NCBI RefSeq assembly: GCF_903970965.1
Contig: NZ_CAJCKW010000007.1
Coordinates: forward strand, 124,001-188,000
DNA from: Aureimonas sp. ME7
GTDB taxonomy: Bacteria; Pseudomonadota; Alphaproteobacteria; Rhizobiales; Rhizobiaceae
Length of the DNA stretch: 64,000 nucleotides
Direction: 5' to 3'
Numbering within the stretch: position 1 is the stretch's first letter; each line of letters opens with the position of its first letter. Both the position numbers and the translations under genes were made by a program. Of this stretch, positions 1 to 64,000 are shown piece by piece. The notes under the pieces were generated by a model. That model saw only the letters and a list, made by a program, of their open reading frames with translations. It had not been told where the DNA came from and ran no database searches.

Positions 1-1305
1 CCGGCCGACAGCCGCGAGGCGCAAGGCTTGGGCATCGGCACCGTCTACCAGGAGGTCAACCTCCTGCCGAACCTTTCGGTCGCAGAGAACCTCTTCCTCG
101 GCCGCCAGCCCACGCGCTTCGGCTTCACGGACGGGCGCGCCATGCGCCGGCGCACGGCCGCGCTTCTCCAAAGCTACGGGCTTCCCGTCGATCCCGCCAC
201 GACGCTCGGGCAATTGTCCGTCGCCGTGCAGCAGCTCGTCGCCATCATTCGCGCGGTGGACGTGTCGGGCAAGGTGCTGATCCTCGACGAGCCGACGGCC
301 AGCCTCGACGCGGCCGAGGTCGAGATGCTGTTCGGCACCATGCGGGCTTTGCGCGATCGCGGGCTCGCGATCGTCTTCGTGACCCATTTCCTGGATCAGG
401 TCTTCGCCGTGTGCGACCGGGCCACCGTCCTGCGCAACGGCCGCCTCGTCGGCGAGCGCGAGATCGCGGCCACCTCGCGCATGGACATCGTCACCATGAT
501 GCTCGGGCGCGAGCTCGGCGAGGCGGTTCACCAGACGAAGGCCCCCGCCCCGGCGGATACCGCGCCCCGCGTGTCCTTCCGGGGCTTCGGCGCCAAGCGC
601 AGCATTGAGCCGTTCGATCTCGACATCCGTCCCGGCGAGGCCGTCGGCGTCGCCGGCCTCCTCGGCTCGGGCCGCACCGAGACCGCGCGCCTCGTCTTCG
701 GCGCCGACCGGGCGGATGCGGGCACCGCCACCGTGGACGGCAAGCCGGTGCGCCTCGCCGGCCCGCGCGCCGCCATCCGCCTCGGCTTCGGCTATTGCCC
801 GGAGGAGCGGAAAGTGGAGGGCATCGTCGGCGATTTGTCGGTACGCGAGAACATCGTCCTCGCCCTCCAGGCGCGGCGCGGCTGGGCCAGGCCCCTCCCC
901 CTTCGCGAGCAGGTCCGCATCGCGGATCGCTTCGTCAAGGCGCTCGACATCCGCACCACCGACATCGAGAAGCCGATCAAGCTCCTGTCGGGCGGCAACC
1001 AGCAGAAGGCGATCCTCGCCCGCTGGCTCGCCACCGAGCCGAGCTTCCTGATCCTCGACGAGCCGACGCGCGGCATCGACGTCGGCGCTCATGCCGAGAT
1101 CGTGCGCCTCATCGAGAAGCTCTGCGAGGACGGAATGGCGATGCTCGTCATCTCCTCCGAGCTCGACGAGATCACCACCTATTCCTCCCGCGTGCGCGTC
1201 CTGCGCGATCGCCGCCATCTCGGCGACCTGACCGGCGAAGACGTTTCCCCCGCCGCCATCATGCGCACCATTGCCGGGACACCGGCCGAGAACGCACGTC
1301 CATGA
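1..1305 (+). CDS. ytfR: Sugar ABC transporter ATP-binding protein YtfR-like, 5' end outside window
   Basis: Energises import of a sugar through the two permeases that follow. The frame is open from the first base, so the start and the first Walker A lie upstream. Visible parts are the first Q-loop (YQEVNL), Walker B (LILDEPTASLD), then a second nucleotide-binding half. That half has the degenerate P-loop GLLGSGRTE typical of the RbsA/MglA group, the signature LSGGNQQK and the Walker B LILDEPTRGID. Its stop overlaps the next start in ATGA (1302-1305), so the three genes are one operon. The substrate, probably galactofuranose, is inferred from the very YjfF-like third gene. The binding protein (ytfQ) must lie upstream. 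Confidence 0.9.
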   Translation, partial: PADSREAQGLGIGTVYQEVNLLPNLSVAENLFLGRQPTRFGFTDGRAMRRRTAALLQSYGLPVDPATTLGQLSVAVQQLVAIIRAVDVSGKVLILDEPTASLDAAEVEMLFGTMRALRDRGLAIVFVTHFLDQVFAVCDRATVLRNGRLVGEREIAATSRMDIVTMMLGRELGEAVHQTKAPAPADTAPRVSFRGFGAKRSIEPFDLDIRPGEAVGVAGLLGSGRTETARLVFGADRADAGTATVDGKPVRLAGPRAAIRLGFGYCPEERKVEGIVGDLSVRENIVLALQARRGWARPLPLREQVRIADRFVKALDIRTTDIEKPIKLLSGGNQQKAILARWLATEPSFLILDEPTRGIDVGAHAEIVRLIEKLCEDGMAMLVISSELDEITTYSSRVRVLRDRRHLGDLTGEDVSPAAIMRTIAGTPAENARP

Positions 1306-2354
1306 CACTGTCGCGCCTCCGTTCCGCCGCCCCCCAGATCCTGGCGCTCGCCCTGGTGCTCGGTGTCAACGCCCTCCTGTTTCCGTCCTTCTTCGACCTA
1401 GCGCTGCGAAACGACCGGCTCTACGGGCCCTTGATCGACGTCCTCAACCGCGGCGCGCCGGTAATGCTGCTCGCCATCGGCATGACGCTCGTGATCGCCA
1501 CCAAGGGCGTCGACCTGTCGGTCGGCGCCACCATGGCGATCGCCGGCGCGGTGGCGGCGCAGCTGACCGTCGCGGGCGTTCCCATCCCGATCGTGATCCT
1601 GGCGGCGCTTGGCGTCGGCCTCGTCTGCGGGTTGTGGAACGGCTTCCTCGTCGCCGTTCTCGACATCCAGCCGATCATCGCGACCCTGATCCTGATGGTG
1701 GCGGGGCGCGGCATCGCGCAGCTCGTCACCTCCGGCTTCATCGTCACCTTCAACGATCCGACCCTCCTGTTCATCGGCTCGGGCTCCTTCGCCTTCCTTC
1801 CGATGCCGGTGATCATCGCCCTCCTGATGGCGCTTCTGGCCGTTCTCCTCGTGCGCCGCACCGCGCTCGGCCTCCTGATCGAGGCGACCGGCATCAACCG
1901 GCGCGCCTCGGCGCTCGCCGGCGTCGACGCCAAGGCCGTGATCGTCGCCGCCTACATGACCTCGGGGCTCTGCGCCTCCGTCGCTGGCCTCATCGCCGCC
2001 GCCGATATTCGCGGCGCGGACGCCAACAATGCCGGCCTTTGGCTGGAACTCGACGCCATCCTCGCCGTCGTGATCGGCGGCACGTCGCTGATGGGCGGGC
2101 GCTTCTCCATCCTCCTGTCGCTCGTCGGCGCCCTCATCATCCAGGCGATGAACACCGGCATCCTTCTGTCCGGCTTCCCGCCGGAAATGAACCTCATCCT
2201 CAAGGCGGTCCTGATCGCGCTGATCCTCGTCCTCCAGTCGCCCGCCATGGCGCGCGTCACCGGCGCCCTATCCTCGCGCGCCGCGCCGCCGCCAGACCGG
2301 GGCCTTCCGACGCCCGCCGCCCTGCCCCGCCAACCGGGAGCGACCACCCGATGA
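1302..2354 (+). CDS. ytfT: Sugar ABC transporter permease YtfT-like
   Basis: Inner-membrane permease of 350 residues in the RbsC/YtfT family (BPD_transp_2). It is strongly hydrophobic throughout and carries the family motif GVDLSVGATMAI near residue 70. The ATG at 1302 overlaps the ATPase stop, and its own TGA overlaps the ATG of the next permease at 2351. The C-terminal 30 residues are polar and proline-rich, probably a cytoplasmic tail. It presumably forms a heterodimeric channel with the YjfF-like protein. Confidence 0.9.
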   Translation: MTLSRLRSAAPQILALALVLGVNALLFPSFFDLALRNDRLYGPLIDVLNRGAPVMLLAIGMTLVIATKGVDLSVGATMAIAGAVAAQLTVAGVPIPIVILAALGVGLVCGLWNGFLVAVLDIQPIIATLILMVAGRGIAQLVTSGFIVTFNDPTLLFIGSGSFAFLPMPVIIALLMALLAVLLVRRTALGLLIEATGINRRASALAGVDAKAVIVAAYMTSGLCASVAGLIAAADIRGADANNAGLWLELDAILAVVIGGTSLMGGRFSILLSLVGALIIQAMNTGILLSGFPPEMNLILKAVLIALILVLQSPAMARVTGALSSRAAPPPDRGLPTPAALPRQPGATTR

Positions 2355-3313
2355 ACGCGCGCTTCCTCCCTCTTCTCGTCACGCTGCTCGTCTTTGCCGT
2401 CGCCTTCGCCCTATCGGCCGTGCAATTCCCCGCGATGCTCTCCACCCGCGTCGTCGCCAATCTCCTCACCGACAACGCGTTTCTCGGCATCGTCGCCGTC
2501 GGCATGACCTTCGTCATCCTATCGGGCGGCATCGACTTGTCGGTCGGCTCGGTGATCGCCTTTACCGGCGTCTTCCTCGCCGTCACCATCCGCGACGGCT
2601 TCCATCCCTACCCGATGATCGCCGCGATCCTCGTCATCGCCGCGCTCTTCGGCGCCCTCATGGGCGCGATGATCCACTATCTCGAAACGCCGCCCTTTAT
2701 CGTCACACTCGCCGGCATGTTCCTGGCGCGCGGCGGCTGCTACCTCCTCACCACCGAATCCATCCCGATCGACCATCCCGCCTTCGACGCCCTGAAGCGC
2801 ATCTACTGGACCATCCCGACCGGCGGCCGCCTGAGCTTCGTCGCCATCGTCATGCTCGCCGTCTTCGCCATCGGCATCGCGATCGCCCACAAGACGCGCT
2901 TCGGCACCTACGTCTATGCGCTGGGCGGCGACCGTACCTCCGCCGAGCTCATGGGCGTGCCCGTCGCCCGCGTCACGGTCGGCATCTACGCCCTCTCCAG
3001 CCTGCTCGCCGGCGTCGCGGGCACCGTCTTCGCCCTCTACACTTCCTCCGGCTACTCGCTCGCCACCGTCGGCGTCGAGCTCGACGCCATCGCCGCCGTC
3101 GTCATCGGCGGAACCCTCCTCACCGGCGGCGTCGGCTTCGTCGCCGGCACCCTCGTCGGGGTCCTCATCTCCGGCCTCATCCAGACCTACATCGTCTTCG
3201 ACGGCACCCTTTCCTCCTGGTGGACCAAGATCGCCATCGGCATCCTCCTCTTCGCCTTCATCACCCTCCAACGCGGCCTGACGAAACGCACCAGCTTGGC
3301 TGCGGCGGCCTGA
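2351..3313 (+). CDS. yjfF: Sugar ABC transporter permease YjfF-like
   Basis: Inner-membrane permease of 320 residues. From memory of E. coli YjfF the resemblance is close along the whole length. Shared stretches include LTDNAFLGI, VILSGGIDLSVGS, TLAGMF, ESIPI and a C-terminal block around DGTLSSWWTKIAIGIL. This is the best evidence that the transporter belongs to the galactofuranose YtfQRT-YjfF group rather than ribose. Last gene of its operon; a run of hairpins follows directly. Confidence 0.92.
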   Translation: MNARFLPLLVTLLVFAVAFALSAVQFPAMLSTRVVANLLTDNAFLGIVAVGMTFVILSGGIDLSVGSVIAFTGVFLAVTIRDGFHPYPMIAAILVIAALFGALMGAMIHYLETPPFIVTLAGMFLARGGCYLLTTESIPIDHPAFDALKRIYWTIPTGGRLSFVAIVMLAVFAIGIAIAHKTRFGTYVYALGGDRTSAELMGVPVARVTVGIYALSSLLAGVAGTVFALYTSSGYSLATVGVELDAIAAVVIGGTLLTGGVGFVAGTLVGVLISGLIQTYIVFDGTLSSWWTKIAIGILLFAFITLQRGLTKRTSLAAAA

Positions 3314-3315
3314 GG

Positions 3316-3500
3316 GGCTGGGGTCTTGGCGGGGCTGCCGCCCCGAGCCCCGCTCGGGAACGAATTCCCGAACCCTTCTTTTCTTTTGACAACAAAAAGG
3401 GGGCCAGCGGCCCCCTTTTTGTTGTCACACAAGATGAGGGGTCCAGGGGAAATCATTTCCCCTGGCGGGGTGCAGGGGTGGAACCCCTGCCAACACCCCC
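3316..3500. repeat. Intergenic mosaic of five perfect hairpins
   Basis: Between yjfF and the convergent malic enzyme lie five consecutive perfect inverted repeats: 3330-3345 (6-bp stem), 3355-3370 (6 bp), 3388-3426 (18 bp), 3443-3465 (11 bp, 1-base loop) and 3472-3490 (8 bp, 3-base loop). The composition alternates G-runs and C-runs. From memory, similar 'ccaggggaa...ttcccctgg' blocks are common between genes in Hyphomicrobiales and Rhodobacterales, so this may be a copy of a dispersed intergenic repeat. Confidence 0.7.
3388..3426. terminator. Bidirectional rho-independent terminator
   Basis: A perfect 18-bp stem with a 3-base loop (AGC). The arms contain an A-run followed by a G-run, mirrored as a C-run followed by TTTTTG. 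On either strand the stem ends in a T-tract, so it can stop both the rightward transporter transcript and the leftward malic enzyme transcript. Confidence 0.85.
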
Positions 3501-3508
3501 ACCGCCCT

Positions 3509-5788
3509 TCAGCCTTCCGCCGAGAACGCCGCGAAGGCGGCCATGTTGACGATGTCGGTGTCGCGGGCGCCGAGCGTCACGATCTGGACGGGTTTCTCGA
3601 GGCCGACGAGGACGGGGCCGATCACGGTCTGGTCGCCGAGTTCTTGGATCATGCGGGTGGAGATCGAGGCGGAGTGGAAGGCGGGCATGACGAGGACGTT
3701 GGCGGGTCCTGTCAGGCGGCAGAACGGGTAGAGGGCCATGAGTTCGGGGTTGAGGGCGACGTCGGCACCCATCTCGCCGTCGAACTCGAAGTCGACGCTG
3801 TTCTGGGCCAAGAGGCCGACGGCCTCGCGCACCCGCTCGGAGCGCTCGGACGGGGGGTGCCCGAAGGTAGAATGGGCCAGGAAGGCGACGCGCGGCGTGT
3901 GGCCGAGCTTGCGGGCGAAGCGCGCGGCCTCCGTGGCGATGCGGGCGAGCTGGGGGGCGGTCGGCATGTCGTGGACGGCGGTGTCGGCGACGAAGGTGGT
4001 GCGGCCCTTGGCGATGACGATCGAGATGCCGATCACGGCGCGGTCGGGCTTCGGGTCGATGACGCGGCGCACGTCCTCCAGCACCACGGAGTAGTTTCGG
4101 GTGAGGCCCGAGACCATGGCGTCGGCGTCGCCGAGCGCGACCATGGTGGCGGCGAAGTGGTTGCGGTCGGTGTTGATCAGGCGGTGGCAGTCGCGCTGCA
4201 GGTAGCCGTGGCGCTGGAGGCGTCGGTAGAGGTGCTCGGAATAGGCATTGGTGCGGTTCGAAAGCTTGGCGTTGTTGATCTCGATCCCCTCGCGCAGTTC
4301 GACGCCGGCGGTCTTGGCGGTCTCGATGATGCGGTCCTCGCGCCCGACGAGGACTGCGACGCCTAAGCCTTGAGCGACATAGGAAGAGGCGGCGCGGATG
4401 ACCTGCTCTTCCTCGCCTTCGGCGAAGACGACCTTGCGCCCGCTCTGGCGCAGCTTGGCGAATATGTTCTGGAAGGTGCCGGCGGTCGGGTCGCGGCGCG
4501 AGGCGAGCTGGTTGCGATAGGCGTGCCAGTCGGTGATCTCGGCCCGCGCGACGCCGGTCTCGATCGCGGCGCGCGCCACGGCTTCGGGCACATGGGTGAT
4601 GAGGCGCGGATCGAAGGGCGCGGGAATGATGTAGTCGCGCCCGAAGCGCGGCCGGCCGGAGCCCTTGTAGGCGGAGGCGACGGCGTCGGGCACGTCCTCG
4701 CGGGCGAGGGCGGCGAGAGCGTTGGCCGCCGCGATCTTCATCGCGTCGTTGATCTGCGTGGCGCGCACGTCGAGCGCGCCGCGGAAGATGTAGGGAAAGC
4801 CGAGGACGTTGTTGACTTGGTTGGGATAGTCCGAACGCCCGGTCGCCACGATCGCGTCGTCGCGGATGGCGTGCGCTTCCTCCGGCGTGATCTCGGGATC
4901 GGGGTTGGCCATGGCGAAGATGATGGGATTATCAGCCATGGACTTGACCATCTCGGGCGTCAGCGCGCCCTTGGCCGAGACGCCGAAGAAGACGTCGGCG
5001 CCGCGCATCGCGTCCTCGAGCGTGCGCGCGTCCGTCTGGGCGGCGTGCGCCGACTTCCACTGGTTCATGCCGTCCGTGCGGCCTTGGAAGATCACGCCCT
5101 TGGTGTCGCAGAGGATGACGTTGTCGTGGGGCACGCCCATCGCCTTGACGAGCTCGACGCAGGCGATGCCCGCCGCGCCCGCGCCGTTGCACACGAGCTT
5201 GATGTCCCGCATCTCGCGCCCCGTCAGGTGCAGCGCGTTGATGATGCCGGCGGCCGCGATGATCGCCGTGCCGTGCTGGTCGTCGTGGAAGACGGGAATG
5301 TCCATCAGCTCGCGCAGCCGGCTTTCGATCACGAAGCACTCGGGCGCCTTGATGTCTTCCAGATTGATGCCGCCGAACGAGGGGCCGAGATAGCGCACCG
5401 CGTCGACGAACTTGTCGGCGTCCTCCGTGTCGACCTCGAGGTCGATGGAATCGACGTCGGCGAAGCGCTTGAACAGCACCGCCTTGCCTTCCATCACGGG
5501 CTTGGAGGCGAGCGCGCCGAGGTTGCCGAGGCCGAGGATCGCCGTGCCGTTGGAGATCACCGCCACCATGTTGCCGCGCGTCGTGTAGTCGAAGGCACGC
5601 GCCGGATCCTCGGCGATCGCCTTTACGGGGACGGCGACGCCCGGCGAATAGGCCAAGCTGAGGTCGCGCTGCGTCGCCATGGGCTTGGTCGGCTGGATCT
5701 CCAGCTTGCCGGGACGCCCTTCGGCGTGGAAGGCCAGGGCCTCCTCCGGTGTCGTGCGGATACCGCCGCGGCGCTGGGTGTCGGACAT
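3509..5788 (-). CDS. maeB: Malic enzyme with C-terminal phosphotransacetylase-like domain
   Basis: Oxidatively decarboxylates malate to pyruvate with reduction of NAD(P). Length 759 residues, the usual size of chimeric MaeB/Tme/Dme enzymes. Order: malic N-terminal domain (about 18-160, with [10 protein letters not shown] and the catalytic lysine in [12 protein letters not shown]), metal-binding [12 protein letters not shown](P)-binding domain to about 420, then a phosphate-acetyltransferase-like domain that is usually regulatory. The start ATG at 5788 has AGGA about 6 bases upstream. The frame stays open far upstream, but that part shows no family resemblance. Whether it prefers NAD or NADP cannot be told from sequence alone. 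Confidence 0.95.
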
Positions 5789-6040
5789 CGTCTTCCTCGC
5801 TCGTCGTTTCGCCCGGAAGCGCTCGGGCGACTCGCGGGGACCGCCGTTGTTTCGCGCCCTCCGCCCTGCGTCAACCAGTGATCTATGATGCGCCGCAGCG
5901 AGAAGAACGCGCATCGGTGCCGATGGATGGGCGGCTACGAAGTCACACTTACGATATCGGGTGGACACATGTGCCGAACGGCTTAGCTGTTCCTGTCTGT
6001 AACGGTTCCAAACGAGTGCCGTCCGCCGCGAGCGACATTC

Positions 6041-7444
6041 ATGAAGCTTCGAACATTCGGACTGGGTCTTCTGGTTCTGGCGGCCTGCGGCGCGGGCGGG
6101 TTCATCGCCTATGCTTGGGAGCCGGAGATCGCGGCCGCCGAAAATCCGACGTTCGATTTCGCACCCGACATCGTGAAGGCCGGAGCGGATCTGGCGGCGG
6201 TCGGCAACTGCGTCGTCTGCCACACCGCGCTCGGCGGAAAGCCCTTCGCGGGCGGCCTCGCCCTGCCGACGCCCTTCGGCACGATCTATTCCACCAACAT
6301 CACCCCCGATGCGGAAACGGGGATCGGGCGCTGGAACGAGGAGGCGTTCGCGCGCTCCATGCGCGAGGGAGTGGACCGCGAAGGGCGCCACCTCTACCCC
6401 GCCTTCCCCTACGACCATTTCACCCGCGTCACCGACGAGGACAACCGCGCGCTCTACGCCTATCTGATGACGCGCGAGGCCGTTTCGGCTGAGCCGCCGG
6501 AGAACGAGCTGCCGTTCCCCTTGAACGTGCGCATGGTGCTGGCCGGCTGGAAGCTCCTGTTCTTTCGCGAGGGCGCCTACGAGCCCGACCCTGCGAAGGA
6601 CGAGGTCTGGAATCGCGGCGCGTATCTGGCGGAGGGTCTCGGCCATTGCGGCGCCTGCCACACGCCGCGCAACGTTCTGGGCGCCGAAAAGGGGGGCGAG
6701 GCGCATTTCGGCGGCGGCGAGGCGGAGGGCTGGACGGCCTATGCGCTGAACGGCGCTTCGCCCGCGCCCATTCCCTGGGACGTCGATGCGCTGACCCATT
6801 ACCTCCACGAGGGATGGGAAGCACGCCACGGCGTCGCGCGCGGACCGATGGCGCCCGTCAACAGCAATCTCGGCACGCTGCCGGAGGCCGAATCGCGCGC
6901 CATCGCCACCTATGTCGTTTCGCGGATGGGCGAGCCTTCGCCCGAAAAGCGGGCGCGGGCGGAAGCGCTCGGAGCCGAGGCCGCGACCCATCCGCCGGGC
7001 GCCCGGCCGCAGTCGGGCGGCAGCCAGAGCGTGCCGGCCGCGCACGACCCAGCCGAGCGGGGCGCCGCGATCTATGCGGCGGCCTGCTCCACCTGCCACG
7101 ATGCCGGGCGGCCCCTGCCCTATGGCGGCCTCCGGCTCGATCATTCCACCGCGCTCTACGGGCCGACGCCGGCCAACCCGATCCATGTGATCCTGCAGGG
7201 GCTGCCGGCGCCGGAAGGCGAGCGCGGCCCGATCATGCCGGGTTTTGCCGGTTCGCTCGACGACGGGCAGATCGCCGATCTTCTCGCCTACATGCGCAAG
7301 ACCTTCAGCGACCAGCCGCCCTGGGAGGACCCGTCCGAGCTGATCCGAGACGCGCGCGCCGACGGCTCGGAGGGCGGCCAGCGCTCGCTCGGCACCGGCT
7401 CCGACGCGCCTGCCAACCCTTCCAAGCGGGAAACCTCATGGTAA
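6041..7444 (+). CDS. Membrane-anchored three-haem cytochrome c, electron acceptor of a molybdenum hydroxylase
   Basis: 467 residues with an N-terminal membrane segment (about 6-25) and three c-type haem sites: CVVCH (57-61), CGACH (203-207) and CSTCH (349-353). This is the layout of the cytochrome subunit of periplasmic alcohol, aldehyde and nicotinate-type dehydrogenases. It should carry electrons from the iron-sulfur subunit to the respiratory chain. The next gene starts inside its last codons (ATG 7438, stop 7442-7444), giving an operon cytochrome - [2Fe-2S] - Mo subunit. The 252 bases upstream hold the divergent control region with malic enzyme; no clear operator is seen there. Confidence 0.88.
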   Translation: MKLRTFGLGLLVLAACGAGGFIAYAWEPEIAAAENPTFDFAPDIVKAGADLAAVGNCVVCHTALGGKPFAGGLALPTPFGTIYSTNITPDAETGIGRWNEEAFARSMREGVDREGRHLYPAFPYDHFTRVTDEDNRALYAYLMTREAVSAEPPENELPFPLNVRMVLAGWKLLFFREGAYEPDPAKDEVWNRGAYLAEGLGHCGACHTPRNVLGAEKGGEAHFGGGEAEGWTAYALNGASPAPIPWDVDALTHYLHEGWEARHGVARGPMAPVNSNLGTLPEAESRAIATYVVSRMGEPSPEKRARAEALGAEAATHPPGARPQSGGSQSVPAAHDPAERGAAIYAAACSTCHDAGRPLPYGGLRLDHSTALYGPTPANPIHVILQGLPAPEGERGPIMPGFAGSLDDGQIADLLAYMRKTFSDQPPWEDPSELIRDARADGSEGGQRSLGTGSDAPANPSKRETSW

Positions 7445-7932
7445 GCCTCACCGTCAACGGAACATCGCACGAGATCCAGGCGGAGCCCGACACCCCGCTT
7501 CTCTACGTGCTGCGCGACGAGCTCGGCCTTCACGGCGCGAAATACGGCTGCGGCCTCGGCCAGTGCGGCGCCTGCACCGTCATGGTGGGGGGCGAGGCGG
7601 TCCTGTCCTGCGTGACGCCGCTCGTTCTCCTGGAGGGGAAGGCCGTCACCACGGTGGAGGGGCTCGGCACGATCGAGGCGCCCGGCCCGATGCAGGACGC
7701 CTTCATTGCCGAACAGGCCGCCCAGTGCGGCTACTGCATTCCCGGCATGATGATGCGCGCACAGGCTCTGCTCGAGCGCGATCCCGGCGCCTCGCGCGAG
7801 ACGATCCAGGCGCATATGGCGCCGAACCTTTGCCGCTGCGGCACGCATATGCGCATCCTCGCCGCGATCGAGCGGGCGGGCGAGGCCATGCGCGCGGCCG
7901 CGGCCGGCAATTCCGGGACGAGGGCGGGCTGA
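7438..7932 (+). CDS. [2Fe-2S] subunit of aldehyde/isoquinoline-type molybdenum hydroxylase
   Basis: 164 residues, the standard small subunit. The plant-type [2Fe-2S] cysteines are at 38, 43, 46 and 58 (GCGLGQCGAC), and the second cluster at 97, 100, 132 and 134 (QCGYC, CRC). It passes electrons from the molybdenum site to the cytochrome. No Tat signal of its own is visible, so it is probably exported with the large subunit. TGA and the next ATG share one base at 7932. Closest to IorA/NicA/CoxS-type subunits; the substrate is not decidable. Confidence 0.93.
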   Translation: MVSLTVNGTSHEIQAEPDTPLLYVLRDELGLHGAKYGCGLGQCGACTVMVGGEAVLSCVTPLVLLEGKAVTTVEGLGTIEAPGPMQDAFIAEQAAQCGYCIPGMMMRAQALLERDPGASRETIQAHMAPNLCRCGTHMRILAAIERAGEAMRAAAAGNSGTRAG

Positions 7933-10199
7933 TGCGGCACGAGACACCCCACGGCCTGACGCGGCGCAGCGTCCTTTTCGGCACCGGCTCGCTGGTTTTG
8001 GCCTTCTCCTTGCGCGGCGCGCTGGCGCAGACGGTGACCGCGCCCGGCAACGAGGCGCAGAACTTCGAGGCGGTGGAGGAGGCCGCGCCCGAACTGCCCG
8101 GCAGCCTGAAGACCAATCCCGATCTCGAATCCTGGATCCGCATCGACGCTGCGGGCCGGGCAACGGTCTTCACCGGCAAGGCCGAACTCGGCCAGGGCAT
8201 CAAGACGGCGCTTCTCCAGATCGCGGCGGAAGAGCTGGAGCTTCCCTTCGACAGCCTCGCGCTGATCGGCCCGGACACCGGCGAAAGCCCGAACGAAGGC
8301 TTCACCGCCGGCAGCCATTCGGTGCAGGACAGCGGCACCGCGATCCGGCACGTGGCGGCGCAGCTGCGCGACATCCTGGTGGCGGAGGCCGGCCGCCGGT
8401 GGAGCCTCGGCCCCGAAACCCTGCGCGCGGAAGCGGGCGCGGTGATCGCCGGCGACGGGCGGCGCGTGCCCTATGGCGAGCTCGTGTCGGCCGAGCTGAT
8501 CCGGGGCCGGGCGCAGCCGAACGCGCGGCTGAAGCCCGCCGACGCCTTCCGGGAGATGGGCACGGCGCGGCGGCGCATCGACATTCCCGCCAAGGTCACC
8601 GGCGGTGCCGCCTATGTGCAGGACATGCGCCCCGAGGGGATGATGCACGGGCGCGTGGTGCGCCCGCCGAGCCCCGGCGCACGGCTCGTCTCGGTCGATG
8701 CGGGGCCGGTGGAGGCGATGCCGGGCGTCCTCAAGGTGGTGCGCGACGGCTCGTTCCTCGGCCTTCTGGCGGAACGGGAATGGCAGGCGATCAAGGCTTT
8801 GTGGACGCTGGCGTCGCTCGCCGAGTGGGAGGAGCGTGAAAGCCTGCCCGACGCCGAACGGCTGGCCGAATCCATCATCGCCCTGCCGGCGGAGGAAGGG
8901 ATCGTCGCCGAGGACGGAAGCCTCGGCTCGGCGGGCCTCCAAGCCTTCGAGGTCTCGTTCACCCGGCCCTACCAGCTCCACGCCTCGATCGGCCCGTCCT
9001 GCGCCCTGGCGGTGCTGGAGGACGGCGTGACCACCGTCTGGACGCACACCCAGGGCGTCTACCCCGACCGGCAGGCGATCGCCGAGATGCTGCGCGTCGG
9101 CGACGAGGCCGTGCGCTGCGTCCATGTGGAGGGCTCGGGCTGCTATGGCCACAACGGCGCGGACGACGCGGCGGCCGATGCCGCGCTTCTGGCGCAGGCG
9201 CTGCCCGGCCGGCCGGTGCGCGTCCAGTGGATGCGCGAGCAGGAACACGCCTTCGAGCCCTTCTCGCCGGGCATGGTGACCCGCGTGCGCGCCGGCACCG
9301 ATGCCGCCGGCGACATCGTGGACTGGCGATACGAGGTGTGGAGCAGCACCCACAATTCCCGCCCCGGCGGCGCAGGCGCGCTTCTGGCCGCGCAGCACAT
9401 CGCCCGACCCTTCAGCCCTAAGCCGCCCAAGCTCGCGATCACGCCCGAGGGCAACGGCGACCGCAACTCCAACCCGCTCTACGCCTTCCCGAACCGCGAG
9501 GTCGTCTGGCACTTCGTCAAGGAGATGCCGCTGCGCGTTTCCGCCCTTCGCGGGCTCGGTGCCTACATGAACGTCTTCTCCATCGAGAACGCGATGGACG
9601 AACTGGCGGCCCGCGCGGGCGTCGATCCGGTGGAGTACCGGCTGCGGCACCTGACCGACGAGCGCGCGCGCGAGGTGGTGAGCCGCGCCGCCGCCGGCTT
9701 CGGCTGGCAGGCGGGACAGGCGCCGCCGCGCGGCCACGGATACGGCTTCGCCTTCGCGCGCTACAAGAATCTCGCCGCCTATTGCGCGGTGGCGATGGAG
9801 GTGATGGTGGAGCCCGACACCGGCCGGGTGCGCATGCTGCGCGCCCATGCCGCCGTGGATGCCGGCGAGGTGGTCAACCCCGATGGGATCGCCAACCAGG
9901 TGCAGGGCGGCATCGTCCAGTCGGCGAGCTGGACGCTCTACGAAGCCGTCACCTTCGACCGGACGCGGGTGACCTCGGTGGACTGGTCGACCTACCCGAT
10001 CCTGCGCTTCGACGCGCTGCCGGAGGCGATCGACGTCGAGATCGTACCCCGGCCGGGCACGCCGTTCCTGGGCGCCGGCGAATGCAGCCAGGGGCCCGGC
10101 GGGGCGGCGCTCGCCAACGCCGTCGCCGGAGCGATCGGCACCCGCATCCACGACCTGCCGCTGACGCGCGAGCGCATTCGGGCCGCGATCGGGGTCTGA
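7932..10199 (+). CDS. Molybdopterin-binding subunit of periplasmic molybdenum hydroxylase (IorB type)
   Basis: 755 residues. The N-terminus has a twin-arginine signal (LTRRSVLFGTGSLVLAF, about 9-25, cleaved near ALAQ), so the enzyme works in the periplasm. The fold is the split large subunit of the xanthine oxidase family. It keeps the pterin-binding glycine-rich blocks and the C-terminal GAGECSQGPGG, where the glutamate is the expected catalytic base. With the [2Fe-2S] and cytochrome subunits it should hydroxylate an aldehyde or N-heterocycle using water. The 12-base gap to the convergent epimerase gene leaves no room for a terminator. No XdhC-type cofactor insertase is in the window. Confidence 0.9.
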   Translation: MRHETPHGLTRRSVLFGTGSLVLAFSLRGALAQTVTAPGNEAQNFEAVEEAAPELPGSLKTNPDLESWIRIDAAGRATVFTGKAELGQGIKTALLQIAAEELELPFDSLALIGPDTGESPNEGFTAGSHSVQDSGTAIRHVAAQLRDILVAEAGRRWSLGPETLRAEAGAVIAGDGRRVPYGELVSAELIRGRAQPNARLKPADAFREMGTARRRIDIPAKVTGGAAYVQDMRPEGMMHGRVVRPPSPGARLVSVDAGPVEAMPGVLKVVRDGSFLGLLAEREWQAIKALWTLASLAEWEERESLPDAERLAESIIALPAEEGIVAEDGSLGSAGLQAFEVSFTRPYQLHASIGPSCALAVLEDGVTTVWTHTQGVYPDRQAIAEMLRVGDEAVRCVHVEGSGCYGHNGADDAAADAALLAQALPGRPVRVQWMREQEHAFEPFSPGMVTRVRAGTDAAGDIVDWRYEVWSSTHNSRPGGAGALLAAQHIARPFSPKPPKLAITPEGNGDRNSNPLYAFPNREVVWHFVKEMPLRVSALRGLGAYMNVFSIENAMDELAARAGVDPVEYRLRHLTDERAREVVSRAAAGFGWQAGQAPPRGHGYGFAFARYKNLAAYCAVAMEVMVEPDTGRVRMLRAHAAVDAGEVVNPDGIANQVQGGIVQSASWTLYEAVTFDRTRVTSVDWSTYPILRFDALPEAIDVEIVPRPGTPFLGAGECSQGPGGAALANAVAGAIGTRIHDLPLTRERIRAAIGV

Positions 10200-10211
10200 C
10201 CCCGCCGCGCC

Positions 10212-11213
10212 TCAGCGCACCACGAAGCCGTGGGCGAAGGGGTCGCGGTCGTCGATGAAGATCGTGTTGATCCCGGTCTGGCGCGCCCAGCCGGCGACGG
10301 AGGGCACGATGGCGGCGTGGTCGCCGACCCGCGCTTCGGCCTCGACCCGGCCGCGAAACAAGGAGCCGATGATGCTTTCGTGGACGAACTCGTCGCCGAC
10401 GTCGAGCCGGCCCTTGGCGGCGAGCTGGGCCATGCGCGCCGAGGTGCCGGTGCCGCAGGGAGAGCGGTCGATGGCCTTTTCGCCGTAGAACACGGCGTTG
10501 CGCGCATCGGCGCCCGCCACCGTCGGCGCCCCGGTCCACTGGATATGGCTGAGGCCGCGGATCTCGGGATGCTCGGGATGAACGAACTCGTATTTCGCGT
10601 TCAAGGCGGCGCGGAGCTTGGGCGAAAAGCCGACGAGCTCGCCGGCGGTGAAATCGGCCATGTCGCGGAAGTTAGTCTGCGGCTCGACGATGGCGTAGAA
10701 GTTGCCGCCATAGGCGACGTCCACCACGATCTCGCCGAGGCCCTCCACCTCGGCGGTAAGGCCTTCGGCGTGGAGATAGCCCGGCACGTTGGTCAGGCGC
10801 ACCTCCTCCACGAAGCGTCCTTCCTGGCGGTAGGTGATGTCGACCCGGCCGGCGGGCGCGTCGATCGAAAGGCGGCCGGGCTCGCGCGGGACGACGAGCC
10901 CGTTCTCGATCGCCATGGTGATCGTGCCGATCGTGCCGTGGCCGCACATCGGCAGGCAGCCGGAGGTTTCGATGAAGAGGACGGCGACGTCGCAGTCGGG
11001 CCGCGTCGGCGGATAAAGGATCGAGCCCGACATCATGTCGTGGCCGCGCGGCTCGAACATCAGCCCGGTGCGGATCCAGTCGAACTCGGCCAGAAAATGC
11101 GCCCGCTTCTCCAGCATCGTGTCGCCCCGGAGGAGCGGGCCGCCGCCCGTGACCAGCCGGACCGGATTGCCGCAGGTATGGCCGTCGAGGCAGGAGAACG
11201 TATGCTGGGCCAT
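10212..11213 (-). CDS. 4-hydroxyproline 2-epimerase (proline racemase family)
   Basis: Converts trans-4-hydroxy-L-proline to cis-4-hydroxy-D-proline, the first step of bacterial hydroxyproline use. 333 residues, normal length. Both catalytic cysteines are present: Cys90 in PMCGHGTIG and Cys253 in SPCGTGTSAR. The Cys/Cys pair indicates a racemase/epimerase rather than a dehydratase, which has Thr at the second site. A D-hydroxyproline-type FAD oxidoreductase and a DapA-family deaminase follow upstream on the same strand, which supports this specificity over proline racemase. Confidence 0.9.
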   Translation of the reverse strand: MAQHTFSCLDGHTCGNPVRLVTGGGPLLRGDTMLEKRAHFLAEFDWIRTGLMFEPRGHDMMSGSILYPPTRPDCDVAVLFIETSGCLPMCGHGTIGTITMAIENGLVVPREPGRLSIDAPAGRVDITYRQEGRFVEEVRLTNVPGYLHAEGLTAEVEGLGEIVVDVAYGGNFYAIVEPQTNFRDMADFTAGELVGFSPKLRAALNAKYEFVHPEHPEIRGLSHIQWTGAPTVAGADARNAVFYGEKAIDRSPCGTGTSARMAQLAAKGRLDVGDEFVHESIIGSLFRGRVEAEARVGDHAAIVPSVAGWARQTGINTIFIDDRDPFAHGFVVR

Positions 11214-11221
11214 GGGACGTC

Positions 11222-12463
11222 CTAGAAGCGCTGGGGCGAGAAGGGGGCGAGGTCGAGCGCAGTGGGGCGACCGAGGAGCAGGTCGGCGACGAGACGGGCG
11301 GTACCGGCCGACTGCGTCAGCCCGAGATGCCCGTGGCCGAAGGCATGGACGACCCGCCGGCTGGCGCGCGAGAAGCCGATCGCGGGCAGACTGTCGGGAA
11401 GGGAGGGGCGGAACCCCATCCAGCGGTCGCCCCCTTCGGTGCGCAGGGCGGGGAGAAACGCTTTCGCCTTGGCCAGCATCGCGTCCGATCGGCGGAAGTC
11501 CGGCGGGCGGTCGAGGCCGCCGAGTTCCACCGCGCCTCCGACGCGGATACCGGTGGACAGGCGCGAAACGACGAAGCCATGGCCGCCGAAGGTGACCTGC
11601 GTGCGCAGGTCGAGCGCATCCTCTGGCAGCGTCGTGTTGTAGCCGCGCTCGGTTTCCAGCGGAATGCGCTCGCCGAGCGTCGCAGCGATCCGGTGCGAGA
11701 ACGCCCCCGCCGCCAGCACCACCTGCGAAGCGCGCCGCGCCCCCCCGTCCATCTCGACGCCGACCGCACCCTGCTCCGGGCGCAGCGCGCGCACGGCCGC
11801 GCGCTCGATCACCCCGCCGTCCCGCGCGAAGCGCTCGGCCAGCGCCAGCACGTAGGCCTTCGGATCGGCGATCGAATGCCAGCCCGGCGTGAAGGTGCCG
11901 TGGGTGAAACGTGCGTCGATGCCGGGCTGGATCGCGGCCATCTCAGCGGCGCCGAGATCGCGGAATTCGATACCGTGCTCCTCGCGCGCATGCCAGCCGG
12001 GCAGCGACGCCTCGAACTCGCCCGCCCCCTCGTAGACCTGGAGATTGCCGTCGCGCCGCAGCATGGGAAGCGTGCCGGTCGCCGCCAGAAAGGGCTCCAG
12101 TTCGGCGCGCGACAGGTCCATCAGCGCGGCCTGCGCGCGGGCCGAGGCGGCGACGCGCTCGGGCGCGCAGGCCTTGGCGAAGCGCCACATCCAGGGCGCG
12201 ATACGCAAGGCATAAGCGGGCGGCACCGAAAGCGGCCCCAATGGATCGAGAAGCCAGCGCGGGGCGCGGCGCAGGAGGCCGGGCGAGGCGAGCGGCAGGA
12301 TGTCGGAAAAGGCGAAGGCGCCCGCATTGCCCGCCGAGGCGCCGGCCGCCGGACCTTCGCGGTCGAGAACGGTGACGGCGCGCCCGGCGCGCTGCAGGGC
12401 GATCGCGACGGAAAGGCCGACGACACCCGCCCCGACGACGATCACATGCTCGCTCGCACTCAC
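11222..12463 (-). CDS. FAD-dependent D-amino acid (cis-4-hydroxy-D-proline) dehydrogenase
   Basis: 413 residues of the DAO/DadA fold with the N-terminal FAD motif VVGAGVVGLS. In context it should oxidise cis-4-hydroxy-D-proline to 1-pyrroline-4-hydroxy-2-carboxylate. Start: no ATG is in frame near the FAD motif. The GTG at 12463 gives MSASEHVIVV and sits beside a purine-rich ggaacggag, though spacing is tight; a second GTG lies 6 codons on. It begins 11 bases after the deaminase stop and ends 8 bases before the epimerase start, so it is part of that operon. Confidence 0.87.
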   Translation of the reverse strand: MSASEHVIVVGAGVVGLSVAIALQRAGRAVTVLDREGPAAGASAGNAGAFAFSDILPLASPGLLRRAPRWLLDPLGPLSVPPAYALRIAPWMWRFAKACAPERVAASARAQAALMDLSRAELEPFLAATGTLPMLRRDGNLQVYEGAGEFEASLPGWHAREEHGIEFRDLGAAEMAAIQPGIDARFTHGTFTPGWHSIADPKAYVLALAERFARDGGVIERAAVRALRPEQGAVGVEMDGGARRASQVVLAAGAFSHRIAATLGERIPLETERGYNTTLPEDALDLRTQVTFGGHGFVVSRLSTGIRVGGAVELGGLDRPPDFRRSDAMLAKAKAFLPALRTEGGDRWMGFRPSLPDSLPAIGFSRASRRVVHAFGHGHLGLTQSAGTARLVADLLLGRPTALDLAPFSPQRF

Positions 12464-12474
12464 CTCCGTTCCGC

Positions 12475-13440
12475 TCAGGCGGCCCGATCGACGCGGGCGG
12501 CGTCCGGCTTGGCCGACCAATCGGCGTACCAGGCGTCGAAGAGCGTCAACTGCGCTTCGGCATAGCCGCGCTGCGAGTCCGACAGGGCGTCGGTCTCGTT
12601 GAAGTGGAGCGCGTATTCCCGGTGCCCCTTCAGCACCATCATGTGCTTGAAGTAGAGGACGAGGTCCGGCCCCTCGTCGAACGAGGACAGGACGGCGAGC
12701 GCGGCTTCGAGCTCCAGCGCGCGCCGGCGCGCGGCGGCATCGCCGGCAGCGGCCGCCTTCGACAGCTCGCACAGCTGGATGACCTCGCGCGGCAGGACGT
12801 TGCCGATGCCGGTGATGGCGCCCGTCGCCCCGCAATTGACGAAGCCGTGGACGACGGCGGTGTCGACGCCGACCATCAGCGTCACGCCGTCGTCGCGGCT
12901 GGTGATGTGCTCGGCGGCGTAGCGCAGGTCCGCCGGGCCGCCGAACTCCTTGAAGCCGACGAGGTTCGGGTGCTCGGCGCGCAAGGCGAAGAACAGGTCG
13001 GCCTTGGTGGCGAAGCCGTAGTAGGGGCTGTTGTAGATGACGGCCGGCAGGTCGGGCGCGGCCGCAAGCACCGCCTTGAAATGCGCCCGCTGAGCGGCCG
13101 GCACCGTCCCGCGCGACAGGACGCGCGGGATCACCATCAGGCCCTTGGCGCCGACGCGGGCCGCATGCGCCGCATGCGCCACGGCCGAGGCGGTGTTGAC
13201 CGCCCCGGTGCCCACGATCACCGGCACGCCGGCCTCGGCCAGCCGCTCCACGCCCTCCATGCGCTGGGCGTCGGTGAGAAGCGGCCAGTCGCCCATCGAG
13301 CCGCAATACACCACCGCCGACATGCCGGCCGCGATCAGCTCGCGCCCCTTGGCCACCAGCGCGTCGAAATCGGGTGTCCGGTCGGGGAGGCAGGGCGTCA
13401 TCAGCGCGGGCACCACGCCGGAGAAGATGGAAGCGTTCAT
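12475..13440 (-). CDS. DapA-family lyase, probable 1-pyrroline-4-hydroxy-2-carboxylate deaminase
   Basis: 321 residues of the DHDPS/NAL TIM-barrel family. Lys164 in LVGFKEFGG is the Schiff-base lysine and Tyr136 in VIYNSPYYG the proton relay. Next to the epimerase and FAD dehydrogenase it best fits the deaminase that turns the pyrroline product into 2-oxoglutarate semialdehyde. A true DapA for lysine synthesis is less likely in this context. Start ATG 13440 has GAGGAG about 9 bases upstream. The final enzyme of the route, the semialdehyde dehydrogenase, is not in the window. Confidence 0.85.
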   Translation of the reverse strand: MNASIFSGVVPALMTPCLPDRTPDFDALVAKGRELIAAGMSAVVYCGSMGDWPLLTDAQRMEGVERLAEAGVPVIVGTGAVNTASAVAHAAHAARVGAKGLMVIPRVLSRGTVPAAQRAHFKAVLAAAPDLPAVIYNSPYYGFATKADLFFALRAEHPNLVGFKEFGGPADLRYAAEHITSRDDGVTLMVGVDTAVVHGFVNCGATGAITGIGNVLPREVIQLCELSKAAAAGDAAARRRALELEAALAVLSSFDEGPDLVLYFKHMMVLKGHREYALHFNETDALSDSQRGYAEAQLTLFDAWYADWSAKPDAARVDRAA

Positions 13441-13529
13441 GGGATCGTTCTCCTCGGCGGGGCCGCGTTCAGGGCGTGAACTTCGCGTCTTTCCCTTTTT
13501 GCGGACAAACGCGGCCGCGACGCAAGCCT

Positions 13530-14564
13530 TCAGCCTGCCATGAGTTCGTGCACGCGCGGGGCGACGACGCGCCCGTAGAGGTCGATGCAGCGCATCAGGC
13601 GGGCATGCGGCAGCGGGCCGGCGCTGTATTTCAGGTCGAACCGGGAAAGGCCCAGCTTCGAGGCCGTGTCGGCGATCTTGCGTGCCACGGTTTCGGGCGA
13701 GCCGACATAAAGCGAGCCGTGCTCGATCTCGTGGACGAAGGCCGCGCGTTCGAGCGGCGGCCAGCCGCGCTCGGCGCCGATGCGCTGATGCATCTGCCGG
13801 TAGTCGTCGAAGAACTCCTCGCGCGCCGCCTCGTCTGTATCGGCGACATAGCCCGGCGAATGGACGCCGACCGGCAGCATGGGGCGTTCCATCTGCGCGC
13901 ATGCGCGGGCGTAGAGATCGACATAGGGGCGAAAGCGCCCCGGCGCGCCGCCGATGATCGCCAGCATCATCGGCAGGCCGTGGCGCGCCGCGCGCACCAC
14001 CGATTCCGGACTGCCGCCGACGCCCACCCACGCCGTGAAGGCGCCGCGTTCGGGGGAAGGGTACACGCCGGGCACGTCGAGCGGCGGGCGCACCGAGCCC
14101 CGCCAGGACACGGGGCCGCCCTTGAGGAGCGCGGCGAAGAGGTCGAGCTTTTCCTCGAACAGGCGCTCGTAGTCGGTAAGCGCCAGGCCGAACAGGGGAA
14201 AGGACTCGGTGAAGGAGCCGCGTCCGAGGATCGCCTCCGCGCGGCCCTCCGACAGGGCGTCGAGGGTGGAGAAGCGCTGGAACACGCGCACGGGGTCGTC
14301 CGAAGACAGGACGGTGACGGCCGAGCCGAGGCGGATGCGGCGCGTGCGCGCGGCCAGCGCGCCCAGCACCACTTCGGGCGCCGACACGGCGAAATCCGCC
14401 CGGTGATGCTCGCCGACCCCGAAGAAGGCGAGGCCCAGTTCGTCGGCCAGAACCCCCTCCTCCACCACGTCGCGGATCACCGCGCCGTGCGATTTCGCCG
14501 AGCCGTCGTCGGCGCGGGTAACGTCGCCGAACGTGTCGAGGCCGAGTTCCAAGGGTTGGGTCAT
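13530..14564 (-). CDS. LLM-class flavin-dependent oxidoreductase (luciferase-like)
   Basis: 344 residues of the bacterial luciferase-like monooxygenase family. Family features include GVGEHHRADF (about 49-58), the TRRIRLGSAVTVLSS block and the RGSFTESFPLF region. Such proteins use FMN or F420; which one cannot be read here. The nearest family members are the Atu2307/SP_0267-like flavin oxidoreductases found in many alphaproteobacteria. It lies 89 bases upstream of the hydroxyproline deaminase on the same strand, so it may be loosely co-expressed, but it has no known role in that pathway. Confidence 0.82.
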   Translation of the reverse strand: MTQPLELGLDTFGDVTRADDGSAKSHGAVIRDVVEEGVLADELGLAFFGVGEHHRADFAVSAPEVVLGALAARTRRIRLGSAVTVLSSDDPVRVFQRFSTLDALSEGRAEAILGRGSFTESFPLFGLALTDYERLFEEKLDLFAALLKGGPVSWRGSVRPPLDVPGVYPSPERGAFTAWVGVGGSPESVVRAARHGLPMMLAIIGGAPGRFRPYVDLYARACAQMERPMLPVGVHSPGYVADTDEAAREEFFDDYRQMHQRIGAERGWPPLERAAFVHEIEHGSLYVGSPETVARKIADTASKLGLSRFDLKYSAGPLPHARLMRCIDLYGRVVAPRVHELMAG

Positions 14565-14747
14565 CAGGGTCTCCCGTGCGCGCCGATCCTCCGATCCCTT
14601 AGAACGCGGCGTGCGATGCGAACAGGGGTGCGGCCGCGTGCCGGCGATGACGGAGCGTTCAAGCATGCGCATACGGGACGGGCGCTGGAACCGGCCGGCC
14701 GGTGAGGACTTCCCCTCCCACAAGACGCCACGAGAGGATATCCGCCC

Positions 14748-14948
14748 ATGTCCCGCATCGACGAGACCGCCCCCACGGGCCGCGAGGAAACCGAGACCGA
14801 CCGCATCAACCGTTACGAGCGCAGCCTTCCCAATGGCGGCCGGGTGGAAAACGAGCCCGACCCGGAAAACGAGGAGGAAGGCGGCCTCGTGCCGGACCCC
14901 GACACGAGCGAGGTCGCCCCGGGCACGCTCCCGCGCCCAGCCATCTAA
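14748..14948 (+). CDS. Small acidic hypothetical protein
   Basis: 66 residues, very rich in Glu, Asp, Pro and Arg, with no hydrophobic stretch and no cysteine. It is probably a disordered cytoplasmic protein. The ATG at 14748 has a good Shine-Dalgarno (GAGAGGA) about 9 bases upstream, and the stop is TAA. It stands alone between two leftward genes, so it must have its own promoter in 14565-14747. I do not recognise the family. Confidence 0.65.
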   Translation: MSRIDETAPTGREETETDRINRYERSLPNGGRVENEPDPENEEEGGLVPDPDTSEVAPGTLPRPAI

Positions 14949-14976
14949 GGCTCGCCTCTCCCGCGCCCCCGTTCCC

Positions 14977-16119
14977 TCACAAGGGGAGGGCGAACTGCGC
15001 CGGCTCGTCCGTCCGTTCGCCCTCGCGCCCTTCTTCCAGCGCCGACAGCGTCACGCCGAGAAGGCGGACGCCGCGGGGGTCGGCCGGCAGGTCGGCGAGC
15101 AACCGGAACGCGGCGCGCTCGATATCGGCACGCGAGGCGACGGGTGCCGGCGAGGACTGGGCGCGGGTGATCTGGCGGAAGTCGGCATACTTGACCTTGA
15201 GCGTCACTGTGCGCCCGCGCGTGCCGGCCGTTTCGCAGTGCCGCCACACCTTGTCGATGATCGGCCCGAGCGCTTCGCGCATCTCGTGCTCCGTATGAAG
15301 GTCGGCCGAGAACGTGTTCTCAGCGCCCACCGACTTGCGGATGCGGTTGGCGCGCACCGGGCGCTCGTCGAGCCCACGCGAGATGCCGTAGTAATAGGGC
15401 CCGATCTTGCCGAAGCGCTCCTGAAGAAAACCGAGCGACTGCGCCTTGAGGTCGGCGCCCGTGCGGATGCCGAGGTGCTCCATCTTGGCGGCCGTCGCCG
15501 GCCCGACGCCGTGGAAGCGGGCAACGGGCAGCGTTTCCACGAAGCGCTCGCCCATGGCCGGCGTCACGACGAAGAGCCCGTCGGGCTTACGGTGGTCGGA
15601 GGCGAGCTTGGCGAGGAACTTGTTGTAGGACACGCCCGCCGAGGCCGTCAGCCCGGTTTCCTCGCGGATGCGCCGGCGGATATCTTGCGCGATCGCGGTG
15701 GCCGAGGCGATCGCCTGCTTGTTCTGCGTCACGTCGAGATAGGCCTCGTCCAGGGACAAGGGCTCGATGATGTCGGTGTGTTCGGCGAAGATCGCGCGGA
15801 TCTGCGCCGACACCGCCTTGTAGACGTCGAACCGGGGCTTGACGAAGACCAGCGCCGGGCAGCGCCGCCGGGCGGTGACCGAGGGCATAGCCGAGCGCAC
15901 GCCGAAGACGCGCGCCTCGTAGCTCGCCGCCGCCACCACGCCGCGCTCCGCCGAGCCGCCCACGGCGACCGGCAGGCCGCGCAAGGATGGATCGTCGCGC
16001 TGTTCCACGGAAGCATAGAAGGCGTCCATGTCGATATGGATCACCTTGCGCCCGCCCGGGCCCGCTTGCCCTGCGGCGTCGGCGGCGATGGGGGAAAGGG
16101 CGGCACGGCGATCGGACAT
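14977..16119 (-). CDS. dinB: DNA polymerase IV (Y-family translesion polymerase)
   Basis: Copies past damaged bases without proofreading. 380 residues from ATG 16119. Catalytic acidic residues lie in HIDMDAFYASVEQ (about 29-41) and SLDEAYLDV. The fingers, the palm and a C-terminal little-finger domain (about 245-350) are present; the short end ALPL could be a beta-clamp-binding tail. A GTG 63 bases upstream (16182) has a purine-rich GGGAG and is an alternative start; I prefer the ATG because the family usually begins shortly before the KVIHIDMDAFY block. No LexA box was identified upstream. Confidence 0.92.
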   Translation of the reverse strand: MSDRRAALSPIAADAAGQAGPGGRKVIHIDMDAFYASVEQRDDPSLRGLPVAVGGSAERGVVAAASYEARVFGVRSAMPSVTARRRCPALVFVKPRFDVYKAVSAQIRAIFAEHTDIIEPLSLDEAYLDVTQNKQAIASATAIAQDIRRRIREETGLTASAGVSYNKFLAKLASDHRKPDGLFVVTPAMGERFVETLPVARFHGVGPATAAKMEHLGIRTGADLKAQSLGFLQERFGKIGPYYYGISRGLDERPVRANRIRKSVGAENTFSADLHTEHEMREALGPIIDKVWRHCETAGTRGRTVTLKVKYADFRQITRAQSSPAPVASRADIERAAFRLLADLPADPRGVRLLGVTLSALEEGREGERTDEPAQFALPL

Positions 16120-16380
16120 GACGTGGGCGACGATGCCGCGAGGCAGGCCGATCCGCAATGGCCCATCGGCTGGAAACGACACGGGAAACGCCGTCTCCCT
16201 TCCCGGTCCCTCGGCTCTTGCCGAGCGCGATCCACCGTCAGTTGTAAGACATAATTTAAGCCCGTCTGCTTAGGTGGGGAGGATCGACCCTTTCGGTCGC
16301 CGACGGTCCTTGGATGTCGGCCCTCATCGGCCCCGCTCTGCTTCGGCGACGAAGCCGAGCCCTCTTCTCGAAGTTGTCCC

Positions 16381-18306
16381 ATGCGCTTGGCAGATTTCCG
16401 GCTGTCTCGAAAGATCGCGGCAGCCTTTGCAATCCTCGTCGTGGCCGCGGCCTGTATGGGGGGCGTCGTCTACTCCAAGCTGGAAGCGATCGACGAGGTT
16501 CTGGACGACAACGGGCACGTCAACCAGACGCTCGGCAGCGCGCTTCAGGCCCGCCTCTTCCTGTCGCGCCAGGAAAACTCGCTGCGCGGCCTTCTCCTGA
16601 CGCGCGAAGCGCGGCGCGAAAAGAGCATCGCTACCCAGCGCGACAAGTTCGTCGAGAACGTCGACACGATCGCCCGCCTCGAGGCGAACGATCCGGACAC
16701 GATGGCGGCGGTGGACACCATCCGTTCGGGAATCGCCAACTGGCACGAGCAGATCGTGCAGCCCGCGATCGGACTGGCGCGGGACCCGGCAACCGTGCCC
16801 CAGGCCGTGACGCTGGCCTTCTCGGATCAGGCCAACGCCTTGGTCGAGCCGATGGAAAAGGCGATCGACGCCATCACCGCCTCGGCCCAGGCCAGCGTGG
16901 CGGAGAATGCCGCCACTCTCCAGGAATCGGCCCTCGTCAGCAAGATCACGCTTGGCGTCGGCATCTCGTCGCTCCTGGCACTGGCGGTGCTGCTCGGCTG
17001 GGCCTTGTCGCGCGGCATCGCGGCTCCGGTGAACCGCCTGCGCGCCGTGATGGCCAGGCTGGCGGCCGGCGACAATGGGGTCGAGGTTCCCGCCGTGGAG
17101 CGCGGCGACGAGATCGGCGAGATGGCGAAAGCCGTACTCACCTTCCGTCAGGCGGCGGTGGAGCGCGTCGCGCTGGAAGCGGAGGCCGAGGCTTCGCGTC
17201 GGCGCGAGGCGGACGAGCGCGATCGGCGCACGCGCCTGGAAGCGGGATCGGCCGAAGCGCTTCGCGCCTTCGTCATGGATATCGAAGCGGGCTTCGAACA
17301 GCTGGCCGAGGGCGACCTGCGGGTGCGCCTCGACCGGCCGGTCGCGCCGGAATACGAGGCGATCCGCGCCCGCTTCAACGAAAGCGTGTCGCGCCTCGAC
17401 GAGGCGCTCGGCTCCGTGGTCGGCTCGATCGGCTCGATCCGCACCGGCCTGTCCGAAATCAGCGTCGCCTCCAACGATCTCGCCCAGCGCACCGAGCAGC
17501 AGGCGGCGAGCCTGGAGGAAACGGTCGCCGCCCTGTCCGAGGTGACGCGCGGCATCGGTGAGACGGCGGGCGGTGCGGCCCGCGCCCAGGCGTCGGCCGA
17601 AGCCACCCGCGCCAGTGCCCAGAAGGGCGGCGCCATCGTCGGCCAGGCGGTGGACGCGATGCAGGCGATCGAGCAGTCGTCCGAAAAGATCGGCCGCATC
17701 ATCGGCGTGATCGACGAGATCGCCTTCCAGACCAACCTCCTGGCGCTCAATGCCGGTGTCGAGGCAGCGCGCGCCGGCGAGGCGGGCAGAGGCTTCGCGG
17801 TGGTGGCGCAGGAGGTGCGCGGGCTCGCACAGCGCTCGGCGGAAGCAGCCAAGGAGATCAAGGAGCTGATCTCGACCTCGACTGCCCAGGTCGGAAACGG
17901 CGTGGAACTCGTGGCCGCCTCGGGCCGGAGCCTCGAGGAGATTGTCGCGCAGGTGTCGGAGATGAGCCGCACGGTCGCCGAGATCGCCCGCTCGGCCAAG
18001 GAGCAGGCGGTGGCCTTGAAGGAGGTGTCCACGGCCGCCGACCAGATGGACAAGGTGACCCAGCAGAACGCGGCGATGGTGGAGGAAGCGACCGCCGCCG
18101 CGCAGACCCTGTCGGGCGAAACCGAGGAACTCGGCCACCTGGCCGGCCGCTTCCGCACCGGCGCCTCCGCCGGGATGGAGCCCGCCACCCGGCGCACGCC
18201 CCCGGTCCGGCCCGCCGCGCCTGTCCAACGGGTCGTCCAGATGCGCACCACCGGCCACGGCGGCGCCGCACCGGCGGCATCGGTGGACAGCTGGGAAGAG
18301 TTCTGA
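16381..18306 (+). CDS. Methyl-accepting chemotaxis protein
   Basis: 641 residues. TM1 (about 9-30), a periplasmic four-helix-type sensor region (about 31-190), TM2 (about 194-212), HAMP (about 212-265), a second HAMP-like linker (about 290-345), then the signalling domain. Its hairpin tip is at about 441-490 ([23 protein letters not shown]), which binds CheA and CheW. The protein ends in a Pro/Ala-rich linker and SWEEF, resembling the C-terminal pentapeptide that tethers CheR and CheB. No other chemotaxis genes are nearby, so the ligand is unknown. Confidence 0.92.
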
Positions 18307-18353
18307 TCAGGAGCGGGTTTGCCGGCCGGTCGTTTTCGAAACGAGAATCGATG

Positions 18354-18380
18354 CGGGCGCCGAAGGGCGCCCGTTTCGGT
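18354..18380 (+). terminator. Rho-independent terminator after the chemoreceptor
   Basis: A perfect 8-bp GC-rich stem (18354-18361 with 18366-18373) and 4-base loop, followed by TTTCGGTTT, 48 bases after the receptor stop. It also separates the chemoreceptor from the convergent kinase gene ending at 18401. Confidence 0.75.
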
Positions 18381-18400
18381 TTGCCGGTTCGGTTGGGCGC

Positions 18401-19921
18401 TTACGCCCCCGGCCGCTCCCTTTGGCGGGCGGCCAGACGCCGCGACAAGGGACCCAAGAGTTCGGTCGCCTCCAGATAGTCGCCGAGGAGTTCGCCGTAG
18501 CGGCGATGGGCGGCCATGTCGGGTTCGACGATCGTGGCGGGCGGCACGACGGCCTTGGCCGCCGCGCGAAGATCGCGCACGAGGCCGGCGCCGGCGGCCG
18601 CCGAAGCCGCCGCACCGATGATCGTCAGATTGGCTTTCGACGGCAGTTCCACCGGTCGGCCGATGGCATCCACCGTCGCCTTCAGCCACAGGGGATTGCG
18701 CGAATAGCCGCCCGAGGTGACGATGCGCCGACAGGGCACGCCGAGCTCGTCCATCCGCCGGAGGACGTTGGCGGAGGCGAGCGCCACCCCTTCCACTGCC
18801 GCGTGGTAGAGCGAGGCGCGGTCGTGGCCGAGCGACAGGCCGAGCACGGCGCCGCGCAGGTGCGGGTCGCGGTAGGGCGTGCGGTTGCCCATGAAGTAGT
18901 CGAGCGCGAGAAGCCCGCTGCCGCCGACCGGAATGCGCGCCGCCGCCTCGCACAATTCGTCGTGCCCCGCCCCGTCGAGGGCGAAGATCTCGCGCGAGAA
19001 CCAGGACAGGACCGAGCCGGCGGACACCTGCCCGGCTTCCACCAGCCAGCGATCGTCCACCAGCGCATGGGGATAGGGCCCCCAGAAGCCCGGCACGGCC
19101 CGCTCCTCGGCCAGCTGGAAGAGATGGACGACGGAGGTGCCGCCGATCATCAGAAGGTCGCCCGGCTCGATCGTGTCGGCACCGAGAATCCCGACATGCG
19201 CGTCGATGCCCCCTTGCGCCACCGCCGGGCGGCCGCGCAAGCCGAGATGGGCGGCGGCCTCCGCGCTCAGGCGCTCGACGGGCGCGCCGACGGGCAGGAT
19301 CGGCTGGGGCAGCTTGGCGGCGAGATCGGGCACGCCGAGGCTTGCGAAGAGATCGTCGTGGAAGCACCCGGCCGCGCTGTCGTAGTTCCACTTGCAGGTC
19401 GCGTTCATGCGCGAGCCGACCCAGCGGCCGGTGAGGCGGAAGTTGATCCAGTCGAGGCATTCGCAGATCACGTCGGCCCCGGCGTAGACGTCCCCCTCGT
19501 GCCGGGCGAGCCACATGGCTTTGGGCACCAGCCATTCGGCGGCGTCGCTGCCGCCCGAAAAGCGCAGGACGGGATGGTCCCGCGCCGCCGTCAGGTCGGA
19601 TTCGGCCGCCGCCCGGCAGTCCATCCACAGGAGTGCGGGGCGCAGCGGCGCCCCGTCCCGTCGACAGGCGACCACGGTGGAGGCGGTGGTCGCCGCGCAG
19701 ATACCGGCGATCTCGGGGGTACCAAGATCGCGGAGCGCGGCACGCGAGGCTCGGCCGAGCGCCTCCCACCAGTCCGCCGGGTTCTGTTCGGCCCAGCCGG
19801 GCTGGGGATGGCGGGTCGCGTATTCGGCCTCGGCTTCGCCGAGCATGCGGCGCGCCTCGAGATCGAAGACGCCGACGCGCACGCCGCCGGTGCCGAAGTC
19901 GAGGCCGAGAAGAAGCGCCAT
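18401..19921 (-). CDS. FGGY-family carbohydrate kinase
   Basis: ATP-dependent sugar or polyol kinase of 506 residues, normal FGGY length. The N-terminal phosphate loop is LGLDFGTGGVRVGVFD, and the second domain has GGTSVVHLF and the adenine-binding VTSGGYSRNPLW. It looks nearer to ribulokinase/YoaC-type kinases than to glycerol kinase; the substrate is not readable. It is the last gene of a long leftward operon, 10 bases after the Zn-dehydrogenase. A second FGGY kinase lies upstream in the same operon, so two substrates or two branch points are likely. Confidence 0.88.
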   Translation of the reverse strand: MALLLGLDFGTGGVRVGVFDLEARRMLGEAEAEYATRHPQPGWAEQNPADWWEALGRASRAALRDLGTPEIAGICAATTASTVVACRRDGAPLRPALLWMDCRAAAESDLTAARDHPVLRFSGGSDAAEWLVPKAMWLARHEGDVYAGADVICECLDWINFRLTGRWVGSRMNATCKWNYDSAAGCFHDDLFASLGVPDLAAKLPQPILPVGAPVERLSAEAAAHLGLRGRPAVAQGGIDAHVGILGADTIEPGDLLMIGGTSVVHLFQLAEERAVPGFWGPYPHALVDDRWLVEAGQVSAGSVLSWFSREIFALDGAGHDELCEAAARIPVGGSGLLALDYFMGNRTPYRDPHLRGAVLGLSLGHDRASLYHAAVEGVALASANVLRRMDELGVPCRRIVTSGGYSRNPLWLKATVDAIGRPVELPSKANLTIIGAAASAAAGAGLVRDLRAAAKAVVPPATIVEPDMAAHRRYGELLGDYLEATELLGPLSRRLAARQRERPGA

Positions 19922-19931
19922 CAGCGACCCC

Positions 19932-20948
19932 TCAAGGCCGGAACATGATCTTGGAGAAGAAGTCGTTTTTTCCCTTCAAGGTCTCGAACATGGCGGGAAG
20001 CTCTTCCAGAGGCAGTTCGTGGCTGATCATGAACTCCCACTGGAGCTTGCCGGTCACCAGCGCATCCAGCGTCACATGCCATTGCTTGCCGGGAAACGGC
20101 GCGCCGAACGAGTTCCAGGAGCCGTGGAGCGAGACCTCCTGGCGCAGGAAATGCTGGAAGGTGGCGTTGTCGAGGGACACGTCGCCGACCGGAATGCCGA
20201 TAAAGACGACATGCCCGCCGGGCGCGGCCATGCGCGCGGCCGCGTTGATCGAGGACGGGTGGCCGGCCGCCTCGATGATGAGATCGCAGGCATGCTCGCG
20301 CGGCACCGTTTCGCCGGCGAGATAGGTGAAGTCGGCGCCCGCCTCGCGCGCTTGGGCGAGCTTGCGCTCCGACACGTCGACGGCGACGATCTCGGTGCAG
20401 CCCATCATGCGCATCCACTGGATGGCGAAGAGGCCGATCGGGCCGCAGCCGATCACCCCGCCCCGGTCGCCCATCGTGGGTTTCGCCTTCCAGATCGCGT
20501 GAAGGGCGATGGAGGCCGGGTCGGTCATCGCCACCGCGCGCGGGTCGGCATCCGCCGGCGCGCGCAGGAGATTGCCGGTCGGCACGGCGACGTATTCGGC
20601 ATAGGCGCCGTCGCGGCGGCTGCCGAAATAATCGTAGTTGCGCGCGCGCGAGAAGTTGCCCGTCAAGGACTGGTCGCAGGGCTCGGTCGGGATGAGCGGG
20701 GCGACGGCCATCAGCTCGCCGACGCCAAACCCTTCCACCCCCTCGCCCAGCGCCTCGATCCGGCCGGAAAACTCGTGGCCGCAGATGAGGGGCATCTTGT
20801 GGGCGCCCTTCACCAGCATGCGCGGCAGGTCCGAGCCGCAGACGCCGACGGCATCGACCTTCAGAAGCACCTCGCCGGGGCCGGCGACGGGCTTGGGAAC
20901 ATCCTCGAGGCGAATGTCGCCGGGCGTATACATGACGGCTGCGCGCAT
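19932..20948 (-). CDS. Zinc-type medium-chain polyol dehydrogenase (GatD-like) with degenerate structural-zinc lobe
   Basis: 338 residues of the MDR alcohol dehydrogenase family. The catalytic zinc site is intact (GVCGSDLPRML, then CGHEFSG), and the Rossmann motif is GCGPIGLFA. The overall pattern, including YDYFGSRRDGAYAEY, resembles galactitol-1-phosphate 5-dehydrogenase (GatD). Odd: in the lobe that normally carries four structural-zinc cysteines (about 88-110), only one Cys remains (TEPCDQSLTGNFSRARN). It should oxidise a polyol or polyol phosphate to a ketose. It starts 24 bases after the upstream dehydrogenase gene. Confidence 0.85.
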   Translation of the reverse strand: MRAAVMYTPGDIRLEDVPKPVAGPGEVLLKVDAVGVCGSDLPRMLVKGAHKMPLICGHEFSGRIEALGEGVEGFGVGELMAVAPLIPTEPCDQSLTGNFSRARNYDYFGSRRDGAYAEYVAVPTGNLLRAPADADPRAVAMTDPASIALHAIWKAKPTMGDRGGVIGCGPIGLFAIQWMRMMGCTEIVAVDVSERKLAQAREAGADFTYLAGETVPREHACDLIIEAAGHPSSINAAARMAAPGGHVVFIGIPVGDVSLDNATFQHFLRQEVSLHGSWNSFGAPFPGKQWHVTLDALVTGKLQWEFMISHELPLEELPAMFETLKGKNDFFSKIMFRP

Positions 20949-20972
20949 GGAACTGGCTTTCGTGGCTTCAGG

Positions 20973-22124
20973 CTATCGGGCGTCGGGGACGAGACTGGAG
21001 GTGTAGGCGTCGAGCGCGAGGATCGCGTCCCGCACGATGGCGGCGGAGATCGGGGTCGCGACGCGGGTGAGAATCGCGCCGGGCTTCAGCGCGGCTTCGG
21101 CGACGCGCATCATCTCGTCCGGCCCCGCCCCTTCGAGATCGAGATCGGCAAGCGTCGTCGGCAGGCCGACCGAGCGGCAGAAGCGCGCGATCTCCTCGAT
21201 CTCCGCGAGCGGGCGCCCTTCCAGCATGAGAAGGCAGAGCACGCCGAAGGCGACCTTTTCGCCATGGAAGAAGCGGCGCGTCTGCGGGAAGACCGTCAGC
21301 CCGTCGTGGATGCCGTGCGCGCCCGACACGCCGCAGTTCTCGAAACCGAGCCCCGAGAGAAGCGTGTTGGCCTCGATGATGTTCTCCACCGCCGGCGTCA
21401 GGAGGCCGCGCTCGGCGGCGAGCTTGGCCGCCAGCCCGTCGCGCATCAGCGTCTCGTGGCAGGCCCGCGCGATGGCGATGCCGGCGAGCGGGGCCGGCAG
21501 ATAGGGGCGGATGAAGTTCGGCGAGCGCGATTCGAGATTGGAGCGTGCCTCGAAATAGGTGGAGAGCGCGTCGCCCATGCCGGCCACGAGAAAACGCACG
21601 GGCGCGGCCGCGATGAGCGCGCTGTCGAGGATCACGATGTCGGGGTTGCGCGGCAGCGAGATCGCCTCCTGCATCACCCCTTCTTCGTTGTAGCGCACCG
21701 CGATCGCGCTCGTCGGCGCGTCGGTGGAGGCGATGGTCGGCACGATGGCGATGCGCGCGCCGTTGCGGATCGCGGCGACCTTGGCCGTGTCGGCCGTCTT
21801 GCCGCCGCCGATCCCGACCACGACGTCGGCGCCGCCTTGAGCCACCAGCGCCGCCACGCGGTCGATCTCCGCCGTGCAGCATTCGCCGCCGAAGACTTCC
21901 ATTCGCGCTGGGAGGCCGGCGGCCTCGAAGGATCGGCGGATCGAGGCGCCGTAGCGCTCCTCCACGATCCGGTCCACCAGAACGAACACCGACCCGCCGA
22001 AGTCCCGGACGTGTTCGGGGAGCCGTTCGATTTCGCCGGCGCGCTGGATGTAGCGGCCGGGTCCTCCATAGGCGCGCCCTTCGGCCGCCTGCCATCCCAT
22101 TCCCGTCGTCATGGCGCTCACCAT
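20973..22124 (-). CDS. Iron-containing (GldA-like) alcohol dehydrogenase
   Basis: 383 residues of the glycerol dehydrogenase/type III family. The cofactor motif is GIGGGKTADTAKV, followed by the family block PTIASTDAPTSA. Metal ligands are expected at the Asp in AGMGDALSTY and the His in GAHGIHDGL and FFHGEKVAFG. Substrate is some polyol or hydroxyketone. The first ATG (22124) overlaps the SDR stop by 7 bases; a second in-frame ATG at 22112 leaves a 5-base gap. Neither has a strong ribosome-binding site, so the start is uncertain by four codons. Confidence 0.86.
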   Translation of the reverse strand: MVSAMTTGMGWQAAEGRAYGGPGRYIQRAGEIERLPEHVRDFGGSVFVLVDRIVEERYGASIRRSFEAAGLPARMEVFGGECCTAEIDRVAALVAQGGADVVVGIGGGKTADTAKVAAIRNGARIAIVPTIASTDAPTSAIAVRYNEEGVMQEAISLPRNPDIVILDSALIAAAPVRFLVAGMGDALSTYFEARSNLESRSPNFIRPYLPAPLAGIAIARACHETLMRDGLAAKLAAERGLLTPAVENIIEANTLLSGLGFENCGVSGAHGIHDGLTVFPQTRRFFHGEKVAFGVLCLLMLEGRPLAEIEEIARFCRSVGLPTTLADLDLEGAGPDEMMRVAEAALKPGAILTRVATPISAAIVRDAILALDAYTSSLVPDAR

Positions 22125-22876
22125 CCGCTAACGACGTAGCCGCCGTCGACGGGCAGCGTCGTCGCGGTGACGAAGAGGCTGGCGGGCGAGGCCAGGAACA
22201 GGACGGTGCCGACGAGGTCCTCCACCGTGCCCCAGCGCTTCAGCGCCGCCTTGCGCGCGATGGTCGGGCCGTGCTCGTCGTGGGTCCACAGGTCCTTGGT
22301 CATGTCGGTCTTGTGGTAGCCGGGCGCGATGGCGTTGACGCGGATGCCGTCCGCGCCGAAGCGATGGGCGAGCGCGCGCGTCAGTCCCATGATGCCGGTC
22401 TTGGACGCGCCGTAAGCCGGCACCCGCTCGTCGGCAAGATAGCTCAGCATGGAGGCGGTGTTGACGATGGCGCCCCGCGACGCCTTGAGGTGCGGATAGG
22501 CGGCCATCGAGAGGCGCATCGCGCCGTTGAGGTTGACGTCGATGACTTCCAGATAGGGCTCCTCCTCGTATTCGAGGTCGGGGCGCACGATGCCGGCCGT
22601 GTTGACGAGGACGTCGAGCGAAGGAAGCGCGCCCACGAACGCGTCCACCGCCGCCCGGTCGCGCACGTTCAATTGCGCGAAGCGGATGCCCGCGTTGGCG
22701 GGATCGGCCTTAGCGGCTTCCAGCTTTCCGGTCGAGGAGCCGGTGGCGACGACTTCGGCGCCGAGCCCGCGGAAGCCGCGCGCGATGGCGACGCCGATGC
22801 CGCTCGTCGCGCCCGACACGAGGACGCGTTTGCCGGCGAAGAGATCGGGCCGGAAGGTGGACAGGATTTCATCCAT
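22118..22876 (-). CDS. Short-chain dehydrogenase/reductase
   Basis: 252 residues, classical SDR. Cofactor motif GATSGIG near residue 22, NTAG at about 92, active-site serine in VNTASMLS, and Tyr/Lys in YGASKTG. The C-terminus ends in VDGGYVVSGW as in many sugar dehydrogenases. Start ATG 22876 has GGAAGA at good spacing. In this operon it probably oxidises or reduces a sugar or polyol intermediate. Confidence 0.9.
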   Translation of the reverse strand: MDEILSTFRPDLFAGKRVLVSGATSGIGVAIARGFRGLGAEVVATGSSTGKLEAAKADPANAGIRFAQLNVRDRAAVDAFVGALPSLDVLVNTAGIVRPDLEYEEEPYLEVIDVNLNGAMRLSMAAYPHLKASRGAIVNTASMLSYLADERVPAYGASKTGIMGLTRALAHRFGADGIRVNAIAPGYHKTDMTKDLWTHDEHGPTIARKAALKRWGTVEDLVGTVLFLASPASLFVTATTLPVDGGYVVSGW

Positions 22877-22911
22877 GGTTGGTCTTCCCCATTCATGTCG
22901 GAAACGATGCG

Positions 22912-24417
22912 TCAGCCGGCGGCCAAGGCGTCGAGGTCGTCGTAGAAACTTTGCGCGCCGTGATAGAGGCGGTCGAACACAGGCTGCATGCGGGCGTAGC
23001 GCTCGGCCCAGGCGGGATCGGGCGCGATCTCGGCACCGTAGCGCACCAGCGCATCCGCGCCGGCTTGCGGATCCGTGAAGCGCCCGGTCGCGACGCCCGC
23101 CATCACCGCGCAGCCGACGATGCCGCATTCGGCCTCTTCCGGCACCACGATCGGCCGGTCGTAGAGGCTCGCCTTGATGCGCAGCCAAAGCTCGGTCTTC
23201 GCCCCGCCCCCCGAGGCCACGACGCGCTCGAGCCGCGTGCCGGACGCGGATTCCATGATGCGAAGGTGGCGGGCGGAGGCGAAGGCGACGCCTTCCAGAA
23301 CCGCGCGGTGGAGATGGGCGAGGCCGTGCCCGGCACCGAGGCCGAAGAACTGGGCGCGCGCGTTGCGATGCGCCCCCAACCGCTCGCCGGTGAGATACGG
23401 CACGAAGAACAGGGCGTCCGACCCGGCCGGCGCTTGCGCCGCGCGCGCCACGATCTCGTCGTAGCTTAAAGTCCGTTCGTGAAAGGCGCGGCGCGCCCAG
23501 CGCATGGCGTCGCCCCCCGTTTCCAGAAGCACGAAGCCGCCCCAATGGCCTTCCACCGTCGCGACGTTGCAGATCTCGGGATCGAGAAGCGGCGCGTGCG
23601 CGATCAGGGTCAGGATGCAGGACGTGCCCGTCACGTCGGAGGCAAGGCCCGGCCGGCAGACGCCCGAGCCGAGCAGCGACACCGGATAGTCCGCGCCGCC
23701 GACGAGAACCGGCGTTCCCTCGAGAAGTCCCGTTTCCAGGGCGGCGGCGGCCGTGACGCTGCCCAGAATCTCCGTCGGATTGCGGATCGGAGGCAGAAGC
23801 TTCACGTCGAGTCCCAGCCGCTCCACCATGGCAGGTGACCAAGCGCGCATCGCCGGGTTCATCAGGAAGGACGCGGACGCGTCGCCCGTATCCATCGCCC
23901 GCTCGCCGGTGAGGCGGAGGTTGATGTAGTCCTTGGGCATCAGGACGGTCTCGGCCGCCCCGTAGGACGCCGCGTCGTTTTCCTTCAGCCACTGAAGCTT
24001 GAAGCCGGGCCAAGCCGGCGTCGGCGGATTGCCGCTGTCGGTGAGATAGTCGCCGCCCGGATGCGCGCTCTCGAACGCGGACACGAGGCCGCTCGTGCGC
24101 TTGTCGTTCCAAAGCGGCACCGTGGCGCGGGTCGGCCGGTCGTTCGCGCCGACCAGCACCGTGCCGTGCATCTGGCCGCAGGCGGCGACGGCTGCGATGC
24201 GGCTTGCCGCGCCCTCGACCTCGTTCAGCACGGCGCGCACAGCCGCGACGACGCCCGTCCACCAGTCGGCCGCGCGCTGCTCGGCCCAGCCGAAGGCGGG
24301 CACGATCTGGTCGTGCTCGCGCGCGGCGATCGCCCGGATGCGCCCGTCCCCGCCGACAAGGGCGGCGCGCACGCTGCCGGTTCCGACGTCGATCGAAAGC
24401 GTGAGGTCTCGGTTCAT
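22912..24417 (-). CDS. FGGY-family carbohydrate kinase, xylulokinase-like
   Basis: 501 residues. N-terminal phosphate loop LSIDVGTGSVRAAL, GQMHGTVLV near 83-91 (typical of XylB and relatives), and GGADYPVSLLGSG and VASGGGAKTELW in the second domain. It phosphorylates a ketose or polyol. Start ATG 24417 lies 9 bases after the permease stop with only a weak ribosome-binding site; a TTG six bases upstream is possible. With the SDR, the two metal dehydrogenases and the second kinase it would feed an imported substrate into phosphorylated intermediates. Confidence 0.87.
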   Translation of the reverse strand: MNRDLTLSIDVGTGSVRAALVGGDGRIRAIAAREHDQIVPAFGWAEQRAADWWTGVVAAVRAVLNEVEGAASRIAAVAACGQMHGTVLVGANDRPTRATVPLWNDKRTSGLVSAFESAHPGGDYLTDSGNPPTPAWPGFKLQWLKENDAASYGAAETVLMPKDYINLRLTGERAMDTGDASASFLMNPAMRAWSPAMVERLGLDVKLLPPIRNPTEILGSVTAAAALETGLLEGTPVLVGGADYPVSLLGSGVCRPGLASDVTGTSCILTLIAHAPLLDPEICNVATVEGHWGGFVLLETGGDAMRWARRAFHERTLSYDEIVARAAQAPAGSDALFFVPYLTGERLGAHRNARAQFFGLGAGHGLAHLHRAVLEGVAFASARHLRIMESASGTRLERVVASGGGAKTELWLRIKASLYDRPIVVPEEAECGIVGCAVMAGVATGRFTDPQAGADALVRYGAEIAPDPAWAERYARMQPVFDRLYHGAQSFYDDLDALAAG

Positions 24418-24426
24418 GGACAAGCG

Positions 24427-25416
24427 TCAGCCCCGCAGCCGCCCGGTTCCGTACTGAAGCAGCATCGCGATCACGATGATGACGCCCATGTAGACCTGCT
24501 GGTGGTAGCCCGGCACGCCGCCGAGATTCATGATGTTGGCGATGATGCCCATGATGAGCGCGCCGAGCAGCGTGTTGATCACCCCGCCGCGCCCCCCCAT
24601 CAGGCTGGCGCCGCCGATCACCACGGCAGCGATGACGTTGAGCTCGGCCCCGACGCCGACCTGCGCCGAGCCGACGCCGGTGCGCGCGGTGGAGATGACG
24701 CCGGCCACCGCCGCGAGCGCACCCGAAAGGACGTAGACGGCGAGGATATAGCGGGGCACGGCGATGCCCGACAGCCGCACCGCCTCCTCGTTGGAGCCGA
24801 TCGCCTTCACGATGCGCCCGAAGCGGGTGAAGTTGAGGACGATGCCGCCGACCAGAAACACGGCGAACATCAGCCACACGGGCAAGGGCAGGCCGAAGGC
24901 GAAGCCGGAGCCGAAGTTCGAGATCGCCGCGCCTTCTTGCCCCAGCGGGATCGGCCGCCCGTCCGAGATGATGAGCGACAGGCCGCGCGCGATCGCCAGC
25001 ATGGCGAGCGACATCACAAAGGACGGCAGCTTGAGGTAGGCGACGAAAAGGCCCGTCACCAACCCGCAGGCCATGCCCGACAGGATCACGAGGGCGACCG
25101 CCGACGCCTGACCGAAGCCGGCAAAATGGATGAAGTGGGCGGTCAGAACCGAACCGAGGGCGGCCACCGAGCCGACCGACAGGTCGATGCCGCGCGTCAG
25201 GATCACGAACAGCATGCCGACCGCCATGATGCCGGCGCCTGCCGCCACCTGCCGGAGCACGTTCAGAATGTTGATGCGGCTGAGAAAGGCGTCGGACCAG
25301 AAGCTCGCGGCCACCACGAGGACGAGGAAGATCGCGAGCGTCGCGAAGTGCTGGAGCAGCGAGGCGACGTCGATCCGACGCTCCGCTTTGCCCGGATTGT
25401 CTGCCAGCGTCGTCAT
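24427..25416 (-). CDS. Sugar ABC transporter permease (RbsC-like)
   Basis: 329-residue inner-membrane permease of the ribose/xylose type (BPD_transp_2) with the motif TRGIDLSVGSVAALGS near residue 80 and GGASLMGGRGG near 270. It should work as a homodimer with the ATPase encoded immediately upstream; the two genes overlap in ATGA at 25413-25416. Confidence 0.92.
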   Translation of the reverse strand: MTTLADNPGKAERRIDVASLLQHFATLAIFLVLVVAASFWSDAFLSRINILNVLRQVAAGAGIMAVGMLFVILTRGIDLSVGSVAALGSVLTAHFIHFAGFGQASAVALVILSGMACGLVTGLFVAYLKLPSFVMSLAMLAIARGLSLIISDGRPIPLGQEGAAISNFGSGFAFGLPLPVWLMFAVFLVGGIVLNFTRFGRIVKAIGSNEEAVRLSGIAVPRYILAVYVLSGALAAVAGVISTARTGVGSAQVGVGAELNVIAAVVIGGASLMGGRGGVINTLLGALIMGIIANIMNLGGVPGYHQQVYMGVIIVIAMLLQYGTGRLRG

Positions 25417-26921
25417 GCGGCTTCACCTTCGATTGGAGCGGCCACCGAGCGGATCATGGCCAGGGACAGGAGGTTTTCCTCCGAGAAGCGATCGGGCCGA
25501 AGTTCGCCCCGGATCTCGCCCTCGCTCATCACGAGGACGCGGTCGCACAGGCCGAAAAGCTCCTGATGCTCGGAAGAGATGACGAGCACCGCCTTGCCGC
25601 CGAGCGCCAGCTTGTCGATCAGGGCGTAGATCTCGGTCTTCGCCCCGACATCGACGCCGCGCGTCGGCTCGTCGAGAATGATGACGTCGCCGCCGGCGTG
25701 AAACCACTTGGCGAGCACCACCTTCTGCTGGTTGCCGCCCGACAGGCTGGAAACGGGGGCATCGACGCCGGCCGATTTGAGGCGAAGGCTCGCGCCCAGC
25801 GCCTCCACCAGACCCTTTTCGCGGCGCCGGCGCAGGAAGCCGAGCGGGCCGGTCACGGCCGACATGCGGGCCATGGTGGCGTTGATGCGGATGGCGTTGT
25901 CGAGAACGACGCCCTCGTGCTTGCGGTCCTCGGGCACGAGGCCGATGCCGGCGCGGACCGCCGCGCGGGGCGAGGCGAAGCGGGTCACCTTCCCCCGGAC
26001 GCGGATTTCGCCCCCTTCCGGCGCGTCGGCGCCGAACAGGAGACGGGCGACCTCGGTGCGGCCCGCCCCGACGAGCCCGCCGAGCCCGACCACCTCGCCG
26101 GCCCGAAGCTGGAGCGACACGCCGCGCACCTTGGCGCCGCGCCTGAGGTTTTCCGCTTCCAGCACCACCTCGCCGATCTCCCGGCGGCCCCGCTCGGGAA
26201 ACATCGCGGCCAGCGGGCGGCCGACCATCATGCGGATCAGCTCGTCCACGGTGATGTCGGAAGCGGTGACGGTGCCGACGAGCTGCCCGTCCTTCATCAC
26301 CGTCATCCGGTCGGAAATGCGCATCACCTCGTCGAGGCGATGAGAGATGTAGACGATGCCGACGCCGTTCCGGCGGAGGCCGTCGATGATGCCGTGGAGG
26401 CGCTCGGCATCGCGCGCGGAGAGAACCGCCGTCGGCTCGTCGAAGACGATGATGCGCACCTCGCGGGCCAAGGCTTTCGCGATCTCGACCACCTGCTGGT
26501 GGGCGACCGCGAGGCTGCCGACGGTGCGGCCGGGATCGATGGCGAATCCCAGGCGATCGAGAAGCGCCTTGGCGCGGGACTTGAGCTGGCCCCAGGCGAT
26601 GACACCCGGCAGTTCGCCGAGGAAAATGTTTTCCGCCACCGTCAGGTCGGGGGCGAGCGCCAGTTCTTGGTGGATCACGGCGATGCCCCGGGCACGCGCC
26701 TCTCGCGGGTCGCGCATGACGACGCTCTCGCCGCCGATCGACACGGTGCCGCCGGTCGGCAGCATCTCGCCGCCGAGAACCCGCATCAGGGTGGACTTGC
26801 CGGCCCCGTTCTCGCCGAGCAGCGAATGTACCTCGCCGGCGCGCACGTCGAAATCGACGCCGCGCAGGGCGTGGATGCCGCCGAAGGATTTGGTGATGGC
26901 CGTCAGACGGGCGAGTTCCAA
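25413..26921 (-). CDS. Sugar ABC transporter ATPase (RbsA-like), TTG start
   Basis: 502 residues with two ABC domains. First half: Walker A LLGENGAGKST (about 36), Walker B IIVFDEPTAVLS. Second half: degenerate P-loop GGLVGAGRTEVARLLFG, signature LSGGNQQKVVLAKW, Walker B VIILDEPTRGVD. No ATG or GTG fits. The TTG at 26921, giving MELARLTAITKSFGG, has a near-perfect GGGAGG 8 bases upstream and leaves the family-typical short N-terminus, so I choose it. Confidence 0.9.
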   Translation of the reverse strand: MELARLTAITKSFGGIHALRGVDFDVRAGEVHSLLGENGAGKSTLMRVLGGEMLPTGGTVSIGGESVVMRDPREARARGIAVIHQELALAPDLTVAENIFLGELPGVIAWGQLKSRAKALLDRLGFAIDPGRTVGSLAVAHQQVVEIAKALAREVRIIVFDEPTAVLSARDAERLHGIIDGLRRNGVGIVYISHRLDEVMRISDRMTVMKDGQLVGTVTASDITVDELIRMMVGRPLAAMFPERGRREIGEVVLEAENLRRGAKVRGVSLQLRAGEVVGLGGLVGAGRTEVARLLFGADAPEGGEIRVRGKVTRFASPRAAVRAGIGLVPEDRKHEGVVLDNAIRINATMARMSAVTGPLGFLRRRREKGLVEALGASLRLKSAGVDAPVSSLSGGNQQKVVLAKWFHAGGDVIILDEPTRGVDVGAKTEIYALIDKLALGGKAVLVISSEHQELFGLCDRVLVMSEGEIRGELRPDRFSEENLLSLAMIRSVAAPIEGEAA

Positions 26922-26951
26922 GAGCTCGGCCTCCCGCGAATGGATAAGGGA

Positions 26952-26978
26952 GGCGGCGGACCACGAAGATCCGCCGCC
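26952..26978 (-). terminator. Hairpin between binding-protein gene and ATPase gene
   Basis: Perfect 9-bp GC stem (26952-26960 with 26970-26978) and 9-base loop, 22 bases after the binding-protein stop. There is no T-tract, so it more likely stabilises the upstream mRNA or attenuates read-through. That would give more binding protein than ATPase. Confidence 0.6.
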
Positions 26979-26999
26979 CGGCAATCCTTCACGACCCGG

Positions 27000-27971
27000 T
27001 CAGAACACCGCGTCGGCGCGGTAGTACTGGTCCACGTTGTCCTTGGTGATCACGGCCGGCTCGGTGAGCTTGAGCTTCGGGAAACCGGCTTCCAGCTTGC
27101 CGTTCAGGGCGTCCAGACCGATGTCGACGGCCGTGCGCGCCACGAGATCGGGATCGTTGAGGCCGGTCGCGCCGTACTTGCCCTCCTTGATGGCGGCGAG
27201 CGCCTCCTTCTGGCCGTCGGCGGCCGCCAGCACGAGAACGTCGCTGGCTCCGACGCCCTCCAGCGCCTTGATCGCGCCGAGCGCCATGGAGTCGTTTTCG
27301 CCGAGCACGACGTTGATGTCGGGATGGGCGGTCAGAAGATCCTCGGCCGCCTTCAGGCCGCCTTCCTGCTCCCAGCTCCCCCAGCCCTGGCCGACCACTT
27401 CGAAGGAGGCCTTGCCCTCGCCCGTCAGTTGGCCTTCCACGAGGCCCTTGAAGACGCCGAGCCGGCGGTCGCGCCCGACCTCATTCCCTTGCGCGCCCGA
27501 CAGGAGCGCGATCTTCATCGGGGTGCCCTGCATGCGCTTGGCGAGCCATTGACCGACGAGATAGCCGTTCTGGTCGTTGGAGGAGCGCACCTGGGTGACG
27601 ACGTCGGCATTCGGGTTGATGGAGGAGTCCATCACCACGACCTTGACGCCGGCGGCCGTCGCCGCGTTCGCCGCCGCGACCAGCCCTTCGGGGTCGCGCG
27701 GGTTCAAGATCAGGAGGTTGACGCCCTTGGCGACCATGTCCTCCACGTCGGCGATCTGCTTGTTCATGTCGTTCTGGCCGTCGGAGGTCGAGACCTCGCA
27801 GCCGGCCTTCTTGGCCTGGTCGAGCGCGGCCGCCTGTTGGGCGGCAAAGTAGGGGGCGCTCAGCGTGTACATGGCAACGCCGACCTTGCAGTCGGCAGCC
27901 TGGGCCGCACCGCCGGCCAACGTCGTCAAAGCGACCGCCAGCAGGCAACCCGAAAGGGGCAGTGACTTCAT
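27000..27971 (-). CDS. Periplasmic sugar-binding protein (RbsB-like)
   Basis: 323 residues with a Sec signal peptide (about 1-22, cleaved after AAQA). The mature protein has the type I periplasmic fold of ribose/galactose binding proteins, with YTLSAPYFAAQQ near the N-terminus and LLILNPRDPEGL. Two ATGs lie close together; the second (27971, MKSLPLSG) is preferred because GGAGG lies 6 bases before it, whereas it abuts the first. First gene of the leftward operon, with a promoter and operator-like site upstream. The ligand is not deducible. Confidence 0.92.
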   Translation of the reverse strand: MKSLPLSGCLLAVALTTLAGGAAQAADCKVGVAMYTLSAPYFAAQQAAALDQAKKAGCEVSTSDGQNDMNKQIADVEDMVAKGVNLLILNPRDPEGLVAAANAATAAGVKVVVMDSSINPNADVVTQVRSSNDQNGYLVGQWLAKRMQGTPMKIALLSGAQGNEVGRDRRLGVFKGLVEGQLTGEGKASFEVVGQGWGSWEQEGGLKAAEDLLTAHPDINVVLGENDSMALGAIKALEGVGASDVLVLAAADGQKEALAAIKEGKYGATGLNDPDLVARTAVDIGLDALNGKLEAGFPKLKLTEPAVITKDNVDQYYRADAVF

Positions 27972-28012
27972 CTCCATCCTCCACAGATCGGGCGCATCCT
28001 CCCTGCCCGCCT

Positions 28013-28027
28013 TGTAGCTTAGGTACA
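28013..28027. promoter_or_regulatory. RpiR/HexR-like operator over the -10 region of the leftward operon
   Basis: TGTAGCTTAGGTACA, 15 bases. It has the same length and ends (TGTAG...TACA) as the site at 28181-28195. It resembles the HexR consensus TGTARTWWWAYTACA in its arms. It covers the proposed -10 of the binding-protein promoter, a position that would allow repression. Confidence 0.5.
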
Positions 28028-28045
28028 CAATTGACAAGCCGTCAA
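28016..28045 (-). promoter_or_regulatory. Putative promoter of the leftward carbohydrate operon
   Basis: On the minus strand TTGACG (28045-28040), an 18-base spacer and TAAGCT (28021-28016), about 45 bases before the binding-protein ATG. The -35 is good and the -10 mediocre. Confidence 0.5.
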
Positions 28046-28180
28046 CCGCCGCAATAGGCATTATGTTACGATTTTCACATTGGTTCTGCCATTTCGCGTT
28101 GCGATCATCCCGATGTTGCACTGCGGAAACCGTCATGCAGCACGATTTTCCGTTGCAATCCGTGAGCGACCTCGGTTCAA

Positions 28181-28195
28181 TGTAGTAATTCTACA
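28181..28195. promoter_or_regulatory. RpiR/HexR-like operator before the rightward operon
   Basis: TGTAGTAATTCTACA, perfect 5-bp arms with a 5-base centre, 15 bases upstream of the isomerase ATG. It differs from the HexR consensus at one position. The RpiR-family regulator at 31671 is in the operon that follows, so autoregulation is likely. Confidence 0.55.
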
Positions 28196-28210
28196 ATTTG
28201 GAGACGCTTC

Positions 28211-28834
28211 ATGCGCGAGCCGGGTGTATTCACGGTCGATATCGAACGGGGCGAGCTACGCGGCGCGGCCACGCGCTACCGGAAGACGCTGGGCGATCTA
28301 GCCGGGCTCTACGAAGACGATGCGGCCTTCGAGACGCGCCTTGCCGAACTCGGCCCCGAGGCCGTGATGTACGAGGTGACCGACCACAAGCCGTCGGCGG
28401 ACGCCGGCGACATGATCATCGGCGTCACGCGCATGGCGCCGGGCCGGATCGGGCGCGAATTCTTCCTGACGCGCGGCCATATCCACGCCCGGGCCGACCG
28501 GCCCGAAATGTACTACGGCGAGGCCGGCACCGGCCTGATGCTCCTGGAATCGCCCGAAGGCGAGGTGCGCATCGTCGAGATGAGGCCGCGCACGCTCTGC
28601 TACGTGCCGCCCTTCTGGATCCACCGATCGGTGAATGTCGGAGCGGACGATCTCGTGATGACCTTCGCCTATCCAGCCGATGCGGGGCAGGACTACGACA
28701 TCATCGCCCGGTCGGGGGGCATGCGCCAGCGCATCGTCGACGACGGACAGGGCGGCTGGCAGGCCGTGGACAATCCGGCCTGGACCCCTCGCTCGGCGGA
28801 AGCGATCGCGGCGCTGAAGGAACCGGCGCGATGA
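28211..28834 (+). CDS. Cupin-type phosphoglucose isomerase family protein
   Basis: 207 residues of the archaeal-type glucose-6-phosphate isomerase family (PF06560), a metal-dependent cupin. The metal ligands His90, His92, Glu99 and His138 are all present (TRGHIHARADRPEMYYGEAG, then WIHRS). It should interconvert an aldose and ketose phosphate. ATG 28211 has TTTGGAG at correct spacing. First gene of the rightward operon; its stop overlaps the next ATG (ATGA 28831-28834). A role on a sugar phosphate other than glucose-6-phosphate is possible in this operon. Confidence 0.9.
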   Translation: MREPGVFTVDIERGELRGAATRYRKTLGDLAGLYEDDAAFETRLAELGPEAVMYEVTDHKPSADAGDMIIGVTRMAPGRIGREFFLTRGHIHARADRPEMYYGEAGTGLMLLESPEGEVRIVEMRPRTLCYVPPFWIHRSVNVGADDLVMTFAYPADAGQDYDIIARSGGMRQRIVDDGQGGWQAVDNPAWTPRSAEAIAALKEPAR

Positions 28835-29793
28835 ACACGGTATCCGCGCCCTACCCGCCCGCCGCGCGCCCGACCTTCTACTTCATCGGCGTGACCACGG
28901 GCCAAAGCTCGATCATGAATGTGTTTCCGGCCTGGGCGCGCTTTCTGGGTCTCGATGCCGAAATCCGCGGGATCGACCTGCCCCTGCATGCCGATGCGGC
29001 GGCCTATCGCGAGGTCGTTTCCTTCATCAGGCAAGATCCCCTGTCGGTCGGGGCCCTCGTGACGACGCACAAGATCGACCTCTTCAAGGCGGCGCACGAC
29101 CTCTTCGACGAGATCGACCCCCATGCCCGGCTGATGGACGAGACGAGCTGCATCTCCAAGCGCGACGGCCGGCTCGTCTGCCACGCCAAGGACCCGATCA
29201 CCTCCGGTCTGGCGCTCGACGGCTTCCTGCCGCCCCGCCATTTCGAGCGAACCCGCGCGGAGTTGTTCTCCATGGGGGCCGGGGGCTCGACCATCGCGCT
29301 CACCTGGCATCTCATGCAGGCGAGCCGGGGCTCCGACCGCCCCTCGCGAATCGTCGTGTCCAACCGCAGCCAGGCGCGGCTCGATGACATCCAGCGCATC
29401 CACCGGGCGATGAAAACGGATGTGCCGGTCACCTACGTCCTCGCGCCTCGTCCGGGGGACAACGACGCCGTTCTCGCGTCGCTGAAAGCCGGATCGCTGG
29501 TGATTAACGCGACGGGCCTCGGCAAGGACGCGCCGGGATCGCCGCTGACCAACGCCGGCCGCTTTCCCGAGAACGGGGTCGTCTGGGACCTGAACTATCG
29601 CGGCGACCTCGTCTTCCTCGCCCAGGCGCGGTTGCAGGCGGAAAGCCGCCGGCTCCAGGTGGAGGACGGCTGGACCTACTTCCTCTACGGCTGGAGCCAA
29701 GTCATCGCCGAAGTGTTCGCGATCGACATTCCGCCGACCGGCCCGCGCTTCGACGAGATCGCCGCGATCGCCCGGCGCGCCGCGAAGGCTTGA
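28831..29793 (+). CDS. Shikimate-dehydrogenase-like NAD(P)-binding protein of unknown substrate
   Basis: 320 residues with the two-domain layout of AroE. There is an N-terminal catalytic domain (GVTTGQSSIMN; VTTHKIDLF, where the lysine aligns with the AroE catalytic Lys; TSGLALDGF, matching the NTDxxG aspartate) and a Rossmann domain (SMGAGGSTIALT, VVSNR). The usual NVTxPxK motif is altered to VTTHK, and the N-terminal SxSxxxHN-like loop reads TTGQSSIMN. So the fold is clear but the substrate is unlikely to be shikimate. Setting in a sugar operon suggests oxidation of a hydroxy acid or sugar-derived polyol. Confidence 0.75.
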   Translation: MNTVSAPYPPAARPTFYFIGVTTGQSSIMNVFPAWARFLGLDAEIRGIDLPLHADAAAYREVVSFIRQDPLSVGALVTTHKIDLFKAAHDLFDEIDPHARLMDETSCISKRDGRLVCHAKDPITSGLALDGFLPPRHFERTRAELFSMGAGGSTIALTWHLMQASRGSDRPSRIVVSNRSQARLDDIQRIHRAMKTDVPVTYVLAPRPGDNDAVLASLKAGSLVINATGLGKDAPGSPLTNAGRFPENGVVWDLNYRGDLVFLAQARLQAESRRLQVEDGWTYFLYGWSQVIAEVFAIDIPPTGPRFDEIAAIARRAAKA

Positions 29794-29797
29794 GATC

Positions 29798-30724
29798 GTG
29801 GAGCGCATTCTCGTCACCCCGCGCTCGCTCACCCTCGCCCCGCATCCGCTGGTGGAGCGGCTGCGCGAGCAGCGCTTCGAGATCGTCTACTCGGCGCCCG
29901 ATACGCTCCCGGACGAGGCCGAGCTTTGCCGGCTCCTGCCCGGCGCGGTGGGCTGGCTGGCCGGCGTCGAGCCGGTCTCGCCTGCCGTGATCGCCCGCGC
30001 CGACGCGCTTCGCGTCGTCAGCCGCAACGGCAGCGGCACCGACAACCTGCCCCTGCCGCTTCTGGCCGAGCGCGGCATCACCGTGTGCCGGGCCGACGGG
30101 GGTAACGCTGCGGGCGTCGCGGAACTCGCGATCGCCCTGGCGCTGTCGGCGCTGCGCCAGATCCCCTTCGCCGACGCCGGCCTGAAGGCGGGCGAATGGC
30201 GACGCCGCAGGGGGCGCGAGATTCGCGGCCGCAAGGTCGGCATCGTCGGCTGCGGCGCGGTGGGCGGCGAAGTGGCACGACTGTTCTCGGCGCTCGGCGC
30301 CGATATTCTCGCCTTCGACCCCGCGCGGCCCGAACTCCATGTGGAGCCCGGACGCCTTCGCTGGGTGGACTTGGCCAGTCTTTTCGCCGAGTGCGACCTC
30401 GTTTCCTTCCACTGCCCCGCCATGCCGGGCAACCGTCCGCTTCTCGACCGCGCCGCGCTCGCCACCTTGCGCGAGGGCGCCGTCGTGGTGAACACCGCGC
30501 GCGCCAGCCTCGTGGACGAGGAGGCGATGCTGGAAGCGCTTGATGCCGGCCGCCTGTTCGCCTATGCGACCGACGTGTTTCCCGAGGAGCCACCGCGCTC
30601 GCGCGCGCTTCCCGGCCATTCGCGGGTGATCGCCACGAGCCATGTCGGCGGCTTCACGGCGGAAAGCGTCGATCGCGTCACCGAGCTCGCGGTGCGAAAC
30701 CTTCTCAGCGTTCTTCGCCCGTGA
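29798..30724 (+). CDS. D-2-hydroxyacid dehydrogenase (SerA/hydroxypyruvate reductase family)
   Basis: 308 residues, GTG start 4 bases after the previous stop. NAD-binding motif GIVGCGAVGGEVA. Catalytic triad expected at Arg in NTARASLVDEEAM, Glu in TDVFPEEPP and His in ATSHVGGFT, all present. Members reduce or oxidise D-2-hydroxyacids such as phosphoglycerate, glycerate or erythronate-4-phosphate. In this operon a sugar-acid intermediate is most likely. The stop overlaps the next GTG (30721). Confidence 0.88.
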   Translation: MERILVTPRSLTLAPHPLVERLREQRFEIVYSAPDTLPDEAELCRLLPGAVGWLAGVEPVSPAVIARADALRVVSRNGSGTDNLPLPLLAERGITVCRADGGNAAGVAELAIALALSALRQIPFADAGLKAGEWRRRRGREIRGRKVGIVGCGAVGGEVARLFSALGADILAFDPARPELHVEPGRLRWVDLASLFAECDLVSFHCPAMPGNRPLLDRAALATLREGAVVVNTARASLVDEEAMLEALDAGRLFAYATDVFPEEPPRSRALPGHSRVIATSHVGGFTAESVDRVTELAVRNLLSVLRP

Positions 30725-31605
30725 CGAGCCGTTTCGATGCCCTGTCCCTAACGGAGCCTTTGGGCGAACGGCTGGCGGGCGAGCCCTCTCCCGGCTCCCG
30801 CCACGTGTCGCTGTTCTGGCTGGGCCAAGCCGGCTTCGTTCTGGAAGGGGCGGGATGCCGCATCCTGATCGACCCCTACCTGTCGGATTCGCTCCACGTG
30901 AAATATGCCGGCAGCGCGACGCCACACGACCGTATGATGCCGGCCCCGATCGCTCTCCAGGCGCTCGGCCGGGTGGACCTCGTTCTCCTCACCCATCGCC
31001 ACACCGACCACATGGACTCCGAAACGCTTCGCCCGCTGGCCGAGCGGTTTCCGGCCGCGCGCTTCGTGGTCCCCGCCGCCGAACGCGACGAGGCCCTCAG
31101 GCGCATCGGGACAGTGGCGAACCGCCTGCTGCCCATGGATGCCGGTGAGGCACTGGAGCCGCTGCCCGGCGTCCGGCTCCACGCGGTGCGCGCCGCGCAC
31201 GAAACGCTGGAACGCGACGCCGACGGCCGCCACCGCTTCCTCGGATACGGGGTGACGCTCTCCGGCGTCACCGTCTTCCATTCCGGCGACACCGTCCCCT
31301 TCGAGGGTCAGGTCCGTGAGGTGGCGGCGCTCGCGGCCGACATCGCGCTTCTGCCGGTGAACGGGCGCTCCCCAGCGCTCCGTGCGGCCGGGATCGCCGG
31401 CAACATGACGGCGCGCGAGGCGGCCGCGCTCGGCGCGGCGGCCGGCATCCCGGTGGTCCTCGCCCATCACTACGGCATGTTCGCCTTCAACACGGCCGAT
31501 CCGGGGGAGATCGACCGGGTGGGCGCCGAGACGCGGCCCTTGCGCTTCGAACGCGCGCGGCTCGGCGTGGAATACCGGCTGGAGCGGAGCAGGACCGCCG
31601 GTTGA
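30721..31605 (+). CDS. Metallo-beta-lactamase-fold hydrolase, UlaG-like
   Basis: 294 residues. Metal-binding motif THRHTDHMD (about 95-103), a GHSGDT-like FHSGDT at about 186, and a distal His in LAHHYGMFAF. The family pattern (YLSDSLHVKYAG..., HHYGMF) resembles UlaG, the L-ascorbate-6-phosphate lactonase. It could open a sugar-phosphate lactone made by one of the operon's dehydrogenases. GTG start overlapping the upstream stop. Confidence 0.82.
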   Translation: MTSRFDALSLTEPLGERLAGEPSPGSRHVSLFWLGQAGFVLEGAGCRILIDPYLSDSLHVKYAGSATPHDRMMPAPIALQALGRVDLVLLTHRHTDHMDSETLRPLAERFPAARFVVPAAERDEALRRIGTVANRLLPMDAGEALEPLPGVRLHAVRAAHETLERDADGRHRFLGYGVTLSGVTVFHSGDTVPFEGQVREVAALAADIALLPVNGRSPALRAAGIAGNMTAREAAALGAAAGIPVVLAHHYGMFAFNTADPGEIDRVGAETRPLRFERARLGVEYRLERSRTAG

Positions 31606-31670
31606 CGCTTCCCCCCGGCGATGGACATGGTGCACTGGCGGCACGAGGAGCCGAACGGTCGGAGCGCGGT

Positions 31671-32552
31671 GTGACGCAATCGAACACGACAACCGCCGCG
31701 CCCACGCGCAACATCCTGGAAATCGTGCGCGACACGCACGATGCCCTTCGCAAGTCGGAGCGCAAGGTCGCCGATCTCGTCCTCGCCGACCCGCAAGTCG
31801 TGCTCGGCATGACGCTGGCGGAAACGGCGGCGCAGGCCGATGTCAGCCAGCCGACGGTGATCCGCTTCTGCAACGCGCTCGGCTGCACCGGATACCAGGA
31901 GTTTCGCCTGCGCCTCGCACGCGGCCTCGCGCTCGGCACGCCTGCCACCCATTCCGTGCTGCGGCCGAGTGACCCGCCCGGCGCGGTGGTGGAGAAGATC
32001 TTCGACTACACGCTGACGAGCCTCGACTGGGCGCGCCGCAATCTCGACGCCGTCGCCGTGGAAGCGGCGATCGAGGCGCTTCTCCAGGCCCGCTCGATCC
32101 AGTTCTTCGGCTTCGGGGCATCCGGCATCGTGGCGCGCGACGCGCAGCAGAAGTTCCCGCTCTTCGGGGTTCCCTGCGGGGCCGAGCTCGATTCGCACCA
32201 GCAGATCATGTCCGCCTCCGTGCTGAGGTCCGGCGACGTCGCGGTGGTAATCTCCAACACCGGGCGCACCCGCTCGCTGATCGAGATCGCCGACGTCGCG
32301 AGAGAAGGGGGCGCCACCGTGATCGGCATCACCGGATCGCGCGAGGCGCTCGGGCCCCATTGCGACATCGTCCTCGTGGCCGAAACCTTGGACAATACCG
32401 ACGTCTACACCCCGACGATCTCTCGCATCGCCGCCCTCGTCGTGATCGACATCCTGTCAACCGCCGTGGGCTTGCGCCGGGCGCACGCCTCCGGCCAGCG
32501 TTTCGAGGCGATGAAACGGCGCCTCAACGCCCTGCGCACGCACGAGGACTGA
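31671..32552 (+). CDS. RpiR-family transcriptional regulator
   Basis: 293 residues: N-terminal helix-turn-helix (about 10-80, TLAETAAQADVSQPTVIRFCNALG) and a C-terminal SIS sugar-phosphate-binding domain (about 125-265, FGFGASGIVARDAQ, VVISNTGRTRSLIEIA). Chosen start GTG 31671 has GGAG 6 bases upstream; an in-frame TTG at 31602 overlapping the lactonase stop would add 23 unconserved residues. Probably represses both divergent operons through the 15-base sites at 28013 and 28181, released by a phosphorylated intermediate. Confidence 0.9.
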   Translation: MTQSNTTTAAPTRNILEIVRDTHDALRKSERKVADLVLADPQVVLGMTLAETAAQADVSQPTVIRFCNALGCTGYQEFRLRLARGLALGTPATHSVLRPSDPPGAVVEKIFDYTLTSLDWARRNLDAVAVEAAIEALLQARSIQFFGFGASGIVARDAQQKFPLFGVPCGAELDSHQQIMSASVLRSGDVAVVISNTGRTRSLIEIADVAREGGATVIGITGSREALGPHCDIVLVAETLDNTDVYTPTISRIAALVVIDILSTAVGLRRAHASGQRFEAMKRRLNALRTHED

Positions 32553-32571
32553 CGAGGCAGCCCATCGGCGC

Positions 32572-32623
32572 TTGACGCGGCGCTCCCGAAGGTAGAATGA
32601 CTATTGTCTGCAAAGGTCATTCT
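32572..32623 (+). promoter_or_regulatory. Promoter region with perfect 8-bp inverted repeat before the dehydratase
   Basis: AGAATGAC (32594-32601) and GTCATTCT (32616-32623) form a perfect inverted repeat with a 14-base gap. TTGACG at 32572 and TAGAAT at 32593 could be a promoter with a short 15-base spacer, so the left arm overlaps the -10. Likely operator for the GntR-type regulator encoded after the dehydratase. Confidence 0.55.
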
Positions 32624-32644
32624 TGAGACTTGGGGAGGACTTCG

Positions 32645-34183
32645 ATGTCCACGGTTCTCGATGCGCGCGCCACGATCCTTCTGAACCCGGCCGACACGGT
32701 CGCCGTGGCGCGCCGCGCGCTGGCAGCGGGCGAGGATACCGGGATCGCGGGCGTGCGCGCCGGCGCCGAGATCCCGAGTGGGCACAAGGTCGCCATCCGC
32801 GCCATCCGCGCGGGCGAGGAGGTCCTGAAATATGGGCAGGCGATCGGTCATGCGGCCGTGGACATCCAGCCGGGAGACCATGTCCACCTGCACAATCTCG
32901 CCATGCACGACAGCCACGTCACCCACGAGTTCGCCGCCGACGCGCGCGCAACGCCGCTCCTGCCGGAAGCCGAGCGCCGCACCTTTCAAGGGTACCTGCG
33001 CGCCGACGGGCAGGTCGGCACGCGCAACTATATCGGCATCGTGTCCTCGGTGAACTGCTCGGCCACCGTGTCGCGCGCCATCGCCGACCATTTCAACCGG
33101 CGCGGCGGGCTCGACGGCTTCCCGAACGTCGACGGTGTCGTGGCGCTGACGCACGGCCAGGGCTGCGCGCTCAACCTCAAGACGGAAGGCTACGCCTATC
33201 TCGCCCGAACGCTGTCGGGCTACGCGCGCAATCCGAACTTCGGCGCGATCCTGATGATCGGGCTCGGCTGCGAAAGCAACCAGATCTCCTTCATCACCGA
33301 CAAGTACGGGCTGGAGGAAGGCCCGCTCCTGCGCACGATGACGATCCAGCAGCTCGGCGGCACGAGGAAGACCGTCGAGGAGGCGAGCGCCATCATCGGC
33401 GAGATGCTGCCCACCGTGAACGCGGCGCAGCGCACGACCCAGCCCCTGTCGAAGCTCAAGCTCGCGCTCGAATGCGGCGGCTCGGACGGCTATTCCGGCA
33501 TTTCCGCCAATCCGGCGCTTGGGGCGGCGTCCGACCTTCTCGTTCGCAACGGAGGCACCGCGTGCCTAGCCGAAACGCCCGAGATCTACGGCGCCGAGCA
33601 TCTCCTGACGCGCCGCGCCGTGACGCCGGCGGTCGCCCAGAAGCTGATGGACCGGATCGACTGGTGGCGCGACTATACCGCCCGCCACGGCGCCGAGCTC
33701 AACAACAACCCCTCCCACGGCAACAAGGCGGGCGGGCTGACGACGATCCTGGAAAAATCGCTCGGCGCGGTCGCCAAGGGCGGCACCATGCCGCTGGAAG
33801 CGGTCTACGAGTATGCGGAAGCCATCGACCGGACCGGCTTCGTGTTCATGGATACGCCGGGATACGACCCGGTGGCGGTGACCGGTCAGATCGCCGGCGG
33901 CTGCAACATGCTGATCTTCACCACGGGCCGAGGCTCGGTGTCGGGCTGGAAGCCGGTGCCCACGATCAAGGTCGCCACCAACAACGACATGTTCGAGCAC
34001 ATGAGCGACGACATGGACGTCAATTGCGGGGGGATCGTCACCGGCGAGGAAACGATCGAACAATCGGGGACACGGATGTTCGAGTTCCTCTTGGAGGTCG
34101 CCTCCGGCCGCCGCACCCAGAGCGAGATCTACGACTACGGCGACAACGAGTTCGTGCCCTGGCAGCTCGGCGCCATCACCTGA
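32645..34183 (+). CDS. UxaA-family sugar-acid dehydratase (altronate/galactarate type)
   Basis: 512 residues. N-terminal SAF domain (about 8-85, with GHKVAIRAI and GDHVHLHNL), then the large UxaA/GarD catalytic region with QGCALNLKT, LGLGCESNQ-like IGLGCESNQ, ECGGSDGYSGISANP, NPSHGNKAGGLTTI and a conserved C-terminal CGG. It removes water from a hexonate or aldarate, probably iron-dependent. ATG 32645 has an excellent GGGGAGGA. Similar paralogues act on D-altronate, galactarate or other sugar acids; the exact substrate is open. Confidence 0.9.
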   Translation: MSTVLDARATILLNPADTVAVARRALAAGEDTGIAGVRAGAEIPSGHKVAIRAIRAGEEVLKYGQAIGHAAVDIQPGDHVHLHNLAMHDSHVTHEFAADARATPLLPEAERRTFQGYLRADGQVGTRNYIGIVSSVNCSATVSRAIADHFNRRGGLDGFPNVDGVVALTHGQGCALNLKTEGYAYLARTLSGYARNPNFGAILMIGLGCESNQISFITDKYGLEEGPLLRTMTIQQLGGTRKTVEEASAIIGEMLPTVNAAQRTTQPLSKLKLALECGGSDGYSGISANPALGAASDLLVRNGGTACLAETPEIYGAEHLLTRRAVTPAVAQKLMDRIDWWRDYTARHGAELNNNPSHGNKAGGLTTILEKSLGAVAKGGTMPLEAVYEYAEAIDRTGFVFMDTPGYDPVAVTGQIAGGCNMLIFTTGRGSVSGWKPVPTIKVATNNDMFEHMSDDMDVNCGGIVTGEETIEQSGTRMFEFLLEVASGRRTQSEIYDYGDNEFVPWQLGAIT

Positions 34184-34194
34184 CCGCCGGCGCC

Positions 34195-35163
34195 GTGGCC
34201 TTGGCGAAGCAGCCGTCCTACGCGCGGATCGGGCGGACCTTGCGCGATCGGATCGGGGCGGGCGCGCTTCCCCCCGGCGCCGTGCTCCTGGAAGGGGCGA
34301 TCGCTTCGCTCTTCGGCGCCAGCCGGTCCACCGTCCGGCAGGCGCTGGCCGAGCTGGAGCGAGATGGGCTCGTTTCGCGCTTTTCCGGGCGCGGCCTTCT
34401 GGTCGCAGGCGGTTGCGAACCGCTGCGGCTCGACCTGACGCCGGACCATCTCGGGCTCGAGGACGACCCGCCCGAGACGGCTCCCCGCACCGACGGACTC
34501 TATTACGAGGTAGAGCGCGAGATCCTGACGCGCTCGATGTTCGGCCGGTTCCGCGTCAACGAGCTGGCGCTCGCCCGCCACTACGGCGCGAGCCGGGCGC
34601 TCGCCCGCGACCTTCTTCTCAAGGCGCAAGGGGCGGGCATCGTCGCCAAGGGCGAGCGGGGCCATTGGTGGATCGTGCCGCTGGACGAAACGCGCATCCG
34701 CGACCTCTACGAGCTGCGCGAGCTTCTGGAGCCCGTGGCGCTGCGCGCCGCCGCGCCCCATCTGCCCGAAGGCCTGGTGGAGGGCATGCGCGATCGCCTT
34801 CGCGAAAGCCTCGACCCCTTCGGCGATCTCGACATCGACACGCTCGACGCGCTGGAGCAGGATCTTCACACGACCTGTCTCGGCTTCTGCCCGAACGGCG
34901 AGATCGTCGGCTCGCTGCACCGGGCGCGCGCCTCGCTGATTCCCGGCAAGCACATGCAGAAGATTCTCCTGGCTCCGGATGCACGCGACTCCTTCATGGC
35001 CGAGCATCTCGACATCCTCGACGCGCTCCTGGCGGCCGAGACCGAGCGGGCGAGCGTACGCTTGGCCGAGCATCTCGCGATCTCGCGCGAAAAGGCCGTC
35101 CACCGCCTCCACGAGTTTCTGGCGAGGTTCCAGCCGACCGCGATCGCCTATATCCTCGAATAG
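34195..35163 (+). CDS. GntR-family regulator with two winged-helix domains and an FCD-like domain
   Basis: 322 residues. First GntR winged helix about 5-70 (IASLFGASRSTVRQALAELERDGLV). A second, weaker winged helix about 100-165 (LARHYGASRALARDLLLKAQGAGIV), then an all-helical FCD-type effector domain (about 170-315). A duplicated DNA-binding head is unusual for this family. The GTG start at 34195, 11 bases after the dehydratase stop, has a poor ribosome site, so it may be translationally coupled; TTG 34201 is an alternative. Probably controls the dehydratase. Confidence 0.82.
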   Translation: MALAKQPSYARIGRTLRDRIGAGALPPGAVLLEGAIASLFGASRSTVRQALAELERDGLVSRFSGRGLLVAGGCEPLRLDLTPDHLGLEDDPPETAPRTDGLYYEVEREILTRSMFGRFRVNELALARHYGASRALARDLLLKAQGAGIVAKGERGHWWIVPLDETRIRDLYELRELLEPVALRAAAPHLPEGLVEGMRDRLRESLDPFGDLDIDTLDALEQDLHTTCLGFCPNGEIVGSLHRARASLIPGKHMQKILLAPDARDSFMAEHLDILDALLAAETERASVRLAEHLAISREKAVHRLHEFLARFQPTAIAYILE

Positions 35164-35319
35164 GGTGCTTGGCCCCGACGCCATTTGATCGAACCTGCCG
35201 CACCCGCCTGTGGTCCGCGGGATGCTAAGCTCGGCCCCGAATCGATCGCGGCCCGTCTTCGGCCTCGCGAAGCCTGCGCGAACCCCTGTCGCCGGCCCTA
35301 TGGAACAGGTGACACGCGT

Positions 35320-36429
35320 TTGCTTCCCACGCCCCCGGCCGACCGCTCCTTCATCGCTCCCCTTCTGACGGACCTTGGGGAGGCCATCGCCGCCGACCGG
35401 GAAGGACCGGCGCGCCTCGGCCTCGACGTCCTCGCCCGGCACGGCCTGCACCGGCGCTTCGCCGAGCCCGCGCCCGGCGGCGGCTACCGGTACGCCGGCA
35501 CCTGGGACGTGGTTCTCGAACTGCTGGCGGGCGTCGGCGGGGTGGACCTGTCCACCGCGCGCCTTCTGGAAGGCCATCTCAACACGCTCCAGCTCGTCGC
35601 CCTCTATGGGACGCAGGTGCAGCAGGGGCGCGTCCTCGGCTGGCTGGACGAGGGTGGATGGCTCGGCGTCTGGGGCGCGGACGGCGAGGTGCCGCTGCGC
35701 CTCAGGCCCGACGCGCAGGGCGGCGGCCGGCTCGAAGGTGCCAAGCGCTACGCCTCGGGCGCCGGAACGCTGCGCGGCGCGCTGGTACCTGTCGGTGACG
35801 ACGCGGGCGTTCTCCAGCTCCTGCTCCTCTCCGTCGACGATCCGGCCCGCGTCGACCTGTCCACCTGGAACCAGCGCGGCATGCGGCGCACGGCGTCCGG
35901 CACATATCGCTTCGACGGGATCGAGATCGGAGCCGAAGACATCGTCGGCGCGCCCAACGACTACAAGCGGGAGCCCTTCTTCGTCGGCGGCATCTGGCGC
36001 TGCGCCGCAGCCCAGCTCGGCGCGCTGGAGGCGATCGTCGCCCTCATGGTGACCGAGCTTTCCGCCAACGGGCGCGACGCCAGTCCCTTGCAGATGATGC
36101 GCATCGCCACCGCCATCATGCGTGCGCGCACCGCCCGGTTCTGGGTGGAGGATGCGGCGCAGCGTGTCGAACTCTGTCCCCCGGATGCCGATGAGGCCGA
36201 CATCCTGCGCATCACCGCCTGCTCGGCGCTCGCCCGCGTCACCCTGGAAAACGCGGCGATGGAGGTGATCGATCTCGCCGAGCGCGCGCTCGGCCTCGGC
36301 TCCTTCGCGCTCGGTCATCCGGCCGAAGCCCTGACGCGCGATCTCGCCGTCTACATCCGCCAGGCCAACCCGGACGGGACGCTGATCCAGCACGGCCGTG
36401 CGCTCGCCAAGGACTGGATCCGCCGATGA
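35320..36429 (+). CDS. Acyl-CoA dehydrogenase-like protein
   Basis: 369 residues from TTG 35320 (AGGTG about 9 bases upstream); an in-frame TTG at 35185 would add 45 residues without family features. The fold of acyl-CoA dehydrogenases is recognisable from the middle beta domain (WGADGEVPLRLR, GAKRYASGAG) and the C-terminal helices ending ARALAKDW-like GRALAKDWIRR. The classic catalytic glutamate is not obvious, so it may act on an unusual acyl or acyl-carrier substrate. Stop overlaps the next ATG (36426), tying it to the PIG-L/methyltransferase fusion. Confidence 0.75.
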   Translation: MLPTPPADRSFIAPLLTDLGEAIAADREGPARLGLDVLARHGLHRRFAEPAPGGGYRYAGTWDVVLELLAGVGGVDLSTARLLEGHLNTLQLVALYGTQVQQGRVLGWLDEGGWLGVWGADGEVPLRLRPDAQGGGRLEGAKRYASGAGTLRGALVPVGDDAGVLQLLLLSVDDPARVDLSTWNQRGMRRTASGTYRFDGIEIGAEDIVGAPNDYKREPFFVGGIWRCAAAQLGALEAIVALMVTELSANGRDASPLQMMRIATAIMRARTARFWVEDAAQRVELCPPDADEADILRITACSALARVTLENAAMEVIDLAERALGLGSFALGHPAEALTRDLAVYIRQANPDGTLIQHGRALAKDWIRR

Positions 36430-37805
36430 CCGACACGACGCTGGGAGCCTGGAACGCACGCGTGGCAGAGGCGCCCGTCGCGGAAGTCGAACGGCTGATC
36501 GGCGCGGGCGCGCTCGTCGTCGTCTCGCCCCATCCCGACGACGAGACGATCGCCTGTTCCGGCCTCGTTCTCGGCGCCGTGCGCCTCGGGCGCCCGGTCG
36601 GGCTCGTGGCGCTGACGGACGGCGGCCACTCGCATCCCGGCTCGCGCGAATATCCGCCTCAGCGCCTCGCCACCATCCGCGTCGAGGAGCAGCGGCAAGC
36701 CCTCGCACAGCTTGGCTGCACGCCGGCCGCCGAACTCCGCCTCGGGCTGCCCGACGGCGCCTCGGGCCGCGACCCCGCCTTCCCGGCGGCCGTGGAGCTG
36801 GTGATCGAGCTTTGCCGGCGCCTGGGCGCCACCGCGCTCGCCGCCCCGCATCCCGACGACCCCCATCCCGACCACCATGCGGCCGCCGCCCTCGCGCTTG
36901 AGGTGCGCCGCGCCCTGCCGAGCCTGCGCATCCTGTTCTACGAGGTGTGGACGCGGCGCCTGCCCCCCGAAACCCCGTTCCGCGACGCCGGGCTCACGCC
37001 GTTTCGCGTCGCCACCGACCCCGCTCTAAAGGCCCGGGCGCTGGATGAGCATGCCAGCCAGCTTGGCCGCGTGGTGCGCGACGACCCTCAAGGCTTCGTG
37101 CTGCCGCCCTGGTTCCTCCGGGCGCTGGACACGCCGATGGAATGGGTGTCGTGGCTCGCCATGCCCGGCGCAGTGCCGGCGCCCGAGCACTTCGCCCGGC
37201 TTTATGCCGACGACGGCGACCCCTGGCATGCGCGCTCCTCGGCCTACGAGGCGGAAAAGCGCGAGGCGGCGGTGCGCCTCCTCGGGTCTCGCCGCTACGA
37301 GCGCGCGCTGGAAGCAGGCTGCGGCGAAGGCCACCTGACGGCGGCGCTTGTCCAGACCGGCGTTGCGCGCTCGGGTCTCGGGGTGGACCGCGAGCCCGCG
37401 ATCGTCGAGCGGGCCGCGCGCCGCTATGGGGAAACGGGCGCCGCCTTTCGGGTCGGCAGCCTGCCGGACGACCTGCCGGACGGTCCCTTCGACCTCGTGG
37501 TCTTTTCCGAGGTCCTGTATTTCCTGGACGAGGACACGCTCGGGAAGCTCGCCCGCCGCCTGCCCGCGCTCCTGACGGAAGGGGCCGATCTTCTTCTCGT
37601 GTCCTATCTCGGACCCACCGACACGCCGCTGCCGGGCCGAGAGGCGGCGGATTTCCTCGTGGCCTCGCTGGGCTCGCGCGTCACCTGCCAAGAGATTCGC
37701 GAAACGCCGGACTACCGGATGGAACGTCTCGAATGGCGTCCCGCATCCGGAGAAGCGCCGGCAGATGATGCCGCAGGTCGGACAGGCGCATCCGGCATCG
37801 CGTGA
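36426..37805 (+). CDS. PIG-L deacetylase - SAM methyltransferase fusion
   Basis: 459 residues with two enzymes in one chain. Residues about 25-250 are a LmbE/PIG-L zinc deacetylase (SPHPDDETIACSG and PHPDDPHPDHHAA hold the metal ligands). Residues about 275-445 are a NodS-like class I methyltransferase (RALEAGCGEGHLT, GVDREPAIVERA, FDLVVFSEVLYFL). This combination suggests removal of an N-acetyl group from a glycoside followed by N-methylation. Lies in an operon after the acyl-CoA dehydrogenase. Its last 125 bases overlap the opposite-strand glycosyltransferase. Confidence 0.85.
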   Translation: MTDTTLGAWNARVAEAPVAEVERLIGAGALVVVSPHPDDETIACSGLVLGAVRLGRPVGLVALTDGGHSHPGSREYPPQRLATIRVEEQRQALAQLGCTPAAELRLGLPDGASGRDPAFPAAVELVIELCRRLGATALAAPHPDDPHPDHHAAAALALEVRRALPSLRILFYEVWTRRLPPETPFRDAGLTPFRVATDPALKARALDEHASQLGRVVRDDPQGFVLPPWFLRALDTPMEWVSWLAMPGAVPAPEHFARLYADDGDPWHARSSAYEAEKREAAVRLLGSRRYERALEAGCGEGHLTAALVQTGVARSGLGVDREPAIVERAARRYGETGAAFRVGSLPDDLPDGPFDLVVFSEVLYFLDEDTLGKLARRLPALLTEGADLLLVSYLGPTDTPLPGREAADFLVASLGSRVTCQEIRETPDYRMERLEWRPASGEAPADDAAGRTGASGIA

Positions 37806-38844
37806 GCTTCGGGCTGAGGTCCTCGGCCTCCGCCCAGGCGAGCCCGTTTCCGACCGAAGCCAGGCGCCGAGCCGCGTCGACGTCCAGACCCAGCGAGCGG
37901 AGAAGCTCCAGCCGCTCGCCCTGCGTGCGCGCTTCGCCGAACCGGCGCCGCGAACGAAGGCGCAGGAGCAGCGCGGCAGGCGGCTCCAGCGTCTCGTCCA
38001 CCACGGGATCGCCTTCCGTCCGGTTGCGCAGGAGCTCGTCGGCCAGCCCGCCGCGCGCGCGCCCGTCCAGCCGGCACGAGGTTTCGACGCAAGGGCCCTG
38101 CGAATAGCGGATGCGCAGCCTGAGCGCCTCGCAGCGGCGGCGAAACGCCCGATCCTCGGCGAAGGCGGGCGTCGGCAGCGGCCCGGCGCGCCGGTAGGCC
38201 GCGCCCGTGACCGCGAAGTTCGCCCCGCCGATATTGCCATGGTGCGGCCAGGGGTTGTCCGGGTCGGGCAGGACGAGGGCGGCCAAGTGACGGGACGCTT
38301 CCCGGTATTGCCGGATCGTGGCCTCGCTCATCGGGTCGGCCGGTGGCAGCCGGGCCGCCTCCTCGGGCAGGAAGCCGATCCGCCCGCACACGAGATCGAA
38401 GCCGAGGGCGAACTCCTGCGCATAGGCGGCGCGGAGGCCGGGAAGCACCACCGTGTCCCCGTCCACCGACAGGAGCGCCGCACTGGGAGCGAGAGCGTGC
38501 GCGATGTCGAAGCCGAGGCGCCGGGCGAGGGGCGCGGAGCCCCGGCCGCCCTTCCAAGCGCAGTCGAAGAGGAGCCAGGGCCGCGACCAGCGCCCCATGC
38601 GCGCAAGTGCGATGGGGACCGTGTCGTCGCGGCACCCGTTGGCCACGAGAACGACGCCGTCCTCGGGCTCCAGCTCCGTGTCGAGGGCGGCTAGGCAGCG
38701 GTCGATACGGCCGGCCTCGTTCTGGGCGGGCAGGCAGGCGATGAGCGCGGCGGCCGCCATACGCTCGGGCGCGCCGTGGAACACGCCGCCGGCCAGCGGC
38801 AGGTCGGGGGGAACGAGGGTTTCGATGCCCTGGCGGATGGTCAT
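37681..38844 (-). CDS. Family 2 glycosyltransferase
   Basis: 387 residues. GT-A fold: ACLPAQNEAGRIDRCLAAL at the N-terminus, VANGCRDDT, DxD metal motif at 128-130 (LLSVDGDTVV), and ANFAVTGAAYRRAG and FAEDRAF acceptor-side blocks. Cytoplasmic, no membrane segment. Start ATG 38844 with GAAGGG upstream. Convergent with the PIG-L/methyltransferase gene; the two reading frames overlap by 125 bases at their 3' ends, so they share a fate but not a transcript. Probably builds the glycoside that the deacetylase/methyltransferase modifies. Confidence 0.85.
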   Translation of the reverse strand: MTIRQGIETLVPPDLPLAGGVFHGAPERMAAAALIACLPAQNEAGRIDRCLAALDTELEPEDGVVLVANGCRDDTVPIALARMGRWSRPWLLFDCAWKGGRGSAPLARRLGFDIAHALAPSAALLSVDGDTVVLPGLRAAYAQEFALGFDLVCGRIGFLPEEAARLPPADPMSEATIRQYREASRHLAALVLPDPDNPWPHHGNIGGANFAVTGAAYRRAGPLPTPAFAEDRAFRRRCEALRLRIRYSQGPCVETSCRLDGRARGGLADELLRNRTEGDPVVDETLEPPAALLLRLRSRRRFGEARTQGERLELLRSLGLDVDAARRLASVGNGLAWAEAEDLSPKLTRCRMRLSDLRHHLPALLRMRDAIRDVPSGSPAFRESLGR

Positions 38845-39180
38845 GGCCCTTCGATTCCCATCCGCCCCGAACAGGCCGTTTCGCCAGCGTCCCGGCGCGG
38901 GATCCGGAAGAACCCTCTCAAGGGCGAGCGGGACGCATGGGCCGGGCCTAGACCGCATCGGCCCCCGAACCCTTCATTCCCTGTCTTGTCGGCCGTTCGA
39001 GAGCCAGGAGCAAGGGCGCGCGGCGTCTTGTATCGGTTCACGGCTACGGAACGCCGCAGGGCGGTCGCCTCCCTGGCTTGTGGGACGCGGCCGGCTCGGA
39101 CATGGTGCGGGGAAACAGCCGGCTTTCCCTTCCGCGTTTCGGCTCCGCCTTGCCTTCGCCCACGAGAAGACACCCGCCCG
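38845..39180. other. 336-base intergenic region, divergent promoters
   Basis: Lies between the glycosyltransferase and binding-protein starts and must hold both promoters. I see one short perfect inverted repeat (GGGAAA 39110-39115 with TTTCCC 39124-39129), itself centred on AGCCGGCT, 52 bases before the ATG at 39181. No coding frame here has family resemblance, and no riboswitch or Fur-type motif was recognised. Confidence 0.5.
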
Positions 39181-40098
39181 ATGCGCGCTCCCTGCCGGCT
39201 CCTTCTTTGCGCCCTTCTCCTCGGCGCCTTTCCGTTCGGTGCGGCAAGGGCGGAACCGATCGCCGCGCCAGGCGGGCCGAACGCCTCCCCCCTTCCCGCC
39301 CGTCCCCAGATCGTCGCCACGTTCGACCTGGCCGCGCTCGACACGCTGGAGGCGCTGGGCGTCCGGGCGGCGGGCGTGCCCGCTCCGCCCGTGCCGGAAG
39401 CTCTCGGCGGCTATGCCGATGGGCGCGCGGCACGGATCGGCTCCCTGTTCCATCCCGACTACGACGTCCTCCGGGCGCTGCGGCCCGATCTCGTGGTGAT
39501 CTCGCAGCGCGCCCGGCCGGAAGCGCAAGCCCTGTCGCGCCTCGCCCCGGTGCTCGACATGACGCCACCGGACGGTGACGGGCTGGAAGGCGCGAAACGC
39601 GCGATCCGCACGCTGGCCGCCCTGTTCGGACACGAGAAAGAAGCGGAAGCGCGCCTTGGCGCGATCGATCGTCACCTCGACGGCCTGCGCCAAGTCACAG
39701 CCAAGGCCGGTCGCGGCCTCGTGGTGATGACGACGGGCGAGCGGATCAGTGTCTTCGGGCCAGGATCGCGCTACGACATCGTCCATTCCGGCTTCGGCAT
39801 GGCGCCCGTCGCAACGCCGATCCCAGCGGAAACGCATGGAATGGTGGTGGACGACCGTTTCATCCGCGACGCCGACCCGGACTGGCTCTTCGTGATCGAC
39901 CGCGACGCGGCGGTCGGCGAAGCGCCCTCCGCCGACCGACTGGCCGCAACGCTGGTGGCCGAAACCACGGCGTGGCGCCGGGGCCAGGTGGTCCGTCTCG
40001 ACCCCGTGCGCTGGTATCTCGTCGGCTTCGGTCTCGCAGCCCTCGAAGCCGATATCGACGAGATCGGCGCGGCGATGGACCGCGCGCCCGTCCCCTGA
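39181..40098 (+). CDS. Orphan siderophore/haem-type ABC substrate-binding protein
   Basis: 305 residues with a Sec signal (about 1-24, cleaved at ARAEP). The mature part has the FepB/CeuE-like helical-hinge fold: IVATFDLAALDTLEALGV near the start, LRPDLVVISQRARPEAQ, WLFVIDRDAAVGE and a C-terminal helix. Clusters of this type usually have permease and ATPase genes, but none is adjacent; the next gene is an asparaginase. It probably delivers an iron-siderophore or similar chelate to a transporter encoded elsewhere. Confidence 0.82.
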   Translation: MRAPCRLLLCALLLGAFPFGAARAEPIAAPGGPNASPLPARPQIVATFDLAALDTLEALGVRAAGVPAPPVPEALGGYADGRAARIGSLFHPDYDVLRALRPDLVVISQRARPEAQALSRLAPVLDMTPPDGDGLEGAKRAIRTLAALFGHEKEAEARLGAIDRHLDGLRQVTAKAGRGLVVMTTGERISVFGPGSRYDIVHSGFGMAPVATPIPAETHGMVVDDRFIRDADPDWLFVIDRDAAVGEAPSADRLAATLVAETTAWRRGQVVRLDPVRWYLVGFGLAALEADIDEIGAAMDRAPVP

Positions 40099-40154
40099 CG
40101 GCGCTCGTTGTGGTAAGTCGACCCGAACGCAGCCTCCTTGAAAGCGCCCGGCCC

Positions 40155-41132
40155 ATGCCCCTGATCCAGCTCGTCACCACCGGCGGCACCATCGCGTCCC
40201 GGGCCGGTGGGCAACCGGATCATGCGGCCGACGTCGTGGCCGCGATCGGGGGCGCCGCCCTGCGCGCCGCGCTCCACGACCCGCTGGACGGGATCGAGCT
40301 TCGCGTCGACGACTTCTGCCGCATCGGCTCCTCGGCGATCGATCTCGATCTCGCCTTCCGCATCGCGCAGCGCGTCGGCGAACACCTCGAAGACCCGGCC
40401 TGCGATGGGGTGGTGGTGACGCACGGTACGGACACGATGGAGGAAAGCGCGTATCTCGCCGATCTCCTCGTCGGCTCGGACAAGCCCGTGGTCTTCACCG
40501 GCGCCCAGCGCAGCGCCGACGAGCCCGACACGGACGGCCCGCGCAACATCGCGGATGCCGTGCGCCTCGCCGCCGACCCGGCGGCACGCGGCCTTGGCGC
40601 GCTGATCCTGTTCGAAGGCGATTTTCACGCCGCGCGCGACGCGACCAAGACCCACACCTCGCGCACCGACACGTTCCGCTCCGCCGAGCACGGCAAGCTC
40701 GGCGACGTCGACGCGGGCGAGGTGCGCATCCATCGTCGTCCGCCCCCGCGCCGGACGATCGCCGCCGAGCGCATCGATCCCGGCGTCGAGCTGATCCGCC
40801 TCGCCATGGGATCGAGCGACAAGCTCCTACGGTTTGCCGCTTCGAGCGGGGCAAGCGCCATCGTCCTCGAATGCTTCGGGCGGGGCAACGCGCCGCCCGT
40901 CGTCGCGGCGGCGGTGGCGGAGATCGTGGCGGCCGGCACGCCGGTGATCGTCACCTCGCGCTGCCCGGAAGGGCGCGTGCGGCCGATCTACGGCAATGGC
41001 GGGGGCAAGGATCTCGAGCGCGCGGGCGCTCTCTTCGCGGGCGATCTCGCCGGGCCGAAAGCGCGCATCCTCGCCGCCCTGCTTCTTGCCGCCGGCCTGC
41101 CGCTCGCCGAACACTTCGCCGCCCACCTTTGA
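40155..41132 (+). CDS. L-asparaginase
   Basis: Hydrolyses L-asparagine to aspartate and ammonia. 325 residues, standard for bacterial asparaginases. The two active-site threonine motifs are present: TTGGTIAS (Thr12 nucleophile) and VVTHGTDTMEE. A third family block is GAQRSADEPDTDGPRN. No signal peptide is seen, so it is cytoplasmic. It starts 56 bases after the binding protein with a weak ribosome site and may be read from the same transcript. Confidence 0.9.
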   Translation: MPLIQLVTTGGTIASRAGGQPDHAADVVAAIGGAALRAALHDPLDGIELRVDDFCRIGSSAIDLDLAFRIAQRVGEHLEDPACDGVVVTHGTDTMEESAYLADLLVGSDKPVVFTGAQRSADEPDTDGPRNIADAVRLAADPAARGLGALILFEGDFHAARDATKTHTSRTDTFRSAEHGKLGDVDAGEVRIHRRPPPRRTIAAERIDPGVELIRLAMGSSDKLLRFAASSGASAIVLECFGRGNAPPVVAAAVAEIVAAGTPVIVTSRCPEGRVRPIYGNGGGKDLERAGALFAGDLAGPKARILAALLLAAGLPLAEHFAAHL

Positions 41133-41343
41133 GACTGGCCGGCAAGCCACGCGAACGATTTCGTCGTTTGAGCGGGTGGATCAGCAATCCGATCTTCAGT
41201 ATAGCTTAGAGATAGACGAAACCGCCTGTCCCCCGCGTCCATCCGCCACTAGCATCCCCTCGTTTCCCGCCGAAGAGGATGTCGATGCCGCCCAGCGTTT
41301 CCGACCGGACCCGATTGCCCCACGCTCGCGATGGCGGCGACCC

Positions 41344-42714
41344 ATGCGAAAGCGCCGACGGTTGAGCGCGAAGCGCATCCTGGTTCTCGGCGGGGGCGCC
41401 AGCGGCGTGGTGCTGGCCGCCCATCTCCTGCGCTCGGACGCGCGCGTCGAGGTCGCGGTGGTGGAGCGACGGCCGGTGATCGGGGCGGGCGTCGCCTACG
41501 GCACGGACGAGCCGGACCACCTTCTCAACACCCGCGCCAGCGCCATGAGCGCGTTTGCCGACGATCCCGACCATTTCTGGCGCTGGCTGGAGGACCAGGG
41601 CCACGCGGCAGCCCTCGGACTCCATGATGCCTTCGCCTTCGTGCCGCGCCGGCTCTACCGGACCTATCTCGCCGACATCGTGAAGCCTTGGGATGCCGAG
41701 ACTGGCGACGGGCGGCTGCGCTTCGTGCGCGGCGAATGTGCGGATCTGCGATCGGTGCCCGGCGGGATCGCCGCCGATCTCGGCGACGGGCGCACCGAGA
41801 TCGCGGACGTCGCGGTTCTGGCCACCGGCTACAGCGAGCCGAGCATCGCGGGCAGGAATCCTTGCGCCGGCCCGTGGCAAAGCCGGGACGCACTCGGCAT
41901 CGACCCCGGCGAAGCGGTGGTGATCGTCGGCACCGGCTTGTCCATGGTGGACAACGTCGCGCTCTTACGCGCGAGCCGGCACCGGGGGCCGATCACCGCC
42001 GTGTCGCGGCGCGGGCTCCTGCCGCAGATCCACGAGCGCTCGGTGCCCCTGCCCCTCGACCCCGCCGACGTGCCGTTCGGCACGTCCTTGTCCTATCTCC
42101 TGCGCTGGATCCGGCGCACCGTACGCTGGGCCGAGGAGCGGGGCGGCGACTGGCGCGACGTGGTGGACGCGCTGCGCCCGCACACGCAGACGCTTTGGCA
42201 ATCGATGACGCTGGACGCCAAGCGCCGCTTCCTGCGCCACGCCAAGACCTTGTGGGAAATCCACCGCCACCGCATGGCGCCCGAAGCCGCCGCCATTCTT
42301 CAGGAGGCGCTGGACGAGGGACAGCTCACGATCGTCGCCGCCCATGTGGAGGGAATCGAGCGCAAGGGAACGGGCCGAACCGTGCGCCTGCGCCGACCGG
42401 GTGGGGTCGTGGAGAGCCTCTTCGCCGTCCACGTGATCGACTGCACGGGGACGCTGCGCGAGCCCGAGCCCGGACGCGGCGGGCTGGTCGAGATCCTGAT
42501 CGGACGCGGCGCCGCGCGGCTCGACCCGCTTCGCATCGGCATCGACGTGACGGCCGACGGCGCGGTGGTGGCCGCGGACGGCACCCCCTCGCCGCGCCTT
42601 TTCGCGGTCGGGCCGGTGACGCGCGCAAGGTTCTGGGAGATCACCGCCCTGCCCGATATCCGCGTCCAGTGCGCGGCGCTGGCGCGCACGCTTCTGGACC
42701 GCGTTCCGGCCTGA
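41344..42714 (+). CDS. FAD/NAD(P)-binding oxidoreductase (YdhS-like, NAD_binding_9)
   Basis: 456 residues. N-terminal dinucleotide-binding motif LVLGGGASGVVLAAHLL and, further on, VIVGTGLSMVDNVALL, as in flavin monooxygenase-like FAD/NAD(P) proteins; HLLNTRASAMSAF is typical of the YdhS/HI0933-like group. Function within this family is mostly unknown. Start ATG 41344 (MRKRRRLSAKRILVL) has a weak ribosome site; the TTG six codons on is possible. Transcribed alone after a 211-base gap without recognisable signals. Ends one base before the convergent urtE stop. Confidence 0.8.
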   Translation: MRKRRRLSAKRILVLGGGASGVVLAAHLLRSDARVEVAVVERRPVIGAGVAYGTDEPDHLLNTRASAMSAFADDPDHFWRWLEDQGHAAALGLHDAFAFVPRRLYRTYLADIVKPWDAETGDGRLRFVRGECADLRSVPGGIAADLGDGRTEIADVAVLATGYSEPSIAGRNPCAGPWQSRDALGIDPGEAVVIVGTGLSMVDNVALLRASRHRGPITAVSRRGLLPQIHERSVPLPLDPADVPFGTSLSYLLRWIRRTVRWAEERGGDWRDVVDALRPHTQTLWQSMTLDAKRRFLRHAKTLWEIHRHRMAPEAAAILQEALDEGQLTIVAAHVEGIERKGTGRTVRLRRPGGVVESLFAVHVIDCTGTLREPEPGRGGLVEILIGRGAARLDPLRIGIDVTADGAVVAADGTPSPRLFAVGPVTRARFWEITALPDIRVQCAALARTLLDRVPA

Positions 42715-42715
42715 A

Positions 42716-43411
42716 CTAGACCATCAGGTGCCGGCGCACCTCGGGCTCATCGAGATCGGCGCCGACGCCGCTGAACACGATGCGGCCCCGGTCGAGGATG
42801 TAGACCCGGTCGGCAAGCTCACGGCAGAAGTCGAGATACTGCTCGACCAGGAGAACCGCGATCCCCGCTTCCTGCTTGAGGTAGCGGATCGCCCGTCCGA
42901 TATCCTTGATGATCGAGGGCTGGATGCCCTCCGTCGGTTCGTCCAGGACCAGAAGGCGGGGCCGCGTGACGAGCGCCCGGCCGATGGCGAGCTGCTGCTG
43001 CTGGCCGCCCGACAGATCGCCCCCGCGCCGCCCGAGCATGGTCTTCAGAACCGGAAACAGCTCGAACACGTGCTCGGGGATCGTGCGCTCGGCGCCCTTC
43101 AGCGGCGCGAAGCCGGTGTGGAGGTTTTCGCGCACCGACAGGAGCGGAAACACCTCGCGCCCCTGCGGCACGAAGCCGATGCCGGCGCGCGCCCGCGCAT
43201 AAGGCGCGGCACTGCCGAGATCCTTCCCCTCCAGTTCGATGCGCCCGGCCCGGATCGCCTGCTGGCCGACGACCGCGCGCATCAACGAGGTCTTGCCGAC
43301 CCCGTTGCGCCCGAGGACGCAGGTGATCTCGCCCGCCTTCGCCTCCAGCGACACGCCGCGCAGCGCCTGCGCGGCGCCGTAGAACAGATCGACGTCGGAA
43401 ACTTTCAGCAT
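42716..43411 (-). CDS. urtE: Urea ABC transporter ATPase UrtE
   Basis: 231 residues, LivF-like. Walker A LGRNGVGKTS, FVPQGREVFPLLSVREN (Q-loop), signature LSGGQQQQLAIGRAL, Walker B LLVLDEPTEGIQPSI, the last being characteristic of UrtE. Last gene of urtABCDE. A 165-base gap, flanked by an inverted repeat, separates it from urtD. Confidence 0.95.
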   Translation of the reverse strand: MLKVSDVDLFYGAAQALRGVSLEAKAGEITCVLGRNGVGKTSLMRAVVGQQAIRAGRIELEGKDLGSAAPYARARAGIGFVPQGREVFPLLSVRENLHTGFAPLKGAERTIPEHVFELFPVLKTMLGRRGGDLSGGQQQQLAIGRALVTRPRLLVLDEPTEGIQPSIIKDIGRAIRYLKQEAGIAVLLVEQYLDFCRELADRVYILDRGRIVFSGVGADLDEPEVRRHLMV

Positions 43412-43414
43412 GTC

Positions 43415-43578
43415 AGCGCCCTTTCGAAGGATCGGCGGCGGAGGGTCGGTGAGGAATTTTTCGTCGTTCGGAAGGAGCCGAACTTGAGTGATGCCAGCGG
43501 CATCGGCGAGGATCGGGGACGCTCTGGCGGCGGAAAAGGCCCGCCGGACCGACCCGATCGATCGTTCGAAAGGGCGCT
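43415..43578. repeat. Inverted repeat flanking the urtD-urtE gap
   Basis: AGCGCCCTTTCGAA (43415-43428) recurs as its exact reverse complement at 43565-43578, and pairing resumes for five more bases after one mismatch. The right arm overlaps the urtD stop codon; the left arm lies just upstream of the urtE start. The transcript of the gap could fold into one long stem. Confidence 0.6.
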
Positions 43579-44416
43579 AGCGCCCCAGATAGACTTCGAT
43601 CACGCGCGGGTCGGCCGAGACCTGGTCGAGCGGACCTTCGGCGAGGACGTGCCCCTCGTGCAGGCAGGTGACCTTGACGTCCAGCATGCGCACGAAATGC
43701 ATGTCGTGCTCGACCACCACCACCGAACGGGTTTGCGCGATGCCCTTCAGGAGACGCGCGGTTTCCTCGGTTTCGGCATCGGTCATCCCGGCCACCGGCT
43801 CGTCGACGAGGAGAAGCTCGGGGTCCTGCGCGAGCAGCATGCCGATCTCCAGCCATTGCTTCTGGCCGTGGCTGAGGTCGGCGGCCGGCAGCGCGCGCTT
43901 TTCCCAGAGGCGCACGGTTCTTAAGATCTCCTCGATCCGCCCATCCTCTTCGGCGCCGCGCCGGTGAAGGAGGGCGGCGAAGATGCCCCGGTCGCCGGCG
44001 AGTGCCAGGCGCAGATTGTCCTCCACCGTGTGCCCTTCGAAGACGGTCGGCTTCTGGAACTTGCGCCCGATGCCGAGCCTTGCGATCCCGGCCTCGTCGT
44101 GGGCCGTGAGGTCGATGTCGCCGGCGAAGTAGACGTCGCCCCGATCGGGCCGCGTCTTGCCGGTGATGATGTCCATCATCGTGGTCTTGCCGGCGCCGTT
44201 CGGGCCGATGATGGCGCGCATCTCGCCGCGCGCGACGACGAGCGACAGGTCGTTGATCGCCCGGAACCCGTCGAAGCTCTTGGACACGCCGTCGAGGTAA
44301 AGCAGCGTTTCGCCGCGCGGCGCCTTCGCGGCGGCTTCGCGCTCGCGCCGCTCGGCCATGGCGGTGGCATAGGGGTGGGGCGAGACGCGGGGCGGGACGG
44401 CGGTTTCCGGGGTCAT
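43577..44416 (-). CDS. urtD: Urea ABC transporter ATPase UrtD
   Basis: 279 residues, LivG-like. Walker A GPNGAGKTT, RKFQKPTVFEGHTVEDNL (UrtD-typical), signature LSHGQKQWLEIGMLL and Walker B LLLVDEPVAGMTDAE. It pairs with UrtE to power urea uptake. Starts 5 bases after the urtC stop. Confidence 0.95.
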   Translation of the reverse strand: MTPETAVPPRVSPHPYATAMAERREREAAAKAPRGETLLYLDGVSKSFDGFRAINDLSLVVARGEMRAIIGPNGAGKTTMMDIITGKTRPDRGDVYFAGDIDLTAHDEAGIARLGIGRKFQKPTVFEGHTVEDNLRLALAGDRGIFAALLHRRGAEEDGRIEEILRTVRLWEKRALPAADLSHGQKQWLEIGMLLAQDPELLLVDEPVAGMTDAETEETARLLKGIAQTRSVVVVEHDMHFVRMLDVKVTCLHEGHVLAEGPLDQVSADPRVIEVYLGR

Positions 44417-44421
44417 CGAAC

Positions 44422-45582
44422 TCACTCCGCGGGGTTGGCGGCGGGGGCGGCCGCGCTGTCGTCGACGCCCTTTTCGGCGCGCGCGGCGCGGCGGCGCTCC
44501 GTCAAAGCCCGCCAGCCGCCGTCGATCGTGCCGACGATGCCGCGCGGGAGGAACAGGGTGACGAAGACGAAGAGGCCGCCGAGGATGAAGAGCCAGGCGT
44601 CCGGCGCGGCGGCGGTGAAATAACTCTTGCCGCCATTGACGAGGATCGCGCCGATCACCGGGCCGAGGATCGTCGCGCGCCCGCCCACCGCCGTCCAAAC
44701 CACGACCTCGATCGAGTTCAGCGGCGCGAACTCGCCGGGGTTCACGATGCCGACCTGCGGCACGTAGAGCGCCCCGGCGACGCCCGCCATCATCGCCGAC
44801 AGCGTGAAGGCGAAGAGCTTCACGTATTCCGGCTTCCAGCCGAGAAAGCGCGTGCGCCCTTCCGCGTCGCGCACCGCGATCATCAGGAGCCCGAGCTTGG
44901 AGCGCGTCACCGCGCCGACGAGAAGGACGCCCCCCGCCAGCGCGACAGCGGTCGCGGCGAACAGCCCGGCGCGCGTCGAGGCGGCCTGGAGGGGAGCTCC
45001 GAGGATTTCCTTGAAATCGGTCAGCCCGTTGTTGCCGCCGAACCCCATATCGTTGCGGAAGAAGGCGAGGAGGAGCGCGTAGGTCAGCGCCTGCGTGATG
45101 ATCGAAAGGTAGACGCCCGTCACCCGGGAGCGAAAGGCGAAGAAGCCGAACAGGAAGGCGAGAAGCCCCGGCACCAGCACCACCATAAGCGCGGCGAACC
45201 AGAACTGGTCGAACCCCTGCCAGAACCAGGGGAGTTCGCGGTAGTTCAGGAACACCATGAAGTCCGGCAGGTCGGGATTGCCGTAGACGCCGCGCGCCCC
45301 GATCTGGCGCATCAGGTACATTCCCATCGCGTAGGCCCCCAGAGCGAAGAACGCGCCGTGGCCGAGCGACAAGATGCCGACATAGCCCCAGACGAGGTCG
45401 AGCGAGAGCGCCAGCAGAGCGTAGGCCAGATACTTGCCGAGGAGCGGCACGAGGTGGTCCGGCACATGGAGCGGATGGCCGGGGGAGAGCCCGAGGTTGA
45501 GCGCGGGCACCAGAACGGCGGCGAGGAGGAGCGCCAGGGCCAGCCAGACGACGCGGGGTCCGAGAAGCCGAACGGTGATCAT
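44422..45582 (-). CDS. urtC: Urea ABC transporter permease UrtC
   Basis: 386 residues, LivM-like inner-membrane permease with about nine hydrophobic segments. Family blocks are YVGILSLGHGAFFALGAYAMGMY and NNGLTDFKEILG. The C-terminus is a polar, alanine-rich tail. ATG 45582 overlaps the urtB stop in ATGA. Confidence 0.95.
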   Translation of the reverse strand: MITVRLLGPRVVWLALALLLAAVLVPALNLGLSPGHPLHVPDHLVPLLGKYLAYALLALSLDLVWGYVGILSLGHGAFFALGAYAMGMYLMRQIGARGVYGNPDLPDFMVFLNYRELPWFWQGFDQFWFAALMVVLVPGLLAFLFGFFAFRSRVTGVYLSIITQALTYALLLAFFRNDMGFGGNNGLTDFKEILGAPLQAASTRAGLFAATAVALAGGVLLVGAVTRSKLGLLMIAVRDAEGRTRFLGWKPEYVKLFAFTLSAMMAGVAGALYVPQVGIVNPGEFAPLNSIEVVVWTAVGGRATILGPVIGAILVNGGKSYFTAAAPDAWLFILGGLFVFVTLFLPRGIVGTIDGGWRALTERRRAARAEKGVDDSAAAPAANPAE

Positions 45583-47198
45583 GCGTCCACGAACCTTCCC
45601 TTGAGGGCGAAGAGGCCGCGCGGCCGTTTCTGGATGAAGAGGATGATGAGGACGAGCACCACGATCTTGCCGAGAACGGCGCCGGCATAGGGCTCGAGGA
45701 ACTTGTTGACGAGGCCGAGCGACAGAGCACCGACGAGCGTGCCCCAGAGATTGCCGACCCCGCCGAACACCACCACCATGAAGCTGTCGATGATGTAGCC
45801 TTGCCCCAAGTCCGGCGAGACGTTGTCGATCTGGCTGAGCGCCACGCCCGCCATGCCGGCGATCCCGGAGCCGAGCGCGAAGGTCAGGGCGTCCACCATC
45901 GGCGTGCGGATGCCCATGGCGGCGGCCATGCGCCGGTTCTGGGTAACGGCGCGCATCTGGAGGCCCGCCGCCGTGCGGTTGAGTGCGAAGAGGAGCGCGG
46001 CGAAGACGACGGCTGCGAAGACGATGATCCACAGCCGATTCCAGGTGACGGCCATCTGCCCGATCTCGAAAGAGCCCGACATCCAGGACGGATTGGAAAC
46101 CTCCCGGTTGGTCGGCCCGAAGATCATACGGACCGCCTGCTGGAGGATCAGCGACACGCCGAAGGTGGCGAGCAGCGTTTCCAGCGGGCGGCCGTAGAGG
46201 AAGCGGATGACGCCGCGCTCGATCACGAAGCCGACGAAGCCTGCCACGAGGAACGCCATCGGAATGCTAAGCGCCAGCGACCAGTCCAGCCATTGCGGGG
46301 CGTGGTCGCGCATGGCTTGCTGGACGACGAAGGTCGTGTAGGCACCCAGCATCACCATCTCGCCATGCGCCATGTTGATGACGCCCATGACGCCGAAGGT
46401 GATGGCGAGGCCGATCGCGGCCAGCAGCAGGACGGAGCCGAGCGACAGCCCGTACCAGACGTTCTGCGCCTGCCCCCAGGCGGCGATCGTGGTGCGGATT
46501 GCGGCCGCTCCCTGTTCGGCCGCCGCGGCCACGGCCGGGTCCGCGTCGCTCGCAGCGGCCGTCAAGACGTTCAGCGCCGCGCGGTCGGAACGCTCGGCGA
46601 CCACGTGGACGGCTTCCAGCTTCTCGGCCGAAGGCCGGTCGGAGCGCAGGACGGCGACGGCGCGCGCCTGCGTGAGACGGCCGAGGATCGCCGGGTCGCT
46701 TTCGCGGTCGATCGCCGCGTCCAGCGTCGCGATCGCTTGCGGATCGGCGCGCTCGAAGAGAGCGGAGGCGGCGCGCAGGCGCTCGGCCGGGTCGGCGGAG
46801 CCGAGCGTCAGGCCGCCGAGCGCCTCAGCCACCAGCGTTCGGATGGAATTCTTGATGCGCACCTTTTCCAAGGCGCCCTTCGGCCGTTCGCCCAGCGCCT
46901 CGCCGGTCAAGGGGTCGCTGGCTGCGATGCCCGAACCGCTCGCCCGCCCGATCACGACCCGGCCACCGTCCTTCTCGTAGTAGAGATCGCCGTCGGCGAG
47001 AGCCCGGAGCGCGGGCGCCACCGCCGGATCGCCGGTCGCCGCCAGCGCTCCGATCGTCGCCTCGGTGTCGGCGAAGCTCTTCTTGCCGCCGAACTCCTGG
47101 ATCAGCGCGGCGGGATCCGCCCCTTGCGCCAATGCTGCGCCGGGAAGAGCTGCAAGGAGAAGGACAAGGGCGAGGAGCGCCCGAAACGTGCCGCTCAT
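45579..47198 (-). CDS. urtB: Urea ABC transporter permease UrtB
   Basis: 539 residues. A signal peptide (about 1-25) and a helical, HEAT-like periplasmic domain (about 26-240) precede the LivH-type permease domain with FGVMGVINMAHGEMVMLGAY. This long N-terminal domain is normal for UrtB and distinguishes it from LivH. The start has GGGAG upstream. Together with UrtC it forms the membrane channel. Confidence 0.95.
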   Translation of the reverse strand: MSGTFRALLALVLLLAALPGAALAQGADPAALIQEFGGKKSFADTEATIGALAATGDPAVAPALRALADGDLYYEKDGGRVVIGRASGSGIAASDPLTGEALGERPKGALEKVRIKNSIRTLVAEALGGLTLGSADPAERLRAASALFERADPQAIATLDAAIDRESDPAILGRLTQARAVAVLRSDRPSAEKLEAVHVVAERSDRAALNVLTAAASDADPAVAAAAEQGAAAIRTTIAAWGQAQNVWYGLSLGSVLLLAAIGLAITFGVMGVINMAHGEMVMLGAYTTFVVQQAMRDHAPQWLDWSLALSIPMAFLVAGFVGFVIERGVIRFLYGRPLETLLATFGVSLILQQAVRMIFGPTNREVSNPSWMSGSFEIGQMAVTWNRLWIIVFAAVVFAALLFALNRTAAGLQMRAVTQNRRMAAAMGIRTPMVDALTFALGSGIAGMAGVALSQIDNVSPDLGQGYIIDSFMVVVFGGVGNLWGTLVGALSLGLVNKFLEPYAGAVLGKIVVLVLIILFIQKRPRGLFALKGRFVDA

Positions 47199-47311
47199 GG
47201 GAAAAGCCGCTCCCGACCCCAAAACCGTTCCGGCTGGGGGGTCGCCATTCGTGGAAGGGATCAGGCGAAGGCGCCCCGCCCGCCGAACGGGAGGGGCGCT
47301 TCGATCGGTGT

Positions 47312-47342
47312 CCCCCGGAGCCGCCATGCGCGGCTCGGGGGG
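47312..47342 (-). terminator. Strong hairpin between urtA and urtB
   Basis: GC-rich stem of about 13 bp with one bulge (47312-47325 with 47330-47342) right after the urtA stop, without a T-tract. As in the sugar operon, it probably protects or attenuates so that the binding protein is made in excess. Confidence 0.6.
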
Positions 47343-47358
47343 ACGTTCAAGCCACAAG

Positions 47359-48663
47359 TCAGTTGGAGGCCGTGGCGCCCGCGCCGCCGCACTTGCCGGT
47401 CTCGGTGTTGAAGTTTCCGCAGGACATCGGGGCGCGCCAGTCGGAGATGAGAGGCTTGGATTCGGGCAGGTAGTCCGACCATTCGTCGCCCAGCACCAGG
47501 CCCGAGGTCTCGTGCACCACCTCGAACTGGCCGTCGTCCTGGATCTCGCCGATCAGCACCGGCTTGGTGATGTGGTGGTTCGGCCCCATGGAGGAGTAGC
47601 CGCCCGTGAGGTTCGGCACCGAGACCCCGACCATCGCGTCGATGACCGCGTCCGTATCGGTCGTGCCGGCCGCTTCCACCGCCTTCACCCACATGTTGAA
47701 GCCGATATAGTGGGCCTCCATCGGGTCGTTGGTGACGCGCTTGTCGTTCTTGGTGAATTCACGCCACTTGGCGATGAACTCTTCGTTTTCCGGGGTGTCG
47801 ACGCTCTGGAAGTAGTTCCAAGCGGCGAGATGCCCGACCAGCGGCTTGGTGTCGATGCCGGCGAGTTCCTCTTCGCCGACCGAGAAGGCGACGACCGGGA
47901 TATCGCCCGCCGACACGCCCTGGTTGGCGAGTTCCTTATAGAACGGCACGTTGGCGTCGCCGTTGACGGTGGAGACCACCGCCGTCTTCTTGCCCGAGCC
48001 GCCGAACTCCTTGATCGACGACACCTCGGTCTGCCAGTCGGAGAAGCCGAAGGGCGTGTAGTTGACCTTGATGTCCTCCGCCGCGACGCCTTTGGACTTC
48101 AGGTAGGCTTCGAGAATCTTGTTGGTGGTGCGGGGGTAGACGTAGTCCGTCCCCTCCAGCACCCAGCGTTCGACGCCTTCCTCGATCAGGTAGTCGACGG
48201 CGGGAATGGCCTGCTGGTTGGGCGCCGCGCCCGTGTAGAACACGTTGCGCTCCGATTCTTCGCCCTCGTACTGGACGGGGTAGAACAGGATCGAGTTCAG
48301 CTCCTTGAACACCGGGAGCACCGACTTGCGCGACACGGAGGTCCAGCAACCGAAGACGGCGGCGACCTTGTCCTGCGCGATGAGGCCGCGCGCGCGCTCG
48401 GCGAAGAGCGGCCAGTCGGAGGCGGGGTCGACGACCACCGGCTCCAGCTTCTTGCCGAGAAGCCCGCCCTTCTTGTTCTGCTCGTCGATGAGCATCAGCA
48501 TGGCGTCCTTCAGCGTCGTCTCCGAGATCGCCATCGTGCCCGACAGCGAATGGAGGATACCGACCTTGATCGTGTCCTCCTGGGCGGCGGCGCTGAGCGT
48601 GGTGGCCAGGGTGGCGGCGGCATAGGCGCCGACGAGCCAACCGGCTTTGGTGGAAACTCGCAT
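47359..48663 (-). CDS. urtA: Urea-binding protein UrtA
   Basis: 434 residues with a Sec signal (about 1-27). Mature protein has the type I periplasmic fold of amide/urea binding proteins: VGILHSLSGTMAISE, VFGCWTSVSRKSVLPVF, LFYPVQYEGEE and PNHHITKPVLIGE are UrtA hallmarks. First gene of urtABCDE; its promoter lies in the 160-base region shared with the divergent transporter-kinase. Confidence 0.96.
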   Translation of the reverse strand: MRVSTKAGWLVGAYAAATLATTLSAAAQEDTIKVGILHSLSGTMAISETTLKDAMLMLIDEQNKKGGLLGKKLEPVVVDPASDWPLFAERARGLIAQDKVAAVFGCWTSVSRKSVLPVFKELNSILFYPVQYEGEESERNVFYTGAAPNQQAIPAVDYLIEEGVERWVLEGTDYVYPRTTNKILEAYLKSKGVAAEDIKVNYTPFGFSDWQTEVSSIKEFGGSGKKTAVVSTVNGDANVPFYKELANQGVSAGDIPVVAFSVGEEELAGIDTKPLVGHLAAWNYFQSVDTPENEEFIAKWREFTKNDKRVTNDPMEAHYIGFNMWVKAVEAAGTTDTDAVIDAMVGVSVPNLTGGYSSMGPNHHITKPVLIGEIQDDGQFEVVHETSGLVLGDEWSDYLPESKPLISDWRAPMSCGNFNTETGKCGGAGATASN

Positions 48664-48746
48664 GGGTTCGTCCCCCTCGGATCGAAGATGATCGCGGCAT
48701 CCCCGCCGCTCGTCGGCACCTTCGGACGAGTGGTGGACGGGCGGTA

Positions 48747-48762
48747 TACGTCAAATGACGTA
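48747..48762. promoter_or_regulatory. Perfect 16-base palindrome in the urtA / transporter-kinase control region
   Basis: TACGTCAAATGACGTA: two perfect 7-base arms with a 2-base centre, about 84 bases before urtA and 62 before the kinase gene. The symmetry suits a dimeric LuxR/NarL-type regulator such as the one encoded at 52197. Assignment is inference. Confidence 0.55.
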
Positions 48763-48823
48763 GACGCCGGCCCCGCCGCCGCGCGATAGGATCGGCGGGA
48801 CGCAACCCAAGCCGGGACGAGGA

Positions 48824-51800
48824 ATGATCGGACGCCAGCGCATCCTGCCCGTTCGGCGCGAATACAACCGCTTCGTCGCCAACCAGACGCTGGAAGACTA
48901 CGCGCTGCGCTTCACCGCGAAATCCGCCCGGCGCTGGACGGCGGCGCGCGTGTCGCAGACGGCGATCGGGGCGATCTCGTTTCTGGCGCTCGAAGCCGTC
49001 GGCGGGGCGATCACACTGTCCTTCGGCTTCGCCAACGCGGTGGCCGCGATCCTCTGCGTCACGCTCGTCCTGTTCCTTACCGGCATCCCGATCAGCCTCT
49101 ATGCCGCGCGCCACGGCGTCGACATCGACCTTCTGACGCGGGGCGCGGGCTTCGGCTATATCGGCTCCACCGTCACCTCGCTGATCTACGCGACCTTCAC
49201 CTTCATCCTCTTCGCGGTGGAAGCCTCGATCATGACGGCGGCGCTCGAGCTCGCCTTCGGGCTGCCGCTGTGGATCGGCTACATCGTCTCGGCCGTCGTG
49301 GTGATCCCGCTCGTCACCCACGGCGTCACCTGGATCAGCCGCTTCCAGCTGTGGACGCAGCCGCTCTGGATCGGGCTGAACCTCCTGCCGATCGGCTTCA
49401 TCCTCTGGCACGACGCCGCATCGGTCGAGGCCTGGGTCGGCTTTCCCGGCCTCGATGCGACGGGCGGGGGCGGGCTCGACCTCCTCCAGTTCGGCGCGGC
49501 CGCTTCCGTCATCCTCGCCCTGATGCCGCAGATCGGCGAGCAGGTGGACATCCTGCGCTTCCTGCCGGCGCGGGGGCAGAAGCGCGGCTGGAACTGGTGG
49601 TTCTCGTTGTTCGCCGCCGGACCCGGCTGGATCGTTCTGGGGGCGCCCAAGCTCCTGTTCGGCTCGTTTCTCGCCGTCCTCGCGCTGCGCCACGGCATCT
49701 CGCCCGAACACGCGGCAGAGCCCGCCTACATGTATCAGGCGGCCTTCGGCTTCGTCCTGCCGTCGGAAACCGCGGTCCTGCTTCTCACCGCCGGCTTCGT
49801 GGTGGTGAGCCAACTCAAGATCAACGTGATGAACGCCTATGCGGGCTCGCTCGCCTGGTCGAACTTCTTTTCCCGCCTCACCCATTCCCATCCCGGCCGC
49901 GTCGTCTGGCTCGTCTTCAACGTCGCGATCGCGCTTCTTCTCATGGAGCTCGGCATCTACCGGGCGCTGGAGGTGACGTTCGGCCTTTTCGCCAACGTCG
50001 CCGTCGCCTGGCTCGGCGCCATCGTCGCCGATCTGGCGATCAACAAGCCGCTGGGACTGTCCCCGCCCGGCATCGAATTCAAGCGCGCCCATCTCTACGA
50101 CCTCAACCCCGTCGGCCTCGGCTCCATGGGGCTGGCGACGCTCCTTTCGCTCGTCGCCTTCGGCGGAGCCTTGGGCGAGATGGCGCAGGCGCTGTCCGCC
50201 TTCGTGGCGCTCGGCACCGCGCTCGTCGTAGCGCCCCTCATCGCCTGGGGCACGGGTGGGCGCTACTATCTCGCCCGGCGTCCTCGCGCCGAATGGGCGA
50301 GCCGGGCGTCGATTGCCTGTTCGATCTGCGAACATCCGTTCGAGCCCGAGGACATGGCCTATTGCCCGGCCTATGCCGCGCCGATCTGCTCGCTCTGCTG
50401 CTCGCTCGACGCGCGCTGCCACGATCTCTGCAAACCGCACGCGCGCTTCGCAGCCCAAGCCGCCGGCTTTGCGGAGGCTGTCCTGCCCGAGCGCGTGGTG
50501 CGGCGGATCGATTCGCGCACCGGGCGCTATCTCGGCGGCTTCGCGCTTCTGGCCGGCGTCATCTCGATCGTGCTCGGCCTGATCTACTATCAGGCGACCC
50601 TGGCGAGCCCGAACGACACCGAGACGATCGCCGCCGCGCTTTGGGCCGCCTTCTTCATCCTCCTCATCGTGTCGGGCATCGCCACCTGGTTCTTCGTTCT
50701 GGCGCAGGAATCGCGCCGCGTCGCGCAGGAGGAATCGGCGCGCCAGACGAGCCTTCTTCTGAAGGAGATCGCCGCCCACCGACGCACCGACGCAGCCCTC
50801 CAGGCCGCCAAGGAGCGGGCGGAGGCGGCAAGCCTTGCCAAGAGCCGATACGTCGTCGGCATGAGCCACGAGCTGCGCACGCCGCTGAACGCCGTCCTCG
50901 GCTATGCCCAGCTTCTGGAAGGGGACGCGGCCATTCCGCCGGAACGGGCGGGCGGCATCCGCACCATCCGCCGCTCGGCCGAGCACCTGTCCGGCCTCAT
51001 CGACGGCATTCTCGACATCTCGCGCATCGAGACCGGCCGCCTCGCGCTCCAGCCGGCCGACGTGCGCCTGCCCGACTTCCTCGCCCAGATCGTCGACATG
51101 TTCCGCCTCCAGGCGAGCGCCAAGGGGCTGGAGTTCCGCTTCGAGCGCCCCGCCCATCTTCCCGAAATCGTGCGCACGGACGAGAAGCGGCTGCGCCAGA
51201 TCCTGATCAACCTCCTGTCCAACGCGGTGAAATATACCGAAGAGGGAACGGTGACACTCAAGGTCGACTATCGCAGCCAGGTCGCGACGATCAGCGTCAC
51301 CGACACCGGCCCCGGCATCGCCGAGCCCGAGCAGGCGCGCATCTTCGAGCCTTTCGAGCGGGGGGATGCGGCGCGCGGCAAGCTGCCGGGCCTCGGCCTC
51401 GGGCTGACGATCACCCGTCTCCTCGCCAGCCTGATGGGCGGCGATGTTTCGATGCGGAGCCGGCCGGGCGAGGGCAGCCGGTTCGAGCTTCGCATGATGC
51501 TGTCGAGCGTCGCGCCCCACGTGGCCCGGCCGGCGACGAGCGAAACATCCGAGGCGCCCGCGCGCGTCCACGGCTATCTCGGCCCCCGGCGCACGGTGCT
51601 GGTGGTGGACGACGACGAGGCGCATCGCGAGCTGATGGTCGAGGTCCTGCGACCGCTGGGCTTCATCGTGCTGACCGCCGGCGACGGGCCGACCGCGCTC
51701 GGCCTCGTCGCCGAGATCCGGCCGGACCTGTTCCTCCTCGACATCCAGATGCCGAGCATGGACGGCTGGACGCTCGCCCGCGCGCTTCGCGATGCCGGTC

Positions 51801-52204
51801 AGACCGGCGCCGTCCTGATGCTGTCGGCAACGCTCGCCGAAATGCCGCCGCCCGGCTCCGACGGCGACGATCCCTCGATCGACGGTGCGCTGCCCAAACC
51901 CGTCGATCTCCGGAGCCTTCTCGCCCGCATCGGCACCGCGCTCGACCTCGAATGGTCGCAAGGATCCCCCGCGCCCGGCGAGGCGCCCGCCCCCGCCGGC
52001 CCGATGCGCCGCCCGCCGCCGGCCGACATCGCCGAGCTCGCCCGCCTCGGCCGGATCGGCTTCGCCAGCGGGGTCGAGCGCAAGCTGGAGGCGCTCGGCG
52101 CCGATCCCGCCTTGCGCGATTTCGCCGCGGCCCTCAGGGTTCGGGCGGAAGCCTTCGACTGGAAGGGCTTCGGCCGGCTTCTGGAGAGCGAAGGCGATGA
52201 CTAG
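48824..52204 (+). CDS. NCS1 transporter - hybrid histidine kinase fusion (transceptor)
   Basis: 1126 residues. Residues about 20-470 form an NCS1-type nucleobase/allantoin permease with some 12 membrane segments (GAISFLALEAVGGAITLSFG near the N-terminus). Next comes a cysteine-rich module (Cys499 to Cys536, starting CSICEHPFEPEDMAYC), two more membrane segments (about 565-620) and a coiled linker. Then a HisKA domain with phospho-acceptor His682 (GMSHELRTPLNA), an HATPase (NLLSNAVKY, DTGPGIAEPEQ, GLGLGLTI) and a receiver with Asp973 (LFLLDIQMPSMDGW). Likely senses a transported or bound nitrogen compound and signals to the LuxR regulator that overlaps it by 8 bases. Resembles CbrA in concept, but with an NCS1 rather than SSS transporter. 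Confidence 0.88.
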   Translation: MIGRQRILPVRREYNRFVANQTLEDYALRFTAKSARRWTAARVSQTAIGAISFLALEAVGGAITLSFGFANAVAAILCVTLVLFLTGIPISLYAARHGVDIDLLTRGAGFGYIGSTVTSLIYATFTFILFAVEASIMTAALELAFGLPLWIGYIVSAVVVIPLVTHGVTWISRFQLWTQPLWIGLNLLPIGFILWHDAASVEAWVGFPGLDATGGGGLDLLQFGAAASVILALMPQIGEQVDILRFLPARGQKRGWNWWFSLFAAGPGWIVLGAPKLLFGSFLAVLALRHGISPEHAAEPAYMYQAAFGFVLPSETAVLLLTAGFVVVSQLKINVMNAYAGSLAWSNFFSRLTHSHPGRVVWLVFNVAIALLLMELGIYRALEVTFGLFANVAVAWLGAIVADLAINKPLGLSPPGIEFKRAHLYDLNPVGLGSMGLATLLSLVAFGGALGEMAQALSAFVALGTALVVAPLIAWGTGGRYYLARRPRAEWASRASIACSICEHPFEPEDMAYCPAYAAPICSLCCSLDARCHDLCKPHARFAAQAAGFAEAVLPERVVRRIDSRTGRYLGGFALLAGVISIVLGLIYYQATLASPNDTETIAAALWAAFFILLIVSGIATWFFVLAQESRRVAQEESARQTSLLLKEIAAHRRTDAALQAAKERAEAASLAKSRYVVGMSHELRTPLNAVLGYAQLLEGDAAIPPERAGGIRTIRRSAEHLSGLIDGILDISRIETGRLALQPADVRLPDFLAQIVDMFRLQASAKGLEFRFERPAHLPEIVRTDEKRLRQILINLLSNAVKYTEEGTVTLKVDYRSQVATISVTDTGPGIAEPEQARIFEPFERGDAARGKLPGLGLGLTITRLLASLMGGDVSMRSRPGEGSRFELRMMLSSVAPHVARPATSETSEAPARVHGYLGPRRTVLVVDDDEAHRELMVEVLRPLGFIVLTAGDGPTALGLVAEIRPDLFLLDIQMPSMDGWTLARALRDAGQTGAVLMLSATLAEMPPPGSDGDDPSIDGALPKPVDLRSLLARIGTALDLEWSQGSPAPGEAPAPAGPMRRPPPADIAELARLGRIGFASGVERKLEALGADPALRDFAAALRVRAEAFDWKGFGRLLESEGDD

Positions 52205-53132
52205 GGAGACGAACCCCGGCGACGACGGACACGCGCTCGTCCTCGTGGTGGACGATTCGCCGGACACGCTGCGCCTTCTGACCGACGCGATCGAGCGCAC
52301 GGGGGCGAGCGTCCTCGTGGCGCTGGACGGCGAACAGGCGCTCGGCATCGCCGCCGAGATCACCCCGGACGTCGTCTTGATGGACGCGGTGATGCCGGGG
52401 ATGGGCGGGTTCGAAACGACGCGGCGCCTCAAGGCCGATCCGGCGCTGGCCCATGTCCCGGTGATCTTCATGACCGGACTGAACGACACCGAGCATGTCG
52501 TTCGGGGCCTGGAGGCGGGCGGCGTCGACTATGTCGTCAAGCCGATCGTACCCGACGAGATCCTGGCGCGCATCCGCGTCCATCTCGCCAACGCCCGCGC
52601 GGCGCAGACGACGCGCGCCGCGCTCGACACGGCGGGCCGCTTCCTGTTCGCCGCCGATGGCGCGGGGCACGTCCTGTGGGCGACGCCCCAGGCGGCGAGG
52701 CTCCTGGGAGAAGCGCTGGGCGGGCCCGGCACCGATCTCGTGCTGCCGCCGGACCTCGGCGCCTGGCTCGCGGCGGGCGCCGATCCCGGCGCGGTGCCGC
52801 CGGGCGGCTGGAGGCTCACCCCCCCCGGCGGGGTCCGCCTCGCCCTCGCGCTTCTCGGCACGTCCGCACCCGGCGAACACCTGTTTCGCCTCACCGTCGA
52901 CGATGCCTCCGCCGACGAGGCGCACCTGCGGGCCCGGTTCGGCCTCACCGCGCGCGAGGCCGACGTCGTCCTCTGGCTGGCGCGCGGCAAGGCCAACCGC
53001 GACATCGCCGAGATTCTGGCTCTCAGCCCGCGCACTGTGAACAAGCATCTGGAAGTCGTCTTCGCCAAGCTCGGCGTCGAGAACCGCGCCTCGGCCACCT
53101 TCCTGGTGATGAAGACGCTCGGCGAGCGCTAG
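52197..53132 (+). CDS. LuxR/FixJ-type response regulator
   Basis: 311 residues. Receiver domain about 14-135 with phospho-acceptor Asp63 (VVLMDAVMPGMGG) and the Lys in DYVVKPI. A middle PAS-like region (about 140-240) follows, then a LuxR helix-turn-helix (about 248-311, LTAREADVVLWLARGKANRDIAEIL). The ATG overlaps the kinase gene end, so they are a cognate pair. Probable targets are urtABCDE and itself. Confidence 0.9.
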   Translation: MTRETNPGDDGHALVLVVDDSPDTLRLLTDAIERTGASVLVALDGEQALGIAAEITPDVVLMDAVMPGMGGFETTRRLKADPALAHVPVIFMTGLNDTEHVVRGLEAGGVDYVVKPIVPDEILARIRVHLANARAAQTTRAALDTAGRFLFAADGAGHVLWATPQAARLLGEALGGPGTDLVLPPDLGAWLAAGADPGAVPPGGWRLTPPGGVRLALALLGTSAPGEHLFRLTVDDASADEAHLRARFGLTAREADVVLWLARGKANRDIAEILALSPRTVNKHLEVVFAKLGVENRASATFLVMKTLGER

Positions 53133-53164
53133 GGCCCGTCCAGCGAACTGCGCCTCACCCGAAC

Positions 53165-53292
53165 GGGCGCTGGAGCGCTCGGCGACCGGGTCGAACGGTC
53201 ATCGTCGTCCTCCCGGCGCTCGCCATGCGGCCGCGCGGCGAAATCCCTTCCGTGCGGACCACCCAACGCGGTCGCAGGACGCTCCAGCGCCC
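53165..53292. repeat. 13-bp inverted repeat downstream of the response regulator
   Basis: GGGCGCTGGAGCG (53165-53177) has its exact reverse complement at 53280-53292, just before the riboswitch promoter. It lies within the 704-base non-coding stretch 53133-53836. It may form a long stem ending the regulator transcript; no T-tract is seen. Confidence 0.45.
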
Positions 53293-53311
53293 GGCGGCCC
53301 GCCGGCGTCGG

Positions 53312-53340
53312 TTGACGAATCTTCCCCGCCCCGCGTATCC
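53312..53340 (+). promoter_or_regulatory. Putative promoter of the riboswitch transcript
   Basis: TTGACG (53312-53317), 17-base spacer and GTATCC (53335-53340), directly before the first riboswitch stem. The -35 is good, the -10 weak. Confidence 0.5.
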
Positions 53341-53348
53341 AGGATCCC

Positions 53349-53606
53349 GACGGTTCCCCGACACGAGACGTCGAGGGGATGAAAAGGGAACACGGTGAGG
53401 CCGACCCAATCGGGGCCGAGACCGTGGCTGCCCCCGCAACTGTGAGCGGATGTCGTCCATCCCCGCCTTTCGGCCTTGCGACAGGCCAGAAGGCGGCGGG
53501 CCGCCGGAGCCTTTCCGGCGCCATGCCACTGCCAGGCCCCATTGGGGCTCTGGCGGGAAGGCAGATGGGCGGCGCATTCCATCCGCGAGCCAGGAGACCT
53601 GCCGTC
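53349..53606 (+). ncRNA. Cobalamin (B12) riboswitch
   Basis: All sequence hallmarks are in order: closing stem GACGG/CCGTC (53349-53353 with 53602-53606), AAAAGGGAA then ACGGTG (53382-53397), the B12 box GCTGCCCCCGCAACTGTGAG (53427-53446), GCCACTG (53525-53531), GGGAAGGCAGATGGGC (from 53556) and GAGCCAGGAGACCTGCC (53587-53603). An 8-bp hairpin with one G-U pair (53612-53631) followed by TTCCTTC may be the terminator it controls. High cobalamin should lower expression of the ABC operon downstream. Confidence 0.92.
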
Positions 53607-53787
53607 GAAACGAAGTGCTCTTCAGCGCTTCTTCCTTCACGCCATTCGAGCGGGGATGCTCGGAAAGGACGCCCATGACGGCCCCCATCTCGCGCGCGGC
53701 TCGCCCGCGCCATTCCCTTGTCGTTCGCTGGCTGCGCGAAGCGGCCGGTCTGCGCCGATCCTCGAACGATACCCCCTTCCCTTCAGG

Positions 53788-53806
53788 TTTGTTATTTTAT
53801 AACAAA
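53788..53806. promoter_or_regulatory. Zur-like operator before the ABC operon
   Basis: TTTGTTATTTTATAACAAA: perfect 8-3-8 palindrome containing TGTTAT-N3-ATAACA, the core of the classical proteobacterial Zur box. Its right flank (ATAACAAAACAT) is identical to that of the site before aztD at 63242. It lies between the riboswitch and the GTG at 53837. Confidence 0.65.
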
Positions 53807-53836
53807 ACATCGATCGCATCGACGAAGGGTTTCTCT

Positions 53837-54865
53837 GTGTCCGCCACCGCCTTCCCGCGCCTTGCCGCCGGTCTCGCCCTTGCCGCCTTCCTCCTGCCCG
53901 CCGGCAACGTTTGGGCGGCACAGACCGCCTATCCGCTCCGCCTCGAGAATTGCGGCCACACCCTCACGTTTTCGAAAGCGCCCGAGCGTGCGGTCTCGAT
54001 CGGGCAGTCCACGACGGAAATCCTCTATCTCCTCGGCCTCGCCGACAAGGTGGCGGGCACCGCGCTCTGGGTCGGCCCCGTCCTGCCCGAGTTCGCGGCG
54101 GCGAATGCCAAGGTGAAGCGCTTGGCCGACAACGATCCGAGCTTCGAAAGCGTCGTCGCGGAGCGGCCCGACCTCGTGACCACCCAGTTCGAATGGCAGG
54201 TCGGCCCGCAAGGGGTCGTGGCGACCCCCGAACAGTTCGAGGAGCTCGGCATTCCCGTCTACACCTCGCCGGCCGACTGCGAGGGCAAGGACAATTCGGC
54301 CGGCGGCGACGGCACCCGCACCAGGACCTTCACGCTCGACCTCGTTTATCGCGAGATCGAGGACCTCGCCCGCATCTTCGACCGAGAGGATCGCGGCGCC
54401 GAGCTCGTGGCCGACCTCAAGGCGCGCGAGGCGGCGGCCAAGGCGAAGATCACCAACCTCCGGCCGGGCACATCCGCCGTGTTCTGGTTTTCCTCGGCCG
54501 AACTCGACATCGACCCCTATGTCGCCGGGCAAAGCGGCGCGCCGGGATACATCATGTCGCGTCTCGGCGTGCGGAACATCATCGACAGCCAGGAGGAATG
54601 GCCGACGGTCGGGTGGGAAACGATCGCGCGCGCCGATCCGACCGTGATCGTGGCGGGCGCGATGGACCGCCGCCGCTTTCCCGCCGACGACGTGGCCGTG
54701 AAGCGGCAGTTTCTGGCTGAAGACCCCGTCGCCAGCCTCATGCCGGCGGTGCGCGAAGGCCGTGTCGTCGAGATGGACGCGCAGGCGATGAACCCGACGA
54801 TCCGCACGATCGACGGCATCGAGGTGCTGGCGGATGCGCTCGAAAAGGCAGGCCTCGCCCGGTGA
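53837..54865 (+). CDS. BtuF/FecB-type ABC substrate-binding protein
   Basis: 342 residues from GTG 53837 (GAAGGG 7 bases upstream), giving a clean Sec signal (about 1-28, cleaved at VWAAQ). Mature protein has the two-lobe helical-hinge fold: APERAVSIGQSTTEILYLLGLADKVAGTA, PDLVTTQFEWQ, a Cys pair (Cys in LENCGHTL and PADCEGKD) and ARADPTVIVAG. Substrate is probably a corrinoid or a metal chelate. The frame stays open to an ATG at 53678, which also has a ribosome site and could make a longer protein from the riboswitch transcript. First gene of a five-gene operon. Confidence 0.85.
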   Translation: MSATAFPRLAAGLALAAFLLPAGNVWAAQTAYPLRLENCGHTLTFSKAPERAVSIGQSTTEILYLLGLADKVAGTALWVGPVLPEFAAANAKVKRLADNDPSFESVVAERPDLVTTQFEWQVGPQGVVATPEQFEELGIPVYTSPADCEGKDNSAGGDGTRTRTFTLDLVYREIEDLARIFDREDRGAELVADLKAREAAAKAKITNLRPGTSAVFWFSSAELDIDPYVAGQSGAPGYIMSRLGVRNIIDSQEEWPTVGWETIARADPTVIVAGAMDRRRFPADDVAVKRQFLAEDPVASLMPAVREGRVVEMDAQAMNPTIRTIDGIEVLADALEKAGLAR

Positions 54866-55908
54866 CGCCCCCCCGCCGTCAGGCGCTCCATCTCGCCCTG
54901 TGGAGCGCCGGCGCGCTCGCCCTCGTTCTCGCCGCCCTATTCTTCGGGGCGGCGGTCGGGGAAACGCGCATTCCGCTCGCCACCGTCTGGCAGACGCTCG
55001 CCAACCGCCTGTGGGGCGCCGGCTATCCCTTGGATGCGATCGACATGGGCATCGTCTGGAACTACCGCCTGCCGCGCGCCGTCGTGGCGGCCGCCTGCGG
55101 CGCGGCGCTTGGGGTTTCCGGCGCCGTTCTCCAGTCGCTCCTGCGCAACGCGCTGGCCGACCCCTATCTCCTCGGGCTTTCGGCCGGCGCTTCCACCGGC
55201 GCGGTGGCGGTGGCGATTCTGGGGCTTGGCGCGGGCGCCCTCTCCTTGTCCGCCGGCGCGCTCGTCGGCGCGCTCCTCGCCTTCGCCCTCGTGGCGGGTC
55301 TCAGCATCCTTGCCGGGCGTGGCCCCGCCGCGATCATCCTCGCCGGCATCGCCGGCTCGCAGCTCTTCAACGCGCTGACATCCTTCGTCGTCACCAAGTC
55401 GGCGACGGCCGAGGAAGCGCGCGGCATCATGTTCTGGCTGCTCGGCAACCTGTCGGGCGTGCGCTGGCCCGATGCGGGGCTGGCCGTTCCGGTCGCGCTT
55501 CTGGGGCTCGCCCTCTGCCTTCTCCATGCCCGCGCGCTCGACGCCTTTGCCTTCGGCGCATCGGCGGCGGCCGCTCTCGGCATTCCCGTTCGCTGGGTGC
55601 GCGCCGCGCTGATTGGCGCCACCGCGCTGATGACGGCGGTGATGGTGTCGATCGTGGGCTCGATCGGCTTCGTCGGCCTCGTCATCCCGCATGCCGCCCG
55701 GCTCGTGGTCGGCACGGCGCATCGCACGCTCCTGCCCGCGTCCGCGCTGATCGGCGCCGTGTTCCTGATCGCGGCGGACGTCCTGTCGCGGACCCTCATT
55801 CCCGGCCAGGTCCTGCCCATCGGCGTGATGACGGCACTGGTCGGCGCCCCGGCCTTCGCTGTGATTCTGATCCATCGCCCGGTCGGGGCGGGGAGCACGC
55901 CGCGATGA
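54862..55908 (+). CDS. FecCD/BtuC-type ABC transporter permease
   Basis: 348 residues, about ten membrane helices. Family blocks are RLPRAVVAAACGAALGVSGAVLQSLLRNALADPYLLGLSAGAS in effect (residues about 68-115), IGSIGFVGLVIPHAARL and ADVLSRTL. GTG start overlaps the binding-protein stop. Forms a homodimeric channel for a chelate or corrinoid. Confidence 0.92.
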   Translation: MTPPRRQALHLALWSAGALALVLAALFFGAAVGETRIPLATVWQTLANRLWGAGYPLDAIDMGIVWNYRLPRAVVAAACGAALGVSGAVLQSLLRNALADPYLLGLSAGASTGAVAVAILGLGAGALSLSAGALVGALLAFALVAGLSILAGRGPAAIILAGIAGSQLFNALTSFVVTKSATAEEARGIMFWLLGNLSGVRWPDAGLAVPVALLGLALCLLHARALDAFAFGASAAAALGIPVRWVRAALIGATALMTAVMVSIVGSIGFVGLVIPHAARLVVGTAHRTLLPASALIGAVFLIAADVLSRTLIPGQVLPIGVMTALVGAPAFAVILIHRPVGAGSTPR

Positions 55909-56702
55909 GGCTGGAGGCGCAGAACCTCACCTGGCGCGCCGGCGGGCGCGCCATCCTGGACGATGTGTCGCTCGACGTGCGCCCCGGCGAGTTCCTCGGC
56001 ATCGTCGGCCCCAACGGATCGGGCAAGTCCACCCTTGTCTCGCTGCTCGCCGGTCTGCGCCGTGCGCATGCGGGCCGCGTTCTTCTGGGTGGGCGTCCAC
56101 TCGACTCTATGCCCCGGCGCGAGGTCGCCAGGGTGATGGCGCTGGTGGAGCAGCAGGCCGAAACCACCGAGCGGCTGACCGGCCACGCCACGGTCGCGCT
56201 CGGGCGCACGCCCCATCTCGGGCCCCTGTCGCCCTGGAGCGACAAGGACGAAGCGATCGTTCTGGATGCCCTTCGCGCCGTGGACATGGAAGCCTTTGCC
56301 GCCCGCACCTGGGCGACGCTGTCGGGCGGCGAGCGCCAGCGGCTGTCGATCGGGCGCGCCTTCGCGCAGGAGCCGCGCGTGCTTCTTCTCGACGAGCCCA
56401 CCAACCATCTCGACATCGAGCACCAGCTCGGCCTCCTCGCCCTGGTTCGCTCACGTGGGCTGACCGTGGTCGCCGTCCTGCACGACCTCAACCACGCCCT
56501 GAACTTCTCCGACCGCCTCGCCGTGATGAAAGGGGGCCGGCTCGTCGCGCTGGGCGAACCCGCCGCTGTTCTGACGCCGGAGCGCATCGCCGACGTGTTT
56601 CGCGTAGGCGCGGTGATGGAGCGCTCCAAAGAGGGTGAACCCTTCCTCCGCTTCGCCGCGCCCGCCCAACGGAAGGAAACAGCCCATGCCGCGATCGCTT
56701 GA
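55905..56702 (+). CDS. FecE/BtuD-type ABC transporter ATPase
   Basis: 265 residues. Walker A GPNGSGKST (about 34), Q-loop LVEQQAET, signature LSGGERQRLSIGRA, Walker B VLLLDEPTNHLD and H-loop VLHDLNHAL. Powers the upstream permease. ATG overlaps the permease stop. Its last 17 bases overlap the pseudoazurin gene. Confidence 0.93.
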   Translation: MRLEAQNLTWRAGGRAILDDVSLDVRPGEFLGIVGPNGSGKSTLVSLLAGLRRAHAGRVLLGGRPLDSMPRREVARVMALVEQQAETTERLTGHATVALGRTPHLGPLSPWSDKDEAIVLDALRAVDMEAFAARTWATLSGGERQRLSIGRAFAQEPRVLLLDEPTNHLDIEHQLGLLALVRSRGLTVVAVLHDLNHALNFSDRLAVMKGGRLVALGEPAAVLTPERIADVFRVGAVMERSKEGEPFLRFAAPAQRKETAHAAIA

Positions 56703-57129
56703 GCGCGCCGTCGTTCTCCTCGCCCTCCTCGGCCCGGTTCCGGCGCGCGCCGAAACCGTCGAGGTGCGCATGCTGACGCGCGGCGAGCACGGATCCATGG
56801 TGTTCGAGCCGGACTTCGTCGCCCTCCGGCCCGGCGACACGATCCGCTTCCGCGTCGGTCAGCGCTCGCACAACGCCGCCGCGATCGAAACCATGGGGCC
56901 GGCGGGCGCACCACGCTTCAAGGGCCGGATCGACGAGGAAGTCGAAGTCGCCTTCGACCGACCCGGTTTCTACGGTGTCAAATGCTCGCCCCATCTCGGC
57001 ATGGGCATGGTGATGGTGGTGCGCGTCGGCGAGGCCGAGCTCCCGCCGGACTTCGCCGACGAGACGCTGCCCGCGCGCGCCAAGGCGCGGTTTAGGGAGA
57101 TCCTGGCGCGTGCGAACGCGGGCCCCTGA
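56686..57129 (+). CDS. Pseudoazurin (type 1 copper protein)
   Basis: 147 residues with a signal peptide (about 1-22). All four type 1 copper ligands of pseudoazurin are present: His62 (RSHNAA), Cys100, His103 (KCSPH) and Met108, with the usual Cys-to-Met spacing of eight. A soluble periplasmic electron carrier, normally a donor to nitrite reductase or similar. ATG 56686 has AAGGAA upstream. No denitrification gene is in the window, so its place in an ABC transporter operon is odd. Confidence 0.9.
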   Translation: MPRSLERAVVLLALLGPVPARAETVEVRMLTRGEHGSMVFEPDFVALRPGDTIRFRVGQRSHNAAAIETMGPAGAPRFKGRIDEEVEVAFDRPGFYGVKCSPHLGMGMVMVVRVGEAELPPDFADETLPARAKARFREILARANAGP

Positions 57130-57132
57130 CCC

Positions 57133-57900
57133 ATGCGCAATTTCGATCTCAAGGAAGACATCCGCGACTACTGGTCGGAACGCTCGGAGACGTTCGACCT
57201 GTCGGCCGGGCACCGGATCGCGCCGGGCGCGGAGGCCGAAGCCTGGGCGGCCGAGATCGGCGCGCGCCTCGGCCCCGCGCCGCTGCGCATCCTGGAGCTC
57301 GCCTGCGGCACCGGCGAGATCACCGGCGTTCTCCACGCGCTCGGCCACGAGATCGTCGCCCTCGACTTTTCGGAGGCCATGCTCGCCCGCGCCCAGGCCA
57401 AGCACGCGGGCCAGACGCGGCTTCGCTTCACGCTGGCCGATGCCGAGCGGACGATGGAGGCGGGCGGCGCCTTCGACGCCGTCGTGTGCCGGCATCTCGT
57501 GTGGACGCTCACCGACCCGGCCGGAGCCTTCCGCGAATGGCGCCGCGTCCTGCGGCCGGGCGGCACGCTTCTCGTCTTCGACGGCGACTGGGCAAGGGTC
57601 ACGGGGGCCGGGCGGCTTGCCCGGATCGGGGTGCGCGCCATCGACCGCTGGCGAGGCGAGGACGGAACGCATCGCGACGGCATGGCGGATCGCCACGCGG
57701 CGATCATGCGCGAGCTGCCCTTCGGAACGGGCCTTCGCCTGCCCGAACTTCTGCCGCTTCTCACGCAGGCCGACTTCGGGGAATTCCGCGCCGGATCGCA
57801 AAACGCCATTGGTCGCGCCCAACGTCAGGGAGCCTCGCTGCGCGACCGGCTGCGCACCCTGATCCATCGCCGCTTCGTGCTGGCGGCGACGGCACTCTAG
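57133..57900 (+). CDS. Class I SAM-dependent methyltransferase
   Basis: 255 residues. Motif I ILELACGTGEITGVL (about 53-67), motif II acidic residue in VALDFSEAML and LRPGGTLLVFDGDW. UbiE/BioC-like Rossmann methyltransferase, cytoplasmic. It follows pseudoazurin after 3 bases and closes the operon. Methyltransferases of this sort often accompany FecBCD-type transporters in alphaproteobacteria; a role in modifying or releasing the imported ligand is only a guess. Confidence 0.85.
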   Translation: MRNFDLKEDIRDYWSERSETFDLSAGHRIAPGAEAEAWAAEIGARLGPAPLRILELACGTGEITGVLHALGHEIVALDFSEAMLARAQAKHAGQTRLRFTLADAERTMEAGGAFDAVVCRHLVWTLTDPAGAFREWRRVLRPGGTLLVFDGDWARVTGAGRLARIGVRAIDRWRGEDGTHRDGMADRHAAIMRELPFGTGLRLPELLPLLTQADFGEFRAGSQNAIGRAQRQGASLRDRLRTLIHRRFVLAATAL

Positions 57901-57917
57901 AACGCCCCTCCGGCGCC

Positions 57918-58637
57918 TCAGCGGGTGCCGGGAATCGCAGCTTCGGGGACCGGACCGCCGCGTCCGGACCTTGCGGCGGCGAGCGCCGGCATCACGGTGC
58001 CGACGGGTCGCGGCGCGGCGACGGCGCTTGCCGCGACCCAGCCGGTGAAGATGCCGGACTGCACCAGCGCCCAGTCGCCCTGGCGACGGGTGACGCGCAG
58101 CGGGCGCCCGGCATCCAGCACCATCCAGACCGGCGCGCCGGCGCTCGGCTCGCGCCGCAGCGGCATCGGCTGGCGCGTGGCGAGCGCCGACCCGCTGACG
58201 ATACGGACAGCCTCCGTTTCGCGTGCCGGGGAAGGTGTGGCGGCTGCCATCGGCCTCGGCTGCGGCGCGGCCGGCGCGATGGCGGCCGTGCGCACCGGGC
58301 GCTCCTCCGGCACGGTGGCCTTGGGGACGGGCGCCTTCGGGACGGCGGCGGGAACGCGCGCCGGGGCCGGAGTGGACGGCGCCTGACGAACCGGCGGCGC
58401 CGCGCGGGTGGGCTGGCGCTCGGGCGCGGCGGCACGGCGCGGGATCTCCGCTTCGCCGCCCGGCCGGGCGAGACGGGCGAGCTGCGGCACGTGGCGCTCG
58501 ATCGCAGCGCGGTTGGCGTCGAAGGCGATCCAGCCGACGGCGAGCGCCCCCGCCGTCCACCACACCCATCCGACCTGGCCCAAGCCCCCCTTGCGGGACG
58601 CGGCGGCGGTCTTGCGACGCGGCTTGCGCTTGGTCAT
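57918..58637 (-). CDS. Membrane-anchored SH3-like domain protein
   Basis: 239 residues. A basic N-terminus (TKRKPRRKTAAASRKGG) precedes one membrane segment (about 25-43). A long Pro/Ala-rich periplasmic linker (about 65-150) leads to a bacterial SH3-like domain (about 155-215, MPLRREPSAGAPVWMVLDAG, GDWALVQSG, GWVAASAV). Such domains usually bind peptidoglycan or proteins. Start ATG 58637 has a modest ribosome site. Monocistronic. Confidence 0.78.
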   Translation of the reverse strand: MTKRKPRRKTAAASRKGGLGQVGWVWWTAGALAVGWIAFDANRAAIERHVPQLARLARPGGEAEIPRRAAAPERQPTRAAPPVRQAPSTPAPARVPAAVPKAPVPKATVPEERPVRTAAIAPAAPQPRPMAAATPSPARETEAVRIVSGSALATRQPMPLRREPSAGAPVWMVLDAGRPLRVTRRQGDWALVQSGIFTGWVAASAVAAPRPVGTVMPALAAARSGRGGPVPEAAIPGTR

Positions 58638-58812
58638 CTCGCCCGAACCCTTCTGCCTGTCTCCTGACGGAAGGTGTATCCGTTTGATGGTGGACGAAGC
58701 GTGAACGCCACCCTTCTCCGGGGCGTCGCACGGCTTGAAAGATCGGCACCCTGCGGCAGTTTCCCCGCGCAAGGGACCGCCGCCGGAGCGGCATGATGGA
58801 AGATACGCCGAG

Positions 58813-59202
58813 ATGAACAAGCTGATCCCGCTCGCCCTGCTCGCCGCCTTCAGCCTTTCGGCCTGCAGCGACGACACGCCGGCCTCCCAGGCGGAAACGG
58901 CGCCCGCCGCTCCCACGGCGACGGCACCCGCCACGACCACGACGACCTCCGGCACCGCCCGCTCCGAAACCAACCAGGCGATCGATGCGATCGGCGAAGC
59001 GGGACGTCAGACCGGCCAGGCGATCGGCGCGGCGGCAACGGAAGCGCGCGACGCCGCAGCCCCCGCCCTCCAGCGCGCGGGCGAGGCCACGGGCCGGGCG
59101 CTCGATTCCGCCAAGCAGGGTCTCAACGACCTGACGCGCGGCGCCGCCTGCCAGACCGCCAAGGCCGCCAACGACACGCAGGGCATCGCCGCCAACTGCT
59201 GA
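58813..59202 (+). CDS. Small lipoprotein, alanine/threonine-rich
   Basis: 129 residues with a lipoprotein signal: hydrophobic segment (about 4-15) and lipobox LSAC, so Cys19 should be lipidated. The mature part has a Thr/Ala/Pro stretch (TATAPATTTTTSG), then amphipathic alanine-rich helical repeats like those of stress-related or YtxH-like proteins, and two Cys near the end. GGAAGA lies upstream of ATG 58813. Function unknown. Confidence 0.75.
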   Translation: MNKLIPLALLAAFSLSACSDDTPASQAETAPAAPTATAPATTTTTSGTARSETNQAIDAIGEAGRQTGQAIGAAATEARDAAAPALQRAGEATGRALDSAKQGLNDLTRGAACQTAKAANDTQGIAANC

Positions 59203-59473
59203 AGTCCCGTTTCGGGCGAACGCTTGGAAAGTATCCGGCGAAGGATCGGGAGGGAACGGCCATGTCCGCCGCCGTCAGTGGACGGCCGAGGCATGGCACC
59301 CAGCATGGGGCAGCGGGGCTCGGAGCGAAACCGCGCCCCGGCCGGCTGCCGGAAGCGGCGAAACATGCTTGTCGAGGTCGGCCGCACCTCCCGCCTCCCT
59401 GCAGCCTCGGGAAACGGCTCCGACCTTGGCGTTTCGGCTCCCGGCCGATGCTCCGCCGAGGGTGCCGCCGGCC

Positions 59474-61564
59474 CTATCCCGCCGCGTCCGGCCCCGCGAT
59501 CATCGCGCGCACCTTGGCGCCGAGCGCGTCGTATTCGAAGGGCTTGCCGATGAGGTCCATGCCCTCGTCCAGGAACTCGCCGCGCACGGACGCCGTTTCC
59601 GCATAGCCCGTCACGAACAGGATCTTCAAATCCGGCCGGAGCCGGCGCGCGATCTCGGCGAGCTGGCGCCCGTTCATGCCCGGCAGCCCGACATCGGTGA
59701 CCATGAGATCGATGCGCGCGCCCGACTGGAGGATCGGCAGCGCGTCGTCGGCGCTTCCCACCTCGATCGGCTGGTAGCCGAGATCGGCGAGAACGTCGGT
59801 GATCAGCATGCGCACCAGCCCCTCGTCCTCGACGATGAGGACGCTTTCGCCCTCGCCGGCCGGCGCTTCGCGCATCTCGGCTTCTTCGACGGCGGCGGTG
59901 GCGACCTCGAGCGGCAGGAGAAGCCGGATCGTGGTGCCCCGCCCTTCCTCGCTGTCGATCGCGACATGGCCGCCGGACTGGCGCGCGAAGCCGTAGATCT
60001 GCGACAGGCCGAGGCCCGTCCCCTGCCCGATCGGCTTGGTGGTGAAGAAGGGCTCGAACGCCTTGGCCAAGGTTTCGGGCGACATGCCCGTGCCCGTGTC
60101 GGACACCGACAGGACCACGAACTCGCCCGGCCCGAAGCGAGGCCCCGCCTCGTCCGGCCCCGCCCGGCGCACCGCGATGGTGAGCCGCCCGCCGTCCGGC
60201 ATCGCGTCGCGCGCGTTGATCGCGAGGTTCAGGAGCGAGTTCTCGAGCTGGCTGACGTCGGTGCGCGCGACGAGCGCCTCTGCGCCGAGCTCGGTCACGA
60301 TCTCGATGTTCTCGCCGAGCGTGCGGCGCAGGAGATCCTCCATGCCGCCGACGATGGCCTTCAGATCCACCGGCACCAGGTCGAGCGACTGGCGCCGGCC
60401 GAAGGCGAGAAGGCGCGAGGTCAGGGTCGCCGCCCGCCCCGCCGCCTGGGACGCGTTGTCGATGTAGCGCGGCAGGGCCGCGTAGTCGCCCCGCTCCCAG
60501 CGTCGGCGCATCAGATCGAGCGATCCGATGACGCCTGCCAGCATGTTGTTGAAGTCGTGCGCGATGCCGCCCGTCAGCTGGCCGATCGCCTCCATCTTCT
60601 GCGACTGGCGCAGCGCGTCCTCGACGCCCTCGCGCCGCGTCATCTCGGCCGAAAGCTCGGCGGTGCGCTCGGCGACGCGCCCTTCCAGCATGGCCGCCGC
60701 CTCGCGCAGGTCGTTTTCCAGCCGCTTGCGCTCGGTGATGTCGAGAACGAAGATGTGAAACCCGTCGACCCCGCCGCCTACGTCGAAGCGCGGGAGATAG
60801 CGCACCTCGGCCAGGCGGTCGTCGCCGCGCCCGCCATAGCCGGAGAACCGCGTCTCCGTCTGGAAGACCTCGCCCCGCAGCGCCATGGCGACGCCTTCGC
60901 GGCGCGTTTCGAACGCTTCCGCCCCCAGGAGCTGGGGGATGGTCAGCCCGATCACCGCGTCCGGCTCGAAGCCGAACCAGTCCTCGTAGGCCCGGTTGGC
61001 GAAGCGGTAGACGAGATCGCGGTCCACGAAGGCAATGAGGACGGGCAAGGAATCCGCGACGAGACGAAGCTGGCGCTCGCTGGCGGCCAGAGCCTCGCGG
61101 CTGAGCGTCAGTTCGGCCAGCCGGTCGCGCATCTCGAACTGCTTCTGGCGCGCGCGCATCACGGAAGCCAGCGAGGACACGAGCGATTCGATACCGAGCG
61201 GGCGCTCCAGGGTCACGATGTTGGTGACGCTTCCCGGCAGGATGCGGCGGAACCGGTCCACCGGTTCCGAGGGCCCCGAACGGCGCGAGGCGAGAAGCAC
61301 CACCGGAATGTCGGACCATTCCGGCTGCACGGTTAGGGCTCGGGTCAGGGCCTCCGCCCCCGCCTGCAGCGCTTCTTCCGTCAGGAGCACGGCACCGACG
61401 GCCTGCCCCTCGTCCTGCGCCATGCGGGCGCCGAGCGTTCGCAGATCGCCCGTCAGTTCGGCGCTGTAGCCCTCGCGCTGGAGAACACCCACCAAGCTCT
61501 CCCCGTCACGCCCGAACGGCGCGCAGACGAGAACCTGAAAGCCTCGCACTCCCCGCCTATGCAC
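59474..61564 (-). CDS. Hybrid sensor histidine kinase
   Basis: 696 residues, no membrane segment, so a cytoplasmic sensor. A divergent receiver-like N-terminus (about 8-130), PAS domain (about 165-285), HisKA with His336 (GGIAHDFNNMLAG), HATPase (about 440-555, LLNLAINARDAMPDGG, GTGLGLSQIYG), and a C-terminal receiver with Asp624 (LMVTDVGLPGMNG). GTG start at 61564 overlaps the KaiC-like gene by 8 bases and has GGAAG upstream. The overlap ties it functionally to that ATPase. Confidence 0.9.
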   Translation of the reverse strand: MHRRGVRGFQVLVCAPFGRDGESLVGVLQREGYSAELTGDLRTLGARMAQDEGQAVGAVLLTEEALQAGAEALTRALTVQPEWSDIPVVLLASRRSGPSEPVDRFRRILPGSVTNIVTLERPLGIESLVSSLASVMRARQKQFEMRDRLAELTLSREALAASERQLRLVADSLPVLIAFVDRDLVYRFANRAYEDWFGFEPDAVIGLTIPQLLGAEAFETRREGVAMALRGEVFQTETRFSGYGGRGDDRLAEVRYLPRFDVGGGVDGFHIFVLDITERKRLENDLREAAAMLEGRVAERTAELSAEMTRREGVEDALRQSQKMEAIGQLTGGIAHDFNNMLAGVIGSLDLMRRRWERGDYAALPRYIDNASQAAGRAATLTSRLLAFGRRQSLDLVPVDLKAIVGGMEDLLRRTLGENIEIVTELGAEALVARTDVSQLENSLLNLAINARDAMPDGGRLTIAVRRAGPDEAGPRFGPGEFVVLSVSDTGTGMSPETLAKAFEPFFTTKPIGQGTGLGLSQIYGFARQSGGHVAIDSEEGRGTTIRLLLPLEVATAAVEEAEMREAPAGEGESVLIVEDEGLVRMLITDVLADLGYQPIEVGSADDALPILQSGARIDLMVTDVGLPGMNGRQLAEIARRLRPDLKILFVTGYAETASVRGEFLDEGMDLIGKPFEYDALGAKVRAMIAGPDAAG

Positions 61565-63056
61565 GCGTCCGATCTTCCATCAGAGGATCGACCTGGCCGA
61601 CATATTCCGGCGTTCCCGTCAGAACGCCGCGGAAATGCACGAGCGGCGCGCCGACGCGCACCCCGTGGCCGTCCACGCGCAGCTCGCGAATGGCGTCCTC
61701 GTGCGGGCCGCCCCGGTTCTTCAGAACCGAGATCGCCTTGCGGATGCGCCCGTCCGCCTCGAAGAAGCGAATGAGGAGCACGGCGTCGGCGACATAGGAA
61801 ATGTCGAGCGAGCCGGTCACCATGGTGCCGACGAGGCCGTGCTGCGGGTTGATCAGGAAGGTGCCGACGCCCTTCTGGTTGAGATAGGACAGGAGCTCAT
61901 GGATCTGCAGGATCAGCTGCTGTTCCTGCGGCATGGCCGCCATGTAGCCGTTGAGGCTGTCGATCACGAGAAGGCGGCAGTCGCGCTCCTCGACCTCCCG
62001 CCGGACGCCCCAGGCGAACTCGCCGGGCGACACTTCGGCCGGGTCGATCTGGCGGATGCGCAGGAGCCCGCTGTCGAGATGGCTCTGGAGGTCGAGCCCC
62101 ATCGCCCGGGCGCGCACCATCATCGTGCCCACGCGCTCGTCGAACTCGTAGATCGTGCAGGGCTCGCCGCGCCGGCAGGCCGCCGCCACGAACTGGAGCG
62201 CGATCGTGGTCTTGCCCGCGCCCGCCGGGCCGGTGATCAGCGTCGACGTGCCGCGCAAGGGGCCGCCATGGAGAAGCGCGTCGAGTTCGGCGATGCCGCT
62301 CGGCATCGGTTCGCCGGCAAAGGGCGTATGGTGGGTGGACGCGATCAGGCGCGGATACACGTCGAGGCCACCGTGGCGGATGGTGAAGTCGTGGTAGCCG
62401 GCGACGAAATCGACCCCGCGCAGCTTCTGGACCTGCAGGCGGCGCCGCGCCGCGCCGAAATCCAGCGTCAGCCGTTCCAGCGTGACGACGCCGTGGCAAA
62501 GGGAATGAAGGTGCGAATCGCGCCGCCCGCCGTCGGTCGTCAGGTCGTCGATCAGAAGGACGGTCGCCTCGCGCGGCGCGAAGAACTGCTTCAGGAGCAG
62601 GACCTGCCGCCGGTAGCGCAGCGGATCCTGCGCCAGGAGCCGCATTTCCGACAGACTGTCGAAGACGACGCGCCGGGGCCCCGTGCGCTCCACCTCGTCC
62701 TGGATCAGGCGGATCGTTCCCCCGAGTTCCATCTCCCACGCATGGAGCACCGTCTGCTCGCGCCCCGTGCCTAAGACCTCGTCGGCGGAGGCGAGCTCGA
62801 AGATGTCGATATCAGTCAGATCGAACCCGTGCGCGGCGGCGACCGCCAGAAGCTCGTCGCGCGTTTCCGACAGGGTGATGTAGAGGCAGCGCTCGCCGCG
62901 CGCGACGCCGTCCAGAAGGAAGCGCAGCGCCATCGTCGTCTTGCCCGAGCCCGGCGTTCCTTCCACCAGATACAGGCGCCCCGTCGGAAGCCCCCCGTCG
63001 AGGATCAGGTCCAGTTCCGGATTGCCGGTGGAGGTCCGCGAAAGGGGTTCGGGCAT
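61557..63056 (-). CDS. KaiC-like double RecA-domain ATPase
   Basis: 499 residues with two KaiC/RadA-type ATPase halves: Walker A GTPGSGKTT (Lys39) and GPAGAGKTT (Lys282), and Walker B regions RRVVFDSLSEM and RLLVIDSLNGYM. It lacks the cyanobacterial KaiC phosphorylation loop as far as I can see. No kaiA or kaiB is near. It is co-transcribed with the hybrid kinase, as in other alphaproteobacterial KaiC-like/kinase pairs, suggesting light, energy or stress signalling rather than a full clock. First gene of the two-gene operon. Confidence 0.9.
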   Translation of the reverse strand: MPEPLSRTSTGNPELDLILDGGLPTGRLYLVEGTPGSGKTTMALRFLLDGVARGERCLYITLSETRDELLAVAAAHGFDLTDIDIFELASADEVLGTGREQTVLHAWEMELGGTIRLIQDEVERTGPRRVVFDSLSEMRLLAQDPLRYRRQVLLLKQFFAPREATVLLIDDLTTDGGRRDSHLHSLCHGVVTLERLTLDFGAARRRLQVQKLRGVDFVAGYHDFTIRHGGLDVYPRLIASTHHTPFAGEPMPSGIAELDALLHGGPLRGTSTLITGPAGAGKTTIALQFVAAACRRGEPCTIYEFDERVGTMMVRARAMGLDLQSHLDSGLLRIRQIDPAEVSPGEFAWGVRREVEERDCRLLVIDSLNGYMAAMPQEQQLILQIHELLSYLNQKGVGTFLINPQHGLVGTMVTGSLDISYVADAVLLIRFFEADGRIRKAISVLKNRGGPHEDAIRELRVDGHGVRVGAPLVHFRGVLTGTPEYVGQVDPLMEDRTRA

Positions 63057-63241
63057 GGGCTCAACTCATGGGCTCTCGATGCCGTGTCGCGTTTCGTCCC
63101 GGCTTTCGGCCACCAAGGCATGCCGACCCGGCGTTTGCAAGATGCGCGTCCGGCCAGGGGGAACAAAACCGGAAAGCCGGGTAACGGCTTGCCCCGTCCG
63201 CTCCAGCCCAATCAGAACGCCAACGCCCTAGCCTCAAATTA

Positions 63242-63256
63242 TGTTATGAGATAACA
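63242..63256. promoter_or_regulatory. Zur-like operator before aztD
   Basis: TGTTATGAGATAACA, perfect 6-3-6 palindrome matching the Zur core TGTTAT-N3-ATAACA, 28 bases before the aztD ATG. Followed by the same AACAAAACAT flank as the site at 53788-53806. Confidence 0.7.
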
Positions 63257-63284
63257 AAACATTCTCGATCGAATGGAGACGAGA

Positions 63285-64000
63285 ATGAAGAACCACGCCC
63301 CGCACCTCCACCACCTCTCGCTGGGTCTCGCCCTTGCGCTCGTTCTGGCGGCGCCCGCCCCGTCGCGGGCGCAAGAGGCCGATTCCGAAAGCCGGACGCA
63401 TCACCGTCTGTTCGTCGGCGATCATGCCGAAGGCGTGGTCCGCGCCTTCGATCTCGAAACCGGAGCCGGAGCCGAAGCCGGCATGTTTCGGATCGACGCA
63501 TCCCCGGCTCTCTCCCGCTCCGACAGCGGACGCACGGTCTTCGCGGTGCAGGGCGATCGGGGCCGGGTGGCGGCGATCGCCTCGGGCCTCGCCTTCGAGG
63601 ACCACGGCGACCATGCCGATCTTTCCGTGGACGCGGCCAAGCTCCTGCCGACGGTGATCGAAGGCACGACGCCCGCCCACCTTGTAGAGGGCTCCGGCCG
63701 TCTCGCCCTGTTCGACGACGGCACGGGCGACGTCACCCTGTTCCGGGAGGCCGATCTCCTCGCCGGCCCATGGCGACCGCGACGGGTGAAGACGGGTCCG
63801 GCCCATCACGGTCTGGCCGCTCCGATGGGCGACCATCTCGTGGTATCGGTGCCCGGCGCCGATCCCAGCGCGCCGCGCGCCGGCCTCAAAGTTCTCGACC
63901 GGGACGGCGTTCAGGTCGGCGGGATCACCCCCTGCCCCGGTGTCCACGGTCAGGCGCAGTCCGCCCGCACGTTCGCCTTCGGCTGCCGGGACGGGATCGT
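63285..64000 (+). CDS. aztD: Periplasmic zinc metallochaperone AztD, 3' end outside window
   Basis: Open to the window edge; about 239 residues are seen. Signal peptide about 1-30. The mature protein looks like a beta-propeller (repeated RLFVGDHAEGVVRAFDLETG-type blades) and has the His-rich zinc motif EDHGDHAD (His107, His110), the hallmark of AztD. AztD hands zinc to the binding protein AztC of the AztABC transporter. GGAG lies 7 bases before ATG 63285, and a Zur-like box sits just upstream. aztABC genes are expected beyond the window. Confidence 0.85.
   Translation, partial: MKNHAPHLHHLSLGLALALVLAAPAPSRAQEADSESRTHHRLFVGDHAEGVVRAFDLETGAGAEAGMFRIDASPALSRSDSGRTVFAVQGDRGRVAAIASGLAFEDHGDHADLSVDAAKLLPTVIEGTTPAHLVEGSGRLALFDDGTGDVTLFREADLLAGPWRPRRVKTGPAHHGLAAPMGDHLVVSVPGADPSAPRAGLKVLDRDGVQVGGITPCPGVHGQAQSARTFAFGCRDGI

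Follow-up and report, generated by a model that had tools for sequence, protein, structure and literature searches.

What does a histidine kinase joined to a membrane transporter domain sense beside a urea uptake operon, and does it control this operon? The question is raised by a locus of Aureimonas sp. ME7, where such a gene lies within the stretch of 64,000 nucleotides that was analysed (the window). Transporter-fused kinases are known with SLC5 and Amt folds, and sensors of urea known from these bacteria are, to our knowledge, few. The initial annotation of the locus had proposed an NCS1 permease fused to a kinase that senses a urea precursor and switches on urea uptake. The features of the locus are as follows:

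42716..43411, minus strand: UrtE ATPase (TIGR03410 over cut-off)
43577..44413, minus strand: UrtD ATPase, start codon uncertain (TIGR03411 over cut-off)
44422..45579, minus strand: UrtC permease, start codon uncertain (TIGR03408 over cut-off)
45579..47192, minus strand: UrtB permease with an N-terminal extension, start codon uncertain (TIGR03409 over cut-off)
47359..48663, minus strand: UrtA, urea-binding protein, divergent, presumed target gene (TIGR03407, 556 bits, cut-off 492.75)
48747..48762, no strand: predicted operator TACGTCAAATGACGTA between kinase and urtA (conservation across loci)
48824..52204, plus strand: NCS1-type permease/hybrid histidine kinase fusion, 1126 aa (open frame, Pfam, homologues)
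48887..50263, plus strand: NCS1-fold membrane domain, residues about 22-480 (BLASTP, structure model)
50318..50431, plus strand: eight-cysteine module, residues 499-536, probably metal-binding (cysteine conservation)
50516..50713, plus strand: two extra hydrophobic helices ahead of the kinase, residues about 565-630
50840..51037, plus strand: HisKA domain with His682 (Pfam)
51176..51496, plus strand: HATPase_c domain (Pfam)
51596..51931, plus strand: receiver domain with Asp973 (Pfam)
52197..53132, plus strand: response regulator, receiver and LuxR/GerE DNA-binding domain, 311 aa (Pfam REC and GerE)

The open frame and the Pfam domains agree with the initial annotation, which had read permease, Cys-rich module, kinase core (His682) and receiver (Asp973) as one 1126-residue frame. 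To this layout we add two hydrophobic helices C-terminal to the Cys module (about 565-594 and 596-630). Pfam placed HisKA at residues 673-738, HATPase_c at 785-891 and Response_reg at 925-1036. Among 125 homologues, His682 was conserved in all and Asp973 in 122, and the fusion has every part of a hybrid histidine kinase (HisKA with its His, HATPase_c, receiver with its Asp). Each of the eight cysteines of the Cys module was also Cys in 125/125 homologues. Pfam gave no match between the permease and kinase parts, its search with 14 rows (residues 1-568) found no transporter-side or metal-site model for the module, and a PDB sequence search with the module returned one match at chance level (E 2.4). 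No invariant His for an HPt relay was seen C-terminal to the receiver in the 125 homologues; position 1068 is His in 83 of them and Asp in the kinase of the window, so an HPt step is unlikely here.

The kinase overlaps the regulator gene by 8 nt (ATG at 52197) and diverges from urtABCDE, both as first annotated. The regulator, with its receiver and GerE domain, is of the NarL/FixJ (LuxR) type, and all five Urt subunits exceeded their NCBIfam cut-offs. UrtB also gave a weak HEAT match. A sequencing or assembly error that joined two genes was ruled out: 19 of 41 genomes, those of Aureimonas sp. ME7 and its relatives, carry stop-free full-length fusions, which also occur in named genomes (the best 80 loci of 574 confirmed matches).

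The linkage of the fusion with urt was steady. UrtA was present in 19/19 genomes with the full-length fusion, own included, while 12 of the 31 UrtA genomes had no fusion; the genomes are related, and counts across them are not independent. Thus, the fusion is dispensable for urt. In G026, where no UrtA exceeded the cut-off, a distant fusion fragment with 40 percent identity lies at the end of a contig; we scored this genome as lacking the fusion. At 98 distinct loci (L011-L109, where L016 and L030 are one record among 99), UrtA was divergent at 96 and the regulator lay on the kinase strand at 97, with close kin dominating because 80 of the loci are the best matches of one search.

Furthermore, the contexts of 125 kinases were assigned by a script from UrtA identity to the UrtA of the window and from gene clusters (for L201, L202, L203, L173 and L174 from read neighbourhoods and clusters), and gene identities were checked on representatives. 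There were 84 urt contexts, 28 with a UrtA-type ABC importer of the formamidase kind, 9 with urease, 3 with formamidase without an ABC importer, and 1 other. A formamidase or amidase gene was found at 25 of the 28 formamidase-type loci (23 by cluster; L201 and L203 by annotation), and L151, L167 and L172 had none in the stretch and gene calls used. UrtA proteins encoded in formamidase-type operons scored above the TIGR03407 cut-off as well, which therefore cannot tell importers of urea from those of amides. When the contexts were mapped onto a tree of 63 kinases, 7 changes of label were needed, versus a mean of 30 with shuffled labels. The urt label required 3 changes, all forced by well-supported branches, and the urease label 2, one of them forced in this way. 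A chance neighbourhood of kinase and urt was ruled out by the linkage at the 98 loci and by this tree. In addition, four genomes (G198, G265, G286 and G418) each had two paralogues, one in a formamidase context and one in a urease context. Judging from these neighbours, the kinase family shares a concern with urea and short amides.

The most frequent neighbour is the ABC importer, and there is general precedent for sensing by way of a partner transporter (PMC5715377). The kinase could read the activity of the importer or loaded UrtA, not urea itself. We regard this as unlikely, as the urease and formamidase-only groups have no adjacent divergent UrtA-type importer, although at two of the nine urease loci (L158 and L165) UrtA lies 6-10 kb away on the same strand.

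The NCS1 identity of the permease domain was established indirectly because Pfam gave no transporter model. For residues 1-568, a Pfam search up to E 5 on 14 rows yielded no more than six matches, all weak and unrelated (best E 0.12); PF02133 was absent for all 14 rows in this range, where HMMER filters drop most matches above 0.1. We therefore file the domain as NCS1-related and not as an ordinary NCS1 symporter. By BLASTP, residues 21-488 matched L180 with E 7e-34. This is a stand-alone PF02133 protein (36.4 bits, cut-off 23.5) and the nearest stand-alone kin found. In addition, the structure model of the domain (pLDDT 83.5; an earlier full-length model from 14 rows reached only 68.5) had CodB and Mhp1 as its top matches, with VIA Z of 32.4 for CodB and 25.8-28.5 for Mhp1, and 23.1 for the next chain. 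The four best structures were all NCS1 (Z 25.8-32.4), whereas SLC5-type chains, such as CHT1, reached Z 21. When the profile was limited to residues 1-568, the PDB chains it matched were all at chance level (E 2.8 and worse). Another PDB profile search included two ordinary NCS1 rows (L181 and L182), and its E-values therefore cannot count as independent evidence on the fusions. Membership of the SLC5 transporters was ruled out, the best structures and the nearest stand-alone kin being NCS1/PF02133. On the predicted model, the permease domain is an NCS1 fold of a remote branch outside Pfam's recognition. The first assignment to NCS1 thus stood in fold and in homology to a PF02133 protein, but not as a direct Pfam match.

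The residues expected at the binding sites were changed, as mapped onto CodB and Mhp1 by alignments at about 16 percent identity. The Na2 hydroxyls of CodB (Thr278/Thr279) were replaced by Lys (125/125 homologues) and Ile (124/125) in the profile alignment. The TM3 Trp of CodB and Mhp1 was Leu in 83/125 and Phe in 42/125, and their TM6 aromatic residue was never aromatic in the 125. Meanwhile, E57, E133, Q236, E239, Q240, N334 and N337 were invariant across the 125 homologues. That polar residues are invariant where the ligand probably sits suggests that the fusion has kept a pocket.

The ligand first proposed was a purine, allantoin or hydantoin. The idea that the domain senses one of these, or a nucleobase, as a urea precursor draws on the likeness in fold to CodB and Mhp1, whose substrates are cytosine and hydantoins. 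It did not fare well: the neighbouring operons hold urt, formamidase or amidase, and urease genes, and serve the use of urea, formamide or amides; among 28 neighbour clusters read by eye, none showed a pathway for nucleobases or hydantoins; and the ring-stacking residues are replaced, although Phe stands at the TM3 position in 42/125. We consider such a ligand very unlikely. Since the neighbour genes concern urea and short amides, urea or a small amide is the more likely ligand.

Every neighbour operon yields ammonia, and a kinase built on an ammonium transporter exists (PMC5764959). This raises the idea that the kinase reports nitrogen status, ammonium or its lack, and that the permease domain serves mainly to anchor it. 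The invariant polar residues and the paralogue pairs, which are split by substrate within one genome, make this improbable in our judgement. More tentatively, and with somewhat less than even confidence, we picture an NCS1-fold receptor dedicated to urea and short amides, in which the Na+ site and the ring-stacking residues were lost, an invariant Lys came to stand at the former and a polar Glu/Gln/Asn pocket arose. It would belong to a large family with branches for urea uptake, urease and formamide operons, each with its own LuxR-type regulator.

Does the pair control urtA? A palindrome, TACGTCAnnTGACGTA, lies upstream of UrtA, its centre about 100 nt from the start (gene starts were taken as first start codons, and distances to them are rough). 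We take its layout to be NarL-like (7-2-7). At least 11 of its 12 letters were found in 75/142 kinase upstream regions, compared with 0.0 in shuffles. At least 10 letters occurred upstream of UrtA at 117/131 fusion loci versus 0/13 UrtA loci without the fusion (the 142 and 131 are counted without the duplicate record L016/L030; the 13 controls, L184-L196, are 12 fusion-less UrtA genomes and the second urtA of G012). A perfect palindrome was present in 15/19 fusion genomes and in 0/22 others. A control word, the pattern reversed, was present in 6/41 genomes, so a single perfect chance match is not rare and the position of matches counts. Where kinase and urtA lie apart, the palindrome stays beside urtA. 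L100 has kinase, regulator and palindrome, and its 19.7 kb of sequence contains no urtA.

The strict palindrome was found at 0/9 loci of the urease group (a relaxed form at 2/9) and at 0/3 formamidase-only loci, and the urease of the own genome (contig C9) had none within one mismatch. The site of at least 10 letters was missing upstream of UrtA at 10/30 formamidase-type loci and at three urt loci from outside the taxonomic class (L147, L162 and L166). Two other sites are side observations: G007 has a second perfect copy that coincides with the end of one frame and precedes another by 31 nt, and G000 has a one-mismatch copy (contig C24) inside a long frame.

From its conservation, the palindrome is probably the operator of the LuxR-type regulator, and control of urtA, as first proposed, is probable. 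The sign of control cannot be read from sequence, and a promoter and terminator scan of the intergenic region found nothing, including no sigma-70-type promoter by which to place the site. The regulator could repress urt, with the signal lifting repression. However, a position about 100 nt ahead of the UrtA start (site centre) suits an activator, and at an activated promoter the site for CrbR occupies -52 to -36 (PMC5715377). Repression thus seems to us quite unlikely compared with activation.

On balance, we think it probable, though by no means certain, that the NCS1-fold kinase senses urea, the regulator binds the palindrome and urtABCDE is activated. The fusion would be a membrane receptor of the transporter-fused kinase kind, whose NCS1-fold domain would bind urea and, in sister groups, formamide or another short amide. 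A shape change would pass through the Cys module and the two helices to the dimerisation helices and alter phosphorylation of His682. The phosphate would then reach the LuxR-type partner, probably directly, and the kinase's own receiver might serve as a brake or buffer. The phosphorylated regulator would bind the palindrome and turn urtABCDE on.

Known systems offer partial parallels. CrbS/CrbR (PMC5715377), CbrA/CbrB (PMC7096432) and RpuS/RpuR are SLC5/STAC histidine kinase systems. CrbS, CbrA and RpuS share with the fusion a transporter domain joined to a kinase, and CrbS and RpuS are likewise hybrid kinases with LuxR-type regulators. Activation by CrbR requires an inverted repeat; a LuxR-type partner and an inverted repeat at the presumed target promoter are present here too. 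However, the transporter part is SLC5 there and NCS1-type here, STAC and PAS stand where the fusion has the eight-Cys module and two helices, and the operator sequence and target operons differ. The ammonium sensor kinase Ks-Amt5 is also a transporter turned sensor, with transport lost, but it has the Amt fold, no receiver domain and another ligand (PMC5764959). CodB and Mhp1 resemble the fusion in fold (predicted model) and differ from it at the replaced Na2 hydroxyls of CodB and ring-stacking residues (profile alignment).

The initial annotation had named the fusion the best candidate for an undescribed sensing system. For the sensor this stands as far as open-access literature goes, where we found no account of a transporter-fused kinase of the NCS1 type; the gene pair is already listed in print beside urt without interpretation. 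In Ectopseudomonas guguanensis G3 (PMC13296017) and Dechloromonas aromatica RCB (PMC2907700), the genes listed next to urt include a histidine kinase (hybrid or other) and a regulator (LuxR-type or CheY-like). In Pseudomonas veronii Yu15 (PMC13209695), formamidase and amidase genes accompany urtABCDE, and uptake of formamide has been suggested there. As far as these three texts go, the clusters carry labels only, with no permease domain, ligand or operator, and we liken them by description, not by sequence. A preprint (PMC13060141) discusses, in a urinary lineage, the transporter of the urt/formamidase operon that lies on a Klebsiella plasmid (below); the terms histidine kinase, response regulator and two-component are absent from its text.

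If the proposal is true, NCS1 would become the third fold among the transporter-fused kinases known to us, with ligands of a class not usual for NCS1 proteins. For the use of urea and formamide across a wide range of Pseudomonadota, we would have a sensor, its partner and a DNA site that can be tested. In a sample of this phylum, 52/398 genomes (own included) had a match in an open frame of at least 899 aa, leaving out three stand-alone permease matches and one short fragment; neighbourhoods were read at 43 of the 57 strong places, in addition to that of the window. The kinase and regulator are probably a widespread sensor of small nitrogen-rich molecules, as this distribution and the neighbours suggest. 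Plasmids of Sinorhizobium meliloti also carry homologues, with about 58 percent identity. Furthermore, a homologous kinase lies beside a urt/formamidase operon on a Klebsiella plasmid (operon read in one record), and 338 of the 504 plasmid records matching at E 1e-150 were from Klebsiella.

Read in the window, the kinase gene is a single open frame that joins the permease-like part, the kinase core and the receiver, as the initial annotation had described, and Pfam recognised the HisKA, HATPase_c and receiver domains in its product. The gene of the LuxR-type regulator does overlap it, with a start codon lying inside the last codons of the kinase gene. In addition, the proposed divergence from urtABCDE was confirmed, since UrtA to UrtE are all encoded on the strand opposite to the kinase and all five scored above the NCBIfam cut-offs. 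The features are as follows.

48824-52204, plus strand: NCS1-type permease / hybrid histidine kinase, single open frame, 1126 aa
52197-53132: partner response regulator, receiver and GerE domains (Pfam)
48747-48762: palindrome, of which the genome has no second perfect copy and one further copy at one mismatch

The gene of the urease alpha subunit is not at this locus and lies on another contig (C9) of the same genome. Nearby, the regulator gene is followed by two genes of an ABC importer, for its periplasmic binding protein and its FecCD permease (53564-55908), and the minus strand encodes another hybrid histidine kinase, with PAS, HisKA, HATPase and receiver domains, at 59474-61564. The UrtB of the window (45579-47192) is extended at its N-terminus by about 240 residues, which match HEAT weakly, and UrtB-like matches at most formamidase loci span only residues 248-533.

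The full fusion was found in 19 of 41 genomes (own included), and the expected co-occurrence with urt in relatives was borne out: all 19 have UrtA above cut-off, 12 genomes have UrtA without the fusion and 10 have neither (Fisher p 7e-4, a value that ignores kinship). The adjacent UrtA shares 76-95 percent identity with that of the window in 17 of these genomes (its own genome being counted as identical). In the other two (G012 and G014), the adjacent protein belongs to the formamidase-type kind, at 42 percent identity, and a second, window-like urtA lies elsewhere in the genome. Among 99 kinase loci (L011-L109, in which L016 and L030 are the same record), a divergent UrtA was present at 97 and a regulator on the kinase strand at 98; the exceptions are L029, which has neither, and L100, which lacks UrtA. 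At L100 (7723-12357), kinase, regulator and palindrome are present, urtA was not found within the 19.7-kb stretch, and the gene diverging from the kinase encodes a DUF2793 protein. Furthermore, 520 plasmid records matched at E 1e-100, 500 of them with 80 percent or more of the protein present, and Klebsiella accounted for 340 of the 520 (338 of 504 at E 1e-150). For instance, the Klebsiella pneumoniae plasmid NZ_LR890344.1, typed as conjugative, carries a kinase homologue, urtABCDE and a nitrilase-type formamidase at 5909-15354.

To label the operon contexts of 125 kinases, neighbouring genes were clustered at 140 loci and representatives were named. The urtABCDE context was assigned to 84 kinases (for 34 of them the stretch read also contains a urease gene), a count that is inflated because one search yields its closest matches. 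A UrtA-type ABC transporter of the formamidase kind adjoins 28 kinases, and at 25 of these a gene for a formamidase or amidase was seen; nine have urease genes, including UreC in every case; three have a formamidase without ABC, one of them adjoining an AmiS/UreI channel; and one was labelled other. In the phylum sample of 42 usable kinase loci (L140-L179 minus L154, plus L197-L199), 25 belong to the formamidase type, 9 have the urease context, 6 have the urt context and 2 have formamidase alone. A tree of 63 kinases needed 7 context changes, versus a mean of 30 with shuffled labels, and four genomes carry a pair of kinases, one of formamidase type and one of urease type. Judged from gene content, urea and short amides are the theme common to all these contexts.

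The palindrome was spotted by inspection of kinase upstream regions and was scored as letters matched out of 12 in the test word TACGTC-N4-GACGTA. Of 142 distinct kinase upstream regions, 84 had at least 10 letters and 75 at least 11; shuffles of 143 regions gave 0.7 and 0.0, respectively. The motif was derived from part of the loci later counted, and the fusion-less loci and genomes are the real control. Upstream of UrtA, at least 10 letters were matched at 117 of 131 fusion loci versus none of the 13 fusion-less loci (Fisher p 2e-11, from undeduplicated counts and ignoring kinship), namely at 97 of 101 fusion loci with window-like UrtA and 20 of 30 with formamidase-kind UrtA. The site centre lies a median of 99 nt from the blast-estimated UrtA start, and where other genes split kinase and urtA, a site of at least 11 letters stands upstream of urtA in most listed loci. 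Of the 41 genomes, 15 contain perfect sites; these 15 all belong to the 19 fusion genomes, and in every one of them a perfect copy stands between kinase and urtA. The control word, the test word reversed, was found in 6 of 41. The relaxed form TACG-N8-CGTA was present at 22 of the 30 loci of formamidase type, where 0.06 would be expected, and in the urease group the strict site was found at 0 of 9 loci and the relaxed one at 2. At L149 and L161, a site precedes the called FmdA start by 105-109 nt, and at L161 it is the sole strict site. An extra perfect palindrome in G007 (L220, position 4668) coincides with the end of one frame and closely precedes another, with no nameable urea gene downstream.

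We conclude that the fusion is real, conserved and widespread: a hybrid kinase joined to an NCS1-type transporter domain and partnered by a LuxR-type regulator. It probably senses urea or short amides and controls the adjoining operon, through the palindrome in the urt branch and many formamidase-type branches. In the parts of the literature seen, the nearest characterised kind is that of the SLC5/STAC kinases and Ks-Amt5; two genome papers (PMC2907700, PMC13296017) name a kinase together with a regulator adjoining urt genes but take the analysis no further, and one notes urt alongside formamidase (PMC13209695). Open-access searches, mostly at title and abstract level, on NCS1 or nucleobase symporters with histidine kinases, two-component regulation by urea or formamide, and the Klebsiella operon found no description of an NCS1-type kinase sensor or of the palindrome.

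The N-terminal part had been called an NCS1 permease, and this was upheld for the fold but not by Pfam, which gave no transporter match: residues 1-568 of 14 homologues, searched to E 5, had just six weak unrelated matches (best E 0.12), and a profile of these residues found only chance-level chains in PDB. A profile search across 398 genomes from the phylum recovered, alongside fusions, a stand-alone permease of 497 aa (L180), which scores 36.4 bits against PF02133 (cut-off 23.5) and is 27 percent identical to window residues 21-488 (E 7e-34 in one single comparison). In addition, a structure model of residues 1-640 built from 33 rows (pLDDT 83.5, pTM 0.84) had CodB and Mhp1 as top matches in Foldseek and VIA-align (VIA-align Z 32.4 for CodB and 25.8-28.5 for Mhp1; 23.1 for the following chain). 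Thus, the predicted fold is of NCS1 type, and the domain is an NCS1 branch too distant for the Pfam model. L180 (1949-5168), the nearest stand-alone NCS1 protein among those found, adjoins a protein in which two stretches match CN_hydrolase.

According to PMC9379551, the hydroxyls of Thr278 and Thr279 of CodB are among the groups that hold Na+, and Trp108 is the residue against which cytosine stacks. In profile alignments, the fusion has instead Lys332 (Lys in 125 of 125 homologues) and Ile333 (Ile in 124) for the two threonines and Leu129 (83 Leu, 42 Phe, zero Trp) for the tryptophan. CodB Phe204 corresponds to Met234, a position at which 120 of the 125 have Met, Val or Ile and none has an aromatic residue. 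This register is supported because the ordinary NCS1 proteins L181 and L182 have Trp in the Leu129 column and Phe in the Met234 column; in L180, Arg takes the place of Lys332. Furthermore, Glu57, Thr126, Glu133, Gln236, Glu239, Gln240, Asp242, Arg245, Asn334 and Asn337 are invariant in all 125, partly by shared descent since these are mostly close kin. We read this pattern as a pocket conserved to fit a ligand that is small, polar and without a ring, and as the absence of the classical Na+ site; the domain may transport with a different ion.

Eight cysteines within residues 499-536 are also conserved in 125 of 125 homologues, and two hydrophobic helices lie between this module and the kinase. 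No invariant His follows the receiver among the homologues. Three shorter homologues of 874-885 aa (L173, L174 and L202), all adjoining formamidase, apparently stop before the receiver (judged from where their alignments end and from column 973), which suggests that it is not essential to the family. Downstream of L202 lie genes for an OmpR-type regulator and for a distinct protein that combines receiver, HisKA and HATPase domains. The distant kinase fragment of L029 in G026 (region 1078-5917), truncated by the contig end, is possibly of this receiver-less kind as well. It is followed by an 843-aa frame that opens with receiver-like sequence.
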